64,000 nucleotides of DNA. Origin: Phyllobacterium myrsinacearum. Lineage in GTDB: Bacteria > Pseudomonadota > Alphaproteobacteria > Rhizobiales > Rhizobiaceae. Of this stretch, positions 1 to 64,000 are shown piece after piece. The stretch is taken from assembly GCF_014138285.1 (NCBI RefSeq), contig NZ_JACGXN010000017.1, forward strand, positions 1 through 64,000, given 5' to 3'. How positions within the stretch are numbered: the first letter of the stretch is position 1; the number at the start of each line of letters is the position of its first letter. The position numbers and the translations under genes are program-made. Below the pieces are notes generated by a model, which was not told the DNA's origin, ran no database searches, and worked only from the letters and a program-made list of their open reading frames with translations.

Positions 1-443
1 CCGTCAGATCCCCACGAGCCAAAATCACCTCCTAAAAGGAAGTCCTGAATCATATCCAAACTGATTTGGGAATCCACTTTGTCAACACTACCTAGAGAAC
101 GGGTAATAGCGGCCGCCAGGATAATGATACAATAGAGCTCATTGCGCGCTTGCTCCACAACTTTATACGGTCCCCATTCTGCAGCGCGCCGGACATATCA
201 ATTCCGCCGGCGGATACCTGCGATCCCTCACCGACAAGGCCGCCAAAGGGGAATTCTCCGTCGGGCCCATGCTCCTCGCTCAGCTCAGAGCCAATGGAAA
301 CCATGTCAGAATCGTCAAAGGACAGGCTGCACGATGAAGGTAGCGCCGGAGCGTGATGAGGCAGCAATAATGCTTTGGAGACCCTTGCGGAAAACTCTAC
401 AAGCTATAATATGACTACCAAAGGTCATTTCGGAGTGTACGTA
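1..443. other. Left-edge stretch without a supported gene
   Basis: No convincing complete gene is seen. On the minus strand an open frame runs from about 205 to the left edge and encodes a helix-like stretch ending near MIQDFLLGGDFGSWGSDG. It has no clear start codon and begins just after a stop, so it may be the end of a broken gene or chance. The last 70 bases precede the antitoxin start and should hold its promoter. Confidence 0.3.
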
Positions 444-692
444 ATGAAAGAGTCACAATTGAAAGACGTAAAAGCTACTTTCTCCGCAATCGTTGATCGG
501 GCCGTTGCCGGCGAGCCTACTATTGTCACCCGTCACGGTCGCAAGGAAGCCGTCGTGCTTTCATTTGAGGAATACGAGCGGCTTTCTAAAATCCCAACCT
601 TTGGCGAGCTTCTTGCAGCATTCCCAGGCGACCCCGATGACGTTCCGGAACGGAGCCAGAGGCCATCCCGCTCATACAATTCGGAGTTCTGA
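444..692 (+). CDS. Phd/YefM-family antitoxin
   Basis: Small 82-residue antitoxin, predicted to bind and neutralise the PIN toxin encoded 2 bases downstream and to repress their shared promoter. The N-terminal half has the Phd/YefM look: a short strand, then helices, then RHGRKEAVVLSFEEYERL, the typical strand-helix before the toxin-binding tail. The C-terminal tail (FPGDPDDVPERSQR onward) is polar and probably disordered until bound. I start at ATG 444 (MKESQLKD) rather than an earlier in-frame ATG, because the family begins this way. Pairing with a VapC-type toxin is a known combination. Confidence in the family is good; the cognate pairing is inferred from spacing. Confidence 0.85.
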   Translation: MKESQLKDVKATFSAIVDRAVAGEPTIVTRHGRKEAVVLSFEEYERLSKIPTFGELLAAFPGDPDDVPERSQRPSRSYNSEF

Positions 693-694
693 GC

Positions 695-1138
695 TTGTTT
701 TTGCTTGATACCAACATTGTATCTGCGACATCGCCCGTAGCTGCAGCTCAAAATACACGGCCTCCAATTCTTGGCTGGCTCGAACTTCACGGTTCTGAAG
801 TGTATCTATCGTCTGTCACCATCGCTGAAATCTGGCATGGTATTCATAGAGCCGAACGACTTGAGGCCATAACCAAGGCAAAACGGCTCCGCAATTGGGT
901 AGCTCTGATAGAGAATCTGTATGGAAACAGAGTTCTCCCGTTTGGCAGCAAAGAAGCTTCCGCCGCCGGCGCGATCCTTGATCGTGCTCGAGCGCATGAA
1001 CCTGGATTTGCTGACATCGCCATCGCTGCTACCGCGGATGCCAACGGTCTGACGGTGTTGACCGCTAACGAAAAGCATTTTGGACCGATGGGGGTAAAAT
1101 GGTGGAATCCGTTGAAGGAGTTGCCGCTGTCTTCATAA
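695..1138 (+). CDS. PIN-domain (VapC-type) toxin ribonuclease
   Basis: Predicted Mg-dependent RNase of the PIN family, 147 residues, the toxin of a type II toxin-antitoxin pair. Acidic active-site positions are visible: the first Asp in FLLDTNIVSATS near residue 5, a Glu in TIAEIWHGI near 45, and the Asp in GFADIAIAATA followed by the typical LTVLTANEKHF strand. Translation starts with TTG at 695, two bases after the antitoxin stop, so the genes are translationally coupled. The frame is complete and nothing suggests inactivation. The RNA target cannot be told from sequence. Confidence 0.9.
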   Translation: MFLLDTNIVSATSPVAAAQNTRPPILGWLELHGSEVYLSSVTIAEIWHGIHRAERLEAITKAKRLRNWVALIENLYGNRVLPFGSKEASAAGAILDRARAHEPGFADIAIAATADANGLTVLTANEKHFGPMGVKWWNPLKELPLSS

Positions 1139-1525
1139 AGACTGCAGCCCCTGCAAAGTCTGCGTGAATCCTCACAGCGTCTATTACCGCGCGTCGGGAA
1201 CGTGAAACCGGTTCAAATATCTGATTATCAACGTTGGTCTGTACAAACACGCAAGTCATCAGAAGTTGATTGGTTGTATATGCCGCGAAAGGCTCGTAAA
1301 TCTCCCTTTGAAAATGCCGATAGTGCGCAGATTGAAGCAGTTTCCATGATGATTATTGGATTGAACGGCTGAACCGATCCAACACCTGCGCAATTGCATG
1401 CTTCCCATCATTATCAAAAAAGAGGAGCCCTCGGTTAAGTGCCAAGGAGCCGGAAGCCTCCAGTATTCAGACAAACACTACAGAATCTATCAAACCTCAC
1501 AAACGATCTCGGCCTGTCTTTTCTG
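1139..1525. other. Intergenic stretch, no gene seen
   Basis: About 390 bases between the toxin gene and the convergent small exported protein. Short frames exist on both strands, but none has a ribosome-binding site plus protein-like composition. No transposon end or strong hairpin was noticed. Confidence 0.5.
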
Positions 1526-1903
1526 CTATTTCCAATCCCTGCGCGGACGCCATTCCTCTTCATTAACCGGTTTGCGCAGCCAACGGTGTATTTCCCGGCA
1601 AGTGCGAGGCCGCCCGTCGCTCACGCTGCCATCCGTACAGGGATCATATCGCTCGCGTCTTTCCCAGTAACGCTGACGACGTTCAAGCGTTCTGAGAAGC
1701 TCGCGGCAACTCCGTGGCTTGCCGTCATTGTATCGGCCATCGGTACAAGGATTGCTTTCATACTGAATAGTTCGCAACATTGGCACTTCACGATACAGAT
1801 CATATTTCGACCCCGCACCTACTCTTGAAGGCGTAAGTGCGTGTGCTGAACCGATGCTCGCGAAAACCAGTACTGAAAGCAGACCACAGCAAAAAAGTTT
1901 CAT
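1526..1903 (-). CDS. Small exported protein with a duplicated Cys motif
   Basis: 125 residues with a clear signal peptide (hydrophobic core about residues 4-17, then SAHA before the likely cleavage site), so periplasmic or secreted. The mature part carries the same motif twice: PCTDGRYNDGKPRSCRELL and PCTDGSVSDGRPRTCREIH, about 40 residues apart and separated by a very basic linker (RTLERRQRYWERRERY). Each copy has two cysteines, suggesting two internal disulfides or a metal/disulfide knuckle. The start is supported by a GGAGA ribosome-binding site. I do not recognise the family. It lies just downstream of the two-component kinase on the same strand, with about 165 bases between. Confidence 0.7.
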   Translation of the reverse strand: MKLFCCGLLSVLVFASIGSAHALTPSRVGAGSKYDLYREVPMLRTIQYESNPCTDGRYNDGKPRSCRELLRTLERRQRYWERRERYDPCTDGSVSDGRPRTCREIHRWLRKPVNEEEWRPRRDWK

Positions 1904-2068
1904 CTCAGTTCTCCAGAATTAATGTCGCCTGAGGAAGGCTGGACGCCCGGCTGAAATGGACAATGAACGGCTACCGTTGCCACAACATTGCAATGACTAT
2001 TTATGAAACTATCCGTTCCTGGCTGATGTTCTACCCCCAGATACCGAGTAAAAATCCAGTTCTCTGCC

Positions 2069-3421
2069 TTAACGTGGAAACACAAGGGTAAAGCAAGCAC
2101 CCTTCAATGCGTTGTTTTCGGCAAGGATAGTTCCATTGTGCCATTCCATGATTTCCTTAACGAGATTAAGGCCCAATCCGGCTCCCGAACTGTGCGGAGC
2201 AAGTCGGTTGAACGGCTCGAATATCTCTTCGAGATTTGCTGCAGGTATGCCGGCTCCTTCGTCTGAAACGATTACCGTTTTCGTTTGCTGCACCATAATC
2301 TTGATTGTTCCTGTCCCTCCTCCATGATCAATGGCATTTTGGACCAGGTTTGTGATGGCCCGCTCGATTGACGTCTGGTCACCCTGAACAGTGACTTCTG
2401 CGATACCCGGCTCAAATGACATTTCATAACCCGCTGCAAAAGCCAAGGGAGCGAGGTCAAACACAACACGTCCGGTGATCGTAACAAGTTCGATCGGAAG
2501 GAAATCGATCGGCGTGTGATTTAACCGCTGAAGGTCAAGAAGTTGCCCCCCAAGAACTGCAAGTCTCGAGGAGTCGAGCAGGAGCTGCGTCTTTTCAGGA
2601 CTTGGAGGCAAGGCTGCTACACGTGCATTCAGGATGGCAATGGGCGTTCGCAGTTCATGTGCTGCCTGGGCCAGAAAACGGTCTCGTATCGCGTGACCTT
2701 TGTCCAACCGGCTTAATGCGTCATTGACCGCACTCACCAGCGGCCGGATTTCGTCCGGAACCTCGCCTGTCGATATGCGAATACCCCGCTTGTCATAAGT
2801 GATCTGAGCGGCCTGATCAGCCGCTCGCCCGATCCCTCTTAATGCAAAACGGACAACAAACGGTGTCATAGCCAACGTGGCCAGTACCATGGCCACAAAA
2901 ACCGGGAAGATGACGGTTATCAATCCCGCAGAAATGCCCGTCAGCATTCGCTTGAACGACATTCGCCCCTGTGTTCCCGAGAATATCTGCGCATCGCCAG
3001 CAGCGCTCTGCTGCCATTTGACAATGGCATCCGGTCGATTGGCACGTCCAGATTCATTGGTCAGACGCGCGTCGCTTAGATGCTCCAGTATGGCCAATGT
3101 TTGGGTAAATTGCGGAGGGATGGTGCCTTGCACGAGTTCCTGACCGGTCCTGTCATGAACGACAAACCAGAGATCTCCGACATCTCTTCGCAATTGCCTC
3201 AATTCGGCAGTCTCGACGAGGGCCAGTTTACCGTCTCGATCACGCACGAGGGCATCCTTGAGTACATCAAGATTGCCTCCTTCATATTCTTCGATCAGGT
3301 AACCCGAACTCCAAAGGCCAACAACAATGATGGTGAACAAAGACACGATAATCAGAGCTTCAAATATGACTAAATGACTGATGAGACGCCACTTCAGTGA
3401 CCGGCCACTCCACAACCTCAT
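2069..3421 (-). CDS. Sensor histidine kinase
   Basis: 450-residue membrane histidine kinase. Transmembrane segments lie near residues 14-40 and 163-190, enclosing a roughly 120-residue periplasmic sensor. HAMP-like and HisKA regions follow, with the phospho-accepting His255 in AQAAHELRTPIAI, then a HATPase domain (NLVQNAIDHG N-box, DEGAGIP G1 box, GAGLGLNLVKEI G2 box). It overlaps the upstream response regulator by ATGA, so the two form one operon and are a cognate pair. The architecture is that of QseC/PmrB-type kinases. The divergent methyltransferase and DedA genes hint at envelope stress or cationic peptide sensing, but the stimulus is unknown. Confidence 0.93.
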   Translation of the reverse strand: MRLWSGRSLKWRLISHLVIFEALIIVSLFTIIVVGLWSSGYLIEEYEGGNLDVLKDALVRDRDGKLALVETAELRQLRRDVGDLWFVVHDRTGQELVQGTIPPQFTQTLAILEHLSDARLTNESGRANRPDAIVKWQQSAAGDAQIFSGTQGRMSFKRMLTGISAGLITVIFPVFVAMVLATLAMTPFVVRFALRGIGRAADQAAQITYDKRGIRISTGEVPDEIRPLVSAVNDALSRLDKGHAIRDRFLAQAAHELRTPIAILNARVAALPPSPEKTQLLLDSSRLAVLGGQLLDLQRLNHTPIDFLPIELVTITGRVVFDLAPLAFAAGYEMSFEPGIAEVTVQGDQTSIERAITNLVQNAIDHGGGTGTIKIMVQQTKTVIVSDEGAGIPAANLEEIFEPFNRLAPHSSGAGLGLNLVKEIMEWHNGTILAENNALKGACFTLVFPR

Positions 3422-4092
3422 GCCGTTTCCCGCAACAGGTACCCAAGCCCCCTGATACCGTTGATCGTCACGCCAGCGCCTGCCTCAGTCAGTTTGCGGC
3501 GAACCCGGGAAATATGCGTATCGAGCGCATTTGAATCGATCTCGTCATTCATTCCAAATACCGCTTCCATGAGCGTTGCACGCTGCACCATCCGGCCCAT
3601 GCGCCGCATCAGAGCTTCCAGTACAAGAATCTCCCGCCTCGGCATTTCCACGCGCTCACCCATCACCCAGACCTCGCGATGCGCGAAATCAAATTCCAAT
3701 CCGCCAATTTTCGCCACATCCGGGATCAGTCCGGACGGTCTGCGGAGCAAAGCGCGAAGCCGGGCGAGGAGTTCTTCGGTTGCAAAAGGTTTTCCGAGAT
3801 AGTCATCGGCTCCACTTTGAAGACCTGTCACCCGATCATCCAGATCACCGCGAGCTGTCAGCACGAGGACGGGAATGGTCTGGCCCCTCGCCCGCAGCCT
3901 CTGTATCAGTGATAATCCATCCCCGTCGGGAAGTTGCCGGTCGAGCACCACAACATCATGCACATTGTCCTTCAGCACGTGTTCAGCGGCTTCGATCGTT
4001 GCAACGGCATCTACAATCATATTCTGGCGAGTAAGAATATTGCTGAGAGCAACGACCATCTCCTTCTCATCTTCGACCAGTAACACCCTCAT
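3418..4092 (-). CDS. OmpR-family response regulator
   Basis: 224-residue regulator: receiver domain with phospho-acceptor Asp51 (VVVLDRQLPDGDG), conserved early acidic pocket (LVEDEKE) and Lys near residue 100, then a winged-helix DNA-binding domain ending NALDTHISRVRRKL and GIRGLGYLLRE. The start chosen is ATG 4092; a longer in-frame extension upstream has no protein-like character. Its stop overlaps the kinase start. It is divergent from a PmtA-like methyltransferase gene, and the 265-base gap between them is the probable shared control region, although I could not single out a clean direct-repeat operator in it. Confidence 0.93.
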   Translation of the reverse strand: MRVLLVEDEKEMVVALSNILTRQNMIVDAVATIEAAEHVLKDNVHDVVVLDRQLPDGDGLSLIQRLRARGQTIPVLVLTARGDLDDRVTGLQSGADDYLGKPFATEELLARLRALLRRPSGLIPDVAKIGGLEFDFAHREVWVMGERVEMPRREILVLEALMRRMGRMVQRATLMEAVFGMNDEIDSNALDTHISRVRRKLTEAGAGVTINGIRGLGYLLRETA

Positions 4093-4357
4093 ATCAGTTC
4101 CCCGCCATCCACAGTTCAAACCACTGACAATGCGCCTCCTACATTGAGGCAACCTTGCAAGCGAGAGATGCTGGTTGATCCCGTTGCAAACCAAATCTAG
4201 CCTCCCGCGCAGCATGACACGCTGCCTCAATCTAGAAGCCGCATCCGTTTCTTCGTCAACAATATTCCACCCGAGGAAACATTCATGCAACCAACCCGGA
4301 ATCACCCTTTATCCCGCGCTTCTTCTTCATGTTGCAGTCGCAAGCCTGGAGAATACC

Positions 4358-4945
4358 ATGTCGCTTTCTGACCTTCTTGCGTTCCTGCGTTCCTGGATAC
4401 GTAGTCCGCTTCGAACTGCAGCAATCATGCCATCTGGTGTTGCCGTATCCGCCCTCATGACACAAGAGATTGATCCTGGATTTGGTCCGGTGCTCGAGCT
4501 TGGCCCAGGTACGGGACCATTTACCCGTTCGCTTCTTGCACGCGGAATTCCGGAGACTGAACTGACACTGGTTGAGTATAGTCTCGAATTTACAACGCTT
4601 TTGAAAAGACGCTTTCCCAAAGCCCGAATTCTCCAGATGGATGCCGCACAGATCGGCGAAGCCAATCTCTACGAAACAGGAACCGTTGGTGCCGTGGTCA
4701 GCGGTCTTGGTGTTCTTACCATGCAACCGAGGCAGGTGAAGGGTATTCTCAGTGGCGCATTCAAATATCTGCGGCCTGGCGGCTCATTTTACCAGATCAC
4801 CTATGGCCCACGTTGTCCAGTTTCCCCTGATATCCTTGATCATCTGCATCTGGAGACCCGATTTGTCGGCCGTACTATGCGGAATGTTCCGCCGGCATCG
4901 GTTTATCGGATCAACCGTCTCTCCAGTCTTTCAGCCACAGAGTGA
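4358..4945 (+). CDS. SAM-dependent methyltransferase, PmtA-like
   Basis: 195-residue class I methyltransferase. The SAM-binding motif I is VLELGPGTGPFTRSLL and the acidic end of strand 2 is LTLVEYSLEF. The lead-in RTAAIMPSG and the signature ARILQMDAA are typical of the rhizobial phospholipid N-methyltransferase (PmtA) and related proteins that methylate phosphatidylethanolamine toward phosphatidylcholine. A GGAGA ribosome-binding site fixes ATG 4358. It is followed after 6 bases by a DedA gene, probably as one transcript, and is divergent from a two-component system. Lipid modification is the best guess; a small-molecule or rRNA substrate is not excluded. Confidence 0.7.
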   Translation: MSLSDLLAFLRSWIRSPLRTAAIMPSGVAVSALMTQEIDPGFGPVLELGPGTGPFTRSLLARGIPETELTLVEYSLEFTTLLKRRFPKARILQMDAAQIGEANLYETGTVGAVVSGLGVLTMQPRQVKGILSGAFKYLRPGGSFYQITYGPRCPVSPDILDHLHLETRFVGRTMRNVPPASVYRINRLSSLSATE

Positions 4946-4951
4946 ATTCAC

Positions 4952-5551
4952 ATGGATACGTTTAACTGGTTTTCTCCTCTGCTCGGTTACGGCTTCTGCG
5001 GGGTTGTATGTCTCGCCGTACTGGAAAAATTTGTCCCTCTTTTTCCTTCCTATTTGCTTTTGATGCTTTTAGGCATGACCATCCTCGATATTCATGGTCT
5101 TGCTTTCACGATCCTTGCCACGACCATAGGATCGGTTATCGGCGCGATGTGCTGGTATTGCATCGGCAAGTTTTTGGGTGCGGACCGCGTTGCCGGCATG
5201 GTAGAACGGTATGGACGATATCTCTTCGTCAATCCGCAATTCTATGCCCGAATTACGAATGCCTATCGCCGCAATCATTTCTGGGTGACCTTTACGGGGC
5301 AACTCATACCGGCGGTCCGTATCTATCTGGCGCTTCCTGCGGGTATTTTGCGGCTCCATTACCCAACTTTCACTGCTGCGACCTTTGTCGGTAGCTTGCT
5401 GTGGAACGCACCGTTCTTATGCCTCGGATACGGTATCGGGGCATCACATTATGATCCGGTCACGGTAGGGTTCTGGGCAGCCGTGAGTCTTGTGGGGGCG
5501 GAAGGGTTGATCGCGACCTCGCTCACAATCTACAAACGGGCTAACGGGTGA
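4952..5551 (+). CDS. DedA-family membrane protein
   Basis: 199-residue inner-membrane protein of the DedA (SNARE-associated/VTT) family. Members are proposed to flip polyprenyl phosphate or phospholipids and are often needed for antimicrobial peptide resistance. Visible hallmarks are an early acidic membrane motif (LAVLEKFVPLFPSYLLLML), the glycine-rich TIGSVIGAMCWYCIGKFLG, and the VTT signature FTGQLIPAVRIYLALPAG, with the conserved Arg and Pro, near residues 115-131. About four to five hydrophobic segments. Six bases after the methyltransferase stop, so co-translated. The pairing with a lipid methyltransferase and a two-component system supports an envelope role. Confidence 0.88.
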   Translation: MDTFNWFSPLLGYGFCGVVCLAVLEKFVPLFPSYLLLMLLGMTILDIHGLAFTILATTIGSVIGAMCWYCIGKFLGADRVAGMVERYGRYLFVNPQFYARITNAYRRNHFWVTFTGQLIPAVRIYLALPAGILRLHYPTFTAATFVGSLLWNAPFLCLGYGIGASHYDPVTVGFWAAVSLVGAEGLIATSLTIYKRANG

Positions 5552-5599
5552 TGTTCCGGAACGCGCATAGACGGTAGGTGCTAATTCTTATGGGCTTTT

Positions 5600-5920
5600 C
5601 TACACACTCTTCGATTCCGCGAACCTGGCTTGGACGCAGGCGCGTCTGAGCATCATGGCAGCAAGGAATCCGATACCAACAACACCTAGAACAATAAGGA
5701 CCTGTATCTGAATCCCGGCGAAATATTCCGAAATCCAGAAAATATAGCCAAGAAACATAATTGCCATGAAAACTGTCCGGTCGACGGACAAGCCCAAGTG
5801 GTAGATCCCGAGAACAGCCGCTACCCCGACAAGGTTGGCTGATACCCTGATCGCCAATGGCAACAGTTCGCTTCCTATCTGTTGAATTTCCACATACATG
5901 AGAAAATAAAACTCCGCCAT
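5600..5920 (-). CDS. Small three-helix membrane protein, unknown
   Basis: 106 residues if read from ATG 5920 (MAEFYFLMYVEIQ); the frame extends further upstream, but that part is Cys- and Arg-rich and unlike protein. Three hydrophobic segments are visible (about residues 18-42, 48-66 and 73-91), with a short basic C-terminus (RRACVQARFAESKSV). I do not recognise the family. It lies between dedA (convergent) and a broken COG4705-type membrane gene on the same strand and could be part of the same envelope island. Confidence 0.5.
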   Translation of the reverse strand: MAEFYFLMYVEIQQIGSELLPLAIRVSANLVGVAAVLGIYHLGLSVDRTVFMAIMFLGYIFWISEYFAGIQIQVLIVLGVVGIGFLAAMMLRRACVQARFAESKSV

Positions 5921-6091
5921 GATTACGATTCCCCAGTCCGTAAACTGCCTGTGTTGCAGTGGAATTACGCACCGACATCCGCAACGTTGTTTTGTCAGCC
6001 GTCCCGGCCGGACGAAGCAAAGATTTCGCGCCAACAGCGAATTCAAAACGCTGCGGCACTAACGTACCGCCGGATCAGCTCGAGCTATGTC

Positions 6092-6499
6092 TCAACACAG
6101 TGTAAGTCCGATCCCGGGACATAAAAATGTCATGTAGACAACGATCGCTACAATACAGCCGAAAAAAATCAGGCTCGTAGTGACTGTCCCAAATCCCAGT
6201 CCGCCATACTCAAGCGGCTGCGCAAGAAAGTCACCGAGTGACGCCCCCGGCGGACGTGTGAAGATATAGGCGAGCCAAAATGCCCACACGCCATCGAGAT
6301 TGAGGAAATAATAACACGCTGCCACAGCCGCGATGATGCCGCCAAAGATAAGGCCCGTCGTTATAAAACCAAACCCGAATGTTTCCGCGACGGGATTACC
6401 AACTGACGTACCCAAAGCAAAGGTAAACAGGATTGCCAATCAATAGAACACCTCGCGCCTCGCCGTAAAAATCGAATGAATTGAAAGCGTCTTTTGGCA
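6092..6499 (-). pseudogene. COG4705-type membrane protein, nonsense mutation and 5' loss
   Basis: The intact part from 6439 down encodes FALGTSVGNPVAETFGFGF, a repeat block and AFWLAYIFTRPPGASLGDF, the signature of the uncharacterised COG4705 membrane proteins (usually about 250 residues with two repeats). Reading the same frame further upstream gives TLSIHSIFTARREVFY, then a TGA at 6440-6442 exactly where the family has Trp (FYWLAILFTF). The N-terminal half that should precede this is not found. So there is a premature stop plus loss of the 5' half. A short protein could still start at TTG 6439, but it would lack half the fold. Confidence 0.65.
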
Positions 6500-6890
6500 C
6501 GACCACGCCAAGAGATCACCATCGTCTGCAATGGACTTGGTGAGGGCCACACCGCATTGCGCGGCGCGGCGGGGCTGGTTGTTTCCGAACATCTAAAGTT
6601 GGCGATATGATAGCCGGCTTTGTCTCAGAGCACCGGTCAGTCTAAGCGTGCGTGAATTGGGTTCTGATTCGTGTTCTCACGCAGTGATTGGAACCGAACC
6701 ATCCTGTCGATTTATACTTCAAACGGGTCTTCTCTATTCGGCGTGTCGAATCGAGAAGACCCTGATTAACTGCCTTCCGACACCCTGTGGTCCTCACATT
6801 GCGTGCATAGAGAACGGGCATCCTCCGTCACCTTCGATCACCCATTTGCGAAGCACCGCCAGCCGCGTTTTTTTCCGCCGGTTTGCCAAC
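6500..6890. other. Intergenic stretch, no gene seen
   Basis: Upstream flank of the broken COG4705 gene and downstream flank of the SRPBCC gene. A short open frame on the plus strand near 6515-6615 looks protein-like (GLGEGHTALRGAAGLVVSEHL) but has no start and no family I recognise. Probably decayed sequence. Confidence 0.4.
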
Positions 6891-7355
6891 CTAGACCAAT
6901 CCGTCCAGCCGGACATAGCTCGCTTCCATGCCATGCTCCATGCCGCTTGCCAGCATCATTGATCGCGTTTCTGCATCAGGCAAAGTCATACGCATGGTCA
7001 TCAGCGTACCGGATCCGTCCGGGTCGAACCGCGTTTCCACATGGTTGTCCGGTGTCGTATCTGGAAGGTGCATCCGTTCGACATGAACAATTCGGCTGTA
7101 GGGCTCCAATTCCAGATATTCACCTGTGAGATGAAAGCCACCACCATCAGGCCCTTTCCATTCATATCGGATCTTCCCGCCAGGGCGTGCGTCGTTAACG
7201 CAGACAGGCATTGTCCAGCCATCCGGTCCAAGCATCCATCTTTGAATCAGCGTTGGCTCTATGTGTGCACGATAAACTGCTTGAGGCGATGCATTGAAGT
7301 GCCTCGTCACCACAACATGCAGATCGTCTTCGGTCTTGATCGTTAGTTTGCTCAT
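6891..7355 (-). CDS. SRPBCC (AHSA1/START-like) ligand-binding protein
   Basis: 154 residues of the AHSA1-type SRPBCC fold: the opening TRHFNASPQAVYRAHIEP is the usual first strand plus helix, then WMLGPDGWTMP, the GGKIRYEWKGPDGGG strand, and FDPDGSGTLMTMRMTLPDAETR with the terminal helix. Such proteins bind hydrophobic small molecules in a deep cavity. The start overlaps the stop of an ArsR regulator (ATGA), a very common ArsR-SRPBCC pair in which the regulator controls the partner. The ligand is unknown. Confidence 0.88.
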   Translation of the reverse strand: MSKLTIKTEDDLHVVVTRHFNASPQAVYRAHIEPTLIQRWMLGPDGWTMPVCVNDARPGGKIRYEWKGPDGGGFHLTGEYLELEPYSRIVHVERMHLPDTTPDNHVETRFDPDGSGTLMTMRMTLPDAETRSMMLASGMEHGMEASYVRLDGLV

Positions 7356-7705
7356 TTCAATTCCTCTCCACTTTCAATCATGTCAGCCAAGACTCCATCG
7401 AGCCTGTCGTAATTCTGAGCCAGTGCATCCCTGAGCATCGCAAGCCATCGATCGACGGCTTCGATCCCGGCGCTCGATAACCGGCAGGGCCGCTTCGTGC
7501 CTTGGACCCGCCGAACAATCAGCCCGGCATTTTCGAGCACCTTCAAGTGCCGCGAAATTGCTGGCTGGGTCATCGCGAAGGGTTCCGCTAGCTGCATCAC
7601 CGTCTCCTCGCCATGCGCCAGGCGCGCAAGAATCGCTCGGCGGGTGGGGTCAGCCAGCGCTAAAAATGCAGCATCAAGGCTTGTCGCTTCTGTTGAACTA
7701 TTCAT
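7352..7705 (-). CDS. ArsR-family repressor
   Basis: 117-residue winged-helix repressor. The helix-turn-helix is MQLAEPFAMTQPAISRHLKVLENAGLIV (positions about 37-64), preceded by the family opening FLALADPTRRAILARLA. No cysteine pair of the metal-sensing kind is present in the recognition helix, so this belongs to the non-metal subgroup usually paired with SRPBCC proteins. Start ATG 7705 was chosen because upstream residues are not protein-like, and because a tandem 16-bp palindrome overlaps this codon, consistent with autorepression. Confidence 0.9.
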   Translation of the reverse strand: MNSSTEATSLDAAFLALADPTRRAILARLAHGEETVMQLAEPFAMTQPAISRHLKVLENAGLIVRRVQGTKRPCRLSSAGIEAVDRWLAMLRDALAQNYDRLDGVLADMIESGEELK

Positions 7706-7735
7706 AACATAAATGTTATATAACATAATAGTTAT
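7704..7735. promoter_or_regulatory. Tandem palindromic operator of the ArsR/SRPBCC operon
   Basis: Two adjacent 16-bp elements: ATAACATAAATGTTAT (7704-7719, perfect 7-base arms) and ATAACATAATAGTTAT (7720-7735, 5-base arms). They abut the ArsR start codon, so repressor binding would block the promoter or start region. The sequence is seen; its identity as the ArsR site is inferred. Confidence 0.7.
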
Positions 7736-7865
7736 AGTCAACAGGGTTTCAGTGAAAGGTTGAAAATCAATCGTCAAAATTCGCAGCCAAGGGACCGTAT
7801 AAAGATCCGTCATCCCATTCCGTCCCTCCTGTTCGAACCTTTCGACCCGGCACGACACGATCTTG

Positions 7866-8046
7866 GGCGAGACATCATGAACGCGAGCGGTCTTGAGAGA
7901 CGCGACGCCGAGATGTGACCACGTAGGAGAGACAAGGCAGAGTGTTTGTCACGCTTCTTTATCGAGGCAACAATATTCTCGTGCTCCCTATTGAAACTGG
8001 TGAAATCGACTGGTTGATGAAGGCGCACAACACTGATGACCGTCAA
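7866..8046 (-). pseudogene. Possible GntR-regulator C-terminal remnant
   Basis: A frame on the minus strand reads FNREHENIVASIKKRDKHSA and continues SLLRGHISASR, which resembles the last helices of the FCD effector domain of GntR regulators (EH..I..AI...D...A...M..H). Nothing recognisable as the DNA-binding half remains upstream. A remnant, called with modest confidence. Confidence 0.35.
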
Positions 8047-8266
8047 CCTGTCAAATGACCATTGAGTTTATTCGAAATTCTGTCGTCAGCTGATGGATCG
8101 AGTATCGGCATGGACCCCAAATTCGCGAGAATGCTCTATATCGCCTACAAAAAGATTTGGTGATCGTTATTCGCAAATTCCAATTCCTGTGATAGGTGTT
8201 CGCAAGTCGTGACAAGTCTTCGCTAGCCGGACCGAGATCCGGTGGGTGATTTACGCGAGGAAATTT

Positions 8267-8447
8267 ATGGGTGAATGGCCTACGCAGTCGGTGAAAGAGT
8301 TTCACGGACGCCTTCTGACCGAGCCGGCTGGCTATGCGGCATTGATCGCGCGCTAAGACCTGTCAGTGCCGCTTCCTCCACGACTGACTGCCATTGCCGA
8401 GCGCCACCATCCGGTTTCCACGCAGCACTGGCGAAGCATTAAACCTT
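8267..8447 (+). pseudogene. Fic-like protein N-terminal remnant with in-frame stop
   Basis: Reading from ATG 8267 gives VKEFHGRLLTEPAGYAALIAR, a TAA at 8354-8356, then DLSVPLPPRLTAIAERHHPV and STQHWRSIKP in the same frame. This resembles the N-terminal region found before the Fic core in many proteobacterial Fic proteins, where a Tyr is expected at the stop. The catalytic Fic core (HPFxxGNGR) is absent. Clearly decayed. Confidence 0.5.
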
Positions 8448-8549
8448 CCCAGAGGCAACCAAGTCATCGTCGTAGGGTGCTCGGTTGGTGGCTCGTGTGC
8501 TTTGGAGATTACCGCGCTCGCGCCGGAGCGTGTTTCAGTCCATTGCTAA
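8448..8549 (+). pseudogene. Alpha/beta hydrolase fragment
   Basis: A short frame reads GNQVIVVGCSVGGSCALEI and TALAPERV, then a stop. This is the nucleophile elbow (G-x-S-x-G) and following helix of an alpha/beta hydrolase. It is joined directly to the Fic remnant, so the junction marks an old deletion. No flanking hydrolase sequence is evident. Confidence 0.45.
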
Positions 8550-8952
8550 CCAGACCTCGTAGTGCGCTCCATAACGACTTTTACCAAAGCACTCGCCTAT
8601 GCTCTTCCAAGAAACCAACCGGTCCCTCACCTTCTACCGAGCTCATCGATCGAAACGCAGCCAAGGCGCTTCGTAACGAGGGCTTCAAAATAGACGCAAC
8701 GGATGTGCGCCGTATCCGGGATCTCCTGGAACGTTTTAAGCCGGAGCTCTTATCCGGCAACTAAGCGCTCGCAGCGGTTTTCATGATATGGAAAATGCGT
8801 CCGGCGTGCTTAATCAGGTGTGGGAAGCGGCATAGCGCTCCAACGCTAGCCAGCGTTCTTCTGAGAACCTTTTGATTACGCAAAATCGGGCTCTCGAACG
8901 AAAGTGATCGAGTATTCAGACGCAGATCAATTGATCTGTATAGAGCTACGGT
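8550..8952. other. Decayed intergenic stretch
   Basis: A 40-residue protein-like tail (LIDRNAAKALRNEGFKIDAT then DVRRIRDLLERFKPELLS) ends at 8764 but has no matching start. Beyond it nothing is recognised. Confidence 0.35.
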
Positions 8953-9280
8953 TCAGCCAGCCAAATCCTCAGGCTCAACCTTGAAATGTACTGCCTCACG
9001 ACGATTGAGCTCCCGAAGGACCACCGACAGATTGGTAAGACGCGGATTCCCACGCGGTCCAAACATTCGCATCAAATTCTTAGGATCAATTGCCACAGCT
9101 TTCGCTGAGCTGGTCAAAGCCGACCGTCGCATTGATGTAATCTCTTATTAGTGCTTTCCCAGAATCGGCATCCCCCGCTGCGAACGCCTCCACAGCTTCA
9201 CCGAGAAGAGCTGCTCGAAATGCCGGATCGCGTGCGGCACGCGCTTTCACAGTATCCTTAAAACTTCGAGACAAGACCAT
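8953..9280 (-). pseudogene. HigA-like antitoxin, frameshifted
   Basis: From ATG 9280 the protein reads VLSRSFKDTVKARAARDPAF and on to GKALIRDYINATVGFDQLSE, the opening of the HigA-like antitoxin/regulator family (about 95-105 residues). At about 9088 the frame breaks: the next frame continues IDPKNLMRMFGPRGNPRLTN and RREAVHFKVEPEDLAG, exactly the expected helix-turn-helix and tail, ending at TGA 8953. A single-base change restores the full family length. The toxin frame directly upstream on this strand is also damaged. Confidence 0.7.
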
Positions 9281-9284
9281 GGCT

Positions 9285-9497
9285 TTACTCCTTTGTATTC
9301 TTGCGGCGCTTGTAGTCGGCCCATCGTTGGAGAGCTCGATCAATGTCGGCCTGTTGCCGGCTTTTGATACCACCACCAAGCAAGATTATGAGTCTTGCTC
9401 CGTCGAAGGCGAGGTAAATGCGAATGCCCGGACCCCAATCGATCCGCCACTCCGAGACACCCTCTCCCGGCAGCGACTGCTTATCAAAGGTAGGCGT
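9285..9497 (-). pseudogene. HigB/RelE-type toxin, 5'-truncated
   Basis: The minus strand reads LPGEGVSEWRIDWGPGIRIY, LAFDGARLIILLGGGIKSRQ and ADIDRALQRWADYKRRKNTK before TAA 9285. This is the C-terminal half of a HigB-type RelE toxin, 4 bases upstream of the antitoxin start, as expected. Upstream a stop codon at 9498 and loss of similarity show that the N-terminal half is missing. Toxin loss plus antitoxin frameshift means that the module is dead. Confidence 0.6.
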
Positions 9498-9729
9498 TTA
9501 CCGGGTCCCATGCTTGCTTTCCCACAAGCGCGGGTCATTTGCCAGAAGAACCTGTTGCAATCAAGCCCCGCTGTCCTTCGGGATATTGAGCTTTTTTCCT
9601 TTGGCGTTTAGCCTGGCCGGTACGCCTTGAGACGGAATTCATTCATTCGTATAAGCCGAGTTTCCCGCGCCAGCAGCCGACGTTGTCGGCGCTAAATTAA
9701 CAGCTGACGTTTTCATTTGTTCCCGGCAG

Positions 9730-9879
9730 CTAAGCACGCGCGCCAGTTTGCGGCAGTTTTTTCGAACGGCCGCTCTGTTTGTTCTGTTCTGAGCGGTCGG
9801 TTGCAGCTTGGATACTTCGTTGACGCTTGACCGTGGTGCCGCTTGCCTTTGAGGTCCGGTGCAGATCGCTCTTGCTCAT
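9730..9879 (-). CDS. Possible 49-residue basic protein
   Basis: Short frame beginning MSKSDLHRTSKASGTTVKRQ and ending KKLPQTGARA: highly polar and basic, no membrane segment, probably disordered. Upstream spacing gives only a weak ribosome-binding site. I recognise no family with certainty; it may be a small stress protein or chance. Confidence 0.3.
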   Translation of the reverse strand: MSKSDLHRTSKASGTTVKRQRSIQAATDRSEQNKQSGRSKKLPQTGARA

Positions 9880-10029
9880 GGATTACTCCACGCATTGTTC
9901 ATTGGGTCAAGCAAGGAGAACCGCCGAGCTGCTGAAAAGTTCCTGAGCAAAAAAGTGGAACCGCGCAACCGCCAGTTGCGTTCTGAAACAACCATCGATT
10001 TGAAATTCGCTACGTGAAGGAGATGCCTC

Positions 10030-10380
10030 GTGACAGTTTACAAGTTCGGCCTCGCCGACGCCGCATTCGAACGCTCGCCGGGACAAGATGGTGATGTCTT
10101 CACCGGCAACGTTCTTGACCAACGCCACGGTGGACCCGTCACAATCGGTTTCGGTCGCTACGGAGCAAACCAGGAGCTTGAAGAGGTGATAGAAGTCCAC
10201 GACACCATTGTAGTGCTCGAGGGTCAGATTTCGGTATCAAGCGAAAATGGTACGGTCACAGCCGGCCCGGGCGACGTCATCGCTCTGCAAAGAGGCGATA
10301 AGGTCACGATTCGCTCACATGAGGAGGGCGCTGTGACGGCTTATGTTACCTATCCGCATTGGCAGGAGTCGCAAACCTGA
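10030..10380 (+). CDS. Cupin-domain protein (EutQ-like)
   Basis: 116-residue single-domain cupin. The second half carries the cupin barrel pattern: EVIEVHDTIVVLEGQISV, then GTVTAGPGDVIALQRGDKVTI with the G(X)5-type turn of motif 2 at PGDVIAL. The metal-binding His set of motif 1 is only partly present, so activity is uncertain. This arrangement resembles the ethanolamine-utilisation EutQ-like cupins, but no other eut gene is nearby. GTG start at 10030, supported by a GAAGGAGA ribosome-binding site. Stand-alone gene. Confidence 0.75.
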   Translation: MTVYKFGLADAAFERSPGQDGDVFTGNVLDQRHGGPVTIGFGRYGANQELEEVIEVHDTIVVLEGQISVSSENGTVTAGPGDVIALQRGDKVTIRSHEEGAVTAYVTYPHWQESQT

Positions 10381-10733
10381 TCGCTTGGTATTAATTTCCT
10401 GCTGATCGGTTGACCGAATACCCAATGACTTCTGGATCGATCTGAAGTCGCAGACGCTGATCGAGCAGGATGCCCCGACTCCGACCTGACGCATCATTCA
10501 AACGCGTTGCTTACGGCGACGATGCCTTGTTGCAGTGAAGCAGACGGCAATTGTTGCCTTCCTTTGAATAATACCCAACTCGCAGCTCTCGAGCGCAGGG
10601 TGGTGCCATCCAAAGAATGCAACTCTGCATTACCCATCAAATGCTCACTAGTCCGTAGTCCGCCAGACCTGTTGTCGGGAACCTCACTTATCCCAGCACG
10701 TTTATGACCAGAACTGTGAGGAGAGTGCCTGAA
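10381..10733. other. Intergenic stretch, no gene seen
   Basis: About 350 bases between the cupin and the P19-like gene. No open frame with both a start signal and protein-like composition, no hairpin with a T-run, and no recognisable mobile remnant. The promoter of the downstream gene should lie in its last 100 bases. Confidence 0.45.
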
Positions 10734-11285
10734 ATGAACAAAACAACCCCGTCAGAACGGCCCAGTGATGAAGCTGACGCCAAACAGATTGCCATGGCCA
10801 AAAAGGAAGGTGATGCGTACCACAATTCTCTCCGTTACATGGCAGAAGAAGTCGCAGATGCCGGAGGGCAAAAACGGGCTGGCGATTATATCGTTGCTTA
10901 CGCCCAAGAGCGTGCCGAGGGCATGTACATGCCGGACAAGAGCGGGAGGCTTAAATGGTCAGAGCCAACGGACGAAAACTGCCACCTGGAAATTTCCGTA
11001 AGTGACGCCGGCGATAAGCGTTTCGTTCCTTACCTAACCATAAAAGCAACTCTGTTGCCAGTAACGGGTGCAAAGATCGGCCCGTTCGAAATACCATTTG
11101 TTTGGCACCCTGGTCTCTATCACTACGGTCGCAATATTAAAGTACCCGGCGATGGACGCTATGCGCTACACGTCACTATCGAGCCCCCGACTTTCATGCG
11201 CCACGACAAGATCAACGGCAAGCGCTATGTCGATAAAGTGGAAGTCGAATTTGCAAACATTGAAATCAAAACAGGTCGTGAATAA
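10734..11285 (+). CDS. P19/Tpd-family iron-transport accessory protein
   Basis: 183 residues with the core of the Fe2+ transport protein family (P19 of Campylobacter, Tpd): an Ig-like domain with LEISVSDAGDKRFVPYLTI, FVWHPGLYHYGRNIKVPGDG and YALHVTIEPPTFMRHDKI, holding the His and Met residues used for copper/iron in the family. Known members are periplasmic and work beside an FTR1-type permease. Here there is no visible signal peptide (the N-terminus is polar and charged) and no FTR1 gene nearby. A GAGGAGAG ribosome-binding site supports ATG 10734. Confidence 0.75.
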   Translation: MNKTTPSERPSDEADAKQIAMAKKEGDAYHNSLRYMAEEVADAGGQKRAGDYIVAYAQERAEGMYMPDKSGRLKWSEPTDENCHLEISVSDAGDKRFVPYLTIKATLLPVTGAKIGPFEIPFVWHPGLYHYGRNIKVPGDGRYALHVTIEPPTFMRHDKINGKRYVDKVEVEFANIEIKTGRE

Positions 11286-11402
11286 GTTCCGGTTCGGGTT
11301 CGTTTTACCACACAGGTTTGTCATGAGAACAGATTGGGGAGGAACCTCTCCTTTCACTATCGGTTTATCTTTGACTACCTTTTGCGAAGTTGGAGATAAC
11401 CC

Positions 11403-12284
11403 ATGAACATTATCCTTGGTGGAACCGGGCACATTGGATCCGCAGTTGCAGGAACTCTGTTAGAGCGCGGGAAGCCCGTTACGATTGTGGCGCGCAGCCC
11501 TGCCAAAGCAGAACACTTGCGAAACAAGGGCGCACGAATAGCTGTCGCGGACGTCCATGATGTGGATGCTTTGCGGCATGTCTTTCGCCAAGGCAAACGG
11601 CTCTTCCTCCTCAACCCTCCGGCTAATCCATCGACGGATACCGATATTGAGGAGAGAAATACAATTTCAGCCATTCTGGCTGCGCTCGACGATTCTGGCC
11701 TTGAAAAGATAGTGGCTCAATCAGCCTATGGCGTGCAGGCCGGCGAACAAATTGGTGATTTGGATACGCTATTTGATCTCGAACAGGGGTTGGAGACCAA
11801 ACAAATCCCGGTCAGCATCATTCGCGCGGCTTATTACATGAGCAATTGGGACGCTTCCTTAAAAACAGCGCGCAAAGGAGGGGTGATCCGCACTCTGTTT
11901 CCCGCAGATTTTAAAATACCGATGGTCGCACACAATGACATTGGCCAGATCGCGGCTGATCTTCTAACTCAGACCGGTGAGCACCAGAGGCTTCATTATG
12001 TGGAGGGCCCCCAACGCTACACGCCGGCAGACGTTGCGGCTGCATTCGCGGCAACACTTGGAAAGCCAGTCAATGTTGTGACCATCCCACGGGATAAATG
12101 GACAGAGTATTTCGAGGCCTTGGGGTTCTCCAAGGCGGCCGCCAAATCCTATAGCGGCATGACAGCATTGACTGTGAATGCAACGTTCCCGGATTTGGAC
12201 AAGGTGAAACGGGGATCGACATCCTTGCAAGACTATGTGCTTGGGCTGATCGCACAGGATCGGCAGGTATCATTAAGATCATAG
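11403..12284 (+). CDS. NmrA-family NAD(P)-binding protein
   Basis: 293-residue atypical short-chain dehydrogenase. The N-terminal Rossmann motif ILGGTGHIGSAVAGTLLERG fits the GGTGxxG pattern for NAD(P), followed by TIVARSPAKAEHL. The usual catalytic YxxxK is not obvious, so it may act as a redox sensor or quinone reductase like NmrA/QOR2 proteins. The C-terminal part (YTPADVAAAFAATLGKPVNV) is typical of the family. Stand-alone gene. A second NmrA protein lies at 20.6 kb beside an HxlR regulator. Confidence 0.85.
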   Translation: MNIILGGTGHIGSAVAGTLLERGKPVTIVARSPAKAEHLRNKGARIAVADVHDVDALRHVFRQGKRLFLLNPPANPSTDTDIEERNTISAILAALDDSGLEKIVAQSAYGVQAGEQIGDLDTLFDLEQGLETKQIPVSIIRAAYYMSNWDASLKTARKGGVIRTLFPADFKIPMVAHNDIGQIAADLLTQTGEHQRLHYVEGPQRYTPADVAAAFAATLGKPVNVVTIPRDKWTEYFEALGFSKAAAKSYSGMTALTVNATFPDLDKVKRGSTSLQDYVLGLIAQDRQVSLRS

Positions 12285-12439
12285 ATGTGCATAACCGCGT
12301 TCCTCCCGATAAATAAGTATCGCCGACGACCTTGTATCGATCGCGCAATTGCAATCTCATTACTCTGCAGTGGAGCGGTCTATTACGCCGTGTGCACTGA
12401 CTTGGCAATGACACGGTTCAGACTAGAGACGGCATGACC

Positions 12440-12989
12440 TGATCCGTGTCGGCGACGGCAATGATGCGCTCTGGGGGGAGTGGTCGTGACGTGCTGTTCG
12501 GTGAAGGCGGCGATGACATGGTTTATGGCGAAGCTGGCGATGATACTCTGGGAGCCAACAAGGCAACGATCAGCTGTTTGGTGGCGAAGGTGCGGATGTT
12601 TTAGTCAACAGTTCCGGAAACGCTACAATGACCGGTGGAGCAGTGCCGATACATTTTGGTTTTATATATTCAACGCCCAACCCCTTCAAGGCATCAATCA
12701 AATTAATGACTTTGACACCCAAAGCGGAGATGTAATCCATCTTCAAGATCTTTCCATCGGTGGACATGCTGGCATCCACGATTTTGCAAATTTCCTTACT
12801 GTCGCGCAGGACACTCCAGCCGGTGTCTATTTCACCATGGACAACGGTGTCAGTGGCTTCGTCATCGCCAATGTTTCCCTTCCGGATTTTTCTTCCAACG
12901 ATGTTCAGTTCTCATCCGAGAGCCAAAACCATGAACTGATATGTAACGCGACCTGCGGAAACCTCTTGCTACCTATGCATTCAAACTAA
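12440..12989 (+). pseudogene. RTX calcium-binding protein remnant
   Basis: Glycine/aspartate nonapeptide repeats appear in successive frames: GDGNDALWG, then GRDVLFGEGGDDMVYGEAGD, then NDQLFGGEGADVLVNSSGNA, then a non-repeat tail DTFWFYIFNAQPLQGINQIN and DFDTQSGDVIHLQDL. The shift from frame to frame shows at least three indels. Such repeats bind Ca and occur in type I-secreted proteins. Only the C-terminal end survives; no secretion genes are adjacent. Confidence 0.65.
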
Positions 12990-13061
12990 TGGCGTCTCCA
13001 TTCATGGGATCGAACGCTGTAAGATTCACAGATCGTGAATTGTCTGAAATTCCGGGAGGAT

Positions 13062-13678
13062 ATGGACGTGGGTGAACAGTTTAATGTTGCAGTTGTCGTG
13101 GGTAGCGTGCGCAAAGATTCTATCAGCCGAAAAATTGCGAAGTCATTGATCGAACTGCAACCGGCATCACTTGATTGCTCGATTGTCGAGATCGGGGACC
13201 TTCCGCTTTATAATGAAGACCCGATGCCAGGCCGCCGGCCAGCTGGAAACGCTTTCGCTCGCAGTTACAGGCCAGCGATGCCGTTCTTTTTGTAACACCG
13301 GAGTACAACCGTTCTATTCCGGGCGGCCTTAAGAATGCGATGGATATAGCATCACGCCCGGAAGGACAGAGCGTGCTGAAGGGCCTGTCTGCAGGGATTG
13401 TCAGTGTCACGCCTTATAAGCTTGGCGCGTTTGGAGCCAATCACGCGCTTCGCCAGACACTTGTGTTTCTCGACATGCCCATCCTGCAACAACCGGAAGC
13501 CTATATCGGCGGTGCAGCAGATTTGCTCGACAACAAGGGTTCCTTGAAGAACAAAGAGAGCCAGAAGATATTTGCGGGTTTCATGCAGGCTTTCGCTCGT
13601 TGGATTGCACTGACAAGTTCGACGGCTGCCACCCGTTCCTTCGAAGAGTTTATGAAACGCCGATCTGAAATAGCCTAG
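13062..13678 (+). pseudogene. NADPH-dependent FMN reductase, frameshifted
   Basis: The first part reads VAVVVGSVRKDSISRKIAKS, the flavodoxin-like FMN-phosphate loop of the FMN_red family, up to DLPLYNEDP. At about 13232 the frame breaks and the next frame gives RSQLQASDAVLFVTPEYNRS and IPGGLKNAMDIASRPEGQSV, the conserved TPEYN(R/H)SIPG(G/V)LKNA block, to the TAG at 13676. One base restores about 190 residues. A GGGAGG ribosome-binding site sits just before the start (ATG 13062 or GTG 13068). The same frame continues past the TAG into the following SnoaL-type sequence. Confidence 0.75.
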
Positions 13679-13684
13679 GCCTAT

Positions 13685-14029
13685 GTGAATGGCAACAGCG
13701 CCCCGCTGGATGCAATCGCGTCAAAGGAAAATCCTGTCACATTCTTTTCGCCCGCCGGTGATTTTCAGGAAGGTGCTGACATCGTCTCCAAACGGTATCG
13801 GCACGACGCGAAAACCTTTGCCGCAGGCAGCAAAAGTAGGCTCGTCATCCATCAGATGGCGGCGCGGGGTGACATCGCCTGGTGGACCGGCCTTCAGATA
13901 GCAGACGTCAAAATGAAGGGTAAGGACAAGGCCGTTTCCATGACCCTGCGCATCACCGAAACCTTCCGGTTCGAAGATGGGTGGAAGCTCGTTCATCGGC
14001 ATGCGGACATGGCGAAAGAAGGGAAGTGA
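13685..14029 (+). CDS. SnoaL/DUF4440-like protein, possibly truncated
   Basis: 114 residues from GTG 13685, matching NTF2-like SnoaL/DUF4440 proteins: VNGNSAPLDAIASKENPVTF, then GDIAWWTGLQIADVKMKGKD and FRFEDGWKLVHRHADMAKEG. It lacks the first helix of the family. That helix appears to be encoded before the TAG at 13676 (EEFMKRRSEIA, stop, AYVNGN), in the same frame as the flavin reductase tail. So this may be the 3' part of a gene broken by the stop, or of a reductase-SnoaL fusion. No ribosome-binding site precedes the GTG. Likely non-functional or weakly expressed. Confidence 0.5.
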   Translation: MNGNSAPLDAIASKENPVTFFSPAGDFQEGADIVSKRYRHDAKTFAAGSKSRLVIHQMAARGDIAWWTGLQIADVKMKGKDKAVSMTLRITETFRFEDGWKLVHRHADMAKEGK

Positions 14030-14559
14030 ACTTCAAATACATCAAGACGGGCGGAATCATAGTCGACAAGGAAAGCCCGTAGGCTTGTTTGTAAAAATCA
14101 CAGTACGCGATTTATGGAACTACGCATTTTCTCGCGCCTGATGATCTTCATGATTATGGGACGGGTCAGAATCGGACTGTGCATCCTCAGCCTGATTTCG
14201 TTGCTTTGTGGCCAGTTTTCTCATCGACCACGATACAGAAATAAACCGGTTCGAGCTTTCGCGTATGATCCCGAATGACAGTATCAACGTAAGCCGGTTG
14301 TTTGCGCTCTGCGAAACCTAGTTATGCCAATCAAGGCTTCAAAATGTTGTCAGAAATTATGAATTCGGGCTTTCGGAGACTCAGCAACTATCAAAAGTCA
14401 CTTTCAGACCGGGTGGGTCCGCATTTGTTCTCCGCTAGCGTGTCTGGGGGAACAAATCTTGTTCTTGCCCCTATTTGGCGTTGCCAGGCAGCGCAGGATG
14501 GCTGATTGCAGCCATCGGGTTCGTCTGACCGGGCGGACGATACGCAGTTGTTTCGTGCT
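14030..14559. other. Intergenic stretch, no gene seen
   Basis: About 530 bases. Several short frames on both strands are shadows without start signals. No IS remnant was recognised. It separates the broken reductase/SnoaL pair from the convergent cyclophilin-like gene. Confidence 0.45.
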
Positions 14560-14970
14560 TCAATCAGAACGTTCAATTCTTACCGTGACTGAGCCGGGAC
14601 GATCAAATATCGACAGACCGCCGGTCGCTTTTCCGAGCACAATGATACCGGGTGAAGGGACACGACCATTCCGATAATAGATCACGAAATGATCCGAATT
14701 CCACAGCCCAAGCGTGCCAACCGAGAAGTCGCGCTGCCGTAACTGTTCCGGCAGCTCGGCCGGTAGATTGCCGGTCTTTTCCTGACGAAGATGATCGCTC
14801 ATCTTAATGGTAAGTGGCAACATCTGAGCCAAGGCCTTTGCGGCCTCGTTATCAGCAAGATCGGCTGTGACCTCACCCCAGTCTGACGAAATGCGAATGC
14901 GCTCCTGAGCCATGGCGGTTCCATCTATTGCCATTGTGAGAGCAGCCGCGCTTATCATTAACTTCAGCAT
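14560..14970 (-). CDS. Exported cyclophilin-like fold protein
   Basis: 136 residues: signal peptide (LMISAAALTMAIDGTAMA, cleaved about residue 21), then a domain of the cyclophilin-like family: RIRISSDWGEVTADLADNEA, AKALAQMLPLTIKMSD, and the end FVIYYRNGRVPSPGIIVLG. These small beta-barrels are not known to be prolyl isomerases; their role is unclear. A 12-bp perfect hairpin separates it from the Tat-exported hydrolase upstream on the same strand, so the two are probably partly uncoupled, although such genes often travel together with oxidoreductases and LysR regulators. Confidence 0.8.
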   Translation of the reverse strand: MLKLMISAAALTMAIDGTAMAQERIRISSDWGEVTADLADNEAAKALAQMLPLTIKMSDHLRQEKTGNLPAELPEQLRQRDFSVGTLGLWNSDHFVIYYRNGRVPSPGIIVLGKATGGLSIFDRPGSVTVRIERSD

Positions 14971-14997
14971 GCGGCCATCTCTATCCCTAACCCGTTC

Positions 14998-15031
14998 AGA
15001 GAGAGCCTGACCAAAAAGGCAGGCTCTCTCT
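14998..15031 (-). terminator. Strong hairpin after the Tat-hydrolase gene
   Basis: Perfect 12-bp stem AGAGAGAGCCTG / CAGGCTCTCTCT with a 10-base loop, 7 bases after the stop at 15038 when read on the minus strand. No T-run follows the stem, so intrinsic termination is uncertain. It could stabilise the 3' end or act as a partial terminator. Confidence 0.5.
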
Positions 15032-15037
15032 CGCTAC

Positions 15038-16129
15038 TTACGCGGCGAGATGCTGATTGAAGAAGCTCGTCAGCTTGTCGAACGGGATCACGTCCACCTG
15101 GTCGTAAAGATCGGTGTGGGTGGCACCCGGAATGATCACAAGTTCCTTGGGCTCGGCTGCGGCGGCGAAAGCTGTTTCGCCAAAGTAGCGCGAATGAGCC
15201 TTCTCACCATGAATAATGAGAACCGGGTTCGGCGAAATCTCGGCGATGTAAGTGAGGATCGGCATGTTCATGAAGGAGAGTGGAGTCGTAAGGCTCCACG
15301 ATCCGTTCGAGTTTATAGCTCGCGGGTGGAAACCGCGGGGCGTCTTATAGTAGTCAGCGTATTCCACGATAAACTGCGCTTCACCACCTTTAAGCTCGAG
15401 TGAGACCGGTCCATAAGCGGGAGTGCCTTTTTCTGCGTCCTGCCAGCGCTGCCGGCTCAGCTGCTCCAGCGTCTCTGCGCGCTGCTGCGGGGTCACGCTG
15501 TCGTTGTAGCCCTTCGACATCACGCGGGTCATGTCATACATGGTGCTGGCCACGACGGCTTTGATCCGCTTGTCCGAAGCAGCGGCATTCAGCGCCATGC
15601 CGCCCCAGCCGCAAATGCCGATAACCCCGATCCGTTCGCGGTCGACTTCGGGCCGCAGACCAATGAAGTCCACCGCTGCGCTGAAATCTTCGGTATTGAT
15701 GTCAGGCGACGCGACGTTGCGGGGCTCTCCGCCGCTTTCGCCGGTATAGGACGGATCGAAAGCCAGGGTGACGAAGCCGCGCTCGGCCATAGTCTGCGCA
15801 TAGAGGCCCGAGGACTGCTCTTTCACGGCGCCGAAGGGGCCGCTGACGACAATCGCCGCCTGCTTAACGCTGGTATTTTTCGGCTGGTACAGATCAGCCG
15901 ATAGGGTAATGCCGTAGCGATTCTCGAACGTGACCTTTTCGTGATTGACCTTCTGGCTGCGCGGGAAGACCTTATCCCATTCGTTTGACATAGTCTGAGC
16001 CTTTGCGTTGGGTGTGTTGAACATCGAAGCTGCACCGAATGCGGCGACGCCTGCTCCGGTCAGCTTCAGAAGCTCGCGTCGGTGAACGACATGTGTTGAC
16101 GAGTTCGTGTCAGGGGTTTTCAGAGGCAT
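15038..16129 (-). CDS. Tat-exported alpha/beta hydrolase (YcjY/DLH-like)
   Basis: 363 residues. A twin-arginine signal (HRRELLKLTGAGVAAFGAAS, RR at 17-18, then cleavage after NAKA) predicts folded export to the periplasm. The hydrolase domain has the nucleophile elbow GVIGICGWGGMAL with Cys173 where most family members have Ser, as in dienelactone hydrolases, an acid in LIIHGEKAHSRYF and a His in IPGATHTDLYD. The start at ATG 16129 has an AGGAGAT ribosome-binding site. An MFS exporter gene follows upstream on the same strand. The substrate is unknown; aldehyde, lactone or thioester hydrolysis are possible. Confidence 0.85.
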   Translation of the reverse strand: MPLKTPDTNSSTHVVHRRELLKLTGAGVAAFGAASMFNTPNAKAQTMSNEWDKVFPRSQKVNHEKVTFENRYGITLSADLYQPKNTSVKQAAIVVSGPFGAVKEQSSGLYAQTMAERGFVTLAFDPSYTGESGGEPRNVASPDINTEDFSAAVDFIGLRPEVDRERIGVIGICGWGGMALNAAASDKRIKAVVASTMYDMTRVMSKGYNDSVTPQQRAETLEQLSRQRWQDAEKGTPAYGPVSLELKGGEAQFIVEYADYYKTPRGFHPRAINSNGSWSLTTPLSFMNMPILTYIAEISPNPVLIIHGEKAHSRYFGETAFAAAAEPKELVIIPGATHTDLYDQVDVIPFDKLTSFFNQHLAA

Positions 16130-16189
16130 TGCGATCTCCTGGTTGGCTTTCATTGGGATGGAGCAGCTTGGTTGAATTATCTATCGATG

Positions 16190-17380
16190 TTAGCGATCGG
16201 ACTTGAGCAACCGCTGCCCACTGCCGATCAGGCCGATTGCGAGGGCGGCGAGAACCACACTGCCGATGAAGGTCGCGACGATTGTCAGACCGTCCAGAAG
16301 CAGCCCGCCGATGACCGCGCCCAGCAGTATCGAGGCCTGGATCGCTGCAACCATCAGGCTACCGGCGGCCTCGGGCGCATCGGCCGCGTTCTGCGACATC
16401 CACGTCATCCAGATCACAGACATCGCGGTGTTCGTCGCGCCCCAGAGAGCAAGGATGAGTCCGGCTGCGGCCACCGAGCCACCGAAAAGCAGGAGCCCTA
16501 GCGTACAGCCCCCCATCAGCAGCGCCGGCAGCCGCAGGAGCGGTGCGACATTGCCGCTCACGAAACGGCCCGCCGCCCAGGTGCCGGCGAACCCGGCGCA
16601 GCCAAGGACGAGCAGCAGGATCGAGAGCGTTGCCACGTCGACGCCCGTCACCTGCTCCATGAACGGGCGTAGATAGGTGAACATGGTAAAGGCCGAGCCC
16701 CAGGACAGCATCGCCGCAATGAGGCCGCGCAGAAAGTAAGGGCGCGTCAACAGACTGAACATAGTCCGGAAGTTCTGGCGCTGGCTTGCGGGCAGTGACG
16801 GCAGCGCTATCATATGCCAGACGAGATTGCCGGCGACGATCGGTGTCAGCGCCCAAAACACCGCGCGCCAGCCAAATATGTCGCCCAGATAGCTGCCAAT
16901 CGGCGCGGCGAACGCCGCCGCGATGGCCTGGCCGCCATACATCAGGGCGAGTGCACGCGGCACGTCTCTTCCGGGAACGAGCCGCATGATCACGGCGGTG
17001 GCCAATGCCCAGAAACCACCGATGCAGATTCCAAGCAGCGCGCGGCCGATCATAAGCACCGCGAAATTCGGTGCTGCCGCCACCACAACCAATGAAAGCA
17101 ACATCAGAGCGGTCATCGCGACGAGGACCATTTTCCGATTTAGCGTCCCAGCGGCAGTGGTGATGATCATGCTGGCCGCCACCGCGAAAAGGCCGCTGAT
17201 CGAAATCGCCTGTCCGGTCTGCCCGGTCGTTGCGTGGAGGCCTTCCGCCATCGGTGTGAGCAGGCTCACCGGCATAAACTCTGAAGCGATCAGCATCGCC
17301 ACGCAGAGCGCCATGGAAAGCACAGCCCCCCAGGCGGCGACCGGTCCAATGCGTGTATTGGATGTGGTCGCAATATCCAT
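16190..17380 (-). CDS. MFS efflux transporter (AraJ/YdhP-like)
   Basis: 396-residue twelve-helix major facilitator. Typical features are the opening SEFMPVSLLTPMAEGLHATT, conserved in the DHA1 drug/sugar efflux group, and GRALLGICIGGFWALATAVI in helix 4-5 (motif C-like). It is divergent from a LysR gene with a 130-base shared control region and lies upstream of the Tat hydrolase on the same strand (60-base gap). The LysR protein probably controls both. Substrate unknown; arabinose/IPTG-type sugars or aromatic compounds are exported by relatives. Confidence 0.88.
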   Translation of the reverse strand: MDIATTSNTRIGPVAAWGAVLSMALCVAMLIASEFMPVSLLTPMAEGLHATTGQTGQAISISGLFAVAASMIITTAAGTLNRKMVLVAMTALMLLSLVVVAAAPNFAVLMIGRALLGICIGGFWALATAVIMRLVPGRDVPRALALMYGGQAIAAAFAAPIGSYLGDIFGWRAVFWALTPIVAGNLVWHMIALPSLPASQRQNFRTMFSLLTRPYFLRGLIAAMLSWGSAFTMFTYLRPFMEQVTGVDVATLSILLLVLGCAGFAGTWAAGRFVSGNVAPLLRLPALLMGGCTLGLLLFGGSVAAAGLILALWGATNTAMSVIWMTWMSQNAADAPEAAGSLMVAAIQASILLGAVIGGLLLDGLTIVATFIGSVVLAALAIGLIGSGQRLLKSDR

Positions 17381-17510
17381 TCATTTGACTCCTTCGTGAA
17401 TTTACAGGGTCAACTTAATGCTTGAGCTATCATTCGATTAGCCATAAAAATCCGCATGAACTTATCGACTCAAGCGAATAATCGAGAGCGCATGGGAGAG
17501 AAAGGCCTTT

Positions 17511-18404
17511 ATGACAAAGACCGACCTTAATCAGCTGACCTGGTTTCAAGCCGTCGCCGAGGAGCGCAGCTTCACCAAAGCGGCGGCAAAGCTCGGCGTG
17601 TCTCAATCGACGCTAAGCCATGCGATCAAGCAGCTCGAAGAGCGCATGGGTATACGGTTGCTGGCTCGTACCACACGCAATGTCGCGACGACTGTAGCGG
17701 GCCAACGGCTTCTCCAGACGATCGCCCCGCGTATCGGCGAAATCGAGGATGAGATTGCTGCTTTGACGGCATTTCGCGAGAAACCGTCGGGCTCTATCAG
17801 GCTGACCCTGTCCGACCACGCGCTGGAAAGCGTCGTATGGCCAAAGCTCAAGCCGGTTCTGATCGTCTATCCCGACATCAGCGTCGAACTGATCCTGGAC
17901 AGCAGCTTTCGTAACATCGTGACAGAAGGGTTCGACGCCGGCGTTCGGCTTGGAGAAAGCGTCGAGAAAGACATGATAGCAGTCCGCATCGGTCCGGACT
18001 GGCGCCTGGTGGCCGTCGCTTCACCCGCCTATCTTGATGCGCATAGTGTACCGAGGCATCCGCAGGACCTGGTGCGGCACGTTTGCATCAACATGCGTCA
18101 CGAGACAGCGGGAGCTATTTATGCGTGGGAATTCGAGAAGGATGGTCAGGCGCTTCGCGTCAGGGTGAACGGGCAACTGACCTTCAACAATTCCTACGCC
18201 ATGATCGACGCGGCGGTAAATGGATACGGTATTGCCTATGTGCCCGAAAACATTGTGGAGAGTCACATCGCATCGGGCTTGCTCGTGCAGGTCCTGAACG
18301 AGTGGTCGCCCCTGTTCGATGGCTATTTCCTCTATTATCCAAGTCGTCGTCAGAACCTTCCCGCCTTCAAGGTGATCGTCGATGCGCTACGGGCTCAAGC
18401 ATAG
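17511..18404 (+). CDS. LysR-family transcriptional regulator
   Basis: 297 residues. N-terminal winged helix: TWFQAVAEERSFTKAAAKLG, VSQSTLSHAIKQLEERMG and RLLARTTRNVATTVAGQRLL are the classic LysR helix-turn-helix, followed by the periplasmic-binding-protein-like effector domain. The sequence is of the large PA0477/DmlR-like subgroup. The start at 17511 is preceded by GAGAAAGG. Divergent from the MFS gene; the likely target is that promoter plus its own. Confidence 0.92.
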   Translation: MTKTDLNQLTWFQAVAEERSFTKAAAKLGVSQSTLSHAIKQLEERMGIRLLARTTRNVATTVAGQRLLQTIAPRIGEIEDEIAALTAFREKPSGSIRLTLSDHALESVVWPKLKPVLIVYPDISVELILDSSFRNIVTEGFDAGVRLGESVEKDMIAVRIGPDWRLVAVASPAYLDAHSVPRHPQDLVRHVCINMRHETAGAIYAWEFEKDGQALRVRVNGQLTFNNSYAMIDAAVNGYGIAYVPENIVESHIASGLLVQVLNEWSPLFDGYFLYYPSRRQNLPAFKVIVDALRAQA

Positions 18405-18753
18405 TCGGGTTCGCAACACTTCCACAGTTAAAAACCGGTACACGCCGGGGCGATCTCCTCGAAGATCTCTCACAGGTTCGGCCCGTTTGCGATACCCGCC
18501 AAGCGCGTGGGCGGCCTGCTCGGCGGGTGTTGAGTACTAACAACCCAGCGATGAGTAGGCGTGCAGGCGCAGAATTGAAGTGGTCGACGCCGGTCGGAGC
18601 ACTTACACCCGGTGAAGGGCAGCTATCCCACCGGCACTCCCTGGAACCTGCCGATCTGCAAACGGCCCCAATTCGGTCGTTCAGGTTCTTCGTGCTGAGC
18701 CGATCTGGTTTGCGTACCGGGGATGGGATCGACACCACTGCTTTTCACCGGTG
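18405..18753. other. Convergent intergenic stretch, no gene seen
   Basis: About 350 bases between the LysR gene and the convergent epoxide-hydrolase-like gene. Long Arg- and Ser-rich frames here are composition artefacts. No obvious terminator hairpin with a T-run was found. Confidence 0.45.
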
Positions 18754-19881
18754 CTACAAATTCTTTCTGTCGCGCCAATCGCGGATCGCCCGAATGTGCT
18801 CAGCCTTACGTTCCAACGGCAGCCAATGGCCACTCGGCAAGCTCACAAAACTCAAATCACTACAGGCGGCACGCATTGGGTCCCCCTGGCGATTGCCGAG
18901 GATGCTGCAGATCTGGTCATAGTCGCCGTTGACGAATAGCACCGGCATCGACAATCGACCTTCATCGGGCGCTTCCAGCGCATAGGCAATATTGGCTTTG
19001 TCATTCACATACCAGGAGCAAGGCGGACGAAAGCCGTGCGCATCGAACGACTTTACCAGCGCCTCGAAGTCCGCCACTGGCCAAAGAGCTGGATCAGGCT
19101 GGGTCGGCGGGGCACGGTGGGCAGCTCCGAAGCGGCCTCCGTTGCGCGTGACCTTTGCCATCGGCGAAACCATACCGACGGAAGCGGGACTGCCGGATCG
19201 ATAGGCCGATGCCAGATATGCGGCCTTGTCAGCATCGAGGTCGGCGACCGCCTGGTCGAAATGCGTATTGTAGTAACGGGCGTAATCCCACTGGCCGTCG
19301 GGATACTCGTCGGCGGGATAGATCTCACGGTCGACCAGGGAGACGAGTGTGTCCAGGCTGTTGCCCTGCGGAAAATACGCCCAGGACGTCAACACGACGC
19401 CGCGGCATCGTTTGGTCTCATGGGCGGCCAGCGAACCGACGACGATGCTTCCCCAGTCGTGACCCACCCAGACAGCCGGTTTACCGCCAAGGTGATCGTG
19501 AAGCTCCGCCATGTCCTTCACGATTTCCTTCATGGTGTAGGCGTCCCTGGCCGAAGGTGCCGAGGAACCACCATAGCCACGCATGTCGGGAGCGATGCAA
19601 CGCCATCCATCCTCGGCAAAGGCCTCCATCTGAGCGCGCCATATCAGACTTGTGCTTGGAAAGCCGTGAACGAAGACAATCAGCGGACCATCGGCAGCTC
19701 CGCTTTCAAGATAATGGGTGGTGTGGCGATCCGTGCTGACCGTGCGCGACGACAACGGCGGCGGCGGCGCTCCCCATGCGGTGCCGGACAGGGACGCCTC
19801 TGCACCCATGCCGAGAAGGACGGCGCAGCGGTCGAGCGTCGGTCCAATTGCGCAATCCATTGATTGACGTGAAGCGGTCAT
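18754..19881 (-). CDS. Alpha/beta hydrolase, epoxide hydrolase type
   Basis: 375 residues. The oxyanion motif HGFPSTSLIW is followed by the nucleophile elbow WVGHDWGSIVVGS with Asp142 as nucleophile, the mark of epoxide hydrolases and haloalkane dehalogenases rather than esterases. The cap contains several Tyr residues (YARYYNTHF) that could polarise an epoxide, favouring epoxide hydrolase. The catalytic His is in SLPSGHWLPLERKAEHIRAI. The first 45 residues are low-similarity and include GTAWGAPPPPLSS, a possible export or linker segment. AGGAG precedes ATG 19881. Stand-alone gene. Confidence 0.85.
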   Translation of the reverse strand: MTASRQSMDCAIGPTLDRCAVLLGMGAEASLSGTAWGAPPPPLSSRTVSTDRHTTHYLESGAADGPLIVFVHGFPSTSLIWRAQMEAFAEDGWRCIAPDMRGYGGSSAPSARDAYTMKEIVKDMAELHDHLGGKPAVWVGHDWGSIVVGSLAAHETKRCRGVVLTSWAYFPQGNSLDTLVSLVDREIYPADEYPDGQWDYARYYNTHFDQAVADLDADKAAYLASAYRSGSPASVGMVSPMAKVTRNGGRFGAAHRAPPTQPDPALWPVADFEALVKSFDAHGFRPPCSWYVNDKANIAYALEAPDEGRLSMPVLFVNGDYDQICSILGNRQGDPMRAACSDLSFVSLPSGHWLPLERKAEHIRAIRDWRDRKNL

Positions 19882-20142
19882 CGTCAGCTACTCCTGTTGA
19901 AGTCGGATGGTTTCGGCCCCAAAGCGGTCATTGATGGCATTAGTTGAATTGCCACAGTGACGGATAGATGACGCATCTTCATGACTCGTTGGAAATCTCG
20001 CTCCATGTGCCCGCCTTGGTCGTCCAGATTTTCGTCCGCACCCCGGGCGGGTCAAATTCGAAGCAAAAATCACCAGTGTCGATATTGCAAAGGCCAGTGG
20101 TGGCGCTCTGGCAGCGGGACAGTACTTAAATTACCGATCGGC

Positions 20143-20556
20143 TCAAGGTTCAGCCCCGTCGTATTTGCGACGACATCTCTCGACGTGAGACAAGTTGCTC
20201 CTGATCCAGAAGTTGATTCCTTCAAGGGCACGCAAGACGCCCGCGCCCATCTCTGTCAGTTCATATTCGACCCGTGGCGGCACCTCGGGAAAGTAGTGCC
20301 GCACCACCAGACCGTCCCGTTCCAGATTTCGGAGTGTCAGCGTCAGCATGCGCTGGGTGATCCCGTCGATCTCATTCCTGAGTGCTGAAAAGCGAAGCCG
20401 ATGCCCGCTCGCCAGTGAAAGACGCCAGATGACTTGAACAGTCCATTTATCACCGAGGCGCGTGCAGATACCGTTCGACGGGATCGGTCTGAAATCCGGA
20501 TCGCTCTTCGCTTCCTCGTCAGACCTGCGATGGATAAGTTTTTCCAAGCGTATCAT
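20143..20556 (-). CDS. HxlR-family regulator
   Basis: 137-residue winged-helix protein of the HxlR/MarR-like family: CTRLGDKWTVQVIWRLSLAS, RFSALRNEIDGITQRMLTLT, RNLERDGLVVRHYFPEVPPR and VEYELTEMGAGVL. Divergent from an NmrA-family reductase gene with a 90-base gap, the typical arrangement for HxlR-type redox or aldehyde sensors that repress a neighbouring oxidoreductase. The single Cys near the N-terminus (SNGICTRLGDKW) lies where Cys-sensing HypR/YodB-type members have their reactive Cys. Confidence 0.9.
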   Translation of the reverse strand: MIRLEKLIHRRSDEEAKSDPDFRPIPSNGICTRLGDKWTVQVIWRLSLASGHRLRFSALRNEIDGITQRMLTLTLRNLERDGLVVRHYFPEVPPRVEYELTEMGAGVLRALEGINFWIRSNLSHVERCRRKYDGAEP

Positions 20557-20646
20557 CCTTGTGCCTGAGGCTGAATAATGTGCTGTCTTCCAACAGCATT
20601 CCCATCATTATATATGAATGCCCTCACTCAACACGAGGGTTCTCAA

Positions 20647-21534
20647 ATGACAAATGACACACGTCCAATCCTGGTCTTCGGTGCAACAGGCCAACAAGGC
20701 GGAGCGGTTGTGGCCGCGCTGTTGAAGGCCGGCTGGCCAGTGCGCGCAATGGTACGCGATCTTGGCTCGGCAAAATCGATCGCGCTTCGCGACGCAGGCG
20801 CCGAACTCGTACAGGGATCATTCACAGACATCGACATGATGCGTGCAGCATTGAACAATGCTTATGGTGTCTTTAGTGTCTTGCCGGGGAACCTGGCCAT
20901 TGAAAATGAAGTGCGCTTCGGGAGTGAAATCGCAGATTTGGCGTCCCAAAGCGGCGTCGCGCACCTGGTCTACTCTTCGGGCGCCGGCGTCGGCGATGAG
21001 CCGAGTGGCGTGGCGCGTTTCGATGCCAAGGCTCGCGTCGAAGCGCATATTCGAACACTGCCTGTCACTGCTACCATCGTGAGGCCGGTGATCTTTATGG
21101 AAATGCTGACAAGACCCGGCTTTGGATTGGAAAAGGGTCGATTCAACTTCTTCGTCAGACCGGACCAGCCGGTGCAGCTTATTGCCGTAGAAGACATTGG
21201 TAATGTTGTCGCAGCGATCTTCGCCGACAGGACGCGTTTCGGCGGCGAGACGTTCAAAATCGCAGGCGATACTGTTACGGGCCGCGAGCTCGAAACCGTT
21301 TTTTCCGAAGTCGTCGGCCGTCCGATAGCCTACGCGCGCTTTTCCGAAGACGATCTTGCCGCCAATCCCGGATTTGCATCTATCTCCGCGAGCCTGGAAG
21401 ATGGGCCACTGGCAGATCATGTGGATCTGAACTTCGTGCGTAAGATCTATCCAGAGATTCTCTCTTTCCGGTCCTGGCTTTCAGGAGCCGGGCGTGAGGC
21501 TCTCAGTGATGCCCTTGGGTACGGCAGTGAGTGA
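20647..21534 (+). CDS. NmrA-family NAD(P)-binding protein
   Basis: 295 residues. Rossmann motif LVFGATGQQGGAVVAALLKA (GATGxxG), then RAMVRDLGSAKSIALRDAGA, and GNLAIENEVRFGSEIADLAS. This is the NmrA/HSCARG group, often NADP-binding sensors or quinone reductases. Its divergent partner is an HxlR regulator, which supports a role in electrophile or quinone stress. Start ATG 20647 is preceded by GAGGG; an upstream in-frame ATG would add non-conserved residues. Confidence 0.87.
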   Translation: MTNDTRPILVFGATGQQGGAVVAALLKAGWPVRAMVRDLGSAKSIALRDAGAELVQGSFTDIDMMRAALNNAYGVFSVLPGNLAIENEVRFGSEIADLASQSGVAHLVYSSGAGVGDEPSGVARFDAKARVEAHIRTLPVTATIVRPVIFMEMLTRPGFGLEKGRFNFFVRPDQPVQLIAVEDIGNVVAAIFADRTRFGGETFKIAGDTVTGRELETVFSEVVGRPIAYARFSEDDLAANPGFASISASLEDGPLADHVDLNFVRKIYPEILSFRSWLSGAGREALSDALGYGSE

Positions 21535-21582
21535 ACCGATCGCCGGGTATAGGCACTTGTTGATCTGAACGGTGGTCGCAAC

Positions 21583-21852
21583 CTACGTTTTGGATCGACT
21601 ACGTTTGGGTCCCTCGTGTGCGATTACCTGATGACATGCGGTCTTGCTTATTTCGCCAACAAAATTTCTAGAAGTAGAAGCTACATTGCTGAAATTGACT
21701 TGATGATGGATAGGCCAATTTCTGGAATTTTTTCGATACGATGTTCTCCCCCTACGCATCGTTCGACGCAAGACCACGTTTCCACGCTCATCAACACCAA
21801 CAACGCTGAAGTTATTCTTTCCTATATCGATACCCAATATTGAAATCGTCAT
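21583..21852 (-). pseudogene. IS110-family transposase fragment
   Basis: N-terminal piece: SILGIDIGKNNFSVVGVDER, GNVVLRRTMRRG, the DEDD-type RuvC-like start of IS110-family transposases with the first Asp in GIDIGKN. The frame then drifts (EISKTACHQVIAHEGPKRSR still resembles GREISKLGHQVRLIAPxxVK) and stops. The remaining roughly 250 residues are missing, so it is a dead remnant. Confidence 0.7.
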
Positions 21853-21929
21853 TGATCGGCTTCCCTTCCTTTACAACAGACACATCATACTCGGCGTTCC
21901 TTGAAGGGGGGCCATCCCATAACCAACAT

Positions 21930-23285
21930 TTAGGAGGCGCTTGGCAAGCAGATGATGACTTCAAGTCCACCATGACTGGAACGTTCAAACGCAATCGTTC
22001 CGTTGTTGAGGGAGACAATCTCAGAAGCAATTGCCAAGCCAAGGCCCGTGCCGGTGCCTGTCTCGTCCAACCGCCTGTCACGTAGACCGATCGTACTGTG
22101 ATCTGAGACCTGAATGCCCGGACCATCGTCAGATATTCGCCATTCGACGAACGGAGCGTCCCGTTTGGCCTCAATGTGGATTTGCGTGCTCGCCCATTGT
22201 GCTGCGTTCTCCAGTATCACTCCAACAAGCTCGACAAGATCGTTTACGTCGATGTCGACGTTTAGGCCATCCTTGACGTTGACGACCCAGATTAGTTGTT
22301 CGCCTTTGGGCGTTTTTTTCAACACCGCAATCGCGCGGGGAACAACGCTGCTTAATGACGCGCTGAGGGCGTGCATCCGAACGCGTTGACGCAGTCGGAC
22401 CAGCCTTAACTGATAATCTATCCGATCACGCATCTCGTTCGTCAGATCGACGATTGATGCTGCGCTGCGAGTGTTGCCGCCTTTTTCGAGCTCATAGGCG
22501 ATCGTGCCCAACACAGTCAGTGGGGTTTTAAGCCCGTGCGCGAGATCAGATGCACGGGATCGCGCAAAATCCATCGATTTCTGTTGCATGGCAAGGAGGG
22601 CATTTACTTCGCCGACCACAGCTGCAACTTCCAGCGGGTAGATGGCATCGATTGAAGAAGCAACCCCGTTGCGGATACTTTCAATATCCTTGAGCAATTT
22701 CTTAAACGGAGAAAGACCGAACTGCACCTGCAGGATGACGGCAACGACAAGAACGAAGCCCAGGACCAGAAGCGCTAAGGCCAGCTCCCACCCAAATCGG
22801 GTGATCGCCTCATCGAGGATTGATCGGTCTTGAGCGACAATGATCTGAAAACGCCGTTCATCGTTGGTTTCTGCAAAGCGTGCCGTCAGGGACAACGCAA
22901 GCAATGATTGGCCTACCGGCCCTTGAACGGTTGACACGTGTCCGCCTTCATTTGAAGGGCTAACCTTAAGAACATAATCCCAGAGCGATCGCGAGCGGAT
23001 GTTTTGCTGAGTCCCAAGATCTGTGATCTGCCAATAGAGACCGCTGACCGGTGTCTGATAGCGTGGATCAGGCAAAGCGCCAGTAAGCAAAGGTAGGGCA
23101 CCGGGCGCGTCCGGATTGATCAAGGCGACAAGGCGCGACATTGTCGCCGATAAATCTGCAGACGCGCCTCGTTCCACGTTATTGGTGAATAGATATCCGA
23201 TGGTCACACCCGCCAATACGAGGGCAATGGTAATCCAAATACCGGCTCCCAATATCAGACGAACCCGTAAAGACCGGTTTCTCAA
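21930..23285 (-). CDS. Sensor histidine kinase (PhoQ-like layout)
   Basis: 451 residues. Two membrane segments (about residues 10-33 and 167-188) enclose a 130-residue periplasmic sensor, then a HAMP-like linker, the phospho-acceptor His250 in DLAHGLKTPLTVLG and a HATPase domain (LVGVILENAAQWA N-box, SDDGPGIQ, GTGTGLGLAIASEI). The H-box DLAHGLKTPL is that of the PhoQ-type group. It overlaps the regulator gene by ATGA and is third in a PepSY/regulator/kinase operon. Signal unknown; divalent cations or acidity are the usual cues in relatives. Confidence 0.92.
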   Translation of the reverse strand: MRNRSLRVRLILGAGIWITIALVLAGVTIGYLFTNNVERGASADLSATMSRLVALINPDAPGALPLLTGALPDPRYQTPVSGLYWQITDLGTQQNIRSRSLWDYVLKVSPSNEGGHVSTVQGPVGQSLLALSLTARFAETNDERRFQIIVAQDRSILDEAITRFGWELALALLVLGFVLVVAVILQVQFGLSPFKKLLKDIESIRNGVASSIDAIYPLEVAAVVGEVNALLAMQQKSMDFARSRASDLAHGLKTPLTVLGTIAYELEKGGNTRSAASIVDLTNEMRDRIDYQLRLVRLRQRVRMHALSASLSSVVPRAIAVLKKTPKGEQLIWVVNVKDGLNVDIDVNDLVELVGVILENAAQWASTQIHIEAKRDAPFVEWRISDDGPGIQVSDHSTIGLRDRRLDETGTGTGLGLAIASEIVSLNNGTIAFERSSHGGLEVIICLPSAS

Positions 23286-23947
23286 GGGGCATCCCCACCG
23301 AGGATATACCCATAACCACGACGCGTTGCGATGATATCGGCACCTAATCTCTTGCGCAGGCGACCAACCAAGACTTCAACGGCGTTCGAGCCGCCCTCGA
23401 AGTCCTGCGTGTAGAGATGCTCGGTAATCTCGATCTGTGAAACGACACGTCCGCCCTGATGTGCCATGAATGCGAGCAGCCGATATTCTTGTGGTGTCAG
23501 TACGATAGGAACGCCCTCGCGCGAGACCTGTCTCATCCGTGTGTCGAGAACCAGTTTGCCAATTTCAATCTGAGATGATGCAAAGCCACCTGCCCGGCGC
23601 ACGATCGCACGTATGCGTGCCACGACCTCCTCTATCCGGAAAGGCTTCACAACGTAATCGTCAGCCCCGGACTCGATTCCTTCTACTCTTTCGTCCCATT
23701 GTCCGCGCGCGGTAAGAATCAATACGGGAGCGTTACGCCCTGCGCGGCGCCAGCGTTTCAGGATCGTCAAGCCATCCAGTGTTGGAAGGCCCAGATCAAG
23801 GATCACGGCATCGAATTTCTCGGTGTCACCACGGAACCAGGCGTCTTCTCCATCTTTGGCATATTCGGCGAGGAAACCGGCCGCCGATAGTGCTGCGCCA
23901 AGCGACTCGGCTATGCGGCGGTCATCTTCGGCAACAAGTATCCGCAT
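23282..23947 (-). CDS. OmpR-family response regulator (PhoP-like)
   Basis: 221 residues. Receiver with EDDRR acidic pocket, Asp51 in VILDLGLPTLDGL, switch Thr in VLILTARG and Lys in DYVVKPFRIEEV; winged-helix domain ending EVLVGRLRKRLGADIIATRR and GYGYIL. Cognate to the kinase overlapping its 3' end. Two bases separate its start from the stop of the PepSY gene, so the operon is tight. Confidence 0.93.
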   Translation of the reverse strand: MRILVAEDDRRIAESLGAALSAAGFLAEYAKDGEDAWFRGDTEKFDAVILDLGLPTLDGLTILKRWRRAGRNAPVLILTARGQWDERVEGIESGADDYVVKPFRIEEVVARIRAIVRRAGGFASSQIEIGKLVLDTRMRQVSREGVPIVLTPQEYRLLAFMAHQGGRVVSQIEITEHLYTQDFEGGSNAVEVLVGRLRKRLGADIIATRRGYGYILGGDAP

Positions 23948-23949
23948 GT

Positions 23950-24459
23950 TTACCTCACTCTGATGAGTTTGCCTGTGCGGGCATTGAAGGAATAGCGGCT
24001 AACTTCGCTGTTGGTCTCGAGCACCTTCAATTCATATTGGAGAATACCTCTCACGGGGCGCAATCGTGCGTCAATGATCTGGCCGTCGGTAAGGCGGCGG
24101 GCAATGGTTACAATGTCGGCCAGCGGGAGGGCTCTATTGGCTTGGACGGCTCTTAAAGCGCCATTTGGTCCGGCAAATTTCTCCGCGGGTTGGTTGCCTC
24201 CAGAACCGTCGGGGGAAGATTGCTGATCGCCTTCGGAATCATCCGAACCGGAGAAGTCATCGTCCGAGTCCGATCCACCCACAGCGCCACCGTCGCTCGA
24301 AGAACCATCCGAATCTCCGTCGTCGGAGATTTGGATGTAATGAACACCCTCTACGTCACTTGTCCATTCGTGTGCCTGCACCGCCTTGGGAAGGTGTAGT
24401 GCCAGGACAACAACCGCACACCGCAGCAAGGCTCTCAGGGGCCGAAAACGCACTCGCAT
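23950..24459 (-). CDS. Exported PepSY-domain protein with Ser/Asp-rich linker
   Basis: 169 residues: signal peptide (ALLRCAVVVLALHLPKAVQA), a region made almost wholly of Asp, Ser, Gly and Glu (about residues 45-100, e.g. GGSDSDDDFSGSDDSEGD), then a PepSY domain (LPLADIVTIARRLTDGQIID through YSFNARTGKLIRVR). PepSY proteins beside PhoP/PhoQ-like systems are usually periplasmic modulators. The acidic serine-rich linker could bind Ca or Mg, which would fit a cation-sensing system; this is inference. First gene of the operon. Confidence 0.85.
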   Translation of the reverse strand: MRVRFRPLRALLRCAVVVLALHLPKAVQAHEWTSDVEGVHYIQISDDGDSDGSSSDGGAVGGSDSDDDFSGSDDSEGDQQSSPDGSGGNQPAEKFAGPNGALRAVQANRALPLADIVTIARRLTDGQIIDARLRPVRGILQYELKVLETNSEVSRYSFNARTGKLIRVR

Positions 24460-24691
24460 CCTCCTAAAACCATATAAGCCCGTCAGGGGGATAGCTTAGA
24501 TCAACGAAGCTGACAATTCGCTGACAACCCACTCACGCGTTTTTCAGGCACCATGAAGTATACCAGCCACCGACGAAGCAAAACAAGTGAATTGGCAACG
24601 AGGTGAAAATCCATGCAACCGAGCAGACATTAGGCGACCGCACACGATGGTATGTTTCTTCGAGATACGAGCAAAAACCAGGAGCTTCAAC

Positions 24692-24859
24692 ATGAGCGTG
24701 CTGTTTCGTTTTGTACCAGTCGTCATTTATGTGACTGCGCTATCTGGAATGTTTTTTACGATACTGGTTGCTTGGACCGACATGCCTGCGGGACATTTCA
24801 GATTTTCGTACAGTGTCGGGCAAACCGGCGGCCCTTATGTCAAAACAATAAACTGGTAA
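24692..24859 (+). CDS. Tiny membrane protein, paralog 1
   Basis: 55 residues: MSVLFRFVPVVIYVTALSGM followed by FFTILVAWTDMPAG, i.e. one hydrophobic helix after a basic N-terminus, then a polar tail. An AGGAG ribosome-binding site lies 8 bases before ATG 24692. A second small gene 145 bases downstream encodes a related sequence (RFMPAAIYMVAL vs RFVPVVIYVTAL), which supports both being real. Divergent from the PepSY two-component operon and perhaps one of its targets. Function unknown. Confidence 0.55.
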   Translation: MSVLFRFVPVVIYVTALSGMFFTILVAWTDMPAGHFRFSYSVGQTGGPYVKTINW

Positions 24860-25004
24860 GGAGTCTTCCCCAGTCTTCGATATGCCCGACCGTGACGAAC
24901 TCCCAACACCCTAAATCGCAGGGTCCCCAACCTTCAGGATAGCGTCGATTAAAGTCTCCGATGTCATATTTTTCGACGGTTGATGGCCCCAAAAGGAATA
25001 CAAA

Positions 25005-25163
25005 ATGCAAATGCCATTTCGCTTTATGCCAGCTGCCATCTATATGGTCGCTCTATTTGCAATCATTTCGTCGACGTTGATCGTTCGTCCATCACGTGTC
25101 AGCAAACCATTCGACCTACATTGCCAGTATGAGAAATATTCCGATTGCAGACTGGTGCGCTGA
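25005..25163 (+). CDS. Tiny membrane protein, paralog 2
   Basis: 52 residues: MQMPFRFMPAAIYMVALFAI, then ISSTLIVRPSRVSKPFDLHC and QYEKYSDCRLVR. One membrane helix, then a basic tail with two cysteines. AGGA is well placed before ATG 25005 (AAAAGGAATACAAAATG). It aligns with the protein at 24692 over the first 27 residues. Two related small proteins in tandem suggest a duplicated stress or regulatory microprotein. Confidence 0.5.
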   Translation: MQMPFRFMPAAIYMVALFAIISSTLIVRPSRVSKPFDLHCQYEKYSDCRLVR

Positions 25164-25479
25164 GATTGAATGCATGGTGTAGAAAGCCGCTTCTTTATGG
25201 TGCATCCACTCATGCTGGATAACGGTACTGAAACCACCCCGCTTGTTTGTTCGATCCTCGTGTGAACGATGCCTAACACCCGGCAGAACCTGACGCTTTG
25301 CCGCTCCATAGGGGAGCATACAGGGGCCGGTTCGGATGAACTTTTCAGCACAAAAGCACACGCTCAGACCGGGCCAACGGTGATTACGACAAACCGAAGC
25401 AGCTCGAAAGCCGCACCCGAACCTGACAACGTTGCGCGTGCCACTTGCCTGCGCCAACCCAATACGCAAGAGGACAAGA
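25164..25479. other. Intergenic stretch, no gene seen
   Basis: Holds the presumed promoter of the large exported protein. No supported gene or hairpin was found. Confidence 0.45.
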
Positions 25480-26934
25480 ATGAACTCGATCAGAAAAACA
25501 CGCCGCATAACAATGATGTTGAGCAGCGCCTTTCTTTTAGCCATGACCGGATCAATCACCGTTCCTTTGTTTGAGATGAGTCAGGCTATAGCTGCGTCAC
25601 CTGCAAAGATTGATGCAACCCAACTGCAACTCAATATGCGCCGTTCTCTTTCGACTATTCTTGTTGCTTACAAAAACGAACCTAAAAAAGGCTCGCGGGC
25701 GGATGCCATGCTCATGAAAGCGACAAACGAAGCACTGCGGGCACTTGGGAGCCTTGAAAAAGGTATTGATGCCCGCGACCCCAAGAAAATGACTACTGCT
25801 ACAAGCAGTCTTTCTGTTGCTGTTGGCCGCATTGAAGCAATTTCGGATTCTGCCAGGATTGCCAATCCGACGGTGCGCGAAGGCGTCAGGGCTCTTTCCA
25901 CGAACTGGGCTGCCTACGGGACGCGCTATGCGCTTACGAAACCAGTCAAATCAAAACCCGTGAAGGCAAGTTTCAAGCAAATAAACGAACTTAAGGCGCA
26001 GGTAGTTAAGCTTCGCTCACAGGTGAACAGGCTGCAAACCGAAACAAGGTCGAATGCCCAGCTCGCAGCCAATGTCAGAAGACTGTCGGCTCAACTGAAC
26101 CGGATCGAACAGGACCGTATTGATGAGGCAAACTATCAGCGAACCGTCTTTCTCCTCGGTTCGTTTATGGGGTGGATGGACGGCTATCACGTCGTCACCA
26201 CGACCTACTACCCGGCTTATACCCGCTACTTCGTAGTGGAACGGGTTACCTATGAATATTGGGAGACCTGCTGGACCAACTATTACGAGCCCTATTACAC
26301 CTATACAGACTGGGGCTACTACGATGATCCGTTTACGCCAACTGTAAACGTCAACATCAATATCGATGCATCGACACAAGTGGTGGTCAACAACTACGCA
26401 GAACAGAACATCAGCATCATGATTGACGAGAGTCATCAAACCGAAAATTATTTCGAGAATCTGCCAGTTGCAGAAACTGATGTTGACATGAAGCAGGTCG
26501 ACTACACACCTTCCACGCCGGCTTATGAATTGGAGGAAGAGAACGCCAAATCCTCATTAGAATCTCCAGCAACCATACCTGCTCCGATTGAGACAGGCAT
26601 CCAGGTCGAGCCTAACGACAATACTGCCGATGAAACTCCAACGGTTGAATCGGATGCACGAGTGCCGTCGGTCGCAAATGAACCGGTAACTGAGCCTATC
26701 GTTCCGGCTGGTGAGCCGGAGGAAAAACAGAGTAGCGCGCAGCCTGAACCATCTGCCGGCACCTCGGAAGGAGCTATAATCGTTGATCAGGATGAACAAC
26801 CCCCATCCACGAAAAGAGATCAGGTCATCGAGCCTTCCGACAATGATGATGCGAACGTGCACCGGCTTGATCGCGAGCCGGCGGCAATCGAAGAAACACC
26901 GCATGAAAGTGAAGATGAGCAGCCTCCTCAATGA
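25480..26934 (+). CDS. Large exported coiled-coil, Tyr-rich, acidic-tail protein, unknown
   Basis: 484 residues. Signal peptide (TMMLSSAFLLAMTGSITVPL, cleaved near IAAS). Residues about 50-170 are helical; a coiled coil follows (INELKAQVVKLRSQVNRLQT, LAANVRRLSAQLNRIEQDRI). Then comes a striking aromatic block, roughly residues 235-285, with YYPAYTRYFVVERVTYEYWE and YEPYYTYTDWGYYDDPF. A beta-like NVNINIDASTQVVVNNYAEQ follows. The last 150 residues are Glu/Pro/Asp/Ser-rich and disordered (EPEEKQSSAQPEPSAG). The aromatic and acidic blocks suggest surface or peptidoglycan interaction, but I recognise no family. An AAGAGGA ribosome-binding site supports ATG 25480. Confidence 0.8.
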   Translation: MNSIRKTRRITMMLSSAFLLAMTGSITVPLFEMSQAIAASPAKIDATQLQLNMRRSLSTILVAYKNEPKKGSRADAMLMKATNEALRALGSLEKGIDARDPKKMTTATSSLSVAVGRIEAISDSARIANPTVREGVRALSTNWAAYGTRYALTKPVKSKPVKASFKQINELKAQVVKLRSQVNRLQTETRSNAQLAANVRRLSAQLNRIEQDRIDEANYQRTVFLLGSFMGWMDGYHVVTTTYYPAYTRYFVVERVTYEYWETCWTNYYEPYYTYTDWGYYDDPFTPTVNVNINIDASTQVVVNNYAEQNISIMIDESHQTENYFENLPVAETDVDMKQVDYTPSTPAYELEEENAKSSLESPATIPAPIETGIQVEPNDNTADETPTVESDARVPSVANEPVTEPIVPAGEPEEKQSSAQPEPSAGTSEGAIIVDQDEQPPSTKRDQVIEPSDNDDANVHRLDREPAAIEETPHESEDEQPPQ

Positions 26935-27489
26935 GTATGACTTATGACTAAGCATTTCAATTCGCATAACATCTTATGATTGTTGAGCTTATCGGCCATT
27001 CTGGCGCTGCATTCTGGCTAAGCGATTCAAATTAAAGTCGTTAGTCAGAAACCATAAAGAATGCAGTAAACGTGCGCGTTCAGATCGCGCGCTATGGTTT
27101 TGTCGAAGTGGTCGACGAAGTGATCCCGTTTGGATGCATCATGGTAGGCAATTGGGAAAAGGATATGCCCTGGCGCCGAAAGCGCAAACGACGTTGATAA
27201 ACGATATGATTGCTTTGGATGTTACGGCCGGACGCAAATCGATCAAGACACCGGCAGGGATTGAAATCACGCAACGGGATTTATAGAACTTTTCTATTAG
27301 GCATGTTGAATTCGATCGCTCTCGAGCTATCCGAATCTCCACGCCTGTAAAAACCTGTTCCCACCTCGTTGCATGGTCATTGAGTCTGAACGCGCCTCGG
27401 GAAAGGCACGCCAGGATGAGTATGACTGGAGTTTCTGGGTAAATTCGCCAGGCTCGAATTCAGAATGTGCTGCTGTTCTCGCAACCTAT
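26935..27489. other. Intergenic stretch with a repeated 20-mer
   Basis: About 555 bases without a supported gene. It contains AAATCACGCAACGGGATTTA at 27264-27283, which recurs exactly at 42728-42747. The surrounding sequence looks decayed; a frame on the minus strand reads MRDFNPCRCLDRF from the repeat. Confidence 0.5.
27264..27283 (+). repeat. 20-bp exact direct repeat, copy 1
   Basis: AAATCACGCAACGGGATTTA, identical and in the same orientation as at 42728-42747. Flanks are unrelated. Such a length should not recur by chance in 64 kb. It may be the end of a lost mobile element. Confidence 0.6.
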
Positions 27490-28968
27490 TCACAAGTTCA
27501 CGAAAAACTTTTCTCTTGGCTTACCAGCCCACACCGTCGGTTGTCGTCCGATCCAAGGCAAAGCTCGCTCCAGTTGACCCGCGAGACTAAAAAGCAGAGC
27601 CTCTTGACCAAAGCCTGCGGTAAATTGCGAACCCACGGGCATACCGATTGCTGCATCAACAGATAAGGGCACGGACATCGCAGGTATACCGGCAACATTC
27701 GCAGCAGCGGTGAAGGGTGAGTAACTGAATACCCGCTCCACCCACTCCAAGCCATCCAGATGGTCCTGGCGGTTATTGTATTCGCCAATCAGAGGAGGCA
27801 GGTTAGGCAAGGTTGGAGTTAACAGCACGTCATATTGCTCAAAAAAGGCTCCGAGGGAGCGCGTCACAGTGTTTCTTGTATCAAGCGCCTCGAGTAGATT
27901 GAGGCCACTTACTTTTTGTCCATAGGCATAAACGGCAGATGTTGCCGGCTCAAGTACGTCACGGTCAGGCTTTCTGCCGGTCAATCTCGCCACCAAATTG
28001 ATCCAGGCAGCTGTATTTACCCCCCAGAACTGAGCATTGGCATGAACGAAAGCTTCCCACGAAACTCCAAGATCCATCTGAACCTCCTCCACGTTGTGAC
28101 CGAGATTCTCACAAAGCTTCGCAATCAGGCAAAGCTGATCTGCCACTGCACGCGACGTTTGTGTGCCGTTGATCGGATGAAGCATAAACCCAACCCTGAG
28201 CGATTGCGGATCGGCGTCCAATGCTGAAAGGAAGGTGTTTGCTGGTGATGGAATATAATATGGCTCACCTATACCACCCCCATGCACAGCATCCAAAAGC
28301 GCTGCGCTGTCTCTGACTGTCCTGCTGACGCCGAACTGTACTGCGAGCCCGCTCCAAACCTCATCAACAAAAGGACCGTTGGACACCCTGCCTCGGGTTG
28401 GCTTCATGCCGAATAATCCGTTTACCGCAGCAGGCACACGAATACTGCCACCACCATCAGTCGCATGGGCAAGAGGAACAATCCCAGCCGCTACCGCTGC
28501 CCCTGAACCTCCACTTGATCCACCGGCACTACGGCGGGTGTTCCAGGGATTTCGCGTCGGGCCAGTGGCAACACTTTCAGTTGTCGTGCTGATGGCAAAT
28601 TCAGGTGTCGTTGTTCTTCCAATAGGTATCAGTCCACTTTGCCGAAACCGCTTCATCAGGTTCGAATCCGCCGGCGCCACCATGCCGGCGGCGACACGGC
28701 TGCCAAGTTCACTTGCACGCCCGGCGCGGGTTATACCCAAATCCTTGACCAAAAACGGCACGCCTGGAAAAGCAGCATCGCTTGCCAGCTCAGACTGGGG
28801 CATCAGCGTCTCCTCCGGCCATATCTCGACAACAGCATTTATGTCTGGATTGACCAAGCTGTTGGCTTCCAAGGCCGCAGCCATAACCTCATGCGCTGAC
28901 ACCTCCCGATTTTCAATCAGCTTCGCGAGCCCCAAGGCGTCCTGGGCGGTATAATCGCGCAGATTCAT
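27490..28968 (-). CDS. Amidase (amidase-signature family)
   Basis: 492-residue amidase-signature hydrolase with the Ser-cisSer-Lys triad: Lys75 (PFLVKDLG), cis-Ser in AGGSSGGSGAAVAAG (about 151-152) and Ser175 in DGGGSIRVPA. The sequence is close in layout to 6-aminohexanoate-cyclic-dimer hydrolase and other aryl/cyclic amidases, not to GatA (no GatB/C nearby). Divergent from a TetR regulator with palindromic operators between them, so it is probably induced by its amide substrate. A GAGAGGA ribosome-binding site precedes the ATG. Cytosolic (no signal peptide). Confidence 0.9.
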   Translation of the reverse strand: MNLRDYTAQDALGLAKLIENREVSAHEVMAAALEANSLVNPDINAVVEIWPEETLMPQSELASDAAFPGVPFLVKDLGITRAGRASELGSRVAAGMVAPADSNLMKRFRQSGLIPIGRTTTPEFAISTTTESVATGPTRNPWNTRRSAGGSSGGSGAAVAAGIVPLAHATDGGGSIRVPAAVNGLFGMKPTRGRVSNGPFVDEVWSGLAVQFGVSRTVRDSAALLDAVHGGGIGEPYYIPSPANTFLSALDADPQSLRVGFMLHPINGTQTSRAVADQLCLIAKLCENLGHNVEEVQMDLGVSWEAFVHANAQFWGVNTAAWINLVARLTGRKPDRDVLEPATSAVYAYGQKVSGLNLLEALDTRNTVTRSLGAFFEQYDVLLTPTLPNLPPLIGEYNNRQDHLDGLEWVERVFSYSPFTAAANVAGIPAMSVPLSVDAAIGMPVGSQFTAGFGQEALLFSLAGQLERALPWIGRQPTVWAGKPREKFFVNL

Positions 28969-29007
28969 GCTTGCTTCCTCTCTTCAATGAACTACATTCG
29001 ATAGAAT

Positions 29008-29046
29008 GATACTGTGCAGTATCAATGATACTTGTTGGTATCATTG
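29008..29046. promoter_or_regulatory. TetR operator pair between amidase and regulator
   Basis: Two palindromes share one base: GATACTG-TG-CAGTATC (29008-29023) and CAATGATAC-TTGTTG-GTATCATTG (29023-29046, 9-base perfect arms). Both carry GATAC/GTATC half-sites. Position between divergent genes suggests TetR binding and control of both; binding is inferred. Confidence 0.75.
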
Positions 29047-29073
29047 TCAAGATTGATTGTTTGAGGGGATCAG

Positions 29074-29625
29074 ATGTCTTCGCTGAAAGAACGCATTACA
29101 GCAGCCGCTTACAAACTGTTTGATGAGAATGGCATCCAGCATGTGACAATGGACGCCATCGCAGTTGAGGCGAAGACGACAAAAATGGGCATATACAGGC
29201 ATTTTGATTCACGCGACGCCCTCATCCAGGATTGGTTGACGGTAACCATTAATCGCTATCGCCATGCGCTGGACGAAATTGAGCGAGTACACCACGATAA
29301 CCCACGCGCGCAGCTTATGGCATTGGCCGAGTTTATTTCACGGGGTCTGAAGACAATATCCCACCGGGGCTGCCCGTTTGTGAATACAATTGCCGAGATC
29401 GAAGACAGAGAAAGCCCTCTGCGCCAACAAATCGAGACTCACAAGACGGCACAGGCCGGGCGCGTCTTACAGATGTGCCGCAAAGCCCACATTCCAAATC
29501 CGCAGCTCACGACTGCGGAGATCACATTTCTATTCGAAGGCGCTCAGGTTTCTGCCCAGAACGGGAGTATTCAACACATCGAACGCCACCTCATGACGAT
29601 TATGCGGAGCATCGTGGAACGCTAG
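29074..29625 (+). CDS. TetR-family repressor
   Basis: 183 residues. N-terminal helix-turn-helix: ITAAAYKLFDENGIQHVTMD, AIAVEAKTTKMGIYRHFDSR (the usual MGIYRHF recognition helix). The C-terminal ligand domain begins with DWLTVTINRYRHAL and contains LKTISHRGCPFVNTIAEIED, a hallmark of the TetR group with a conserved GCPF Cys. Start ATG 29074 has GAGGGG 6 bases upstream. Divergent from the amidase; probably represses it and itself through the paired palindromes. Confidence 0.92.
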   Translation: MSSLKERITAAAYKLFDENGIQHVTMDAIAVEAKTTKMGIYRHFDSRDALIQDWLTVTINRYRHALDEIERVHHDNPRAQLMALAEFISRGLKTISHRGCPFVNTIAEIEDRESPLRQQIETHKTAQAGRVLQMCRKAHIPNPQLTTAEITFLFEGAQVSAQNGSIQHIERHLMTIMRSIVER

Positions 29626-29639
29626 ATGAATGTTTTCAG

Positions 29640-29880
29640 CGTAGATCAGTTTTGAATCACCGAAGCCAGCCCTCCGTAAACCGGCTTGCCCTGCACGCGC
29701 AAGCGTGCGTAAGGAGGATATGTGATCAGCCTTCAGTCCGTGGCGCGCGGCTACCTCATTTACCGTCACGCCCGGACGCAAATTCTCCGCTCGATCCACG
29801 CTTTGACCTCGTCCGAATATTGGGGATGAGCCTCAAGTTGCCTCCGCCGCGTCCTGAGAACCTCCAATATAGTCTCAAAA
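29640..29880 (-). mobile_element. IS66 OrfA (TnpA) remnant
   Basis: The minus strand encodes QYSDEVKAWIE in one frame and ENLRPGVTVNEVAARHGLKA plus DHISSLRTLARAGQ in another, the helix-turn-helix of IS66-family OrfA. A frameshift splits it, and no OrfB or OrfC follows. Dead fragment next to IS3 and resolvase remnants. Confidence 0.6.
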
Positions 29881-29954
29881 GAGAAACTCCTTGTCGCTCG
29901 TCCACGGAACGTCGATCACAGATCAGATGCTGAAGGCAACGTGGCAGCAGAACA

Positions 29955-30195
29955 CCGCTTACCCTTAAGAACCACATCCTTCTGGAAAACTCCTACTTCG
30001 CACAAACTTCGAAGTGCACATAGCTGCCTTCGCGCGCACTATTATCACTGCCGATATCAAGAGAGTATCGGTGATCTCACTCCCGCCAACGTATTCTTCA
30101 GCCGAGGCCACACCATCCTATTACAAAGGGAAAAGGATCAAACGCGATACTATTAAACTCAGGCGCTTGCATCACAAACGCCAAGCCGCTTTGAT
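29955..30195 (+). mobile_element. IS3-family transposase C-terminal remnant
   Basis: Successive frames read LKNHILLENSYF, then RYQESIGDLTPANVFFSRGH, then KRIKRDTIKLRRLHHKRQAA, the ordered C-terminal blocks of an IS3-family integrase-type transposase. At least two frameshifts and one stop separate them. The DDE core upstream is missing. Confidence 0.65.
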
Positions 30196-30311
30196 CCACG
30201 ACGAGCCGAGCCAGAAACTCCTGTCTTTTGTAACCAAATTGGCTCAAATCTTCTGACGACAGACACAATCCGGCTGAAATCGGTACAAGGTGGACATGAT
30301 CGCGAAACCTT

Positions 30312-30746
30312 TCATAAGCGTTTGGTCATCAGCAAATAACGCCCTTCCACACCCGCGGTCTGATAGCCGCACTTTTCGTACAAATGACGTGCAGGATTGT
30401 GGATGACAAAGCCCAACTCCGCCACGGAACATCCGGTGAGCCGAGCTTCATCCTCAAAACTTTTTAATAAGGCCAAACCGACTCCTCTGCGTCTGAATGA
30501 AGGATCGACATTCACCGACGCAATCACCGCCTTCTCGCCTTCTCGCTCCCAAAAGAGATAGCCTACTGGGATGTCCTGCAAATACGCGATGGACGTGTGG
30601 GGAAGGCTGTTTATCCATTGTTTGAGATGGTGTTCGATACCATCTTGCCACTTGGCAAGATGATCGTTTTCGATTTCTTCCATGTAGCGTTTTTCTAAGC
30701 GATATATAAAGGGAATATCACTTGGCAAACCGCTACGCAGCTCCAT
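30312..30746 (-). CDS. GNAT-family N-acetyltransferase
   Basis: 144 residues from ATG 30746 (MELRSGLPSDIPFIYRLEKR); a TTG start 33 bases further upstream is possible. The acetyl-CoA motif A is VIASVNVDPSFRRRGVGLAL (RRRGVG P-loop), followed by AELGFVIHNPARHLYEKCGY (motif B with the NxxAxxLYexxGF pattern). Small-molecule or protein acetyltransferase, substrate unknown. It stands alone between mobile remnants, suggesting recent arrival or survival among debris. Confidence 0.85.
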   Translation of the reverse strand: MELRSGLPSDIPFIYRLEKRYMEEIENDHLAKWQDGIEHHLKQWINSLPHTSIAYLQDIPVGYLFWEREGEKAVIASVNVDPSFRRRGVGLALLKSFEDEARLTGCSVAELGFVIHNPARHLYEKCGYQTAGVEGRYLLMTKRL

Positions 30747-31238
30747 ATGGACACCCGACTCCATTCTGTAAGTTTTCAAAATCTATATTCCTCAAAATCT
30801 AATTTTCGAACCGGTGGTGTCACCATAATCCGAAAAATTGCAACGCTGCAGGTACTGGCAATTGTGCGACGGAGCCCGCTTTTCGCCGGCTAACCGATAC
30901 CATATTCTTTTAGAAGCGCATGCTCATTACCTGATATCCAACCAAAAACCTTCGACTTCCCATCCAGCCTTTGAACGAGATAGTGAACGTCAAAATCTAT
31001 TGCATGTCCGGTTGATCCTTCCGGGCATAGGTAGCAGTCCAATCCCTGTTTAAGAAGTGAATTCCAGCTCGCAACCTGGTCACGAGTCAATTGGTTCCTA
31101 GAACGTTCCACAACCTGGTCAAAATCGCATATGTGGAGCGGCCCGCTTGGGGAGATAATTTCTCATGCGCTTCCCAAATAAGGCCAAGACGAGAGTGCGT
31201 CGGGATAAACCGGCAAAAAGTAGATGGCGCACATCCAG
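30747..31238. other. Mobile-debris intergenic stretch
   Basis: Contains a weak 73-residue frame on the minus strand (30890-31111, GTG start, begins MERSRNQLTRDQVASWNSLL) that could be a small protein, but it has no good ribosome-binding site and no recognised family. Otherwise nothing is seen. Confidence 0.35.
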
Positions 31239-31322
31239 TTCAATGAAGGAGTCGTGATCACCCGCTTGGACCGGCTGGTGCGCTCGACGCACGATCTACT
31301 CGATATTGCTACGGCTGAATGA
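31239..31322 (+). mobile_element. Serine-recombinase (resolvase) remnant
   Basis: Frame reading FNEGVVITRLDRLVRSTHDL and LDIATAE before TGA. GDVVVVTRLDRLARST is the conserved block of small serine resolvases and invertases. Only about 27 residues survive. Confidence 0.55.
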
Positions 31323-31860
31323 GATCGGCGCTTGATTGCGATCAAATTCGGAGCCTTGGGCACATACCCCCGGTGTCAGACATCAGAATCAACTTGGACG
31401 GCATATATGCTATGCTGTTTGGCCGTCCGGCTCTGGCATTGCCTGCTTCACTATCGCATTTCTGTTTGTATTTCCAGCGCATCGGTTTCTCAAGATTACC
31501 GCGATGGTCGTTGCAATTCCCGAATTGCTGCTCGGCGTCGTATTTAATTCAGGTGCCCTGTCGTTAGTTCAGTATGCAAAAGATGATACTCTTAATTGGA
31601 TTCGCCTCGTCGCTTACCTGACGCTGCTTGGCTACTTCCCTACCTGCTACTATTGCAGATTGGAAGAAAGCCAGCTGTGAAAGCTCCAGGATCGCATCGC
31701 CCACCCTCCAAGACTTGCATTGCCATTTCCTGCATGCTGGCAACGACGCCCTTGTTGATCAGCGCAAACCTAAACAAACAGCGTACCGCCTTGCACCTTT
31801 TTCAATAGCCCAGTTGTAAAATAGCTGAGCAGAGGGCGGTGGGCCAAGGACCCTGCAAGA
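31323..31860. other. Stretch with a doubtful membrane-protein fragment
   Basis: A plus-strand frame to 31680 contains IAFLFVFPAHRFLKITAMVV, AIPELLLGVVF and LVAYLTLLGYF, which look like three membrane helices, but the beginning is Cys/Trp-rich and not protein-like. Probably the 3' part of a broken membrane gene. The rest is empty. Confidence 0.35.
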
Positions 31861-32943
31861 TCAAGGCGCTGTGGACGGGACTGCGCGGAAGATCGCGGAC
31901 TGATCCGACGAAATTTCCTCCTTAACCGTGAAGCTTGACCCCGATTGAATTTTTATCGGCCAGTTTTTGGATGCATTTGCCGCATGCGTATTGAAAGATG
32001 CATCAGGAACGGACTTAAAATTATCGTAACGGTAAAGCGTATACGAAACGCCGGGCTTTAATCCGGATACTTTCACAGTCAAGGTAAGCTTCATCGGCGC
32101 AGGGCGAGCGTTTGAACCTTCGTTCATAGAGGGTTTTTCATAATTCCGGTTGGTCGACACCCGGACGGGTAATGTCTGACCGTCACGATCCATTACTCCC
32201 TTCACCGCCAAACCATAGTTGCCGCCCGATCGTCGCAGGGAATAAAGTGGCCGTGACTTCGAATTTGCTTGCCGGCGATCGGCCTGGAACGCTTCAAACG
32301 AAGAGCGATAAAGTTTATCAGCCGACCTGTCGCTACCGGTATAAAGGCCATTGTCGCTAAATGTAATAACGTCATTGCCGTCATAGCGGCTGGACTCCGC
32401 AAATGGCCGGACTGAGGAGATCGCCATTACGGGTACGATATGATCGTACTCTTCATGCCCGGCATCTTGTTCCGCTCCGGATTCCTGAAAGCGGGAGTGA
32501 TTCATGTAGACGCCAATTATCACCGGATAACTGGAAGCGGCATTTTTCCTGACCCAAACGAGAAAGTCATCTGCGTTTGACTTCGCGTCGGTATTCCATT
32601 CGACTGCATTCAAATGCATCTGCTTGGCAGCAAAACTATCATTTACACCGAGTAGAAGCTGGCTCTTTTCAGTCGTTTGATCGGCATTCTTACTGGCAAT
32701 CGCTCTCGCATCGTACTGCGAAACATATTGTCCATAATAAAGCCCTGCGCTGATGAGCGCCACCTCACCGCAATAACCGTAGTTTGCCTCCCATTGAAGG
32801 CGTGGTGGAATGTCATTACGTTTTGTGTGTTTTGCATCTTCGCCAGCAGAATCTGAGTTGTCAGGCGCATTCTCAGCGAGGGCGGGGCCCAAATAGCCGA
32901 GTGACAAGGCTGAGAGGCATAGCGAAAGCAATGCCGCTTTCAT
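31861..32943 (-). CDS. Secreted papain-like (C39-like) cysteine protease homolog
   Basis: 360 residues from ATG 32943: signal peptide (ALLSLCLSALSLGYLGPALA) then a papain-like fold. Candidate catalytic residues: Cys58 in QWEANYGYCGEVALISAGLY, His168 in GHEEYDHIVPVMAI and Asp197 or Asn198 in VITFSDNGLY, in the order Cys-His-Asp/Asn of C39-like peptidases. A C-terminal beta domain follows (MKLTLTVKVSGLKPGVSYTL). It could be a secreted protease or a transglutaminase-like enzyme. An alternative TTG start at 33027 has a better ribosome-binding site, but the signal peptide points to 32943. Divergent from a LysR gene. Confidence 0.65.
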   Translation of the reverse strand: MKAALLSLCLSALSLGYLGPALAENAPDNSDSAGEDAKHTKRNDIPPRLQWEANYGYCGEVALISAGLYYGQYVSQYDARAIASKNADQTTEKSQLLLGVNDSFAAKQMHLNAVEWNTDAKSNADDFLVWVRKNAASSYPVIIGVYMNHSRFQESGAEQDAGHEEYDHIVPVMAISSVRPFAESSRYDGNDVITFSDNGLYTGSDRSADKLYRSSFEAFQADRRQANSKSRPLYSLRRSGGNYGLAVKGVMDRDGQTLPVRVSTNRNYEKPSMNEGSNARPAPMKLTLTVKVSGLKPGVSYTLYRYDNFKSVPDASFNTHAANASKNWPIKIQSGSSFTVKEEISSDQSAIFRAVPSTAP

Positions 32944-33253
32944 ATTGGAAGAGATAAGCTTTCCAACCGTGCCGCAGCAATATTTTCTCACCTGGTCTAC
33001 GGGCATTTCTTCACTTATTCCAACCAATGGGGCTTCCTCTCATGATGATCACCGCTTTCCGGAACACAGTCTCTACCATCGAAGCTCTGGCCAGCGGGAT
33101 TCGTGAAATGTTGCGTCGTGCTCTACCCAACCCGTGGAACAGCGATGGTGAGGCCTGGCAGGATGCCGTGCCCACGTAAAGAATATGGAAGTGCGTGCAC
33201 CAGGGGAAATTTATTTTCTTGCGTTTTCTGATCAATAATTCTTATCATAAACC

Positions 33254-34135
33254 ATGATCAAATATGCTAAAAGCTTCTGCGTCCTTGCCGAGGAATTGCA
33301 CTTCAACAAGGCAGCGGCTCGCCTTCATCTGACCCAGCCGGCCCTCAGCTATCAGATCAAAAAACTTGAAGAGCAACTGGGATGCATTCTTCTAAAGCGG
33401 TCGCCTCACAAGGTCCTTCTCACTGAGGCCGGCATGATACTGGCCAGGGAATTGAGCGCGGCGCTGAACCATGTAAACGGCGCTTTTCAGATGGCGCAGG
33501 ATGCCGCTCGTGGAGATTCCGGCGCATTGGTGATCGGCTATTGCGAGTTGCCGGAAGCAGGAAACATGACCGCCGCCATTCGTCGTTACACCGATCTTTA
33601 TCCTGGCGTGGACGTCACCCTCATCAATATGCCGACCATTGAGCAAGTTGACGCCTTGACCGCGGGATCGCTTGACGTGGCTTTCCTTCATCCACCGTTG
33701 AACGCTCCGCAATTGGTAATGCGACCTGCCGGGGAAGAGCTTATCGTCGCTGCTCTTCGTGCCGATCACGCGCTGGCAGCGCAGCCTGCTCTCCAATTAG
33801 CAGAGCTCAAGCACGAGCGCCTGATCGTATGCGCCGAGCAACTCGGGCCTATCATGTACAACTCAATACTTGCTGCCTGCGGAAAAGCCGGCTTCCAACC
33901 GAAATTGCGCGAAGAAATGTTCAGGTGGCATTCGATGCTCGATCAGGCCGCATCGGGGCTCGGCGTCGCCTTTGTTCCGGCCTCATTATCTGGGACTCAT
34001 CCCCTGCTCGTCTTCAAGCCAGTCGAGGATCTGGGGGTCAAACTGCTGACAGCGATAGCAACAGTAGGGGATCCGACCAGACCCGCAGTGATCCGATTCA
34101 TCGAGACGGCGCGCTCATGCCAGGCACGATGTTGA
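33254..34135 (+). CDS. LysR-family transcriptional regulator
   Basis: 293 residues. Helix-turn-helix LHFNKAAARLHLTQPALSYQ and IKKLEEQLGCILLKRSPHKV; effector domain with DVTLINMPTIEQVDALTAG. Close in type to the BenM/CatM/CbbR group. Divergent from the secreted papain-like gene (about 310 bases between starts) and upstream of the amidohydrolase/ABC operon on the same strand (390-base gap). It is the natural candidate regulator for one or both. No clear ribosome-binding site is seen before ATG 33254. Confidence 0.9.
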   Translation: MIKYAKSFCVLAEELHFNKAAARLHLTQPALSYQIKKLEEQLGCILLKRSPHKVLLTEAGMILARELSAALNHVNGAFQMAQDAARGDSGALVIGYCELPEAGNMTAAIRRYTDLYPGVDVTLINMPTIEQVDALTAGSLDVAFLHPPLNAPQLVMRPAGEELIVAALRADHALAAQPALQLAELKHERLIVCAEQLGPIMYNSILAACGKAGFQPKLREEMFRWHSMLDQAASGLGVAFVPASLSGTHPLLVFKPVEDLGVKLLTAIATVGDPTRPAVIRFIETARSCQARC

Positions 34136-34523
34136 GGCGCAACAATACGCTTGTACTGCGTTAGCCGCGTCTTGTTGGGTCGCATAAAAATCAGATTAAA
34201 GTACCTGTCCGCTCTGCCGCAGATACACAATGCTTCCTCGCCTTCTAGACGCGCGTTTTTAGGTGTCGATCATTATTGTTATGGCTAAAATATTTGCCCA
34301 TTTTGGTCGCCGAATATTTCGGTTTGGCACAATAACCTACCTATAGATCACTTAAATGCCTCACATAGCTTATCATTCAATTTTTTTATCGAAATCAATG
34401 ATTAAATAAATTTCTAGTTCCAAATGGAATAATCTATCCTCCCCCTGTCGCAACGTTCGCATTCCGGGTTCTGCCGTAATGCAGTCGAAACTTAGCCTCG
34501 TGTAACGATTAGGGAGGATGGTA
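34136..34523. other. AT-rich control region before the amidohydrolase/ABC operon
   Basis: About 390 bases with A/T-rich runs (near 34370-34420). CCGAATATTTCGG at 34310-34322 is a short perfect palindrome that may be a regulator site. No gene seen. The operon's ribosome-binding site GGGAGG is at its end. Confidence 0.45.
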
Positions 34524-36149
34524 ATGTCATTGTTGGTGGAAGCCGATCTCATATTGCACAACGGGCGCATTTGGCGCGGCTCCTCTGAAGGCATTTGCCA
34601 GGCACTTGCTGTTTGGCAAGGCAAGGTTATCGCAACCGGAACAAATGTTGATGTCCTCAACCTAAAGGGCTCTCTTACCAAGGTAATCGATCTTGGAGGG
34701 CGCTTTGCATGCCCAGGATTGGTAGACAACCATTTGCACTTGATTGCGACTGGCATGGCAATGAACGACGTTGAGGTGACATTCTCAGTCGCTCCTACCC
34801 TGGCAACATTACTGGAAAAAATTACCGCCCGGGCTGCTAGCACACAAACAGGCGCATGGGTGCAGGCTTTCGGATATGACCAGGTTAACCTAGACACCGG
34901 CGTTCATCCCACGCGCGAAGATCTGGATCGAGCCGCTCCGGATCATCCGGTCCTGTTGATGCGCGCATGTGGCCATATCACGATTGCCAATTCACGCGCC
35001 CTCGAACTCGCCGGGATCACCGAAGATACGCCTGTCCCAAGCGGCGGTGTGATCGGTAAGACAGACGGCAAACTAAATGGGCTGTTAGCGGACAACGCCC
35101 AGCACCTTCTGAAAGAGGCGCTTCCGATTGCAACAACCGAAGAACTGATCGAGGCTATCGAGCGCGGCGGACAGCATTTACTTTCCTTCGGCATAACAAG
35201 CTGCATGGATGCCGCGGTTGGTCACATCGCCGGGTTCGCGGAAATTCAAGCATATCAAATGGCGAAGATAGCCGGTCGCCTCCCCGTGCGTGTATGGCTA
35301 ACCCTATTAGGCGACCCCGGTAATTCCATCGTCGAAGATTCATGGCGAGCAGGACTTTTGTCCGGCGCCGGCGACGACATGTTGCGTGTCGGAGGCGTGA
35401 AGGTTTTCCTTGATGGATCTGCAGGTGGCCGCACCGCTTGGATGTCACAACCCTATGAGGGCGAACCGGCGAATATTGGTGTGCAGATGCTGCCGAATGA
35501 CATCGCAGATAAGGTCATAAAGGACTATCACGACCGAGGCTATCAAATGGTCTGCCACGCCATCGGCGATCAGGCAATCGAACAGCTCATTACTAGCTAT
35601 GAAAAGGCGCTCGCAGCAAATCCGGATCCGGATCGCCGCCATCGTATCGAACATTGCAGCTTCGTAAGCGCCAGCCAGAACAAGCGCATCAAGGCGGCAG
35701 GAATCCTGCCTGCACCTCAGATCGTCTCCATACACGATTTCGGCGACAGCTATATTTCTGTTGTGGGTGAGGCTCGAGCTCACGCATCAGCTCCCATCGC
35801 GACGTGGATGCGCATGGGCTTAAAGCCGTCAACCGGCTCGGACGCGCCCGTATGCTCCCCGAACCCCTTCCCCAACCTGCACGCCATGATGACCCGAAAG
35901 ACGGCCCGGGGCACGATCATGAATGTCTCGGAAGCACTGAGCCCGGAGGAGGCTCTACAGGCCTATACCGAGTTCGGCGCCTATTCTCAGAAGGAGGAAG
36001 GACAAAGGGGTCGGCTCATACAAGGACAATGGGCGGATATCGCCGTCTTCAACAATGATCTTCTTGAAGCATCCGCAGACGAAATTCTGTCGGCAACCCG
36101 GTGTGTGCTCACATTGCTTGCAGGCCGCGTCGTGCATGAGGCGCTGTGA
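34524..36149 (+). CDS. Amidohydrolase (YtcJ-like, TIM-barrel)
   Basis: 541 residues of the amidohydrolase_3/YtcJ family, metal-dependent hydrolases often acting on amide bonds of N-formyl or N-acyl compounds. Metal ligands: the HxH in CPGLVDNHLHLIATG, later H in YQMVCHAIGDQAIE and RIEHCSFVS, and the acid in STGSDAPVCSPNP. GGGAGG lies 7 bases before ATG 34524. Its stop overlaps the frame leading into a solute-binding protein gene, so it is the first gene of a six-gene amidohydrolase-Dpp-type operon. Probably hydrolyses the imported compound. Confidence 0.88.
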   Translation: MSLLVEADLILHNGRIWRGSSEGICQALAVWQGKVIATGTNVDVLNLKGSLTKVIDLGGRFACPGLVDNHLHLIATGMAMNDVEVTFSVAPTLATLLEKITARAASTQTGAWVQAFGYDQVNLDTGVHPTREDLDRAAPDHPVLLMRACGHITIANSRALELAGITEDTPVPSGGVIGKTDGKLNGLLADNAQHLLKEALPIATTEELIEAIERGGQHLLSFGITSCMDAAVGHIAGFAEIQAYQMAKIAGRLPVRVWLTLLGDPGNSIVEDSWRAGLLSGAGDDMLRVGGVKVFLDGSAGGRTAWMSQPYEGEPANIGVQMLPNDIADKVIKDYHDRGYQMVCHAIGDQAIEQLITSYEKALAANPDPDRRHRIEHCSFVSASQNKRIKAAGILPAPQIVSIHDFGDSYISVVGEARAHASAPIATWMRMGLKPSTGSDAPVCSPNPFPNLHAMMTRKTARGTIMNVSEALSPEEALQAYTEFGAYSQKEEGQRGRLIQGQWADIAVFNNDLLEASADEILSATRCVLTLLAGRVVHEAL

Positions 36150-36205
36150 AAGCGGGCATACGAATTGAAACGATGCCGCTAACGGCACGAGAGGGAGAAC
36201 ATAAA

Positions 36206-37798
36206 ATGCTGAAGACAATTACGACCACCGCCATATTGAGCCTCGGGATGGCCACGACCGTTCTGGCTTCCGGTGAGCATTATGGCGGGACGCTCATTTT
36301 CACTGCGCCTTATGGTTCGAACTTTGCCACACTCGACGAACAGGCGAGCCCCAACACCCAGGAAGAGCTCATTGCACAAGCAATCCATCGCGCACTCTAC
36401 AGCTGGGACTCGACCCAGAACAAACCGGTTCTGGAGTTGGCAGCATCTGAGGACGTGTCGTCAGACGGCAATGTTCACACTTATCACCTCAGGAAGAATG
36501 CCATTTTCCACAACGGCAAACCCCTGACTGCCGATGACATCGTCTACAGCTACAAACGCATTGCCAATCCCAAAAACGCCTTCCCCGGTGCCAGCTACAT
36601 TGCAGTGATTCAGGGCGCTAACGAATATATTGCAGGCAAATCACCCGACATTTCCGGTCTGAAAAAAATCGACGAAAACACGCTTGAAATCACCTACACC
36701 GGACCGATCGACCCCGGCTTTTCTTTGATGCAAAACACGACAGCAATTTATCCGTCGAACGTGAAGGATGAATCCAGCTTCGCCACCCATCCCGTCGGAC
36801 TGGGTCCATTTGTCTTCAAGGCGCATGTGCCTGGCTCTCAGGTGGTGGTCGAGAAATTCGACAAGTATTACAAAGAAGGCAAGCCTTATCTTGACCACAT
36901 CAATATCGTCCTCATGGCAGAAGACGCAACGCGTGATGTTGCCTTTCGAAACAAGGAAATCGATGTTTCGATCCTTGGCCCGACGCACTACGAAATCTAC
37001 CAAAAAGACCCGGCGCTGAAAGATCACCTTCTTGAAGTCGCCGAAGTCTACACGCGCGGCATCGGCCTTAATCCAGCTTTGAAGCCATTCCAGGATAAGC
37101 GCGTGCGCCAGGCGATAAATTATGCAATTAACACGCCGCTGATCGTGCAACGACTGATCAAGAATAAGGCCTACCCCGCAACCGGGTGGTTGCCACTCTC
37201 ATCTCCGGCCTTCGACAAGAACAAAGCGCCGTACGCATTCGATCCAGCAAAGGCAAAGGCTCTTCTCACCGAAGCCGGTTATCCTGACGGCTTTGAGTTT
37301 GAGGTCACAGCCAGCCCAAATGAAAGTTGGGGCGTTCCCATCGTCGAAGCGATTCTGCCGATGCTGAAAAAAGTCGGGATCACCGTCAAACCGAAACCGG
37401 TCGAAAGCACAGTACTGGGCGATCAGGTAACAACGAACAATTTCCAGTCGTTCCTATGGTCCATCCCGTCAGGACCGGATCCACTGAGCGCAATGCGATG
37501 CTTCTATTCGAAGACGCCGCAGTCCGCCTGCAACTTTACCAGCTATGCCAGCTCCGAGTTCGACAAGCTTTTTGAAGCTGCCGAGCAAGAGCGTGATCCG
37601 AGCAAGCAAAGCGATCTGCTGCGAGAAGCCAATAACCTCGTGCAAGACGACGCGCCCTACTGGTTTTTCAATTATAACAAGGCGGTAATGGCCTATCAGC
37701 CATGGGTTCATGGGCTCGTCCCGGACGCAAACGAGTTGGCAATACAACCTTACGACCAAATCTGGATCGACGAGATTGCTCCGGCATCGCGCAAGTGA
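36206..37798 (+). CDS. Peptide/amine-type ABC solute-binding protein (DppA/OppA family)
   Basis: 530 residues, signal peptide (TTTAILSLGMATTVLAS) and the SBP_bac_5 fold: EDVSSDGNVHTYHLRKNAIF, HNGKPLTADDIVYSYKRIAN, ATRDVAFRNKEIDVSIL, then VRQAINYAINTPLIVQRLIK and TEAGYPDGFEFEVTA. Binds oligopeptides, dipeptides or other amides in the periplasm and delivers them to the DppBCDF proteins encoded next. GAGAGGGAGA precedes ATG 36206. Specificity cannot be read from sequence; the neighbouring amidohydrolase suggests an amide-bearing compound. Confidence 0.92.
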   Translation: MLKTITTTAILSLGMATTVLASGEHYGGTLIFTAPYGSNFATLDEQASPNTQEELIAQAIHRALYSWDSTQNKPVLELAASEDVSSDGNVHTYHLRKNAIFHNGKPLTADDIVYSYKRIANPKNAFPGASYIAVIQGANEYIAGKSPDISGLKKIDENTLEITYTGPIDPGFSLMQNTTAIYPSNVKDESSFATHPVGLGPFVFKAHVPGSQVVVEKFDKYYKEGKPYLDHINIVLMAEDATRDVAFRNKEIDVSILGPTHYEIYQKDPALKDHLLEVAEVYTRGIGLNPALKPFQDKRVRQAINYAINTPLIVQRLIKNKAYPATGWLPLSSPAFDKNKAPYAFDPAKAKALLTEAGYPDGFEFEVTASPNESWGVPIVEAILPMLKKVGITVKPKPVESTVLGDQVTTNNFQSFLWSIPSGPDPLSAMRCFYSKTPQSACNFTSYASSEFDKLFEAAEQERDPSKQSDLLREANNLVQDDAPYWFFNYNKAVMAYQPWVHGLVPDANELAIQPYDQIWIDEIAPASRK

Positions 37799-37870
37799 AT
37801 ATCGAGAGAGATTGGCGGAACTGCCCCTTCTCGATTGTCACTACCGATCAGCCGCTAACTGGATCCGCTC

Positions 37871-38806
37871 ATGTTTATTTTCACAATACGCCGCGTTCTG
37901 CAAACCATACCGACCGTGATCGTCGCAGCGCTGATCATATTCGTGATTTTCTCAGTCGTGCCAGGAACTTTCGCGACAAGTCTTCTGGCTGATGGAAAGC
38001 GTGCTGCCGATCCTCAACTTATTGCGCGCCTTAACGAAGAACTTGGACTGAACAAACCACTTGTTGAGCGGTTCGCGACCTATATCACCAACCTCGCACA
38101 TTTCAATCTCGGCACCAGCTTTCGGACCCGGCAGCCAGTGATCAATCTCATTACTGATCGCATCTGGGCATCCTTCATACTCGCATCGGCAGCAATGATG
38201 TTCGCTCTCATCGTTGCTCTGCCTCTGGGCTTCATTGCCGCCCTGAGGCCGGGCTCGATAGTGGATACCGCGACGATGATCGGTGCGGTCTCTGGCCTGT
38301 CCGTTCCGGAGTTTTGGCTGGGACTCGTACTGATGTATATCTTCGCCCTCCAGCTCAATTGGTTACCCAGCTTCGGCTATGGCGACGGGTCGTTCCAGAA
38401 CCTCATCCTGCCTGCAATCACGCTGGGTGTCGCGCCGATGGCTCTTCTCGCTCGCACAACGCGCGCAGGTGTTCTCGACGTACTCCACTCAGATTTTATC
38501 CGCACTGCTCACGCCAAGGGCATGAGTGACGTCAAGGTCATGCGATGGCACGTGGCACGCAATGCGCTCGTGCTGATCATTACCACTGTCGGTTTGCAAT
38601 TCGGATCGCTCGTCGGCCAGGCCGTCATTATCGAAAAGCTCTTCGCTTGGCCAGGCATAGGTTCGCTGCTCGTAGACAGCGTCGCAATCCGCGACATTCC
38701 TGTGGTTCAGGGCACGATCCTCGTCATAGTGCTCTGGTTCCTCGCCATCAACACGGCAGTCGATCTCATTTACGCGGCGATCGATCCTCGTATCAAGCAG
38801 GGGTAA
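37871..38806 (+). CDS. ABC permease, DppB family
   Basis: 311 residues with six membrane helices of the DppB type: periplasmic loop GLNKPLVERFATYITNLAHF NLG and the EAA loop TRAGVLDVLHSDFIRTAHAK (binding the ATPase). Pairs with the following DppC permease, 5 bases downstream. Inner membrane. Confidence 0.93.
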   Translation: MFIFTIRRVLQTIPTVIVAALIIFVIFSVVPGTFATSLLADGKRAADPQLIARLNEELGLNKPLVERFATYITNLAHFNLGTSFRTRQPVINLITDRIWASFILASAAMMFALIVALPLGFIAALRPGSIVDTATMIGAVSGLSVPEFWLGLVLMYIFALQLNWLPSFGYGDGSFQNLILPAITLGVAPMALLARTTRAGVLDVLHSDFIRTAHAKGMSDVKVMRWHVARNALVLIITTVGLQFGSLVGQAVIIEKLFAWPGIGSLLVDSVAIRDIPVVQGTILVIVLWFLAINTAVDLIYAAIDPRIKQG

Positions 38807-38811
38807 CGGCA

Positions 38812-39633
38812 ATGCGTTTTGGATTTAATTTCTGGCTCGGTGCGACCCTGACCGCACTGGTAATCTTTGCCGGCATCCTTGCTCCATGGATTGCTCCTTT
38901 CGATCCGGTCTTCAATGCGGATTTGATGAATTCTGAACTACCTCCCGACGCAACATTCTGGTTCGGCACAGACGCACAGGGCCGGGATGTATTGACCCGC
39001 ACGCTTTACGGCGCACAGATTTCATTGACCGTTGGTATCGTCTCACAACTCATCAATTCCCTCATCGGCGTTACACTCGGTATGACTGGTGGCTACTGGG
39101 GTGGCTGGTGGGACGATCTGGTCAGCGGTCTTACCAACGTGATGCTCGCGATCCCATCGTTGATCTTCGCGCTTGCCGTTTTAGCTGTGCTGGGCCCAGG
39201 TCTCCCGTCGCTCCTGATCGCGCTCGGCCTGACCAATTGGAGTTGGACATGCCGGGTGGCGCGTTCATCGACCCTCTCCCTCAAATCGCAAGGGTATGTC
39301 CAAGCCGCGAAAATTCTCGGCTATGGAGATATGCGCATCATGTTTACGCAAATCCTCCCAAATATGATGGGTCCTATTCTCGTCATGGCGACGTTGGGGA
39401 TGGGATCTGCGGTTCTCTCCGAGGCCGCGCTCTCTTTCATCGGACTTGGAATTCAGCCTCCTTCTCCAAGCTGGGGTTCCATGCTGACGGATGCCCGTCA
39501 GCTTATCCAGCTCGCGCCCTGGATCGCCGTTTTTCCGGGCCTTGCAATCTTCCTGACCGTGCTTGGCTTCAATCTCCTCGGCGATGGCCTACGTGACAGC
39601 CTCGATCCGCACATGAGGACGCGCAAACCATGA
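38812..39633 (+). CDS. ABC permease, DppC family
   Basis: 273 residues. N-terminal cytosolic/membrane part, then the family's FGTDAQGRDVLTRTLYGAQI motif, and the EAA loop SLKSQGYVQAAKILGYGDMR. Starts ATG 38812, five bases after the DppB stop; the stop overlaps the first ATPase gene by ATGA. Forms the translocation pore with the DppB protein. Confidence 0.92.
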   Translation: MRFGFNFWLGATLTALVIFAGILAPWIAPFDPVFNADLMNSELPPDATFWFGTDAQGRDVLTRTLYGAQISLTVGIVSQLINSLIGVTLGMTGGYWGGWWDDLVSGLTNVMLAIPSLIFALAVLAVLGPGLPSLLIALGLTNWSWTCRVARSSTLSLKSQGYVQAAKILGYGDMRIMFTQILPNMMGPILVMATLGMGSAVLSEAALSFIGLGIQPPSPSWGSMLTDARQLIQLAPWIAVFPGLAIFLTVLGFNLLGDGLRDSLDPHMRTRKP

Positions 39634-40538
39634 CCCAGCCACTTCTCGACATCAGGAATCTTCACCTTGGGCTCAGGCTCGGGCGAGACCTTCATCCGCT
39701 GCTTAACGACATTTCATTCCAAATCATGCCTGGCGAAGCTTACGGCTTGGTCGGTGAGTCCGGTTCGGGCAAATCAATAACCTCGCTTGCTGTGATGGGT
39801 CTTTTGCGAAAACCACTGTCAGTCTCCGGCGGCGAAATCATTTTCAAGGACAGAAACTTGCTGACCTTGCCAAAGCGTGAAATGCGACGCCTGCGAGGAA
39901 AGAATGTCGCAATGATCTTCCAGGAACCCATGACGGCGCTCAATCCACTATCGACCGTTGGACGCCAGATTGCCGAAATGTTTATCCTGCACCAGGGGAA
40001 AAATTGGCGCGAAGCACGACGGCTAGCAGTCGACTCACTTGCAAGGGTTCGCGTACCTAACCCCGAACGCCGCGTGAACGACTACCCACACCAGATGTCC
40101 GGGGGCTTGCGTCAACGCGTCATGATCGCGATCGCGCTGGCCTGCGATCCTGACCTTCTCATCGCTGACGAACCGACGACGGCGCTCGATGTAACAGTTC
40201 AGGCAGAGGTGCTGAAGCTCATCAAGGATTTGTGTGCCGAGCGCCAGACTGCCGTTTTATTTATCAGTCATGATCTTGGGGTAATCGCTGCCGTATGCCA
40301 GCGGGTTGGTGTCATGTATGCGGGGTGCCTGGTTGAAGAAAATAGTACAGACCGCCTGTTTTCCGACCCTCAGCATCCCTACACCCGAGGTCTGCTGGGC
40401 GCGCTCCCTCGACTGGGAGGTCGCCTTGAAAACGGACGTCAGCGATTGGTCGATATCGACAGCATCATCACTGATCGATCGATTCTGACGAAAACGCGTT
40501 GCATTGCTCCACGCATCAAAGAAGGGAGCACACCATGA
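39630..40538 (+). CDS. ABC ATPase, DppD family
   Basis: 302 residues. Walker A GLVGESGSGKSITSLAVMGL, Q-loop IFQEPMTALNP, signature MSGGLRQRVMIAIALACDPD, Walker B LLIADEPTTALDVTVQAEVL, H-loop FISHDLGV. The C-terminal oligopeptide-ABC extension is short and lacks the usual Pro- and Cys-rich block (only RCIAPR remains), about 20-25 residues fewer than typical DppD. It still shows all nucleotide-binding motifs. The last codons overlap the partner ATPase start. Confidence 0.92.
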   Translation: MTQPLLDIRNLHLGLRLGRDLHPLLNDISFQIMPGEAYGLVGESGSGKSITSLAVMGLLRKPLSVSGGEIIFKDRNLLTLPKREMRRLRGKNVAMIFQEPMTALNPLSTVGRQIAEMFILHQGKNWREARRLAVDSLARVRVPNPERRVNDYPHQMSGGLRQRVMIAIALACDPDLLIADEPTTALDVTVQAEVLKLIKDLCAERQTAVLFISHDLGVIAAVCQRVGVMYAGCLVEENSTDRLFSDPQHPYTRGLLGALPRLGGRLENGRQRLVDIDSIITDRSILTKTRCIAPRIKEGSTP

Positions 40539-41494
40539 CAGCTCCTATTCTACGTGTGGAAGACCTGCATGTTCGCTTTTCAATGAGCGGCGGAAGCCTA
40601 TTCGGCAGCAGCCGGCATATGCTTCACGCTGTCAACGGAGTGACCTTCTCACTTGCCAAGGGTGAGTGCCTGTCTATTGTCGGCGAGTCAGGGTGCGGCA
40701 AGACCACAACGGCTCTCACCATCCTTGGCTTGCAACAGCCAACGGAAGGAACAATCTCATATCGCGGCCAACCCTTCACCGGGCCGAATGCACCGACACG
40801 CATGCAGCGAGCAAAGGCGGTGCAAATGGTATTCCAGGACCCATATGCCTCTTTGAACCCGCGGCAGACAGTACGTAAATCGCTTTCGGCACCGCTACGC
40901 CTTCATGGGATTACAGCAGCATCCGAAATCGAAGCCAGAATTGAAGTGATGCTCAAAAATGTCGGTCTTACACCTGAACAGGCGAACAGATATCCGCATG
41001 AGTTTTCTGGTGGACAGCGCCAACGCATTGGCATCGCGCGCGCACTCATCCTCGAACCGGAAATCGTTGTTCTCGATGAGCCGGTGTCCGCACTTGACCT
41101 ATCCATACGAGCCCAGATCATCAATCTGCTATTAGATCTCAAGGAACAGCTTAGCCTCTCATATCTGATGATCAGCCATGATCTGAGCGTCGTGGAGCAT
41201 ATGAGCGACCGGGTGCTCGTAATGTATTTCGGCGAAGTTGTGGAATCTGGAGGTTGGCAGCAAATATTTCAAACGCCAGCGCATCCTTATACGCGCCGAT
41301 TGATCGCAGCCATCCCCAACGTTGACGATCGGATATCTACACCGCCAAACCCCAAATCCCGGGATTTGATAGTGCTGAAAAATGCCGAATTTGGTACAGA
41401 CACTAGGGTTACCCCGGATGTCTTCCGCCCCCCATCGCAATCGAAACTGATCGAAATAGCCGAACAACACTGGGTGAGGATTTCAAGTGTATGA
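40535..41494 (+). CDS. ABC ATPase, DppF family
   Basis: 319 residues. Walker A SIVGESGCGKTTTALTILGL, Q-loop MVFQDPYASLNPR, signature FSGGQRQRIGIARALILEPE, Walker B IVVLDEPVSALDLSIRAQII, H-loop MISHDLSVVEHM. ATGA overlap with the DppD gene supports ATG 40535. Last gene of the importer operon. The C-terminus is slightly short and lacks the Cys block, as in its partner. Confidence 0.93.
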   Translation: MTAPILRVEDLHVRFSMSGGSLFGSSRHMLHAVNGVTFSLAKGECLSIVGESGCGKTTTALTILGLQQPTEGTISYRGQPFTGPNAPTRMQRAKAVQMVFQDPYASLNPRQTVRKSLSAPLRLHGITAASEIEARIEVMLKNVGLTPEQANRYPHEFSGGQRQRIGIARALILEPEIVVLDEPVSALDLSIRAQIINLLLDLKEQLSLSYLMISHDLSVVEHMSDRVLVMYFGEVVESGGWQQIFQTPAHPYTRRLIAAIPNVDDRISTPPNPKSRDLIVLKNAEFGTDTRVTPDVFRPPSQSKLIEIAEQHWVRISSV

Positions 41495-41595
41495 GGGTGA
41501 CTTAAAGCGGAAGTAGCCGAGCACCAAAGCAATCCTCATACCAATAAATAAAGGCTCACTTTCGAGAAATTTTATCTGAGTACAAGGAGAATAAG

Positions 41596-41925
41596 ATGAG
41601 AAATGTTGCGCGAAGCCTTGGAATTTCATTGGTCTTGCTATCGATAACCGGGCAAGCGAGTGAAGCGGCAGACTGCCATGCCCTGGTTCGACAGTCCATT
41701 ACCGACGACATGAGCAACGTTTGGCAAAAAGGACAGAAACTACCGTTGGACATTGCCAGAAAAGGACCTGACGGCTGGCTCTACTGTACGCACGGCGGAA
41801 GCTGTATCCCGCGCGATATGAATGGAACAGAGGCTGTCCATCTCATCGATTGTAAAGTTGGCGTTGCAATCGGCGAGGGAGATTATCGGCTCGAACAAAC
41901 ATCGAAGGGCCATAAAAAGAGCTGA
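41596..41925 (+). CDS. Small exported Cys protein, unknown
   Basis: 109 residues with a signal peptide (RSLGISLVLLSITGQASEA) and four cysteines in the mature part (DCHAL, YCTHGG, SCIPR, DCKVG), probably two disulfides. No family recognised. AGGAGA sits before ATG 41596. The 100-base gap from the DppF gene makes a shared transcript possible. Periplasmic or secreted. Confidence 0.65.
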   Translation: MRNVARSLGISLVLLSITGQASEAADCHALVRQSITDDMSNVWQKGQKLPLDIARKGPDGWLYCTHGGSCIPRDMNGTEAVHLIDCKVGVAIGEGDYRLEQTSKGHKKS

Positions 41926-42140
41926 TTATAAAACGTGGGTTTACTCTCACAGCCACTTTCTATTGATTCGCAGCACGCATTGAACGGCTTTTCCATCTGT
42001 TGGTGATCCACTCCTGTGAAGTTAAGCATCATAGAACACATGGGTTTCTATTTCTCCATATGGTCGGAGCGAAATGAAAAAGTGGATCAAATTGGGATGA
42101 AATTCAACACTCAACGATCCACCACTGGATCAGCCTTGTC

Positions 42141-42563
42141 TTATCCGGGCACACCATCTGACCGCTGCATCATAATTTCAAAACGCTGTTGTAGCTTGGT
42201 GTCTTCGAATGTCATTCGCACCATACCAAGCGCGTAGGACATCGTCGCGCTGAATGGCACCCATGACTGCAGATGATCTAGCAGCTCCTTGGACATCATA
42301 TTTTCAAGTGGGCCCGCTCCCAATTGACCAAGTGCCAGGGCATGATCGGGAAGCCGTGCTTGGGATATTATGGCAAGGACCCGCTTCAGGACCAAGTCCT
42401 GCGGTTCGTTAAGAAGGTCCGTCGACCAATGCCATTTTTTTGGATCTGCCAGATACGTTTCGACATATGTCTGAGCTGTTACGAATGGCTCGCCAATTGA
42501 AAGCGTATCCGGCACCCAAGACAGGTCGGTCTTGATCGAAAGAGGGGTAAAGGTGTTATCCAT
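42141..42563 (-). CDS. DUF6869-like protein
   Basis: 140 residues, cytosolic. The block LALGQLGAGPLENMMSKELL resembles the DUF6869 signature (LGxGPLExLL). Rest is helical and without known catalytic motifs. ATG 42563 chosen as the start. The role of the family is unknown. It stands alone between the small Cys protein and the flavin monooxygenase gene. Confidence 0.55.
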   Translation of the reverse strand: MDNTFTPLSIKTDLSWVPDTLSIGEPFVTAQTYVETYLADPKKWHWSTDLLNEPQDLVLKRVLAIISQARLPDHALALGQLGAGPLENMMSKELLDHLQSWVPFSATMSYALGMVRMTFEDTKLQQRFEIMMQRSDGVPG

Positions 42564-42857
42564 AGTGAAATCCAAGACTCAACATCCAGTTGAATTCTGC
42601 CAGTCCGGAATCGGTCAGGCACACCCAAGTGATAAGATAACAAACATTTGGTATGCCCGAGCACCGGGAATGCTGTTGCAACAAGTGCTTTTCTTTCAAT
42701 AAGTCCTTGACGATCAGAACCCAGTCAAAATCACGCAACGGGATTTACGGAGCGTATCGGCAATCTAATAGGAAAAAACTTAAATCTATCAGTCTACTTT
42801 CGCCCATTCACGAGGCCTTTGGCACTTTCCAAAGTCATTTTGCTCATATGCAGTTCT
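42564..42857. other. Intergenic stretch with the second 20-mer repeat
   Basis: About 290 bases. Holds the exact 20-base repeat at 42728-42747. No supported gene. Confidence 0.45.
42728..42747 (+). repeat. 20-bp exact direct repeat, copy 2
   Basis: Identical to 27264-27283 and in the same orientation, 15.5 kb apart. Flanks unrelated. Possibly remnant ends of the same lost mobile element. Confidence 0.6.
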
Positions 42858-43991
42858 TTATTCGACCGGCTGGTTATCCGTGAAAAAATCAACGAGGCTG
42901 TAAGGAGCATTGCTGCCAAATAATAGTGCGTTAATCTGCATTGCCTCTGCAGCTTCAGATGCGCTGCGAGGAAACAAGTCCGTTTCATAGGCCAGAAGCG
43001 CTGCTTCAACGTTCCCGGGGTTGGCAACAATGGCTCTCGCGAGTTCAGAGCCATCATACATCGCAAGGTTTGCCCCCTCCCCGGACGGTATCATCAGGTG
43101 TGCTGCATCACCGAGCAGTGTCACCCCGGGTACGCGATCCCATCTGTGTTCGATCGGGAGTGAATGGATAGGACGAAGCACAGGGGCGGTCTCAGCGTCG
43201 GTGATCAGCGCTGTCAGCTCTGGGGCCCAGCCTTCAAATTCCTTGGCAACGCAGGCCAAGGCAGTCGCCGGATCGGCGAAGTTGATATGGCCAAACCAGT
43301 CTTCGGGCTTGTTTAACGCCACGTATGTGTGCAGCACTCCGTCGGGCTCCCGATGCGCCTGGATGCCTTTGCCCGGCGCCAGTGCAAACAGCGCGCCACC
43401 GCCAACTGCTTCCGCGCTTGCCTTGTGCCGATTGTCGCTGTCAAACAGGTACGTCTCAATGAATGACGTGCCAACATATTCTGGCTTGTCGGGGGAAAGT
43501 AGCGGACGAACTTTCGACCAAGCACCGTCCGCGCCCACCAGAAGATCCGTAGTCACCGTGGAACCGTCAGCAAAGGCCACCATGTGCCGTCCATCGCCGA
43601 GTGGGGTCACGGCTGTGACTTTATGGTTCCAGCGAATCCGATCGGCAGGAAGTGAGCCAAGCAGTATCCTGCGAAGCTCTCCCCGATTTACTTCGGGTCG
43701 GCTGAGTGTACCGTCGTCGGGTTTATCAAGCAGGACATTGCCTTCCTTGTCGAGCACTCGCGACGCCTGGCCTCCCGGGTGAATGAGTTCGAGAAAATCT
43801 TCAAATAGTCCCGCCGCCTTGAGTGCGAGTTGCCCATTACGTTCGTGGATATCAAGCATTCCTCCCTGCGCGCGTGCGTCTGCCGAGGCTTCCGCTTCAT
43901 AGATTATCGCCTCAATGCCGTGAACATGGAGGACACGGGCTAAAGTCAGACCGCCAAGCCCCGCTCCAATAATTGCAACTGATATCGTCAT
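42858..43991 (-). CDS. TetX-like FAD-dependent monooxygenase
   Basis: 377-residue flavoprotein monooxygenase of the TetX-like group. FAD motif VAIIGAGLGGLTLARVLHVH (GxGxxG), EAIIYEAEASADARAQGGML, DIHERNGQLALKAAG (as in TetX DLHKGSGQEAMKKAG), the region EVNRGELRRILLGSL and the second FAD motif GVTLLGDAAHLMIPSGEGAN. TetX hydroxylates and inactivates tetracyclines; many relatives attack other aromatics, so resistance is only one possibility. Divergent from a TetR regulator with two operators between them, so probably inducible. Confidence 0.9.
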   Translation of the reverse strand: MTISVAIIGAGLGGLTLARVLHVHGIEAIIYEAEASADARAQGGMLDIHERNGQLALKAAGLFEDFLELIHPGGQASRVLDKEGNVLLDKPDDGTLSRPEVNRGELRRILLGSLPADRIRWNHKVTAVTPLGDGRHMVAFADGSTVTTDLLVGADGAWSKVRPLLSPDKPEYVGTSFIETYLFDSDNRHKASAEAVGGGALFALAPGKGIQAHREPDGVLHTYVALNKPEDWFGHINFADPATALACVAKEFEGWAPELTALITDAETAPVLRPIHSLPIEHRWDRVPGVTLLGDAAHLMIPSGEGANLAMYDGSELARAIVANPGNVEAALLAYETDLFPRSASEAAEAMQINALLFGSNAPYSLVDFFTDNQPVE

Positions 43992-44040
43992 CCTAATTCC
44001 TTCGTGTTGTAAAATTCTGTCAGAAACTCTGAATTAATAA

Positions 44041-44074
44041 TGGAATGTCATTCCATACTTGGAACGTCATTCCA
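44041..44074. promoter_or_regulatory. Tandem TetR operators between monooxygenase and regulator
   Basis: TGGAATGTCATTCCA (44041-44055, perfect 7-base arms) and TGGAACGTCATTCCA (44060-44074, one mismatch). Centres are 19 bases apart. They lie between the two divergent starts and touch the presumed TetR start. Strong candidate for autorepression plus monooxygenase repression; binding not shown. Confidence 0.8.
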
Positions 44075-44077
44075 TTT

Positions 44078-44773
44078 ATGTCAAGATGCGACATGATGAA
44101 AAAAGCACGCAGCACCCAGCGACGGGAGCAATCGCTCTCGACGGATCGAATCATTGAAGCGGCCATTGAGCTCTTGGACAAAAGCGGCGAAGGCGGACTG
44201 ACGTTTCAGGCCCTGTCCAAACGGCTCGCCACGGGTCCTGGTGCAATCTATTGGCATATCGCCAACAAAAGCGAGCTTCTGACGGCCGCCTGCGATGCCA
44301 TCGTTTCTCGTACGATGAACACCACATCTGTTGGCACAACGCCCGAGGCAACAATTCGCGCCGTTGCACTCGGCATGTTTGACGCAATCGACGCGCATCC
44401 GTGGGTGGGATCAGCTCTCACACGTGCGGCTGGGCAGTTGCCAATGGTGCGCATTTTCGAACGCCTCGGCCAGCAGGTTCGCGCCTTGGGCGTCCCAGAC
44501 AACACACAATGGACAGTCGTAGCTGCTTTATTGAACTACATCCTTGGCGTTGGCAGCCAGAATGCGGCCAACGCCCAGCTTGGTCTTGAGCAAGGCTTTG
44601 ATCGAGCCAACTTTCTAGCAGAGGTATCAATCGTTTGGTCTCAGCTCGATCCGAATGAGTATCCGTTCACGCGAAGCGTAGCCACACAGTTGCCCACTCA
44701 CGACGACCGAATGGATTTTCTCGCAGGAGTTGATTTCATCCTCAGCGGGATAGCCTCATTGAGGCAATACTGA
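44078..44773 (+). CDS. TetR-family repressor (TetR_C_11-type)
   Basis: 231 residues if read from ATG 44078; ATG 44093 or 44096 is also possible. Helix-turn-helix: RIIEAAIELLDKSGEGGLTF and QALSKRLATGPGAIYWHIAN, with IYWHI as the recognition helix, and a C-terminal ligand domain. No strong ribosome-binding site is visible before any of these starts. Divergent from the TetX-like gene; likely represses both via paired palindromes. Confidence 0.88.
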   Translation: MSRCDMMKKARSTQRREQSLSTDRIIEAAIELLDKSGEGGLTFQALSKRLATGPGAIYWHIANKSELLTAACDAIVSRTMNTTSVGTTPEATIRAVALGMFDAIDAHPWVGSALTRAAGQLPMVRIFERLGQQVRALGVPDNTQWTVVAALLNYILGVGSQNAANAQLGLEQGFDRANFLAEVSIVWSQLDPNEYPFTRSVATQLPTHDDRMDFLAGVDFILSGIASLRQY

Positions 44774-45028
44774 CACGGCGCCATGCCAAGTGCGCACGCA
44801 GGATGCAGCCGATCAGAATCTTTATGTAAATGACGCTGAAGAGATCAAGTTGCTCACGTTGATATCTTGGCTCTAAAGTCTGGTTTAGGACTTAGAACCC
44901 CAAATACTCGCTGCCTAAGTCTAACTGGCTTGTACTTATAATGTCCCATGCAAATTATTGCGACAGAACCTTACTCAGCATTCTCAACGTTCTATGGCCG
45001 CTATAGTGGCGGCCCTAGAACTGTAGTA

Positions 45029-45140
45029 TCAAGCGGCAGCTGCGTGGGCGAGTACCGCATCCTGTTCCGGGGTTCCACCGGAGACCCCGATCGCGCCGAT
45101 CAGTCCGCCGTCATCGCCGAAGGTGACGCCGCCACGGCTA
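45029..45140 (-). pseudogene. GlcG/HbpS-family (DUF336) C-terminal fragment
   Basis: The minus strand reads GGVTFGDDGGLIGAIGVSGG followed by TPEQDAVLAHAAAA and a stop, the C-terminal block of GlcG/HbpS proteins. No N-terminal part is present upstream. Decayed fragment. Confidence 0.55.
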
Positions 45141-45271
45141 CAATGATACCAACAACATTCATTTCCATTGGCAATCATCGAAGTCGCACCGATGCGCGTC
45201 CTCTCGCATCGGTTGATGGTTCCGCCTCGTTGGTTTAAGTGCAGCTAGTAACTCGGGGATTTGGACAATTT

Positions 45272-45655
45272 TCACGCAAACGTTTTGCGATAAGAATCTT
45301 TTAGCGTGAGAAAATTACCTCGAAACTCGAACACGTCAATGCCCTCGAAGATTATAATCGATCCATCCGGCATGCGCCTTTCAAGCTCCCACAACGCAAA
45401 GCCGCGATTCCCGCTGATAGAGCAGGCGCCGGGCTTGAACGATCCAGGCTCCAGCGACCGGAAAATGCGCGCCAGCTCGTCCTGGATGGCCTGCCTTCCC
45501 GCAAAGATCGTGCCCGGTCCCGGTCCCGTCGACGCAGCATAGACCGCATCGTCGGTAAAATAGCCCATGCAGGCATCAAGGTCATGACGCCGCCAATCCT
45601 CGCCAAAACGGGCCAGCCGTTCGAGGCTCATGGCATCAGAAGAAGTCGAAGACAT
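45272..45655 (-). CDS. SnoaL/ketosteroid-isomerase-like NTF2 protein
   Basis: 127 residues of the NTF2-like fold: LARFGEDWRRHDLDACMGYF, TDDAVYAASTGPGPGTIFAG, and the closing GNRGFALWELERRMPDGSII. Small cavity proteins of this type isomerise or bind hydrophobic compounds. Start ATG 45655 with an AAGGG ribosome-binding site. It is downstream of the deacetylase-like gene on the same strand (63-base gap) and could be the last gene of the left catabolic arm. Confidence 0.8.
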   Translation of the reverse strand: MSSTSSDAMSLERLARFGEDWRRHDLDACMGYFTDDAVYAASTGPGPGTIFAGRQAIQDELARIFRSLEPGSFKPGACSISGNRGFALWELERRMPDGSIIIFEGIDVFEFRGNFLTLKDSYRKTFA

Positions 45656-45718
45656 TCCGTGCAACCCTTTCGTCTGTGGTATCACTCTGCTGTCTGATTG
45701 TCCGGGTGCATGTTTTCC

Positions 45719-46747
45719 TCAGCCATGACGGTGCAGGAAGCCGGTCAGGAAGGCTTCGAAATTGTGCTCAAGCTCAGGTGAATGGTATCCCCCCTCCTGC
45801 ACGATCACCGTCGGCAGGCGCATGGTACCAATGGCCTCACCCATGCGCGCGAAGCCGGTCCGATCCACGCGCATGCAGGCAAAGGGGTCATCTGTCGATG
45901 CATCGAGGCCAAGTGCGACAATCAACATCTCCGGAGCATAATGGCTGATCACGCCGAGCCCGCGTTCGACAGCGGCGCAGTAAACGGCAGTGTCACTCAG
46001 CAGCGGCACGGGCAGGTTCAAATTCGCCCCTTCGCCGGCGCCCCGCCCGCACTCATCAGCATAGCCAGCATAAAACGGATAGAGATCGGCGGGATCCCCA
46101 TGCACCGAGACATGCAAGACATCGGACCGATCATAAAAGATTGCCTGTGTGCCGTTCCCGTGATGGACATCAATATCTATGATGGCAACGCGGTCCGTGC
46201 TTCCGCGTGCAACTTGCGCCGCGAGTGCCGTATTGTTGAGATAGCAAAAGCCGCCGGCCTTGTCGGCATAGGCATGGTGCCCAGGCGGGCGGCAGAGTGC
46301 ATAGGCAGCTGGCGCACCATCAACGACACGCCTCGCTGCTTCAATCGCCGTCATCGCGCTCGCACGGCAGGCCGGCCACGTCCCTTCGACGATCACACAG
46401 CCAGCATCGGCCTGGTAATAGCCCGCGCGTCCGTAGAAATTGCGCGGCAAGCGGTTCATGTAGACATTGGGATGCGCGCTGACACGCAGTTCCGGTCCCG
46501 TGTCCGGCATAGCCCGCCACTCGGCATAACCAGTGGCGAGGAAATCCAGATATCCGGTCTCATGCACGCTGTGCAGGATTTCATCACCCGCATCGGCAGG
46601 CACCGAAGTAGCAATGGACATCCTGTGCAGCGCATTCTGGAATGACACAATGCGGTCCGCTTGTTCCAGATTTGGACGCAGGACCCCTCCTGCCAGCCGC
46701 GTCAGCGGCTGGTGCAATTCTTGACGTGGATCATAGATTGCCAGCAT
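45719..46747 (-). CDS. Histone-deacetylase-family acetylpolyamine amidohydrolase
   Basis: 342 residues. Zn-hydrolase of the HDAC/AcuC/AphA family: His157 and His158 in LCRPPGHHAYADKAGGFCYL, Zn ligands Asp193 and His195 in DIDVHHGNGTQ and Asp282 in ALGLDASTDD, closing QEGGYHSPE. Bacterial relatives remove acetyl or longer acyl groups from polyamines. The spermidine/putrescine-type importer encoded on this arm fits an acylated amine substrate. Cytosolic. Last or next-to-last gene of the left arm. Confidence 0.9.
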   Translation of the reverse strand: MLAIYDPRQELHQPLTRLAGGVLRPNLEQADRIVSFQNALHRMSIATSVPADAGDEILHSVHETGYLDFLATGYAEWRAMPDTGPELRVSAHPNVYMNRLPRNFYGRAGYYQADAGCVIVEGTWPACRASAMTAIEAARRVVDGAPAAYALCRPPGHHAYADKAGGFCYLNNTALAAQVARGSTDRVAIIDIDVHHGNGTQAIFYDRSDVLHVSVHGDPADLYPFYAGYADECGRGAGEGANLNLPVPLLSDTAVYCAAVERGLGVISHYAPEMLIVALGLDASTDDPFACMRVDRTGFARMGEAIGTMRLPTVIVQEGGYHSPELEHNFEAFLTGFLHRHG

Positions 46748-46813
46748 TTATCACACCCCTGATCTTTGCATCATTCCGCTGCGGGCGCTCATGTGTGCGG
46801 ACCCGCCACTCCA

Positions 46814-47659
46814 TCACTTCGGCAAGCCGTTTGCCCAGGTCGCGATGGCGTCGGCGACGGCAGCCGGCTGCTCCGGAAACAAGGCATGCGACGCATTGGC
46901 AATGGTGATGGTCGTCACCCGGTCACCGAATTGCTGGCGCAATTCACCCCAGCGGTCGCGCGGCTTGAACGGATCTTCCTCAGGAATGACTTCAAGAATC
47001 GGCGCGCTGCCCGCCGCCCACCAGATCGTCCGCGGAACCGGGTTTTCGGATTGCATCTTGATAACTTGGGGATACCATCCCTGCAGCCACAGGGTGGCAT
47101 CATGCCCCTTGGCAAAGAAAGCACCCTTCAAGGCTGCCAGCCGCATATCATCGGACAGGGAAGGTGTGGAGGCATAATCCGGCGCCCACCAGACCAGCGG
47201 ATTTCTTTCTGCGGTATCGCTGGCAGCACCCGCTGCAATCGTAACGCCCCGAACCCGCTCGGGGTACTGGGTGGCAACCATGCGGGCGATGAAATGGCCA
47301 TAGGCATGGCCGACGACAACGGCCCGGCCATCACCCAGGGCATCGATGACATTGGCCGTGTCCCGGGCAAAATCGTAGAGGCTCACGCCTTCCATCGGGC
47401 CCTTGGATTGTCCCACGCCCCTTGGCTGCGGCCGCAGCACTTTAAACCCCGCTTTGGCCAAGTGCTCCGCCGCCGCATCATAATCCTCATAGCCATCACG
47501 CCCCGTCGACGGCAGGATGACGATTGCCGGGCCGCTTCCGTCAACGATGGTTTCAATTTCGGTATTGCCCTTTTTGACGATCTCAACCTGCCTGGCAGCA
47601 GCCGGAAAACCGGCACCAAGCATCAAGACCAGGCATAAAGACAGCTTTCGAACACCCAT
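46814..47659 (-). CDS. Exported alpha/beta-hydrolase-fold protein with Ala in the nucleophile elbow
   Basis: 281 residues: signal peptide (LSLCLVLMLGAGFPAAA), then the alpha/beta hydrolase fold with LRPQPRGVGQSKGPMEG (strand 4 region) and AVVVGHAYGHFIARMVATQY. The elbow is G-H-A-Y-G with Ala119 where the catalytic Ser should be. A cap and the His of NASHALFPEQPAAVADAI remain. Either the enzyme is inactive or binding-only, or another residue is the nucleophile. A similar GHAxG elbow occurs, as I recall, in some proteobacterial relatives, so it may be conserved. GGAAGGA supports ATG 47659. Follows the aminotransferase gene. Confidence 0.82.
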   Translation of the reverse strand: MGVRKLSLCLVLMLGAGFPAAARQVEIVKKGNTEIETIVDGSGPAIVILPSTGRDGYEDYDAAAEHLAKAGFKVLRPQPRGVGQSKGPMEGVSLYDFARDTANVIDALGDGRAVVVGHAYGHFIARMVATQYPERVRGVTIAAGAASDTAERNPLVWWAPDYASTPSLSDDMRLAALKGAFFAKGHDATLWLQGWYPQVIKMQSENPVPRTIWWAAGSAPILEVIPEEDPFKPRDRWGELRQQFGDRVTTITIANASHALFPEQPAAVADAIATWANGLPK

Positions 47660-47736
47660 GCTCTTTCCTTCCCCTGTTTTATGACAATCAAGACTTTGCG
47701 ACACCGCCGGACACGAAGCTGCCCGGGACAAACATG

Positions 47737-49122
47737 TCAGCCGCAGCTTGTTCCGCCCGACGCGCTGTAGGCGTCGAGTGATGCGTCGAGCGCCTGCGTG
47801 AAGCGGGCAACGATTTCGTCGATCTGCTCCTCCGTGCAGATCAGTGGCGGTGCCAAGGCGATGCCAGTACCCAGCGACCGGCAGACAAGCCCTCTTTCGA
47901 ACGCCCGGTTCTGGACACCCAGACCAAACTGCATGTCCGGCGCAAAGGCCTCCTTGCTCTGCTTGTCCCGCACAAGCTCGACGGCCCACATCAGCCCTAC
48001 TCCGCGTATTTCGCCAATCAGCGGGTGATCGGCCAACGGCGCCATTGCCGCCTGCATCCGCGCGGCCAGTGCCGGGACATTATCGATGATCCCGTCCTCT
48101 TCATAAATGCGCAGCGCCTCGACACCGACGGCACAGGCAACGGGGTGCGCGCCATAGGTATAGCCGTGGCCGAAGACGCCGATCTTCTCGCTTTGCGCCC
48201 GCATCCCCTGATAGACCCGCTCGGATATCAGCAGTGCCGAGAGCGGCATATAGGCCGCGGTCAGCGCCTTGGCACAGGTCACGATATCGGGTTTCATGTC
48301 ATAGGTCTGGCTTCCCCACCAGTTTCCGGTACGGCCAAAGCCGGTGATGACTTCATCTGCAACCAGAAGAACGTCGTGCTTACGCAAAACGGCCTGGATT
48401 TTCTCGAAATAACCGGCGGGCGGCACGATCACCCCACCGGTCCCCATCACGGGCTCGGCAAAAAAGGCGCCGACCGTTTCCGGTCCTTCGGCAAGGATCA
48501 GCTGATCCAGCTCTTCAGCAAGCCGGGTTGAAAATGCCTCTTCCGTCTCCCCGGGCTGGCCTTCCCTATAGAAATGCGGACAGGTGACGTGCAGGAAACC
48601 CTCCAGCGGCAGGTTGAAATCCCGATGAAGGTGTGGAAGGCCGGTCAAGCTTGCCGATGCAATTGACGTCCCGTGATAGCTGCGATAGCGCGCGATGATC
48701 TTGCGCTTCTGTGTCTGGCCCATGGCATGGAAATAGTACCATACGAGCTTGATGGCCGTATCGTTGGCTTCCGAGCCGGAGCTCTGGAACAAAACCTTTG
48801 ACATCGGCACCGGCGCGACCTTGAGAAGGCGCTCGGCCAGTTCAATGGCAGGCTCCGTCGAACGATGGGCAAAATTCTGGTAATAGGGCAGCGTATTGAG
48901 CTGTCTGGTCGCAACATCGGCGAGCCGTTTCTCGCTCATGCCCAGTGCCGCGCACCACAGGCCCGACATGCCTTCCAGATATTGTTTGCCGTCGTCATCA
49001 TACACATAGGCACCCTCCCCGCGCATCATGATCGTCGGCCCCAGCGTCTCATGCAGCGCCAGATTTGTTTGCGGATGGATATGCGTGCTGATGTCGCGCA
49101 TTCGTAGCGAGTTATAGGTCAC
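47737..49122 (-). CDS. Class III (omega/polyamine-type) aminotransferase
   Basis: 461 residues of the PLP-dependent class III family. PLP Lys285 in DIVTCAKALTAAYMPLSALL, Asp256 in LLVADEVITGFGRTGNWWGS, plus YHGTSIASASLTGLP and SSGSEANDTAIKLVWYYFHA. Such enzymes transfer a terminal amino group to pyruvate or 2-oxoglutarate and make an aldehyde. With the importer and deacetylase it fits stepwise amine catabolism; an aldehyde dehydrogenase sits in the right arm. First enzyme after the importer genes on this strand (40 bases from the permease stop). Confidence 0.92.
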   Translation of the reverse strand: MTYNSLRMRDISTHIHPQTNLALHETLGPTIMMRGEGAYVYDDDGKQYLEGMSGLWCAALGMSEKRLADVATRQLNTLPYYQNFAHRSTEPAIELAERLLKVAPVPMSKVLFQSSGSEANDTAIKLVWYYFHAMGQTQKRKIIARYRSYHGTSIASASLTGLPHLHRDFNLPLEGFLHVTCPHFYREGQPGETEEAFSTRLAEELDQLILAEGPETVGAFFAEPVMGTGGVIVPPAGYFEKIQAVLRKHDVLLVADEVITGFGRTGNWWGSQTYDMKPDIVTCAKALTAAYMPLSALLISERVYQGMRAQSEKIGVFGHGYTYGAHPVACAVGVEALRIYEEDGIIDNVPALAARMQAAMAPLADHPLIGEIRGVGLMWAVELVRDKQSKEAFAPDMQFGLGVQNRAFERGLVCRSLGTGIALAPPLICTEEQIDEIVARFTQALDASLDAYSASGGTSCG

Positions 49123-49161
49123 GGTTTCTTTCCTTTTTGCTCAAGCGCATCTTGCGGATGT

Positions 49162-49989
49162 TTAGTCTGGCGAAGGGCCGGAACGGCCGCGCCGTTGGAT
49201 GAATTGGCCGGCAACCAGGACCACAATCGACAAAACAACGAGTAGGGACGAAATGGCTGCGACCGTCGGATCAACCTGATCACGTATATTGGCGAACATT
49301 CGTTTGGTCAGAGTGGAGTTTGCGCCGCTCGACACAAAGATGGAGACCACCACCTCATCGAAGGAGGTCACAAAGGCGAACAGCATACCCGACAGGACTG
49401 AAATACGGATCTGCGGAAGCGTCACGGTTAGAAAGGCGCGAACCGGCGAGGCTCCAAGTCCCCGGGCGGCACGTTCCAAATTCATGTCAAAGCCGGAAAG
49501 CCCATTCCCGACAGCGATCATGACGAAAGGAATAGCCAGCGTTGTGTGTGCCAGTACAAGACCGGCAATCGTATTGTTGAGACCAAGCCTGGCGTAAACG
49601 AAGAAGACACCGATCGCCACGAAGATCAGCGGAACCATCATGGGCAGCACCAGCATGCCGCGGACGATGGGTTTGAACACGTTTGTCGACTTGTGCAGTC
49701 CGTAACTTGCAAGTGTGCCCAGAATGGTTGCCAAAATGGTTGTCACGGCGCCGACCTTCAGCGACACCCATGTCGACTGGCGCCACTCCGACGAGAAGAA
49801 ATAAGCCTCGTACCAACGGAGACTCCAGACCCGCGGCGGGAACTCCAGATATTGCGAATCCGAAAATGACATGGGCACAACGATCAAGCATGGGATGATG
49901 AGAAAGGCGATAACCAGTCCGACGAGACCATAGAGCCACAATCGCTGAAGGTGCGTGATCTGTGTTGAGGTGGCGGGACGACGCAACAT
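49162..49989 (-). CDS. ABC permease, PotC family
   Basis: 275 residues, six membrane helices of the PotC/YdcV type with the EAA loop LERAARGLGASPVRAFLTVT. ATGA-style overlap with the upstream PotB gene supports ATG 49989. Inner-membrane partner of PotB for polyamine-like substrates. Confidence 0.92.
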   Translation of the reverse strand: MLRRPATSTQITHLQRLWLYGLVGLVIAFLIIPCLIVVPMSFSDSQYLEFPPRVWSLRWYEAYFFSSEWRQSTWVSLKVGAVTTILATILGTLASYGLHKSTNVFKPIVRGMLVLPMMVPLIFVAIGVFFVYARLGLNNTIAGLVLAHTTLAIPFVMIAVGNGLSGFDMNLERAARGLGASPVRAFLTVTLPQIRISVLSGMLFAFVTSFDEVVVSIFVSSGANSTLTKRMFANIRDQVDPTVAAISSLLVVLSIVVLVAGQFIQRRGRSGPSPD

Positions 49990-50891
49990 CAGCGCTTGCC
50001 TCCCCATGCGTCCGGTACGCGCATGAAACGGTTCACGCCCCAAAGAATTCCCCCTGTCACGACCAGCAGAACCACGCTCAATGCGCTCGCCGCTCCCCAA
50101 TTGGCAAATTTGGCCACCATGTCGGCGATCTGGGTCGACCACATGGCCACACGTCCCCCGCCAAGCAGGGCGGGCGTCAGATAAAAGCCAAGGCACAGGA
50201 CAAAGGTCAGGGCGATACCGGCAGAAAGACCGGACAGGGATAGGGGTAGAAAGACCTGCCGGAACGCCTGCGCCGGTGAAGCGCCGCAATTGGCTGCGGC
50301 ACGCAACAGAACCGGATCAATCGCTTTCATCGAGGCGTAAAGCGGCAAGATGAGGAACGGAAGCATGACATGCACCATCCCGATCACGGTTCCCGTCATA
50401 TTGTGTACCAGCGGCAAAGGCTCGCTGATAAGACCGCTTGATAGCAGCCATTGATTGATGATGCCTTGCCGTTGAAGCAGAACGAGCCAGGCGTAGGTAC
50501 GCACCAGAACCGACGTCCAGAACGGCAAGATTACAAAGACCATCAGTATCTGGGTTGCGCGCTGCGGCAGTTGCGACAAAAGATAGGCAACGGGATAGCC
50601 AAGCAGGACGCAGATGGCTGTGACCAATCCAGCAACCTTGAACGTGGTGAGAAAGCTATCAACATAAGCAGGGCGCAGCAGCCGCACATAGTTTTCCGTC
50701 GACAGGTTCCCGGCAGCATCAAATAAGGAAAGCCAAGCCAGCCAGCTGAACGGAATGATCAGGACCGCCGCCACCAGCATCGCAGCAGGCAGCGATAGCC
50801 CGATAAAAGAGATGCCCTGCAGGTTGCGGGAGCGCTGGAGCAGAGAATTGTTGAGAACGACCGGTTCGGTCTCTTGCACCATGACGGTCAT
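49989..50891 (-). CDS. ABC permease, PotB family
   Basis: 300 residues with six helices (SLPAAMLVAAVLIIPFSWLA near the start) and the EAA loop LRAAANCGASPAQAFRQVFL. Middle subunit of the PotABCD-like importer. Overlaps the ATPase gene by 4 bases upstream. Confidence 0.92.
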   Translation of the reverse strand: MTVMVQETEPVVLNNSLLQRSRNLQGISFIGLSLPAAMLVAAVLIIPFSWLAWLSLFDAAGNLSTENYVRLLRPAYVDSFLTTFKVAGLVTAICVLLGYPVAYLLSQLPQRATQILMVFVILPFWTSVLVRTYAWLVLLQRQGIINQWLLSSGLISEPLPLVHNMTGTVIGMVHVMLPFLILPLYASMKAIDPVLLRAAANCGASPAQAFRQVFLPLSLSGLSAGIALTFVLCLGFYLTPALLGGGRVAMWSTQIADMVAKFANWGAASALSVVLLVVTGGILWGVNRFMRVPDAWGGKR

Positions 50892-51949
50892 TGGACCGCA
50901 TCTCCAACAACAACGCTGGCTTCAGGCGTCAGCCATAGCTCGATCTCCTGGCCAGGCACGGGCAGTTCCTTTCCTTCCAACCCCGTGTGGCGGATGGAAA
51001 TTTCGTGGTTACCCGCCAGGCTGACCGATATGAGATGACTGTCGCCGCGATAGACAATGTCCATGATCTTGCCGGCGATCCGGTTGTCGCGTTGCGCGTT
51101 ACCGGCCCAGCGCAACCGCTCCGGGCGCACGATCAGCCAGCCATTGACATCGCAATAGGGCTGGGAAGCAAGGCGCAAGGACCTGTTGCCCAGATGATAA
51201 CTGTTGTCGCGCCATTCGACCGGCAGGAAGCGCGTTTCACCCATGAAGCCGGCCACAAATTTGCAGTTGGGATGATCATAGATGTTCTGCGGTGTATCGA
51301 GCTGGACGACCCTGCCCCGGTCAAGCACCGCGATACGATCCGACATGGTCAGTGCCTCCTGCTGATCGTGCGTCACGTAGACCGTCGTCATCCCCAGACG
51401 ATTATGCAGCCGCTTCAATTCCATCTGCATATGCTCGCGCAGATTCTTGTCCAGGGCCGAAAGCGGCTCGTCCATGAGCAGTATCTTGGGTTCAAACACG
51501 ATAGCACGCGCCAAGGCCACCCGCTGGCGCTGACCACCTGACAGTTCCCCAATGCGCCGTGCCTCCAGCTTGTCCATATGGACGGTTTCAAGCGCACCCA
51601 TGACACGGTTGCGGATCGATTCCCGGTCTATCCCACGCAGTTTGAGCGGATAGGCGACGTTGTCGAAAACATCCATGTGGGGGAATAGGGCATAGTTTTG
51701 AAACACCATGCCAAGGTCACGTTTGTGCGGCGGCCGGGTAATGAATTCCACGTCATCCACCATCAGACTGCCGCTATCGGGCCGCTCAAAACCGGCTATC
51801 ACGTTGAGCAGCGTGGTTTTGCCCGAACCTGACGGCCCCAGAAGGGTAAGGAACTCCCCCGGGTAAATATCCAGTGAAATTCCATCGAGCGCCTTGAACG
51901 CCCCATAGGCCTTGTGAACGTGGCGAATGGAAACCTTACCTGCACCCAT
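50888..51949 (-). CDS. ABC ATPase, PotA family
   Basis: 353 residues. Walker A LLGPSGSGKTTLLNVIAGFE, signature ELSGGQRQRVALARAIVFEP, Walker B ILLMDEPLSALDKNLREHMQ, H-loop VYVTHDQQEALTMSD, then a TOBE domain (RPERLRWAGNAQRDNRIAGK). Energises the Pot-type importer. ATG overlaps the PotB gene on its 3' side. Confidence 0.94.
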   Translation of the reverse strand: MGAGKVSIRHVHKAYGAFKALDGISLDIYPGEFLTLLGPSGSGKTTLLNVIAGFERPDSGSLMVDDVEFITRPPHKRDLGMVFQNYALFPHMDVFDNVAYPLKLRGIDRESIRNRVMGALETVHMDKLEARRIGELSGGQRQRVALARAIVFEPKILLMDEPLSALDKNLREHMQMELKRLHNRLGMTTVYVTHDQQEALTMSDRIAVLDRGRVVQLDTPQNIYDHPNCKFVAGFMGETRFLPVEWRDNSYHLGNRSLRLASQPYCDVNGWLIVRPERLRWAGNAQRDNRIAGKIMDIVYRGDSHLISVSLAGNHEISIRHTGLEGKELPVPGQEIELWLTPEASVVVGDAVQ

Positions 51950-51975
51950 GATGCCCTCCCGAAGTCATTTGTTCG

Positions 51976-53022
51976 TCAGTTTGCCATCAAGAGACTATAG
52001 TCTTCACGCACCAGATTGGTATTATCCCGCCACCAGTTTGCATCGAGAAACACCTGCTTCTTGAGGTTCTCGGGGGACATGTTGGAGCGCGCCAGCACCT
52101 CCTGTGAGAATTTTCCGACCTGGAAAGCCAGACTGTTGGTCGGACCGTAATAGGGCATCATTTCCGGAATGCGGGCCTGAATTTCAGGCGAAACCACACC
52201 CGCAACCAATGTCTGTGCCGCCTTGACATGCGGCGCGCCTTTGAGGATGGCCAGGCAGCCATAACCCAAAATAGCATCCTGATACGTGTAGGAAACGGGC
52301 GCTCCATCGGCAATCACACTGGCAACGCGGCTGCCCCAGATCGCCATCATGTCCACCTCTCCATCCTTGATCAACTGCGAAGACTGAGCACCCGACGACC
52401 ACCATACCGCGACCTTGCTCTTGATCTTATCGAGCGAGCGGAAGGCCCGCTTGCTGTCGAGAGGATAAAGCTCGTCCTTCGGCACACCGTCGGCCATCAG
52501 AGCCACCTCAAGCATTTCCTGCGGATAGGTGCTCAATGCACGGCGGCCCGGAAATTTTTCCGTGTCCCACAAATCCTTCCAGCTTTGCGGCGCCTTGTCC
52601 TTGTAAACATCAGTGCGCCACGCCAGGACGACCGAATAAGAATTGGTGGCAATCCAGTGCTCGCCATATCCCCGCTTGTCGAAGCCGTCGGTGTTGATGA
52701 CGTTGTAATCCAGGGGCTCAAACAGGCCCTCCTTGCCGCCGACCGCGCAATCATCGGATCCCAGATGGACCAGATCCCAGGTCGGTGAACCCGACTGAAC
52801 CTGTACACGCACGGCTGCCAGCCCGTCATGGGTTTCCTCCGCGATGGAAAGCCCGGCCTTGTCGGCCGCCGGTTGCCACAACGTGGCGCGAAGATCCTTT
52901 TGCAGATTGCCGCCGAAGCCGGCGATGGTCACGGTTTCGTTCGCGGCAAAAGATCCTGACGCCATTGCCAGACCAGCAGCACCAATCAACAAACCTGATA
53001 ATGTAATACGTCCGATTTGCAT
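51976..53022 (-). CDS. ABC solute-binding protein, PotD-like
   Basis: 348 residues. Signal peptide (LLIGAAGLAMASGSFAAN), then the SBP fold of the spermidine/putrescine cluster: VQVQSGSPTWDLVHLGSDDC, YGEHWIATNSYSVVLAWRTD and WKDLWDTEKFPGRRALSTYP. Periplasmic receptor for the Pot-type importer. First gene of the left arm; its promoter region holds the paired MarR palindromes. The ligand may be a modified amine or unrelated. Confidence 0.92.
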   Translation of the reverse strand: MQIGRITLSGLLIGAAGLAMASGSFAANETVTIAGFGGNLQKDLRATLWQPAADKAGLSIAEETHDGLAAVRVQVQSGSPTWDLVHLGSDDCAVGGKEGLFEPLDYNVINTDGFDKRGYGEHWIATNSYSVVLAWRTDVYKDKAPQSWKDLWDTEKFPGRRALSTYPQEMLEVALMADGVPKDELYPLDSKRAFRSLDKIKSKVAVWWSSGAQSSQLIKDGEVDMMAIWGSRVASVIADGAPVSYTYQDAILGYGCLAILKGAPHVKAAQTLVAGVVSPEIQARIPEMMPYYGPTNSLAFQVGKFSQEVLARSNMSPENLKKQVFLDANWWRDNTNLVREDYSLLMAN

Positions 53023-53119
53023 TGCTCGTTCTCCCGTTTGAGCTGACTGCTTCTCACGTCGCCTGCTTCCCCTGCAGGATCATCGACACTGTCGACAAAT
53101 GTTTCATATCGTGGCAATC

Positions 53120-53159
53120 TAGTTGATGAAATTAACTATCTAGTTTACATTGTCAACTA
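53120..53159. promoter_or_regulatory. MarR operator pair 1 (left arm and marR)
   Basis: Two 19-bp imperfect palindromes: TAGTTGATGAAATTAACTA (53120-53138) and TAGTTTACATTGTCAACTA (53141-53159). Form TAGTTNA-N5-TNAACTA. Centres 21 bp apart (two helical turns). They lie between the divergent importer and marR starts. Inferred to be MarR sites. Confidence 0.85.
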
Positions 53160-53200
53160 GTTTTTTGACACGTAAATCCAATGCATTTCACGGAGACTGA

Positions 53201-53833
53201 ATGAAACAACCGCAAACCACCCAAACGCACTGGGATGCAAGACCCGACAAAATCGCGGCAGACGGTCAACGCTCCGTTGCCCCTCTTGCCGGGAGTACCG
53301 CACACGAATCCGCATCTGGCCCGCAACACGCCGGGCGAGGTCCGGATGGCGATATCCGCGACCTCTTCTCCTTTGAGCTCCAGCGTCTTGCCGGCCTTTC
53401 CACGCGGATTGCCGCCCTGTCGATACGCCCCAAATATGGCATTACTGCACGCGAATGGCGCGCCCTTGCCGTGCTGAAATATCTCGGAAAAGTACCGCTG
53501 CAGGAGCTTGCCAAGCATAGCGGTCTTCTTAAAAGCCAGATGAGCCGCACCGTTTCGGCAATGATCGAGCGCGGTTATATCGACAAGACCGCCAACCCAG
53601 GCGACGGCCGCAGCATTCTGCTGTGCCTGAGCGCGGAGGGCCTCGATCTGTCGGAACAGATTCTGGACGATTCGTTTGAACGCAACGAGCACATGCTTTC
53701 CACGCTCAGCCAGGCCGAACGCCACATGTTGATTGAACTCCTGCAGCGCGTAACGCGTAGCAGCACGCAGTATTACCACCACCTGAAGCAGACAGCATCA
53801 CAGGACGACTTGCAGCAGCTTGACGAGGAGTGA
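53201..53833 (+). CDS. MarR-family transcriptional regulator
   Basis: 210 residues, longer than typical MarR (about 145) because of a roughly 50-residue polar N-terminal extension. Winged-helix: ALSIRPKYGITAREWRALAV, PLQELAKHSGLLKSQMSRTV (recognition helix), then RGYIDKTANPGDGRSILLCL wing. Sits between the two catabolic arms; its own promoter carries one operator pair and the right arm's promoter carries a second. Probably a repressor relieved by a pathway intermediate such as an acyl-CoA or a phenolic acid (known ligands of the family). GGAGA precedes ATG 53201. Confidence 0.92.
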   Translation: MKQPQTTQTHWDARPDKIAADGQRSVAPLAGSTAHESASGPQHAGRGPDGDIRDLFSFELQRLAGLSTRIAALSIRPKYGITAREWRALAVLKYLGKVPLQELAKHSGLLKSQMSRTVSAMIERGYIDKTANPGDGRSILLCLSAEGLDLSEQILDDSFERNEHMLSTLSQAERHMLIELLQRVTRSSTQYYHHLKQTASQDDLQQLDEE

Positions 53834-53851
53834 TCAACTCCACGCGAAATT

Positions 53852-53891
53852 TAGTTGACATTATGAACTATATGGTTCACTTACTCAACCA
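53852..53891. promoter_or_regulatory. MarR operator pair 2 (right arm)
   Basis: Two 19-bp palindromes: TAGTTGACATTATGAACTA (53852-53870) and TGGTTCACTTACTCAACCA (53873-53891), the latter with perfect 5-base arms. Same form and same 21-bp centre spacing as pair 1. They end 21 bases before the start of the HMG-CoA-lyase-like gene. Confidence 0.85.
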
Positions 53892-53912
53892 AATAGGGAT
53901 GGAGTGAATCGG

Positions 53913-54839
53913 ATGGAACGAACGGTGGTCATCTGCGAATGCTTCGCTCGGGACGGTCTGCAACACGAAACCGCAGCGGTCCCGAGCGGCACAAAGATTG
54001 AACTGATCAATGCCTTCACCGCGGCAGGCTTTGAGCGCATAGAAGCGACCAGTTACAGCAACCCCGTTCGCATACCCTCCTTTGCCGATGCCTCCGCCGT
54101 TCTGGCCGGGATCACGCGCCGCAAAGGCAGTCACTACAAAGCCACATGTCCCAATAGGCGCGCCGTCGAGCGCGCCATTGCGGATGGAGATGCCGGATAT
54201 GGCGCTGATGAACTGAGCCTTCTCGTATCGGCGACGCAGAGCCACACACAACGCAATCTTGGCACGACACGCGATCAGCAATGGCAAAACATTGCCGATA
54301 TGGTGAAATTGTCCAATGGACGCTTTCGCCTAATCGGCGTCCTGTCCATGGCTTTCGGCTGCCCGTTTGAAGGCCGGGTCGACGAAACCGGCGTCCTCGC
54401 CGATATCGGGCGTTTCGCCGCGCTTGGCGTTACCCATGTTTCAGTCTGCGACACCACCGGACATGCAACGCCGTCACACGTAAAGCGGATCTTCCGGCGC
54501 ATCGCCGATGAAATGCCTGACATCATACCGATAGCGCATTTTCATGACAGCCGCGGCAGCGGGATTGCAAATTGCGTGGCCGCCTTTGACGCTGGCTGCC
54601 GCTGGTTTGACAGTGCGTTTGGCGGTGTGGGCGGCCATCCCGCGCAAATCCAGTACGGACAGGGCTATACCGGCAATGTCGCCACCGAGGACCTTGTCAA
54701 CCTTTTCGAAGCCGAGGGTATCCATACCGGCCTTGACCTTACCCGCCTCAGCCATGCCTCGCAGCTGTGCGAAAAGGTGCTGGGCCGGCAATTGCAAAGC
54801 CGCGTCGCCCGTGCCGGCTTCGGCCATCTCGCAGCATAG
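53913..54839 (+). CDS. HMG-CoA lyase-family protein (atypical active-site loop)
   Basis: 308 residues of the HMG-CoA lyase/DRE-TIM family: CECFARDGLQHETAAVPSGT (R13, D14), AHFHDSRGSGIANC (metal His209 and His211, Asn220), GYGADELSLLVSATQSHTQR. The loop that normally reads GGCPYAxGAxGN is SAFGGVGGHPAQIQYGQGYTGN here, so His242 replaces the catalytic loop Cys. This argues against canonical HMG-CoA lyase; cleavage of another 3-hydroxy-3-methyl acyl-CoA, or of a homolog with a new loop, is likely. ATG 53913 has GGAG 8 bases upstream. First gene of the right arm. Confidence 0.8.
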   Translation: MERTVVICECFARDGLQHETAAVPSGTKIELINAFTAAGFERIEATSYSNPVRIPSFADASAVLAGITRRKGSHYKATCPNRRAVERAIADGDAGYGADELSLLVSATQSHTQRNLGTTRDQQWQNIADMVKLSNGRFRLIGVLSMAFGCPFEGRVDETGVLADIGRFAALGVTHVSVCDTTGHATPSHVKRIFRRIADEMPDIIPIAHFHDSRGSGIANCVAAFDAGCRWFDSAFGGVGGHPAQIQYGQGYTGNVATEDLVNLFEAEGIHTGLDLTRLSHASQLCEKVLGRQLQSRVARAGFGHLAA

Positions 54840-54845
54840 GATCAC

Positions 54846-55598
54846 ATGATGCAGCAAACCGTCCAATCAGCCGTCTTGCTTGTCGAGGATCGCGGCGCAG
54901 TCCGCATCATCACGCTCAACCGCCCGGATAAATTGAATGCCCTCAATACGGCATTGACCCAGGCTCTGCACGACGCCCTGATGGCCGCAGACCACGACGA
55001 TGCCATTCGTGCTATCGTTCTTGCAGGAAACCCGCGCGGCTTCTGTGCAGGTGCCGATCTTTCCGAATTCAGCACCCTGACCCCGGCAAATCAGGACCTT
55101 GTTGACAAGCGTGCCGACCTGACCTGCCGCACGCAGGCCATGATGCAGGGCCTGTCGAAGCCCGTGGTGTCCGCCGTGTGCGGGCCGGCCGTCGGCGGCG
55201 GTGCGGGCCTTGCTATCGGCGCTGATATGATGGTTGCTGGCACCAATCTCAAATTCGGTTATCCCGAGCTCAAACACTCGATCGTTCCAGCTCTCGTCAT
55301 GACCGGCCTGCAGCGCTCGCTCGGGCGCAAAGCCGCCTTTGAAATGGTCAGTCTTGGACGCCTGATCGGCGCTGAAGAAGCCTTTCAGCTGGGCCTTGCC
55401 AATCGTGTGGTCGATCCGGACGCTGTTCTCGATACCGCTGTCGGGATTGCGGAACAATGGGCCAGCGCCAACCCGCAGGCCATGGCCGCCGTCAAGACTC
55501 TCTATTACACCGTGGCCGATCTTCCCTATGACCAGGCAATGGCAGCGGGCCGCGCGGTCAATGCCCGGATGCGCGGTTTCAGGGAGACGCAGTCATGA
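54846..55598 (+). CDS. Enoyl-CoA hydratase/isomerase 1
   Basis: 250 residues of the crotonase fold: RPDKLNALNTALTQALHDAL, the oxyanion loop AGNPRGFCAGADLSEFSTLT and GPAVGGGAGLAIGADMMVAG, plus FGYPELKHSIVPALVMTGL. Hydrates an enoyl-CoA or isomerises its double bond. Overlaps the CoA-transferase start by ATGA. A second, different crotonase follows two genes later, so the pathway has two hydration or cleavage steps. Confidence 0.9.
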   Translation: MMQQTVQSAVLLVEDRGAVRIITLNRPDKLNALNTALTQALHDALMAADHDDAIRAIVLAGNPRGFCAGADLSEFSTLTPANQDLVDKRADLTCRTQAMMQGLSKPVVSAVCGPAVGGGAGLAIGADMMVAGTNLKFGYPELKHSIVPALVMTGLQRSLGRKAAFEMVSLGRLIGAEEAFQLGLANRVVDPDAVLDTAVGIAEQWASANPQAMAAVKTLYYTVADLPYDQAMAAGRAVNARMRGFRETQS

Positions 55599-56782
55599 AG
55601 CCGCTTGAAGGGATTCGCATTCTTGATTTTTCCCGGGTTCTCGCCGGCCCGATGGCAACCCAAATTCTGGCCGAACTCGGCGCTGATGTCACCAAGTTGG
55701 AGCGGCCGGGCAATGGGGATGAATCGCGCTCATTTGAACCACGTCTGCCCGAGGGTGAGAGCGCCTATTTCTTCGCCTTCAATCGCGGCAAGCGCTCGCT
55801 GACGCTCAATCTGAAATCCCGCGAGGGCCAGGAGATCGCCGCAAGGCTGGCGGCGCAAACGGACGTAATTGTTGAAAACTTCCTGCCCGGCGACATGGAC
55901 AATTTTAATCTCGGCTATGACAGGCTTTCGGCGAGCAATCCGGGTTTGATCTATGTCTCCAACACCGGTTTCGGCCAGACCGGCCCCTATCGTCATCGCC
56001 ACGGCTACGACACCATCTTCCAAGCTCTGTCCGGCGTTATGCACCTGACTGGCCATCCCGACAGCCCGCCTGCAAAGACAGGCATACCCATAGCCGACAT
56101 GTCATCGGGCTTGTGGATTGCCATTGCCATATTGACCGGGCTGATCGGACGCGGGAAGAACGGCAAGGGATGTCATATCGATCTGGCGATGATGGATGTG
56201 CAGGCAAGCCTGCTGGCACTTGCCGCCGCCCGTCTTTTTGCGCTCGACGAAGACATAACCCGTTCAGGCACGGAACATCCCGGCCGCGTGCCTTCCGCAG
56301 CCTTTCAATGCCGTGACGGAAATTGGCTCCATATCAGCGCAAGTGATCAGCACTGGCCCGCATTGTGCACCATTCTCGGCCTTGATGCGCTTGCTTGCGA
56401 TGCCACGCTCGCAACCAATAATGGCCGCGTCGCAGCACGTGAACGGGTCATGGCATCCATGCGCGCCGCCATTGCCGCACGGGAGCGCCACGCACTTGCG
56501 CAGGAGCTGCGTGCCGGGGGTGTACCCGCCGGGGAGGTTAATACGGTGCGCGACATTCTCAATGATGCCCATATGGCCGACCGGAATGTCGTGGGTGCCT
56601 TTGACCACCCGACCGCCGGGCGCTTTCCGGCTCTGCGCACGCCGATCCGTTTTGCCGGGTTTGATGATCCACAGATCGGGTGCCCACCGTCGCTCGGAGG
56701 CGACACGTTTGATATTTTGTCCGGCGAACTCGGGCTCAGCGGTGACGCCATCGCCAAGCTCAAAGAGGATGGAGTGATTTGA
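55595..56782 (+). CDS. CaiB/Frc-family (class III) CoA-transferase
   Basis: 395 residues. GIRILDFSRVLAGPMATQIL, ELGADVTKLERPGNGDESRS, KRSLTLNLKSREGQEIAARL are the family opening; the catalytic Asp is in ADMSSGLWIAIAILTGLI. Transfers CoA between carboxylic acids, so with the acyl-CoA synthetase there are two ways of making a CoA thioester. Overlaps the previous gene by 4 bases. Confidence 0.93.
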   Translation: MKPLEGIRILDFSRVLAGPMATQILAELGADVTKLERPGNGDESRSFEPRLPEGESAYFFAFNRGKRSLTLNLKSREGQEIAARLAAQTDVIVENFLPGDMDNFNLGYDRLSASNPGLIYVSNTGFGQTGPYRHRHGYDTIFQALSGVMHLTGHPDSPPAKTGIPIADMSSGLWIAIAILTGLIGRGKNGKGCHIDLAMMDVQASLLALAAARLFALDEDITRSGTEHPGRVPSAAFQCRDGNWLHISASDQHWPALCTILGLDALACDATLATNNGRVAARERVMASMRAAIAARERHALAQELRAGGVPAGEVNTVRDILNDAHMADRNVVGAFDHPTAGRFPALRTPIRFAGFDDPQIGCPPSLGGDTFDILSGELGLSGDAIAKLKEDGVI

Positions 56783-56784
56783 CG

Positions 56785-57561
56785 ATGGACGCCACAGCAC
56801 CAGTCACCTGCCATCATGACGGCTCGATAGCCCATGTCGTCCTCAACCGGCCATCGGCGCGCAATGCCTTGAATTTGCCGATGTGCCTCAAACTGCGCTC
56901 GGTCTTCGAACAGCTGGATGACGACAATGCGACGCTGGTCATCCTGCTTTCGGCCAACGGTCCGGTCTTTTGCGCGGGCGCCGATCTGAAGGAACGCGCC
57001 GACAAGGATGAAACCTGGATGATTGCCCGCAGGCGCGCTTCCTTCGCCGCCTATGACGCCATCGCCCGCTGCCGCAAGCCCGTCGTCGCCCTGACGCAGG
57101 GACCCGTTGTCGGCTCAGGCGGCGAAATCCTGATGAGCTGCGATTTCGTCATTGCATCGCAATTGACCACATTCCGCTTTCCCGAACCGCAATGGGGGAC
57201 GGTCGGCGCGACCCAGCGCCTGCAACGCGTCATCGGCAAGATGCGCGCCAAGGAACTTCTGTTCACCGGACGCACCATGCCGGTCGACGAAGCCTATCAG
57301 CGAGGATTGGTTGCACGCATCGTTCCTCCTGATCAACTGGCTGAAACGGGACAGGAAATCGCCGCAGGCATAGCGGCAGCGCCCGCGCTTGCCATGTCCC
57401 TCACCAAGCAGGCCGTCGACCTTGGTCACGAAACTGATTTGGGCAATGGCATCCGCATCGAGATGGCGGCCATCGAACGGTGCCTTGCCGATGGCGGATG
57501 GCGCAACGGCATTCAAAAATTCAACAACCGTACGGGTATGGAAAGGTCTGCCGATGAGTAA
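56785..57561 (+). CDS. Enoyl-CoA hydratase/isomerase 2
   Basis: 258 residues of the crotonase fold: HVVLNRPSARNALNLPMCLK, the oxyanion loop SANGPVFCAGADLKERADKD and VGSGGEILMSCDFVIASQLT. Only about one-third identical by eye to the first crotonase, so the two probably catalyse different steps. The ATG at 56785 is preferred over a TTG at 56779 because GGAG lies 10 bases upstream. Confidence 0.88.
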   Translation: MDATAPVTCHHDGSIAHVVLNRPSARNALNLPMCLKLRSVFEQLDDDNATLVILLSANGPVFCAGADLKERADKDETWMIARRRASFAAYDAIARCRKPVVALTQGPVVGSGGEILMSCDFVIASQLTTFRFPEPQWGTVGATQRLQRVIGKMRAKELLFTGRTMPVDEAYQRGLVARIVPPDQLAETGQEIAAGIAAAPALAMSLTKQAVDLGHETDLGNGIRIEMAAIERCLADGGWRNGIQKFNNRTGMERSADE

Positions 57562-59176
57562 GGGTGATATCAATCTAGACACGATCTGCCCTTTGACCGT
57601 CGCTTCTGCTCTTGCTCGGGCCGCGGCCAGCGCTCCCGATGTGGAAGCGATTGTCGCCAATGATGAGCGCATCACGTATGACCGGCTTGCCATGGACGTG
57701 GCTGTCATCCGCAAGGGGTTGCATGCTCAAGGTGTACGCAAGGGGGACCATGTCGGCCTGTGTCTTGGCAATTGCGTGCGCTGGGTGGCAACATTCTTGG
57801 CGCTCGGCTCGCTGGGCGCCATAACAGTTCCCATCAATACCCGTTTTGTCGCATCGGAAATGGCTTATGCGCTGGGTCAGTCGCAGGTAAAAATACTTAT
57901 TACCTGTGACCGTTTCCTCAAGGTCGATTTTATTGCCCTCTTGCGGCAGATCTGTGCCGGGATCGATAAAGTCCTTCCCGATGCGGCCCTGCCTTTCCTT
58001 GGCAAGGTTATCGTCATCGGAACAAACATTCCCGCCGGCACCGTCAGTTGGGATGAAATGATTCAATCCGGCATGGATAGTGGAAGTCTTGAACCGGCAA
58101 CTGTGGGGCCTGATGATCCGCTGCTGATACAATATACCTCCGGCACCACATCCTTTCCCAAGGGCGTCTTGCTGACCCACCGCAACATGTTGGCCAATGC
58201 CTATTTCTCCGGTCTGCGGATGGGACTGCGCCCCGCCGACCGCTTTCACAGCGCCCGGCCCTTCTTCCATGTGGCCGGCACAACATTGTCCATTCTTTCG
58301 GCCCTGCAGCACATGACAACATTGGTGAGTATGGACCGCTTTGAACCCGGCGAAGCCCTCCGGCTGATGGAGGCGGAAAAATGCACGCATTTTTCCGGCA
58401 ATGACACAATGGCACTGATGCTCCTCAATCATCCGGACCTGCCGGCACGAAAACTCGCCCTGCGCGGGGCATGGCTTGCCGCGTCTTCGACCATCATTCG
58501 CCGCGTCATTGATGAACTTGGCGCACGCGAATGCGTGGTCGGCTATGGCCTTTCCGAAGCATCGCCCAACGTGGCACAATCCTGTTTCTGGGAAGCAGAG
58601 AAAATCCGGGTCAGTGCCGCCATGCGCATACAGTCCGGTATCCACGTGCGCATCCGCACAGCGGACGGGAACGAAGCCGCAACGGGTCAGCCGGGTGAAA
58701 TTCTGGTGCGCGGCTGGAATATCATGCAAGGATATTTCAACAAGCCCGTGGAAACCGCCGCCGCGCTCGATGCGAACGGCTGGCTTTCAACCGGCGATCT
58801 TGGGCAATGCGATAGCGCCGGCCGCCTCACCTTTCTTGGCCGCGTCAAGGATATCGTGCGTGTCGGCGGTGAAAATGTCTCCCCCGCCGATGTGGAGAAT
58901 GTACTGCACCGCAATCCCGCTATCCGGCAGGCCGCCGTTGTCGGCGTTCCCGACGAGCGTCTGGTCGAGGTAACCGCCGCTTTCGTCATTCTCAATGATG
59001 GGGCGACTGCAACCGCTGACGCGATCATGCAATGGTCAAAGGGTGAAATGGCGGGTTTCAAAGTGCCGCGCCACATATGGATCGTGGACAGCTTCGAGAC
59101 CATTGGCATGACCGCCAGCGCCAAGATCCAGAAGAAGCAGCTTGCGGAACATGCACGCACGCTTCTCGGCCTGTGA
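57554..59176 (+). CDS. Acyl-CoA synthetase (AMP-forming)
   Basis: 540 residues. AMP-binding motifs: IQYTSGTTSFPKGVLLTHRN (P-loop), GYGLSEASPNVAQSC, STGDLGQCDSAGRLTFLGRV and KDIVRVGGENVSPADVENVL, ending IGMTASAKIQKKQLAEH with the catalytic Lys. Makes the CoA thioester of an acid with ATP. Overlaps the hydratase by 8 bases (ATGAGTAA). Medium- or branched-chain acid is likely, unproven. Confidence 0.92.
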   Translation: MSKGDINLDTICPLTVASALARAAASAPDVEAIVANDERITYDRLAMDVAVIRKGLHAQGVRKGDHVGLCLGNCVRWVATFLALGSLGAITVPINTRFVASEMAYALGQSQVKILITCDRFLKVDFIALLRQICAGIDKVLPDAALPFLGKVIVIGTNIPAGTVSWDEMIQSGMDSGSLEPATVGPDDPLLIQYTSGTTSFPKGVLLTHRNMLANAYFSGLRMGLRPADRFHSARPFFHVAGTTLSILSALQHMTTLVSMDRFEPGEALRLMEAEKCTHFSGNDTMALMLLNHPDLPARKLALRGAWLAASSTIIRRVIDELGARECVVGYGLSEASPNVAQSCFWEAEKIRVSAAMRIQSGIHVRIRTADGNEAATGQPGEILVRGWNIMQGYFNKPVETAAALDANGWLSTGDLGQCDSAGRLTFLGRVKDIVRVGGENVSPADVENVLHRNPAIRQAAVVGVPDERLVEVTAAFVILNDGATATADAIMQWSKGEMAGFKVPRHIWIVDSFETIGMTASAKIQKKQLAEHARTLLGL

Positions 59177-59186
59177 GGGAGTCCCC

Positions 59187-60179
59187 ATGCGCATAGAAAC
59201 ATCCGTTACCCGGCTTCTTGGCATTGACCTGCCGATCATCCAGGCCGGCATGTCCTGGGCTTCCTCCAATGCTGCGCTCGCCCTTGCAGTCTCGCAGGCG
59301 GGCGGGCTTGGCATCATTGCCGCCGGGCCGATGTATCGCGACGATCTGGCCGCTGCGATCGACGAGGTGCGGGCGGGCACTGACCGGCCTTTCGCCGTTA
59401 ATTTGCCGCTCTATCGCAAAGGAGCCGAGGAAATAATCGACCTGCTGGTCGAAAAGCGGGTTCCGGTCCTCGTTGCATCACAGGGATCCCCAAAAAAATA
59501 TCTGCATCGTTTCAAACCGCTTGGCACGATATGTCTCCACGTCGTTGCAGGCGAGGACCATGCCCGCAAGGCGGCCGATGCCGGCGTTGATGCACTGATC
59601 GCCGTGGGCGGCGAGGCTGGCGGTCATCCGCCGCCGGATCTGGTTTCAACATTGGTGCTGGGGCGTGCCATCGCCAAAGCCGTTCCGCATGTGCCGCTTG
59701 TTCTCAGCGGCGGATTTACCGATGGCCAGGGACTGGCGGCAGCCCTGTCACTGGGCGCAGGCGCGGCACAGTTCGGCACGCGTTTCATGTTATCGTGCGA
59801 GGCCCGGCTTCATGACGCCTATAAGGACCTTGTGCTGCAGGCGCGCATTGGCGATACGGTTGTCGTGGGGCGCGACCTCGGCATGATCCGCGTGCTTCGC
59901 AATGTTTTTGCCGACCGCATGATGGAAATCGAACGCCAGGGTACGCCGGAAGACGTCAGGCGCGCGTTTTTCCAATCAGCCTCCCTGAAAGCTGCGGCCT
60001 TTGGCGGCGACACCCAAATGGGCAAGATCGAGGCAGGCCAGAGCGCTGGCTTGGTTTCGGACATTCTACCCGCTGCAGACATCGTGAAGCGGATAGCACT
60101 CGAATATGCGGCAACCGCAGCCGCCCTGCCCCGGCCCGTTCCCAATAAAAACGAGGAAAGAAAACTCCATGCTGGATAA
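59187..60179 (+). CDS. Nitronate monooxygenase/2-nitropropane dioxygenase family
   Basis: 330 residues of the FMN-binding NMO family: GIDLPIIQAGMSWASSNAAL, AVGGEAGGHPPPDLVSTLVL and LSGGFTDGQGLAAALSLGAG. Class I or II membership is not clear from sequence; several family members in catabolic clusters act as enoyl reductases or detoxify nitro compounds. GAGGGAG supports ATG 59187. Overlaps the aldehyde dehydrogenase start by 11 bases. Confidence 0.88.
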   Translation: MRIETSVTRLLGIDLPIIQAGMSWASSNAALALAVSQAGGLGIIAAGPMYRDDLAAAIDEVRAGTDRPFAVNLPLYRKGAEEIIDLLVEKRVPVLVASQGSPKKYLHRFKPLGTICLHVVAGEDHARKAADAGVDALIAVGGEAGGHPPPDLVSTLVLGRAIAKAVPHVPLVLSGGFTDGQGLAAALSLGAGAAQFGTRFMLSCEARLHDAYKDLVLQARIGDTVVVGRDLGMIRVLRNVFADRMMEIERQGTPEDVRRAFFQSASLKAAAFGGDTQMGKIEAGQSAGLVSDILPAADIVKRIALEYAATAAALPRPVPNKNEERKLHAG

Positions 60180-61599
60180 ACCACTCCTGATTGACGGCAC
60201 CTGGCGTGCGCCCTCCGGAACCCGCGCGGGCGATGTCAGAAATCCTGCAACCGGCCAGACAATCGCCCGCCTGCCTTTGTGTGAAAGGGCCGATCTCGAC
60301 GACGCCCTGGCGGCTGCCGCCAAAGGCTTTCAGACATGGCGCAAGATGACAGCGCTGGAACGGGCTAAAATCATGCATCGCGCGGCGGCGCTTCTGCGCG
60401 AGCGGGCCGATACAATCGCCCACCACATGGTCCGTGAACAGGGAAAACCGCTGGCCGAAGCGCGCGGTGAAGCCAACGCCGCGCCGGAACACGTCGAATG
60501 GCATGCCGAAGAAGGGCGCCGAACCTATGGCCGCGTCATTCCCTCCCGCATCCCCGGGGCCCGCCAGATGGTGATCCGGGAGCCTGTCGGCCCCGTTGCC
60601 GCCTTTTCGCCCTGGAACTTTCCCGTCAATCAGCTGGTGCGAAAAATCTCCGCAGCGCTCGCCGCGGGTTGTTCGATCATCGCCAAACCGCCCGAGGAAA
60701 CCCCATCGGCGTGCATTGAGCTCGCCCGCACCTTCCAGGATGCCGGTGTGCCCGATGGTGTCATCAACATCGTCTTCGGTATTCCCGCGGAAGTATCCGA
60801 ATATCTGATCGCATCCCCCATCATCCGCAAGGTATCCTTTACCGGATCGGTCCCGGTGGGCAAGCATCTGGGCGCATTGGCTGCCGCCGGGGTCAAACGC
60901 GCGACGATGGAACTCGGTGGACATGCGCCGTTCATTGTCGCGCAAGACGCAGATATCGAGGCGGCCGTCCGTCTTGGCGTTATGCTCAAATACCGCAATG
61001 CAGGCCAGATATGCGCGTCACCAACCCGCTTCTACATTGAAGAGCCCGTCTACGACGCGTTTCGCATGGCCTTCGTCGCAGCAGCCAAGACCCTGAAGAT
61101 CGGCGACGGTCTTGACGCGGGGACGCAAATGGGCCCGCTGGCAAACCCGCGCCGGCTCGATGCCATGGACGGTTTTGTCGAGGATGCCCTTGCTACAGGA
61201 GCACATCTGGATTGCGGCGGGCGGCGGGTCGGCAATGCCGGTTTCTTCTTCGAGCCGACAGTGTTGTCCAATGTCCCCGAAAACGCCCGCATCATGAATG
61301 ACGAGCCTTTTGGCCCCATCGCCGCATTGGCCAAAGTTACCTCCATCGACGAGGCAATTGCACGCAGCAACCGCCTCGAATTCGGTCTCGCCGCGTTTGC
61401 TTTTACGCGTTCACTTGCAACCGCGAACCGGTTCTCAGACGAGCTGCATGCGGGCATGGTGTCGATCAATCATTTCGGCATTGCAGCGGCAGAAACACCC
61501 TTCGGCGGCATCAAGGAAAGCGGCTATGGCAGTGAGGGGGGCGCGGAAAGCCTCGATGCTTTCATGACCGTGAAACTGATCAGTCATATCGGAGCCTGA
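60169..61599 (+). CDS. NAD(P)-dependent aldehyde dehydrogenase (succinate-semialdehyde type)
   Basis: 476 residues. Catalytic Cys282 in RNAGQICASPTRFYIEEPVY, Glu248 in TMELGGHAPFIVAQD, coenzyme loop SFTGSVPVGKHLGALAAAGV, PWNFPVNQL at 149-157. Closest in layout to succinate-semialdehyde dehydrogenase/GabD. Would oxidise the aldehyde left by the transaminase. GAGGAAAG precedes ATG 60169. Confidence 0.92.
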   Translation: MLDKPLLIDGTWRAPSGTRAGDVRNPATGQTIARLPLCERADLDDALAAAAKGFQTWRKMTALERAKIMHRAAALLRERADTIAHHMVREQGKPLAEARGEANAAPEHVEWHAEEGRRTYGRVIPSRIPGARQMVIREPVGPVAAFSPWNFPVNQLVRKISAALAAGCSIIAKPPEETPSACIELARTFQDAGVPDGVINIVFGIPAEVSEYLIASPIIRKVSFTGSVPVGKHLGALAAAGVKRATMELGGHAPFIVAQDADIEAAVRLGVMLKYRNAGQICASPTRFYIEEPVYDAFRMAFVAAAKTLKIGDGLDAGTQMGPLANPRRLDAMDGFVEDALATGAHLDCGGRRVGNAGFFFEPTVLSNVPENARIMNDEPFGPIAALAKVTSIDEAIARSNRLEFGLAAFAFTRSLATANRFSDELHAGMVSINHFGIAAAETPFGGIKESGYGSEGGAESLDAFMTVKLISHIGA

Positions 61600-61633
61600 A
61601 CACGTCAAATTTAGCGCCGGAGGAGGAACACAG

Positions 61634-63229
61634 GTGCAATCTTATGACTATATTGTCGTTGGCGCAGGATCTTCAGGCTGTGTTCTGGCGAACCGGCTGG
61701 TAATGGCCGGCAAAAGCGTACTGCTGCTTGAAGCTGGAGCACGCGATAACACGCCATTCATCCATATTCCCGCGACTTTCGTTCGCGTGCTCGGCACGAA
61801 ACGAACTTGGATGTACCGAACTGAACCGGAACCGGGTGCCAATGGCCGGGTTCTTACGGTCCCGCAAGGGCGCACGCTTGGCGGCGGCTCCTCTGTCAAT
61901 GCAATGATCTATATTCGCGGGCAGGCGCAAGATTATGATACGTGGCGCGATCTGGGCTGCGAAGGCTGGGGGTACAGCGAGGTTTTGCCGGTCTTTCGCC
62001 GCTCGGAAGACAATGAAACGTTTTCCGGCGTATTCCATGGCACAGGCGGCGAACTCAAAGTATCCGAACCGCGCCATCGCCATCCCATCAGCTCGGCTTT
62101 CGTTCGGGCGGCGCAGGAAGTGGGCCTGCCCTACAGCGCCGATTTCAATGGCGCTACACAGGACGGTATCGGTTTTTATCAGACAACAACCTTCAACCAG
62201 AAACGCGCCTCCACCGCCGCAACTTTTCTCAAGGCAGTTCTAAAATCGCCCTTGCTGACCATCCGTACGCAGAGCGAAGCGCATGGCCTCATTCTTGAAA
62301 ATGGCGCGGCAGCTGGCATTCGCTACCGCACGCGCGGGGGCGCCTTGCACACAGCGCGGGCCAAGGAGGAAGTTGTCTTGAGCGCAGGGGCACTGGCCAC
62401 GCCCAAATTGCTGATGCTCTCCGGTATCGGGCCAGGCTCGCAGTTGCAACAACATGGCATACCCGTCATGCGCGACCTTCCAGGTGTGGGCGAAAATTTT
62501 CAGGATCACATCACCGCATCCGTTTACGGCATAACCGACCGACCCATATCGCTCAAAGGACAGGACAAGGGTTTTCGTGCCATCGCAAATGGCCTGCAAT
62601 ATTTCTTTGCCCGGTCCGGACTGCTGACATCGAACGTCGTTGAGACCGGCGGCTTCGTCGATACTGCCGGCGAGGGCAGACCGGATATACAGTTCCATGT
62701 CACGCCTGCTCTTGTCGGCGATGCAATGCGCGGTCACATGCAAGGACACGGTGTGTCGATTAACCCTTGCATCCTGCGTCCAATGTCGCGAGGCAAAATT
62801 TCTTTGCGAAGCACTCATCCGCAGGACCCGATTGTCTTTGTTGGTAATAATCTGACCCATCAGGATGATATCGATACGCTCGTGCGAGGCATCCGTCTGG
62901 GACGCCGCATCCTGGCCGCCCCCTCCATGCAGGCCCTGGGTTTTCGTGAACTTGCACCGGGACCAGATGCCGAAAGCGATATGGAACTCATCCACCACGC
63001 ACGTTCAATCGCCAAGACAGTCTACCATCCGGCCGGTACCTGCAAGATGGGAAAGGATCCGCTGTCAGTCGTCGACAACAAGCTGCAGGTCATTGGCGTG
63101 CAGCGCCTGCGCATTTCCGATGCCTCTGTCATGCCGACCCTTGTCAGCGGCAATACCAATGCCCCCTGTATCATGATCGCTGAACGTTGTGCCGATTTCC
63201 TGCTCGGACGAGACAATGGCCAATCATGA
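61634..63229 (+). CDS. GMC-family FAD alcohol dehydrogenase (choline-dehydrogenase-like)
   Basis: 531 residues. FAD motif DYIVVGAGSSGCVLANRLVM, GRTLGGGSSVNAMIYIRGQA (GMC signature 1), SAGALATPKLLMLSGIGPG (signature 2) and the active-site YHPAGTCKMGKDPLSVVDN. Oxidises a primary alcohol or amino alcohol to the aldehyde. GTG start at 61634 with GGAGGAGG upstream. The aldehyde dehydrogenase next to it suggests the pair makes an acid. Confidence 0.92.
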   Translation: MQSYDYIVVGAGSSGCVLANRLVMAGKSVLLLEAGARDNTPFIHIPATFVRVLGTKRTWMYRTEPEPGANGRVLTVPQGRTLGGGSSVNAMIYIRGQAQDYDTWRDLGCEGWGYSEVLPVFRRSEDNETFSGVFHGTGGELKVSEPRHRHPISSAFVRAAQEVGLPYSADFNGATQDGIGFYQTTTFNQKRASTAATFLKAVLKSPLLTIRTQSEAHGLILENGAAAGIRYRTRGGALHTARAKEEVVLSAGALATPKLLMLSGIGPGSQLQQHGIPVMRDLPGVGENFQDHITASVYGITDRPISLKGQDKGFRAIANGLQYFFARSGLLTSNVVETGGFVDTAGEGRPDIQFHVTPALVGDAMRGHMQGHGVSINPCILRPMSRGKISLRSTHPQDPIVFVGNNLTHQDDIDTLVRGIRLGRRILAAPSMQALGFRELAPGPDAESDMELIHHARSIAKTVYHPAGTCKMGKDPLSVVDNKLQVIGVQRLRISDASVMPTLVSGNTNAPCIMIAERCADFLLGRDNGQS

Positions 63230-63251
63230 TCGCGCGAAGGAGAACGCAAGC

Positions 63252-64000
63252 ATGACAGCCAGACGTATATTGCATAATGGCAGAATTCATACACTCGATG
63301 CAGCATCAAGCGTCGTTGACGCCATCGCTTTCGGCCGGGACGGCAAAATACTTGCGCTCGGCCGGCTGCACGACATGCAGCTGTTGATCGATGAGACAAC
63401 CGACATGCGTGACCTGCAAGGCCGTTTTGCCATGCCGGGTCTCATCGATTTTCATCTCCATGCGCTGCCGGGCATGATCGTCAAACTCTACAGCACGCGG
63501 CTTGAACCGACGGACAATTTTGCGGCCGTGCTTGAGCGCATCCGGCTTGCCGCTATCGAGGAGGGTGAACGCGAGTGGATTATCGGCAGCGCTTTCGGGC
63601 CAACTGCACTGGCAGATATGCAGCGGCTTGGCATCGAGGGGCTACATATGCTCGACGCCATTAGCAATGGCCGACCGGTCGTCCTTGAACATGTCAGCGG
63701 GCATGGCATCTTTGCCAATTCAGCGGCCTTGGCTCGCGGCGGTATAACCGTACATACCCCCGATCCGCCGGATGGCGAGATCGTCAGGGCGGGCGGCCAG
63801 GCGACCGGCCTGCTGCACGAAACGGCAGTATGGCTTGTGCAGGACAAAATTCCAGCCCTCACCGCGCAGCAGATGGTCGAAGTCGCGGGAAAGGCTGTTG
63901 CATTGTTCAACAGTGTGGGAATGACCGGCTTTTGCGATGCGAGCAGCACACTGGACATGCTGGACACCTTTCGTGCCCTGGACGATCAGGGCCGCCTCAC
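63252..64000 (+). CDS. Amidohydrolase (YtcJ-like), 3' truncated by window edge
   Basis: Partial, 249 residues seen. Begins ARRILHNGRIHTLDAASSVV; HxH motif MPGLIDFHLHALPGM; then HVSGHGIFANSAALARGGIT. Same family as the amidohydrolase at 34.5 kb, which sits with a different importer. GAAGGAGA precedes ATG 63252. It would cleave an amide or imide bond of the substrate. Confidence 0.85.
   Translation, partial: MTARRILHNGRIHTLDAASSVVDAIAFGRDGKILALGRLHDMQLLIDETTDMRDLQGRFAMPGLIDFHLHALPGMIVKLYSTRLEPTDNFAAVLERIRLAAIEEGEREWIIGSAFGPTALADMQRLGIEGLHMLDAISNGRPVVLEHVSGHGIFANSAALARGGITVHTPDPPDGEIVRAGGQATGLLHETAVWLVQDKIPALTAQQMVEVAGKAVALFNSVGMTGFCDASSTLDMLDTFRALDDQGRL

Follow-up and report, generated by a model that had tools for sequence, protein, structure and literature searches.

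Two tandem pairs of 19-bp palindromes flanking a marR gene are very probably operators of a local repressor over a two-armed catabolic cassette in Phyllobacterium

Analysis of a 64,000-nucleotide stretch of Phyllobacterium DNA (the window) indicates that four 19-bp palindromes, arranged as two pairs around a gene encoding a MarR-family regulator (Table 1), are very probably the operators of a local repressor acting on marR itself, on an importer/amine arm of eight genes and on a CoA-catabolic arm of eight genes. The left pair is located in the gap between the start of the gene for the importer binding protein and marR, and the right pair in the one that separates marR from the gene that opens the right arm. 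We consider it highly likely that the regulator encoded between these palindromes binds them as paired dimers on one face of the DNA and represses marR and both arms until it is released by a ligand. MarR-family local regulators use palindromic operators of about 16-20 bp at their own and at neighbouring promoters, and it is by sequence and conservation alone that the four palindromes of the window agree with this pattern.

Table 1. Positions of the palindromes, the putative marR promoter, the regulator gene and the genes of the two arms in the window.
Feature	Position	Strand	Remarks
Site 1 TAGTTGATGAAATTAACTA	53120..53138	.	left pair, importer-proximal; exact match; PWM 23.7
Site 2 TAGTTTACATTGTCAACTA	53141..53159	.	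left pair, marR-proximal; exact match; PWM 26.6
Site 3 TAGTTGACATTATGAACTA	53852..53870	.	right pair, marR-proximal; exact match; PWM 33.6
Site 4 TGGTTCACTTACTCAACCA	53873..53891	.	right pair, operon-proximal; exact match; PWM 22.9; least conserved of the four
Putative marR promoter, TCGACA-N14-TGN-CAATCT	53092..53120	+	ends on the first base of site 1
marR	53201..53833	+	MarR-family regulator, 210 aa; core about 52-209, disordered N-terminal tail about 1-48
Left arm 1: periplasmic binding protein, polyamine/opine-type ABC importer	51976..53022	-	
Left arm 2: ABC ATPase (PotA-like)	50888..51949	-	
Left arm 3: ABC permease (PotB-like)	49989..50891	-	
Left arm 4: ABC permease (PotC-like)	49162..50289	-	true start probably downstream of the listed ORF start, which overlaps the preceding gene
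Left arm 5: class-III omega-aminotransferase	47737..49122	-	
Left arm 6: alpha/beta hydrolase	46814..47989	-	true start probably downstream of the listed one, which overlaps the aminotransferase gene; a site pair also accompanies its relative in genome G265
Left arm 7: acetylpolyamine amidohydrolase-like (histone-deacetylase fold)	45719..46747	-	
Left arm 8: SnoaL-like small protein	45272..45685	-	
Right arm 1: HMG-CoA-lyase-like enzyme	53904..54839	+	likely start ATG 53913
Right arm 2: enoyl-CoA hydratase family	54846..55598	+	
Right arm 3: class-III CoA-transferase	55595..56782	+	best model succinate--glutarate CoA-transferase, below its cut-off
Right arm 4: enoyl-CoA hydratase family	56779..57561	+	
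Right arm 5: acyl-CoA synthetase	57389..59176	+	listed ORF start too far upstream
Right arm 6: NMO/FabK-like flavoprotein	59142..60179	+	
Right arm 7: aldehyde dehydrogenase (SSADH-like)	60106..61599	+	
Right arm 8: GMC oxidoreductase (choline-dehydrogenase-like)	61634..63229	+	

An earlier note on this DNA had proposed that four elements fit the consensus TRGTTNA-N5-TNAACYA and that both pairs share the same spacing. Scanning with this consensus (19 bp per site) returned four zero-mismatch matches exactly in the span where they had been placed, and the pitch measured 21 bp in the left and right pair alike. When up to two mismatches were allowed, ten matches were found in the window, the six further ones carrying two mismatches each, compared with 2.96 +/- 1.58 in 100 shuffled sequences, none of which reached ten. 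Dinucleotide shuffles of the two intergenic gaps (n=20,000) gave 19,998 sequences without a site, two with one site and none with more, versus two plus two sites in the real gaps. A position weight matrix (PWM) built from the sites of relatives alone, with no Phyllobacterium sequence but with training sites that had themselves been picked by the consensus, scored the four window sites at 22.9-33.6 bits, versus 11.4 for the next best place in the 64 kb; the GTT and AAC half-site bases were invariant in its training set.

The whole genome (5,971,067 bases) was then scanned with the reversed pattern as a control, a check that the earlier note had called for and that came out differently for the pair and for the single motif. 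The 40-bp tandem pattern at up to three mismatches was found at these two places only, with no match for the control, so that the tandem pair is confined to this locus. The single motif gave five exact matches and 14 with one mismatch, that is 19 places versus 37 for the reversed control, and since the control is the commoner of the two, the single motif has no genome-wide significance when one mismatch is allowed. Thirteen of the 15 exact or one-mismatch places outside the locus lie inside mechanically called ORFs of at least 100 aa, including the fifth exact match, within an ABC-permease gene, and the best-scoring outside place (C15:94913, core PWM 21.4), within secA. The two others, C1:889829 (core PWM 13.2) and C2:553378 (core PWM 5.0), were taken as chance matches, judging from their low PWM scores. 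In the remainder of the window's own contig (scanned as L065 and L070), no other site scored above PWM 7. At up to one mismatch, a wider regulon in this genome was rejected as an explanation, since 13 of the 15 outside places are intragenic and the remaining two score low.

Relatives of the regulator were sought in 397 genomes of the order, in 394 genomes of the family, in a contig search (5 loci) and among plasmids (8 records); the nearest named relatives were those of P. calauticae (92%) and P. myrsinacearum (90%). We scanned 27 loci (L041-L045 and L055-L076), counting a pair when both sites together had at most four mismatches at the 21-bp pitch; L064 was taken as the same contig as L041, and L059 and L076 are alike in the left gap. 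The left pair was found in register beside related marR genes at 14 of these 27 loci. It is accompanied by the two-arm order at 11 of them (L041, L042, L043, L044, L045, L059, L060, L064, L071, L072 and L076), of which L043 lacks matches to both the aminotransferase gene and the aldehyde dehydrogenase gene, and at L055, L056 and L061, where the order is marR-ALDH-SBP-ABC-HMGL, both pairs again flank marR. Every left-pair locus has one or two right-hand sites: both are found at seven (L041, L042, L043, L055, L056, L061 and L064), those of L043 being degenerate with two and one mismatches, and a single one, with site 4 missing, at the other seven (L044, L045, L059, L060, L071, L072 and L076), site 4 being absent from the Shinella/Sinorhizobium-type loci. 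These last seven loci offer a natural comparison between one-site and two-site arrangements. The 13 loci without the left pair comprise the remainder of the window's contig, five loci with other MarR genes and no cassette (L062, L063, L066-L068), L069, and five loci at which a MarR gene encoding a 37-53% identical protein stands beside cassette genes with weak pairs or single sites (L057, L058, L073, L074 and L075, the sites of L074 being seen by PWM only). The cassette was also found on plasmid records of Shinella zoogloeoides and of two Sinorhizobium strains.

Sites 1 to 3 are conserved far beyond their surroundings. In an alignment of the gaps (11 rows after L064 was dropped), the specified bases were 97.7% identical in site 1, 96.2% in site 2 and 95.5% in site 3, compared with 66.7% for the remainder of the left gap and 62.1% for that of the right gap. 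The specified bases of site 4 were also 62.1% identical and thus show no extra conservation. The earlier idea of two matched pairs consequently holds for the left pair, kept in 14 loci, but strict pairing does not hold on the right, with site 4 lost in half of them and conserved no better than the gap in which it lies.

Among the 394 family genomes, the pair at up to three mismatches was found in seven, six of which are exactly the six that encode a MarR protein at least 60% identical to the window regulator (G000, G756, G757, G563, G680 and G265); the seventh (G400, three mismatches) carries it between another MarR gene and an amidohydrolase gene. Since the reversed control at up to three mismatches reached 10 of the 394 genomes by our own count, only matches with zero to two mismatches are informative, and all of these fall within the six. 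Genome G265 contains a third pair (PWM 27.5 and 31.2) at a distance of 19 kb from marR. It is flanked on one side by the gene for a relative (70% identity) of the alpha/beta hydrolase of the window and on the other by a divergent ligase-NMO operon; the cassette is split here, and the pair reappears before the split-off part. A further match in G680, its third (contig 11, L089 8651-8690, two mismatches), consists of two sites that together form an almost perfect palindrome of 40 bp; it lies outside the cassette, preceded by an SDR gene and followed by an alpha/beta-hydrolase gene. The earlier note's interpretation is supported in part: the single local regulon of one regulator is borne out by pairs that are unique in the genome, conserved, co-distributed with the regulator and, in G265, present a third time at the split-off part of the cassette.

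Two palindromes 21 bp apart (zero and two mismatches) were also observed at L069 (3916/3937), beside an unrelated operon and a gene for a MarR protein about 30% identical, and two others at L091 (9809/9830), beside another MarR gene and with three mismatches, a level that the control reaches. In both cases, the MarR gene has a DctM-type TRAP transporter gene on one side and an amidohydrolase gene on the other. The tandem 21-bp pitch may mark a wider MarR clade.

By its domain and its predicted fold, the protein encoded between the pairs is a MarR-family member. A MarR winged-helix domain was detected (Pfam MarR_2, 50.0 bits, cut-off 27, 3.2e-13; MarR, 48.4 bits, cut-off 24.6), and the top Foldseek matches of an AlphaFold2 monomer model (16 sequences; mean pLDDT 74.1, pTM 0.54) were MarR-family proteins. 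Of the 12 other rows from left-pair loci, 11 share the putative recognition helix KSQMSRTVS unchanged, and L056 departs from it by one residue. The long N-terminal extension, which the earlier note had found unusual, is real, with 50 residues before the conserved DIRDLF, but it does not distinguish this regulator: its length and sequence vary among 22 sequences and it is predicted to be disordered, and we rejected it as a special functional feature. In the model, nearly all of residues 1-48 have a pLDDT below 50, while 13 of the 16 ten-residue blocks after residue 50 reach at least 80.

Three of the sites overlap conserved elements of putative promoters. The elements of the putative marR promoter and their spacing are the same in all 12 aligned rows, two of which (L041 and L064) stem from one contig, and the last base of its -10 element is the first base of site 1. 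Site 2 contains TTGACA in its minus strand in all 12 rows, as the putative -35 element of the importer operon, and site 3 contains it in its plus strand in 11 of the 12, as that of the right-arm operon; both fit what would be expected for promoter occlusion. The stretches that follow each TTGACA at 17 bp downstream make poor -10 elements for sigma-70, and a sigma-70 consensus scan reported none of the conserved elements of the marR, importer and right-arm promoters; its two matches, with 0.6 expected, were at 53083-53112 on the plus strand (a different TCGACA element) and at 53888-53860 on the minus strand, in antisense orientation. Since the -10 elements are poor and the promoters were missed by the consensus scan, the start sites are putative.

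In the mechanism that we propose, one MarR dimer would bind each 19-bp palindrome. Since the 21 bp between the centres of a pair correspond to two helical turns of B-DNA, the two dimers would stand abreast on the same face, which makes cooperative binding plausible, and neighbouring dimers would probably aid each other's binding, as the spacing suggests. The left pair would cover both promoters of the marR/importer gap, accounting for autoregulation and for control of the left arm, and the right pair would cover the promoter of the right-arm operon. Ligand-free dimers would occlude these promoters. Their release by a substrate or intermediate of the pathway, which may be an acid derived from an amine, would switch on uptake, deamination/deacylation and CoA-dependent breakdown together. 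That the regulator acts by repression is suggested by the position of the sites and by the practice of the family.

The palindromes could instead be MarR operators on which each dimer binds alone, with a 21-bp pitch that simply reflects the distance from the -35 element to the -10/start region, each blocked by its own site. We regard this as possible but rather doubtful. The TTGACA does lie in the marR-proximal site of each pair, with the second site over the -10/start region, and one site seems sufficient at the seven loci with a single right-hand site; however, the pitch is kept at the left pair of 14 loci, at the third promoter of G265 and at L069, despite its distant MarR protein and unrelated operon, L091 adding less because the control reaches its level of three mismatches too. 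Chance palindromes in AT-rich intergenic DNA are a negligible explanation: single sites at one mismatch are admittedly no commoner than the reversed control, but the shuffles, the uniqueness of the pair in the genome and its conservation across genera all argue against it, and we rejected such an artefact on the basis of the shuffles and the cross-genus conservation.

Two other readings concern the regulator itself. Another transcription factor could bind the palindromes, with marR as a mere neighbour, given that the assignment to MarR is based on comparison of sequences; this is very improbable, since the sites travel with marR in rearranged loci and track its distribution among the family genomes. 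An activator, or a repressor of one arm that activates the other, is somewhat less remote and still improbable. Yersinia HpaR was described as repressing one operon and activating another in the accessible part of PMC7180172. In the window, however, the sites overlap putative promoter elements rather than standing upstream of them. The regulator gene is bracketed by sites in autorepressing MarR systems, and the window's marR is bracketed in the same manner. Tandem operators bound by a ligand-released MarR repressor thus remain our preferred reading.

If this repressor governs both arms, a regulon of at least 17 genes, as the earlier note had counted, is reached with eight left-arm genes, marR and eight right-arm genes, but only if each arm is one transcript, which was assumed from gene packing. 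The left arm is shorter in loci outside Phyllobacterium: with the exception of the hydrolase gene of G265, matches to the alpha/beta hydrolase and SnoaL-like genes were found beside the cassette in Phyllobacterium loci only, and the other two-arm loci gave none. Just past the left arm (42858-44773), an FAD monooxygenase gene (weak match to a Tet(X) model, 149 bits versus a cut-off of 750) is divergent from a TetR-family gene, and these two genes are probably a separate unit.

The chemistry of the cassette is less readily explained. The first enzyme of the right arm passes the HMG-CoA lyase subfamily model PRK05692 (253.7 bits, cut-off 246). The Cys of the GGCP motif has a catalytic role in HMG-CoA lyase, and this motif is seen in 6nds and in 2cw6 (human HMGL); the window enzyme instead reads GGHP, followed by a four-residue insertion relative to 6nds. 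GGHP was found in 14 of 14 sequences compared, window included, and ECF(A/T)RDGLQ is also present. The enzyme, with His in place of the usual Cys, may cleave another substrate or use another acid/base. No biotin carboxylase was identified among the 16 arm genes, so that leucine- or terpene-type routes seem unlikely. The likely substrate, named here with low confidence, is an amine or acylated amine from which a branched dicarboxylyl-CoA would be formed. More tentatively, we can imagine an undescribed route, plasmid-borne in some species, in which an amine or N-acylated amine is taken up, converted to a branched dicarboxylyl-CoA and cleaved by the GGHP relative of HMG-CoA lyase, and which would be governed by a MarR clade with tandem 19-bp operators on a strict 21-bp pitch, these operators having spread to further promoters as operons split and being common to at least one distant member (about 30% identity) that controls another pathway.

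These observations provide a high-confidence operator code, a regulon boundary and an autoregulatory layout for an apparently uncharacterised MarR regulator, and a known operator code offers a direct way to the substrate of the conserved cassette. The regulatory principle is familiar, more so than the chemistry of the cassette. The regulator, its ligand and the pathway appear uncharacterised: a literature search, in which sources were available in part, found no work on this regulator, motif or cassette, which is weak evidence of novelty since the search was limited. The window motif is absent from the accessible part of PMC6449761, and PheR is placed with the IclR family in that of PMC13273656.

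Several known regulators resemble the one described here. The best NCBIfam match of the window regulator is the model of HpaR, the repressor of the hpa-meta operon (TIGR02337), although its 45.1 bits are far below the cut-off of 121.2. As far as PMC7180172 could be accessed, HpaR represses a catabolic operon locally and protects two sites at its promoter, and the Yersinia sites are 15-bp TTAA-N4-TTAA elements at -189 and -8, unlike the adjacent pairs on a 21-bp pitch found in the window. Neisseria NadR, which is released by 4-hydroxyphenylacetic acid, likewise has several operators at one promoter, but according to the available part of PMC2791445 these three operators are spread along the promoter, one over the -10 element and start site, with looping proposed, and its target genes are others. 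Saro_0803 of Novosphingobium is also a MarR-family protein, with an inverted repeat over the predicted -10 box of a catabolic gene from which resveratrol releases it; its repeat, as given in the accessible part of PMC10046596, is nonetheless GCAATA...TATTGC, and the window protein scores 25.1 bits versus a cut-off of 200 for its model. With MftR of Burkholderia thailandensis (8ylg, with operator DNA), the best Foldseek match (E 6.9e-09, 25% identity), the likeness is structural, and sequence identity is low. In the parts of these reports that were available, the layouts of HpaR, NadR and Saro_0803 thus differ from that of the window in site sequence or in spacing. Judging from its sequence, the system would nevertheless work like a standard MarR local repressor with tandem operators, a kind of control that is already known, conserved but ordinary.
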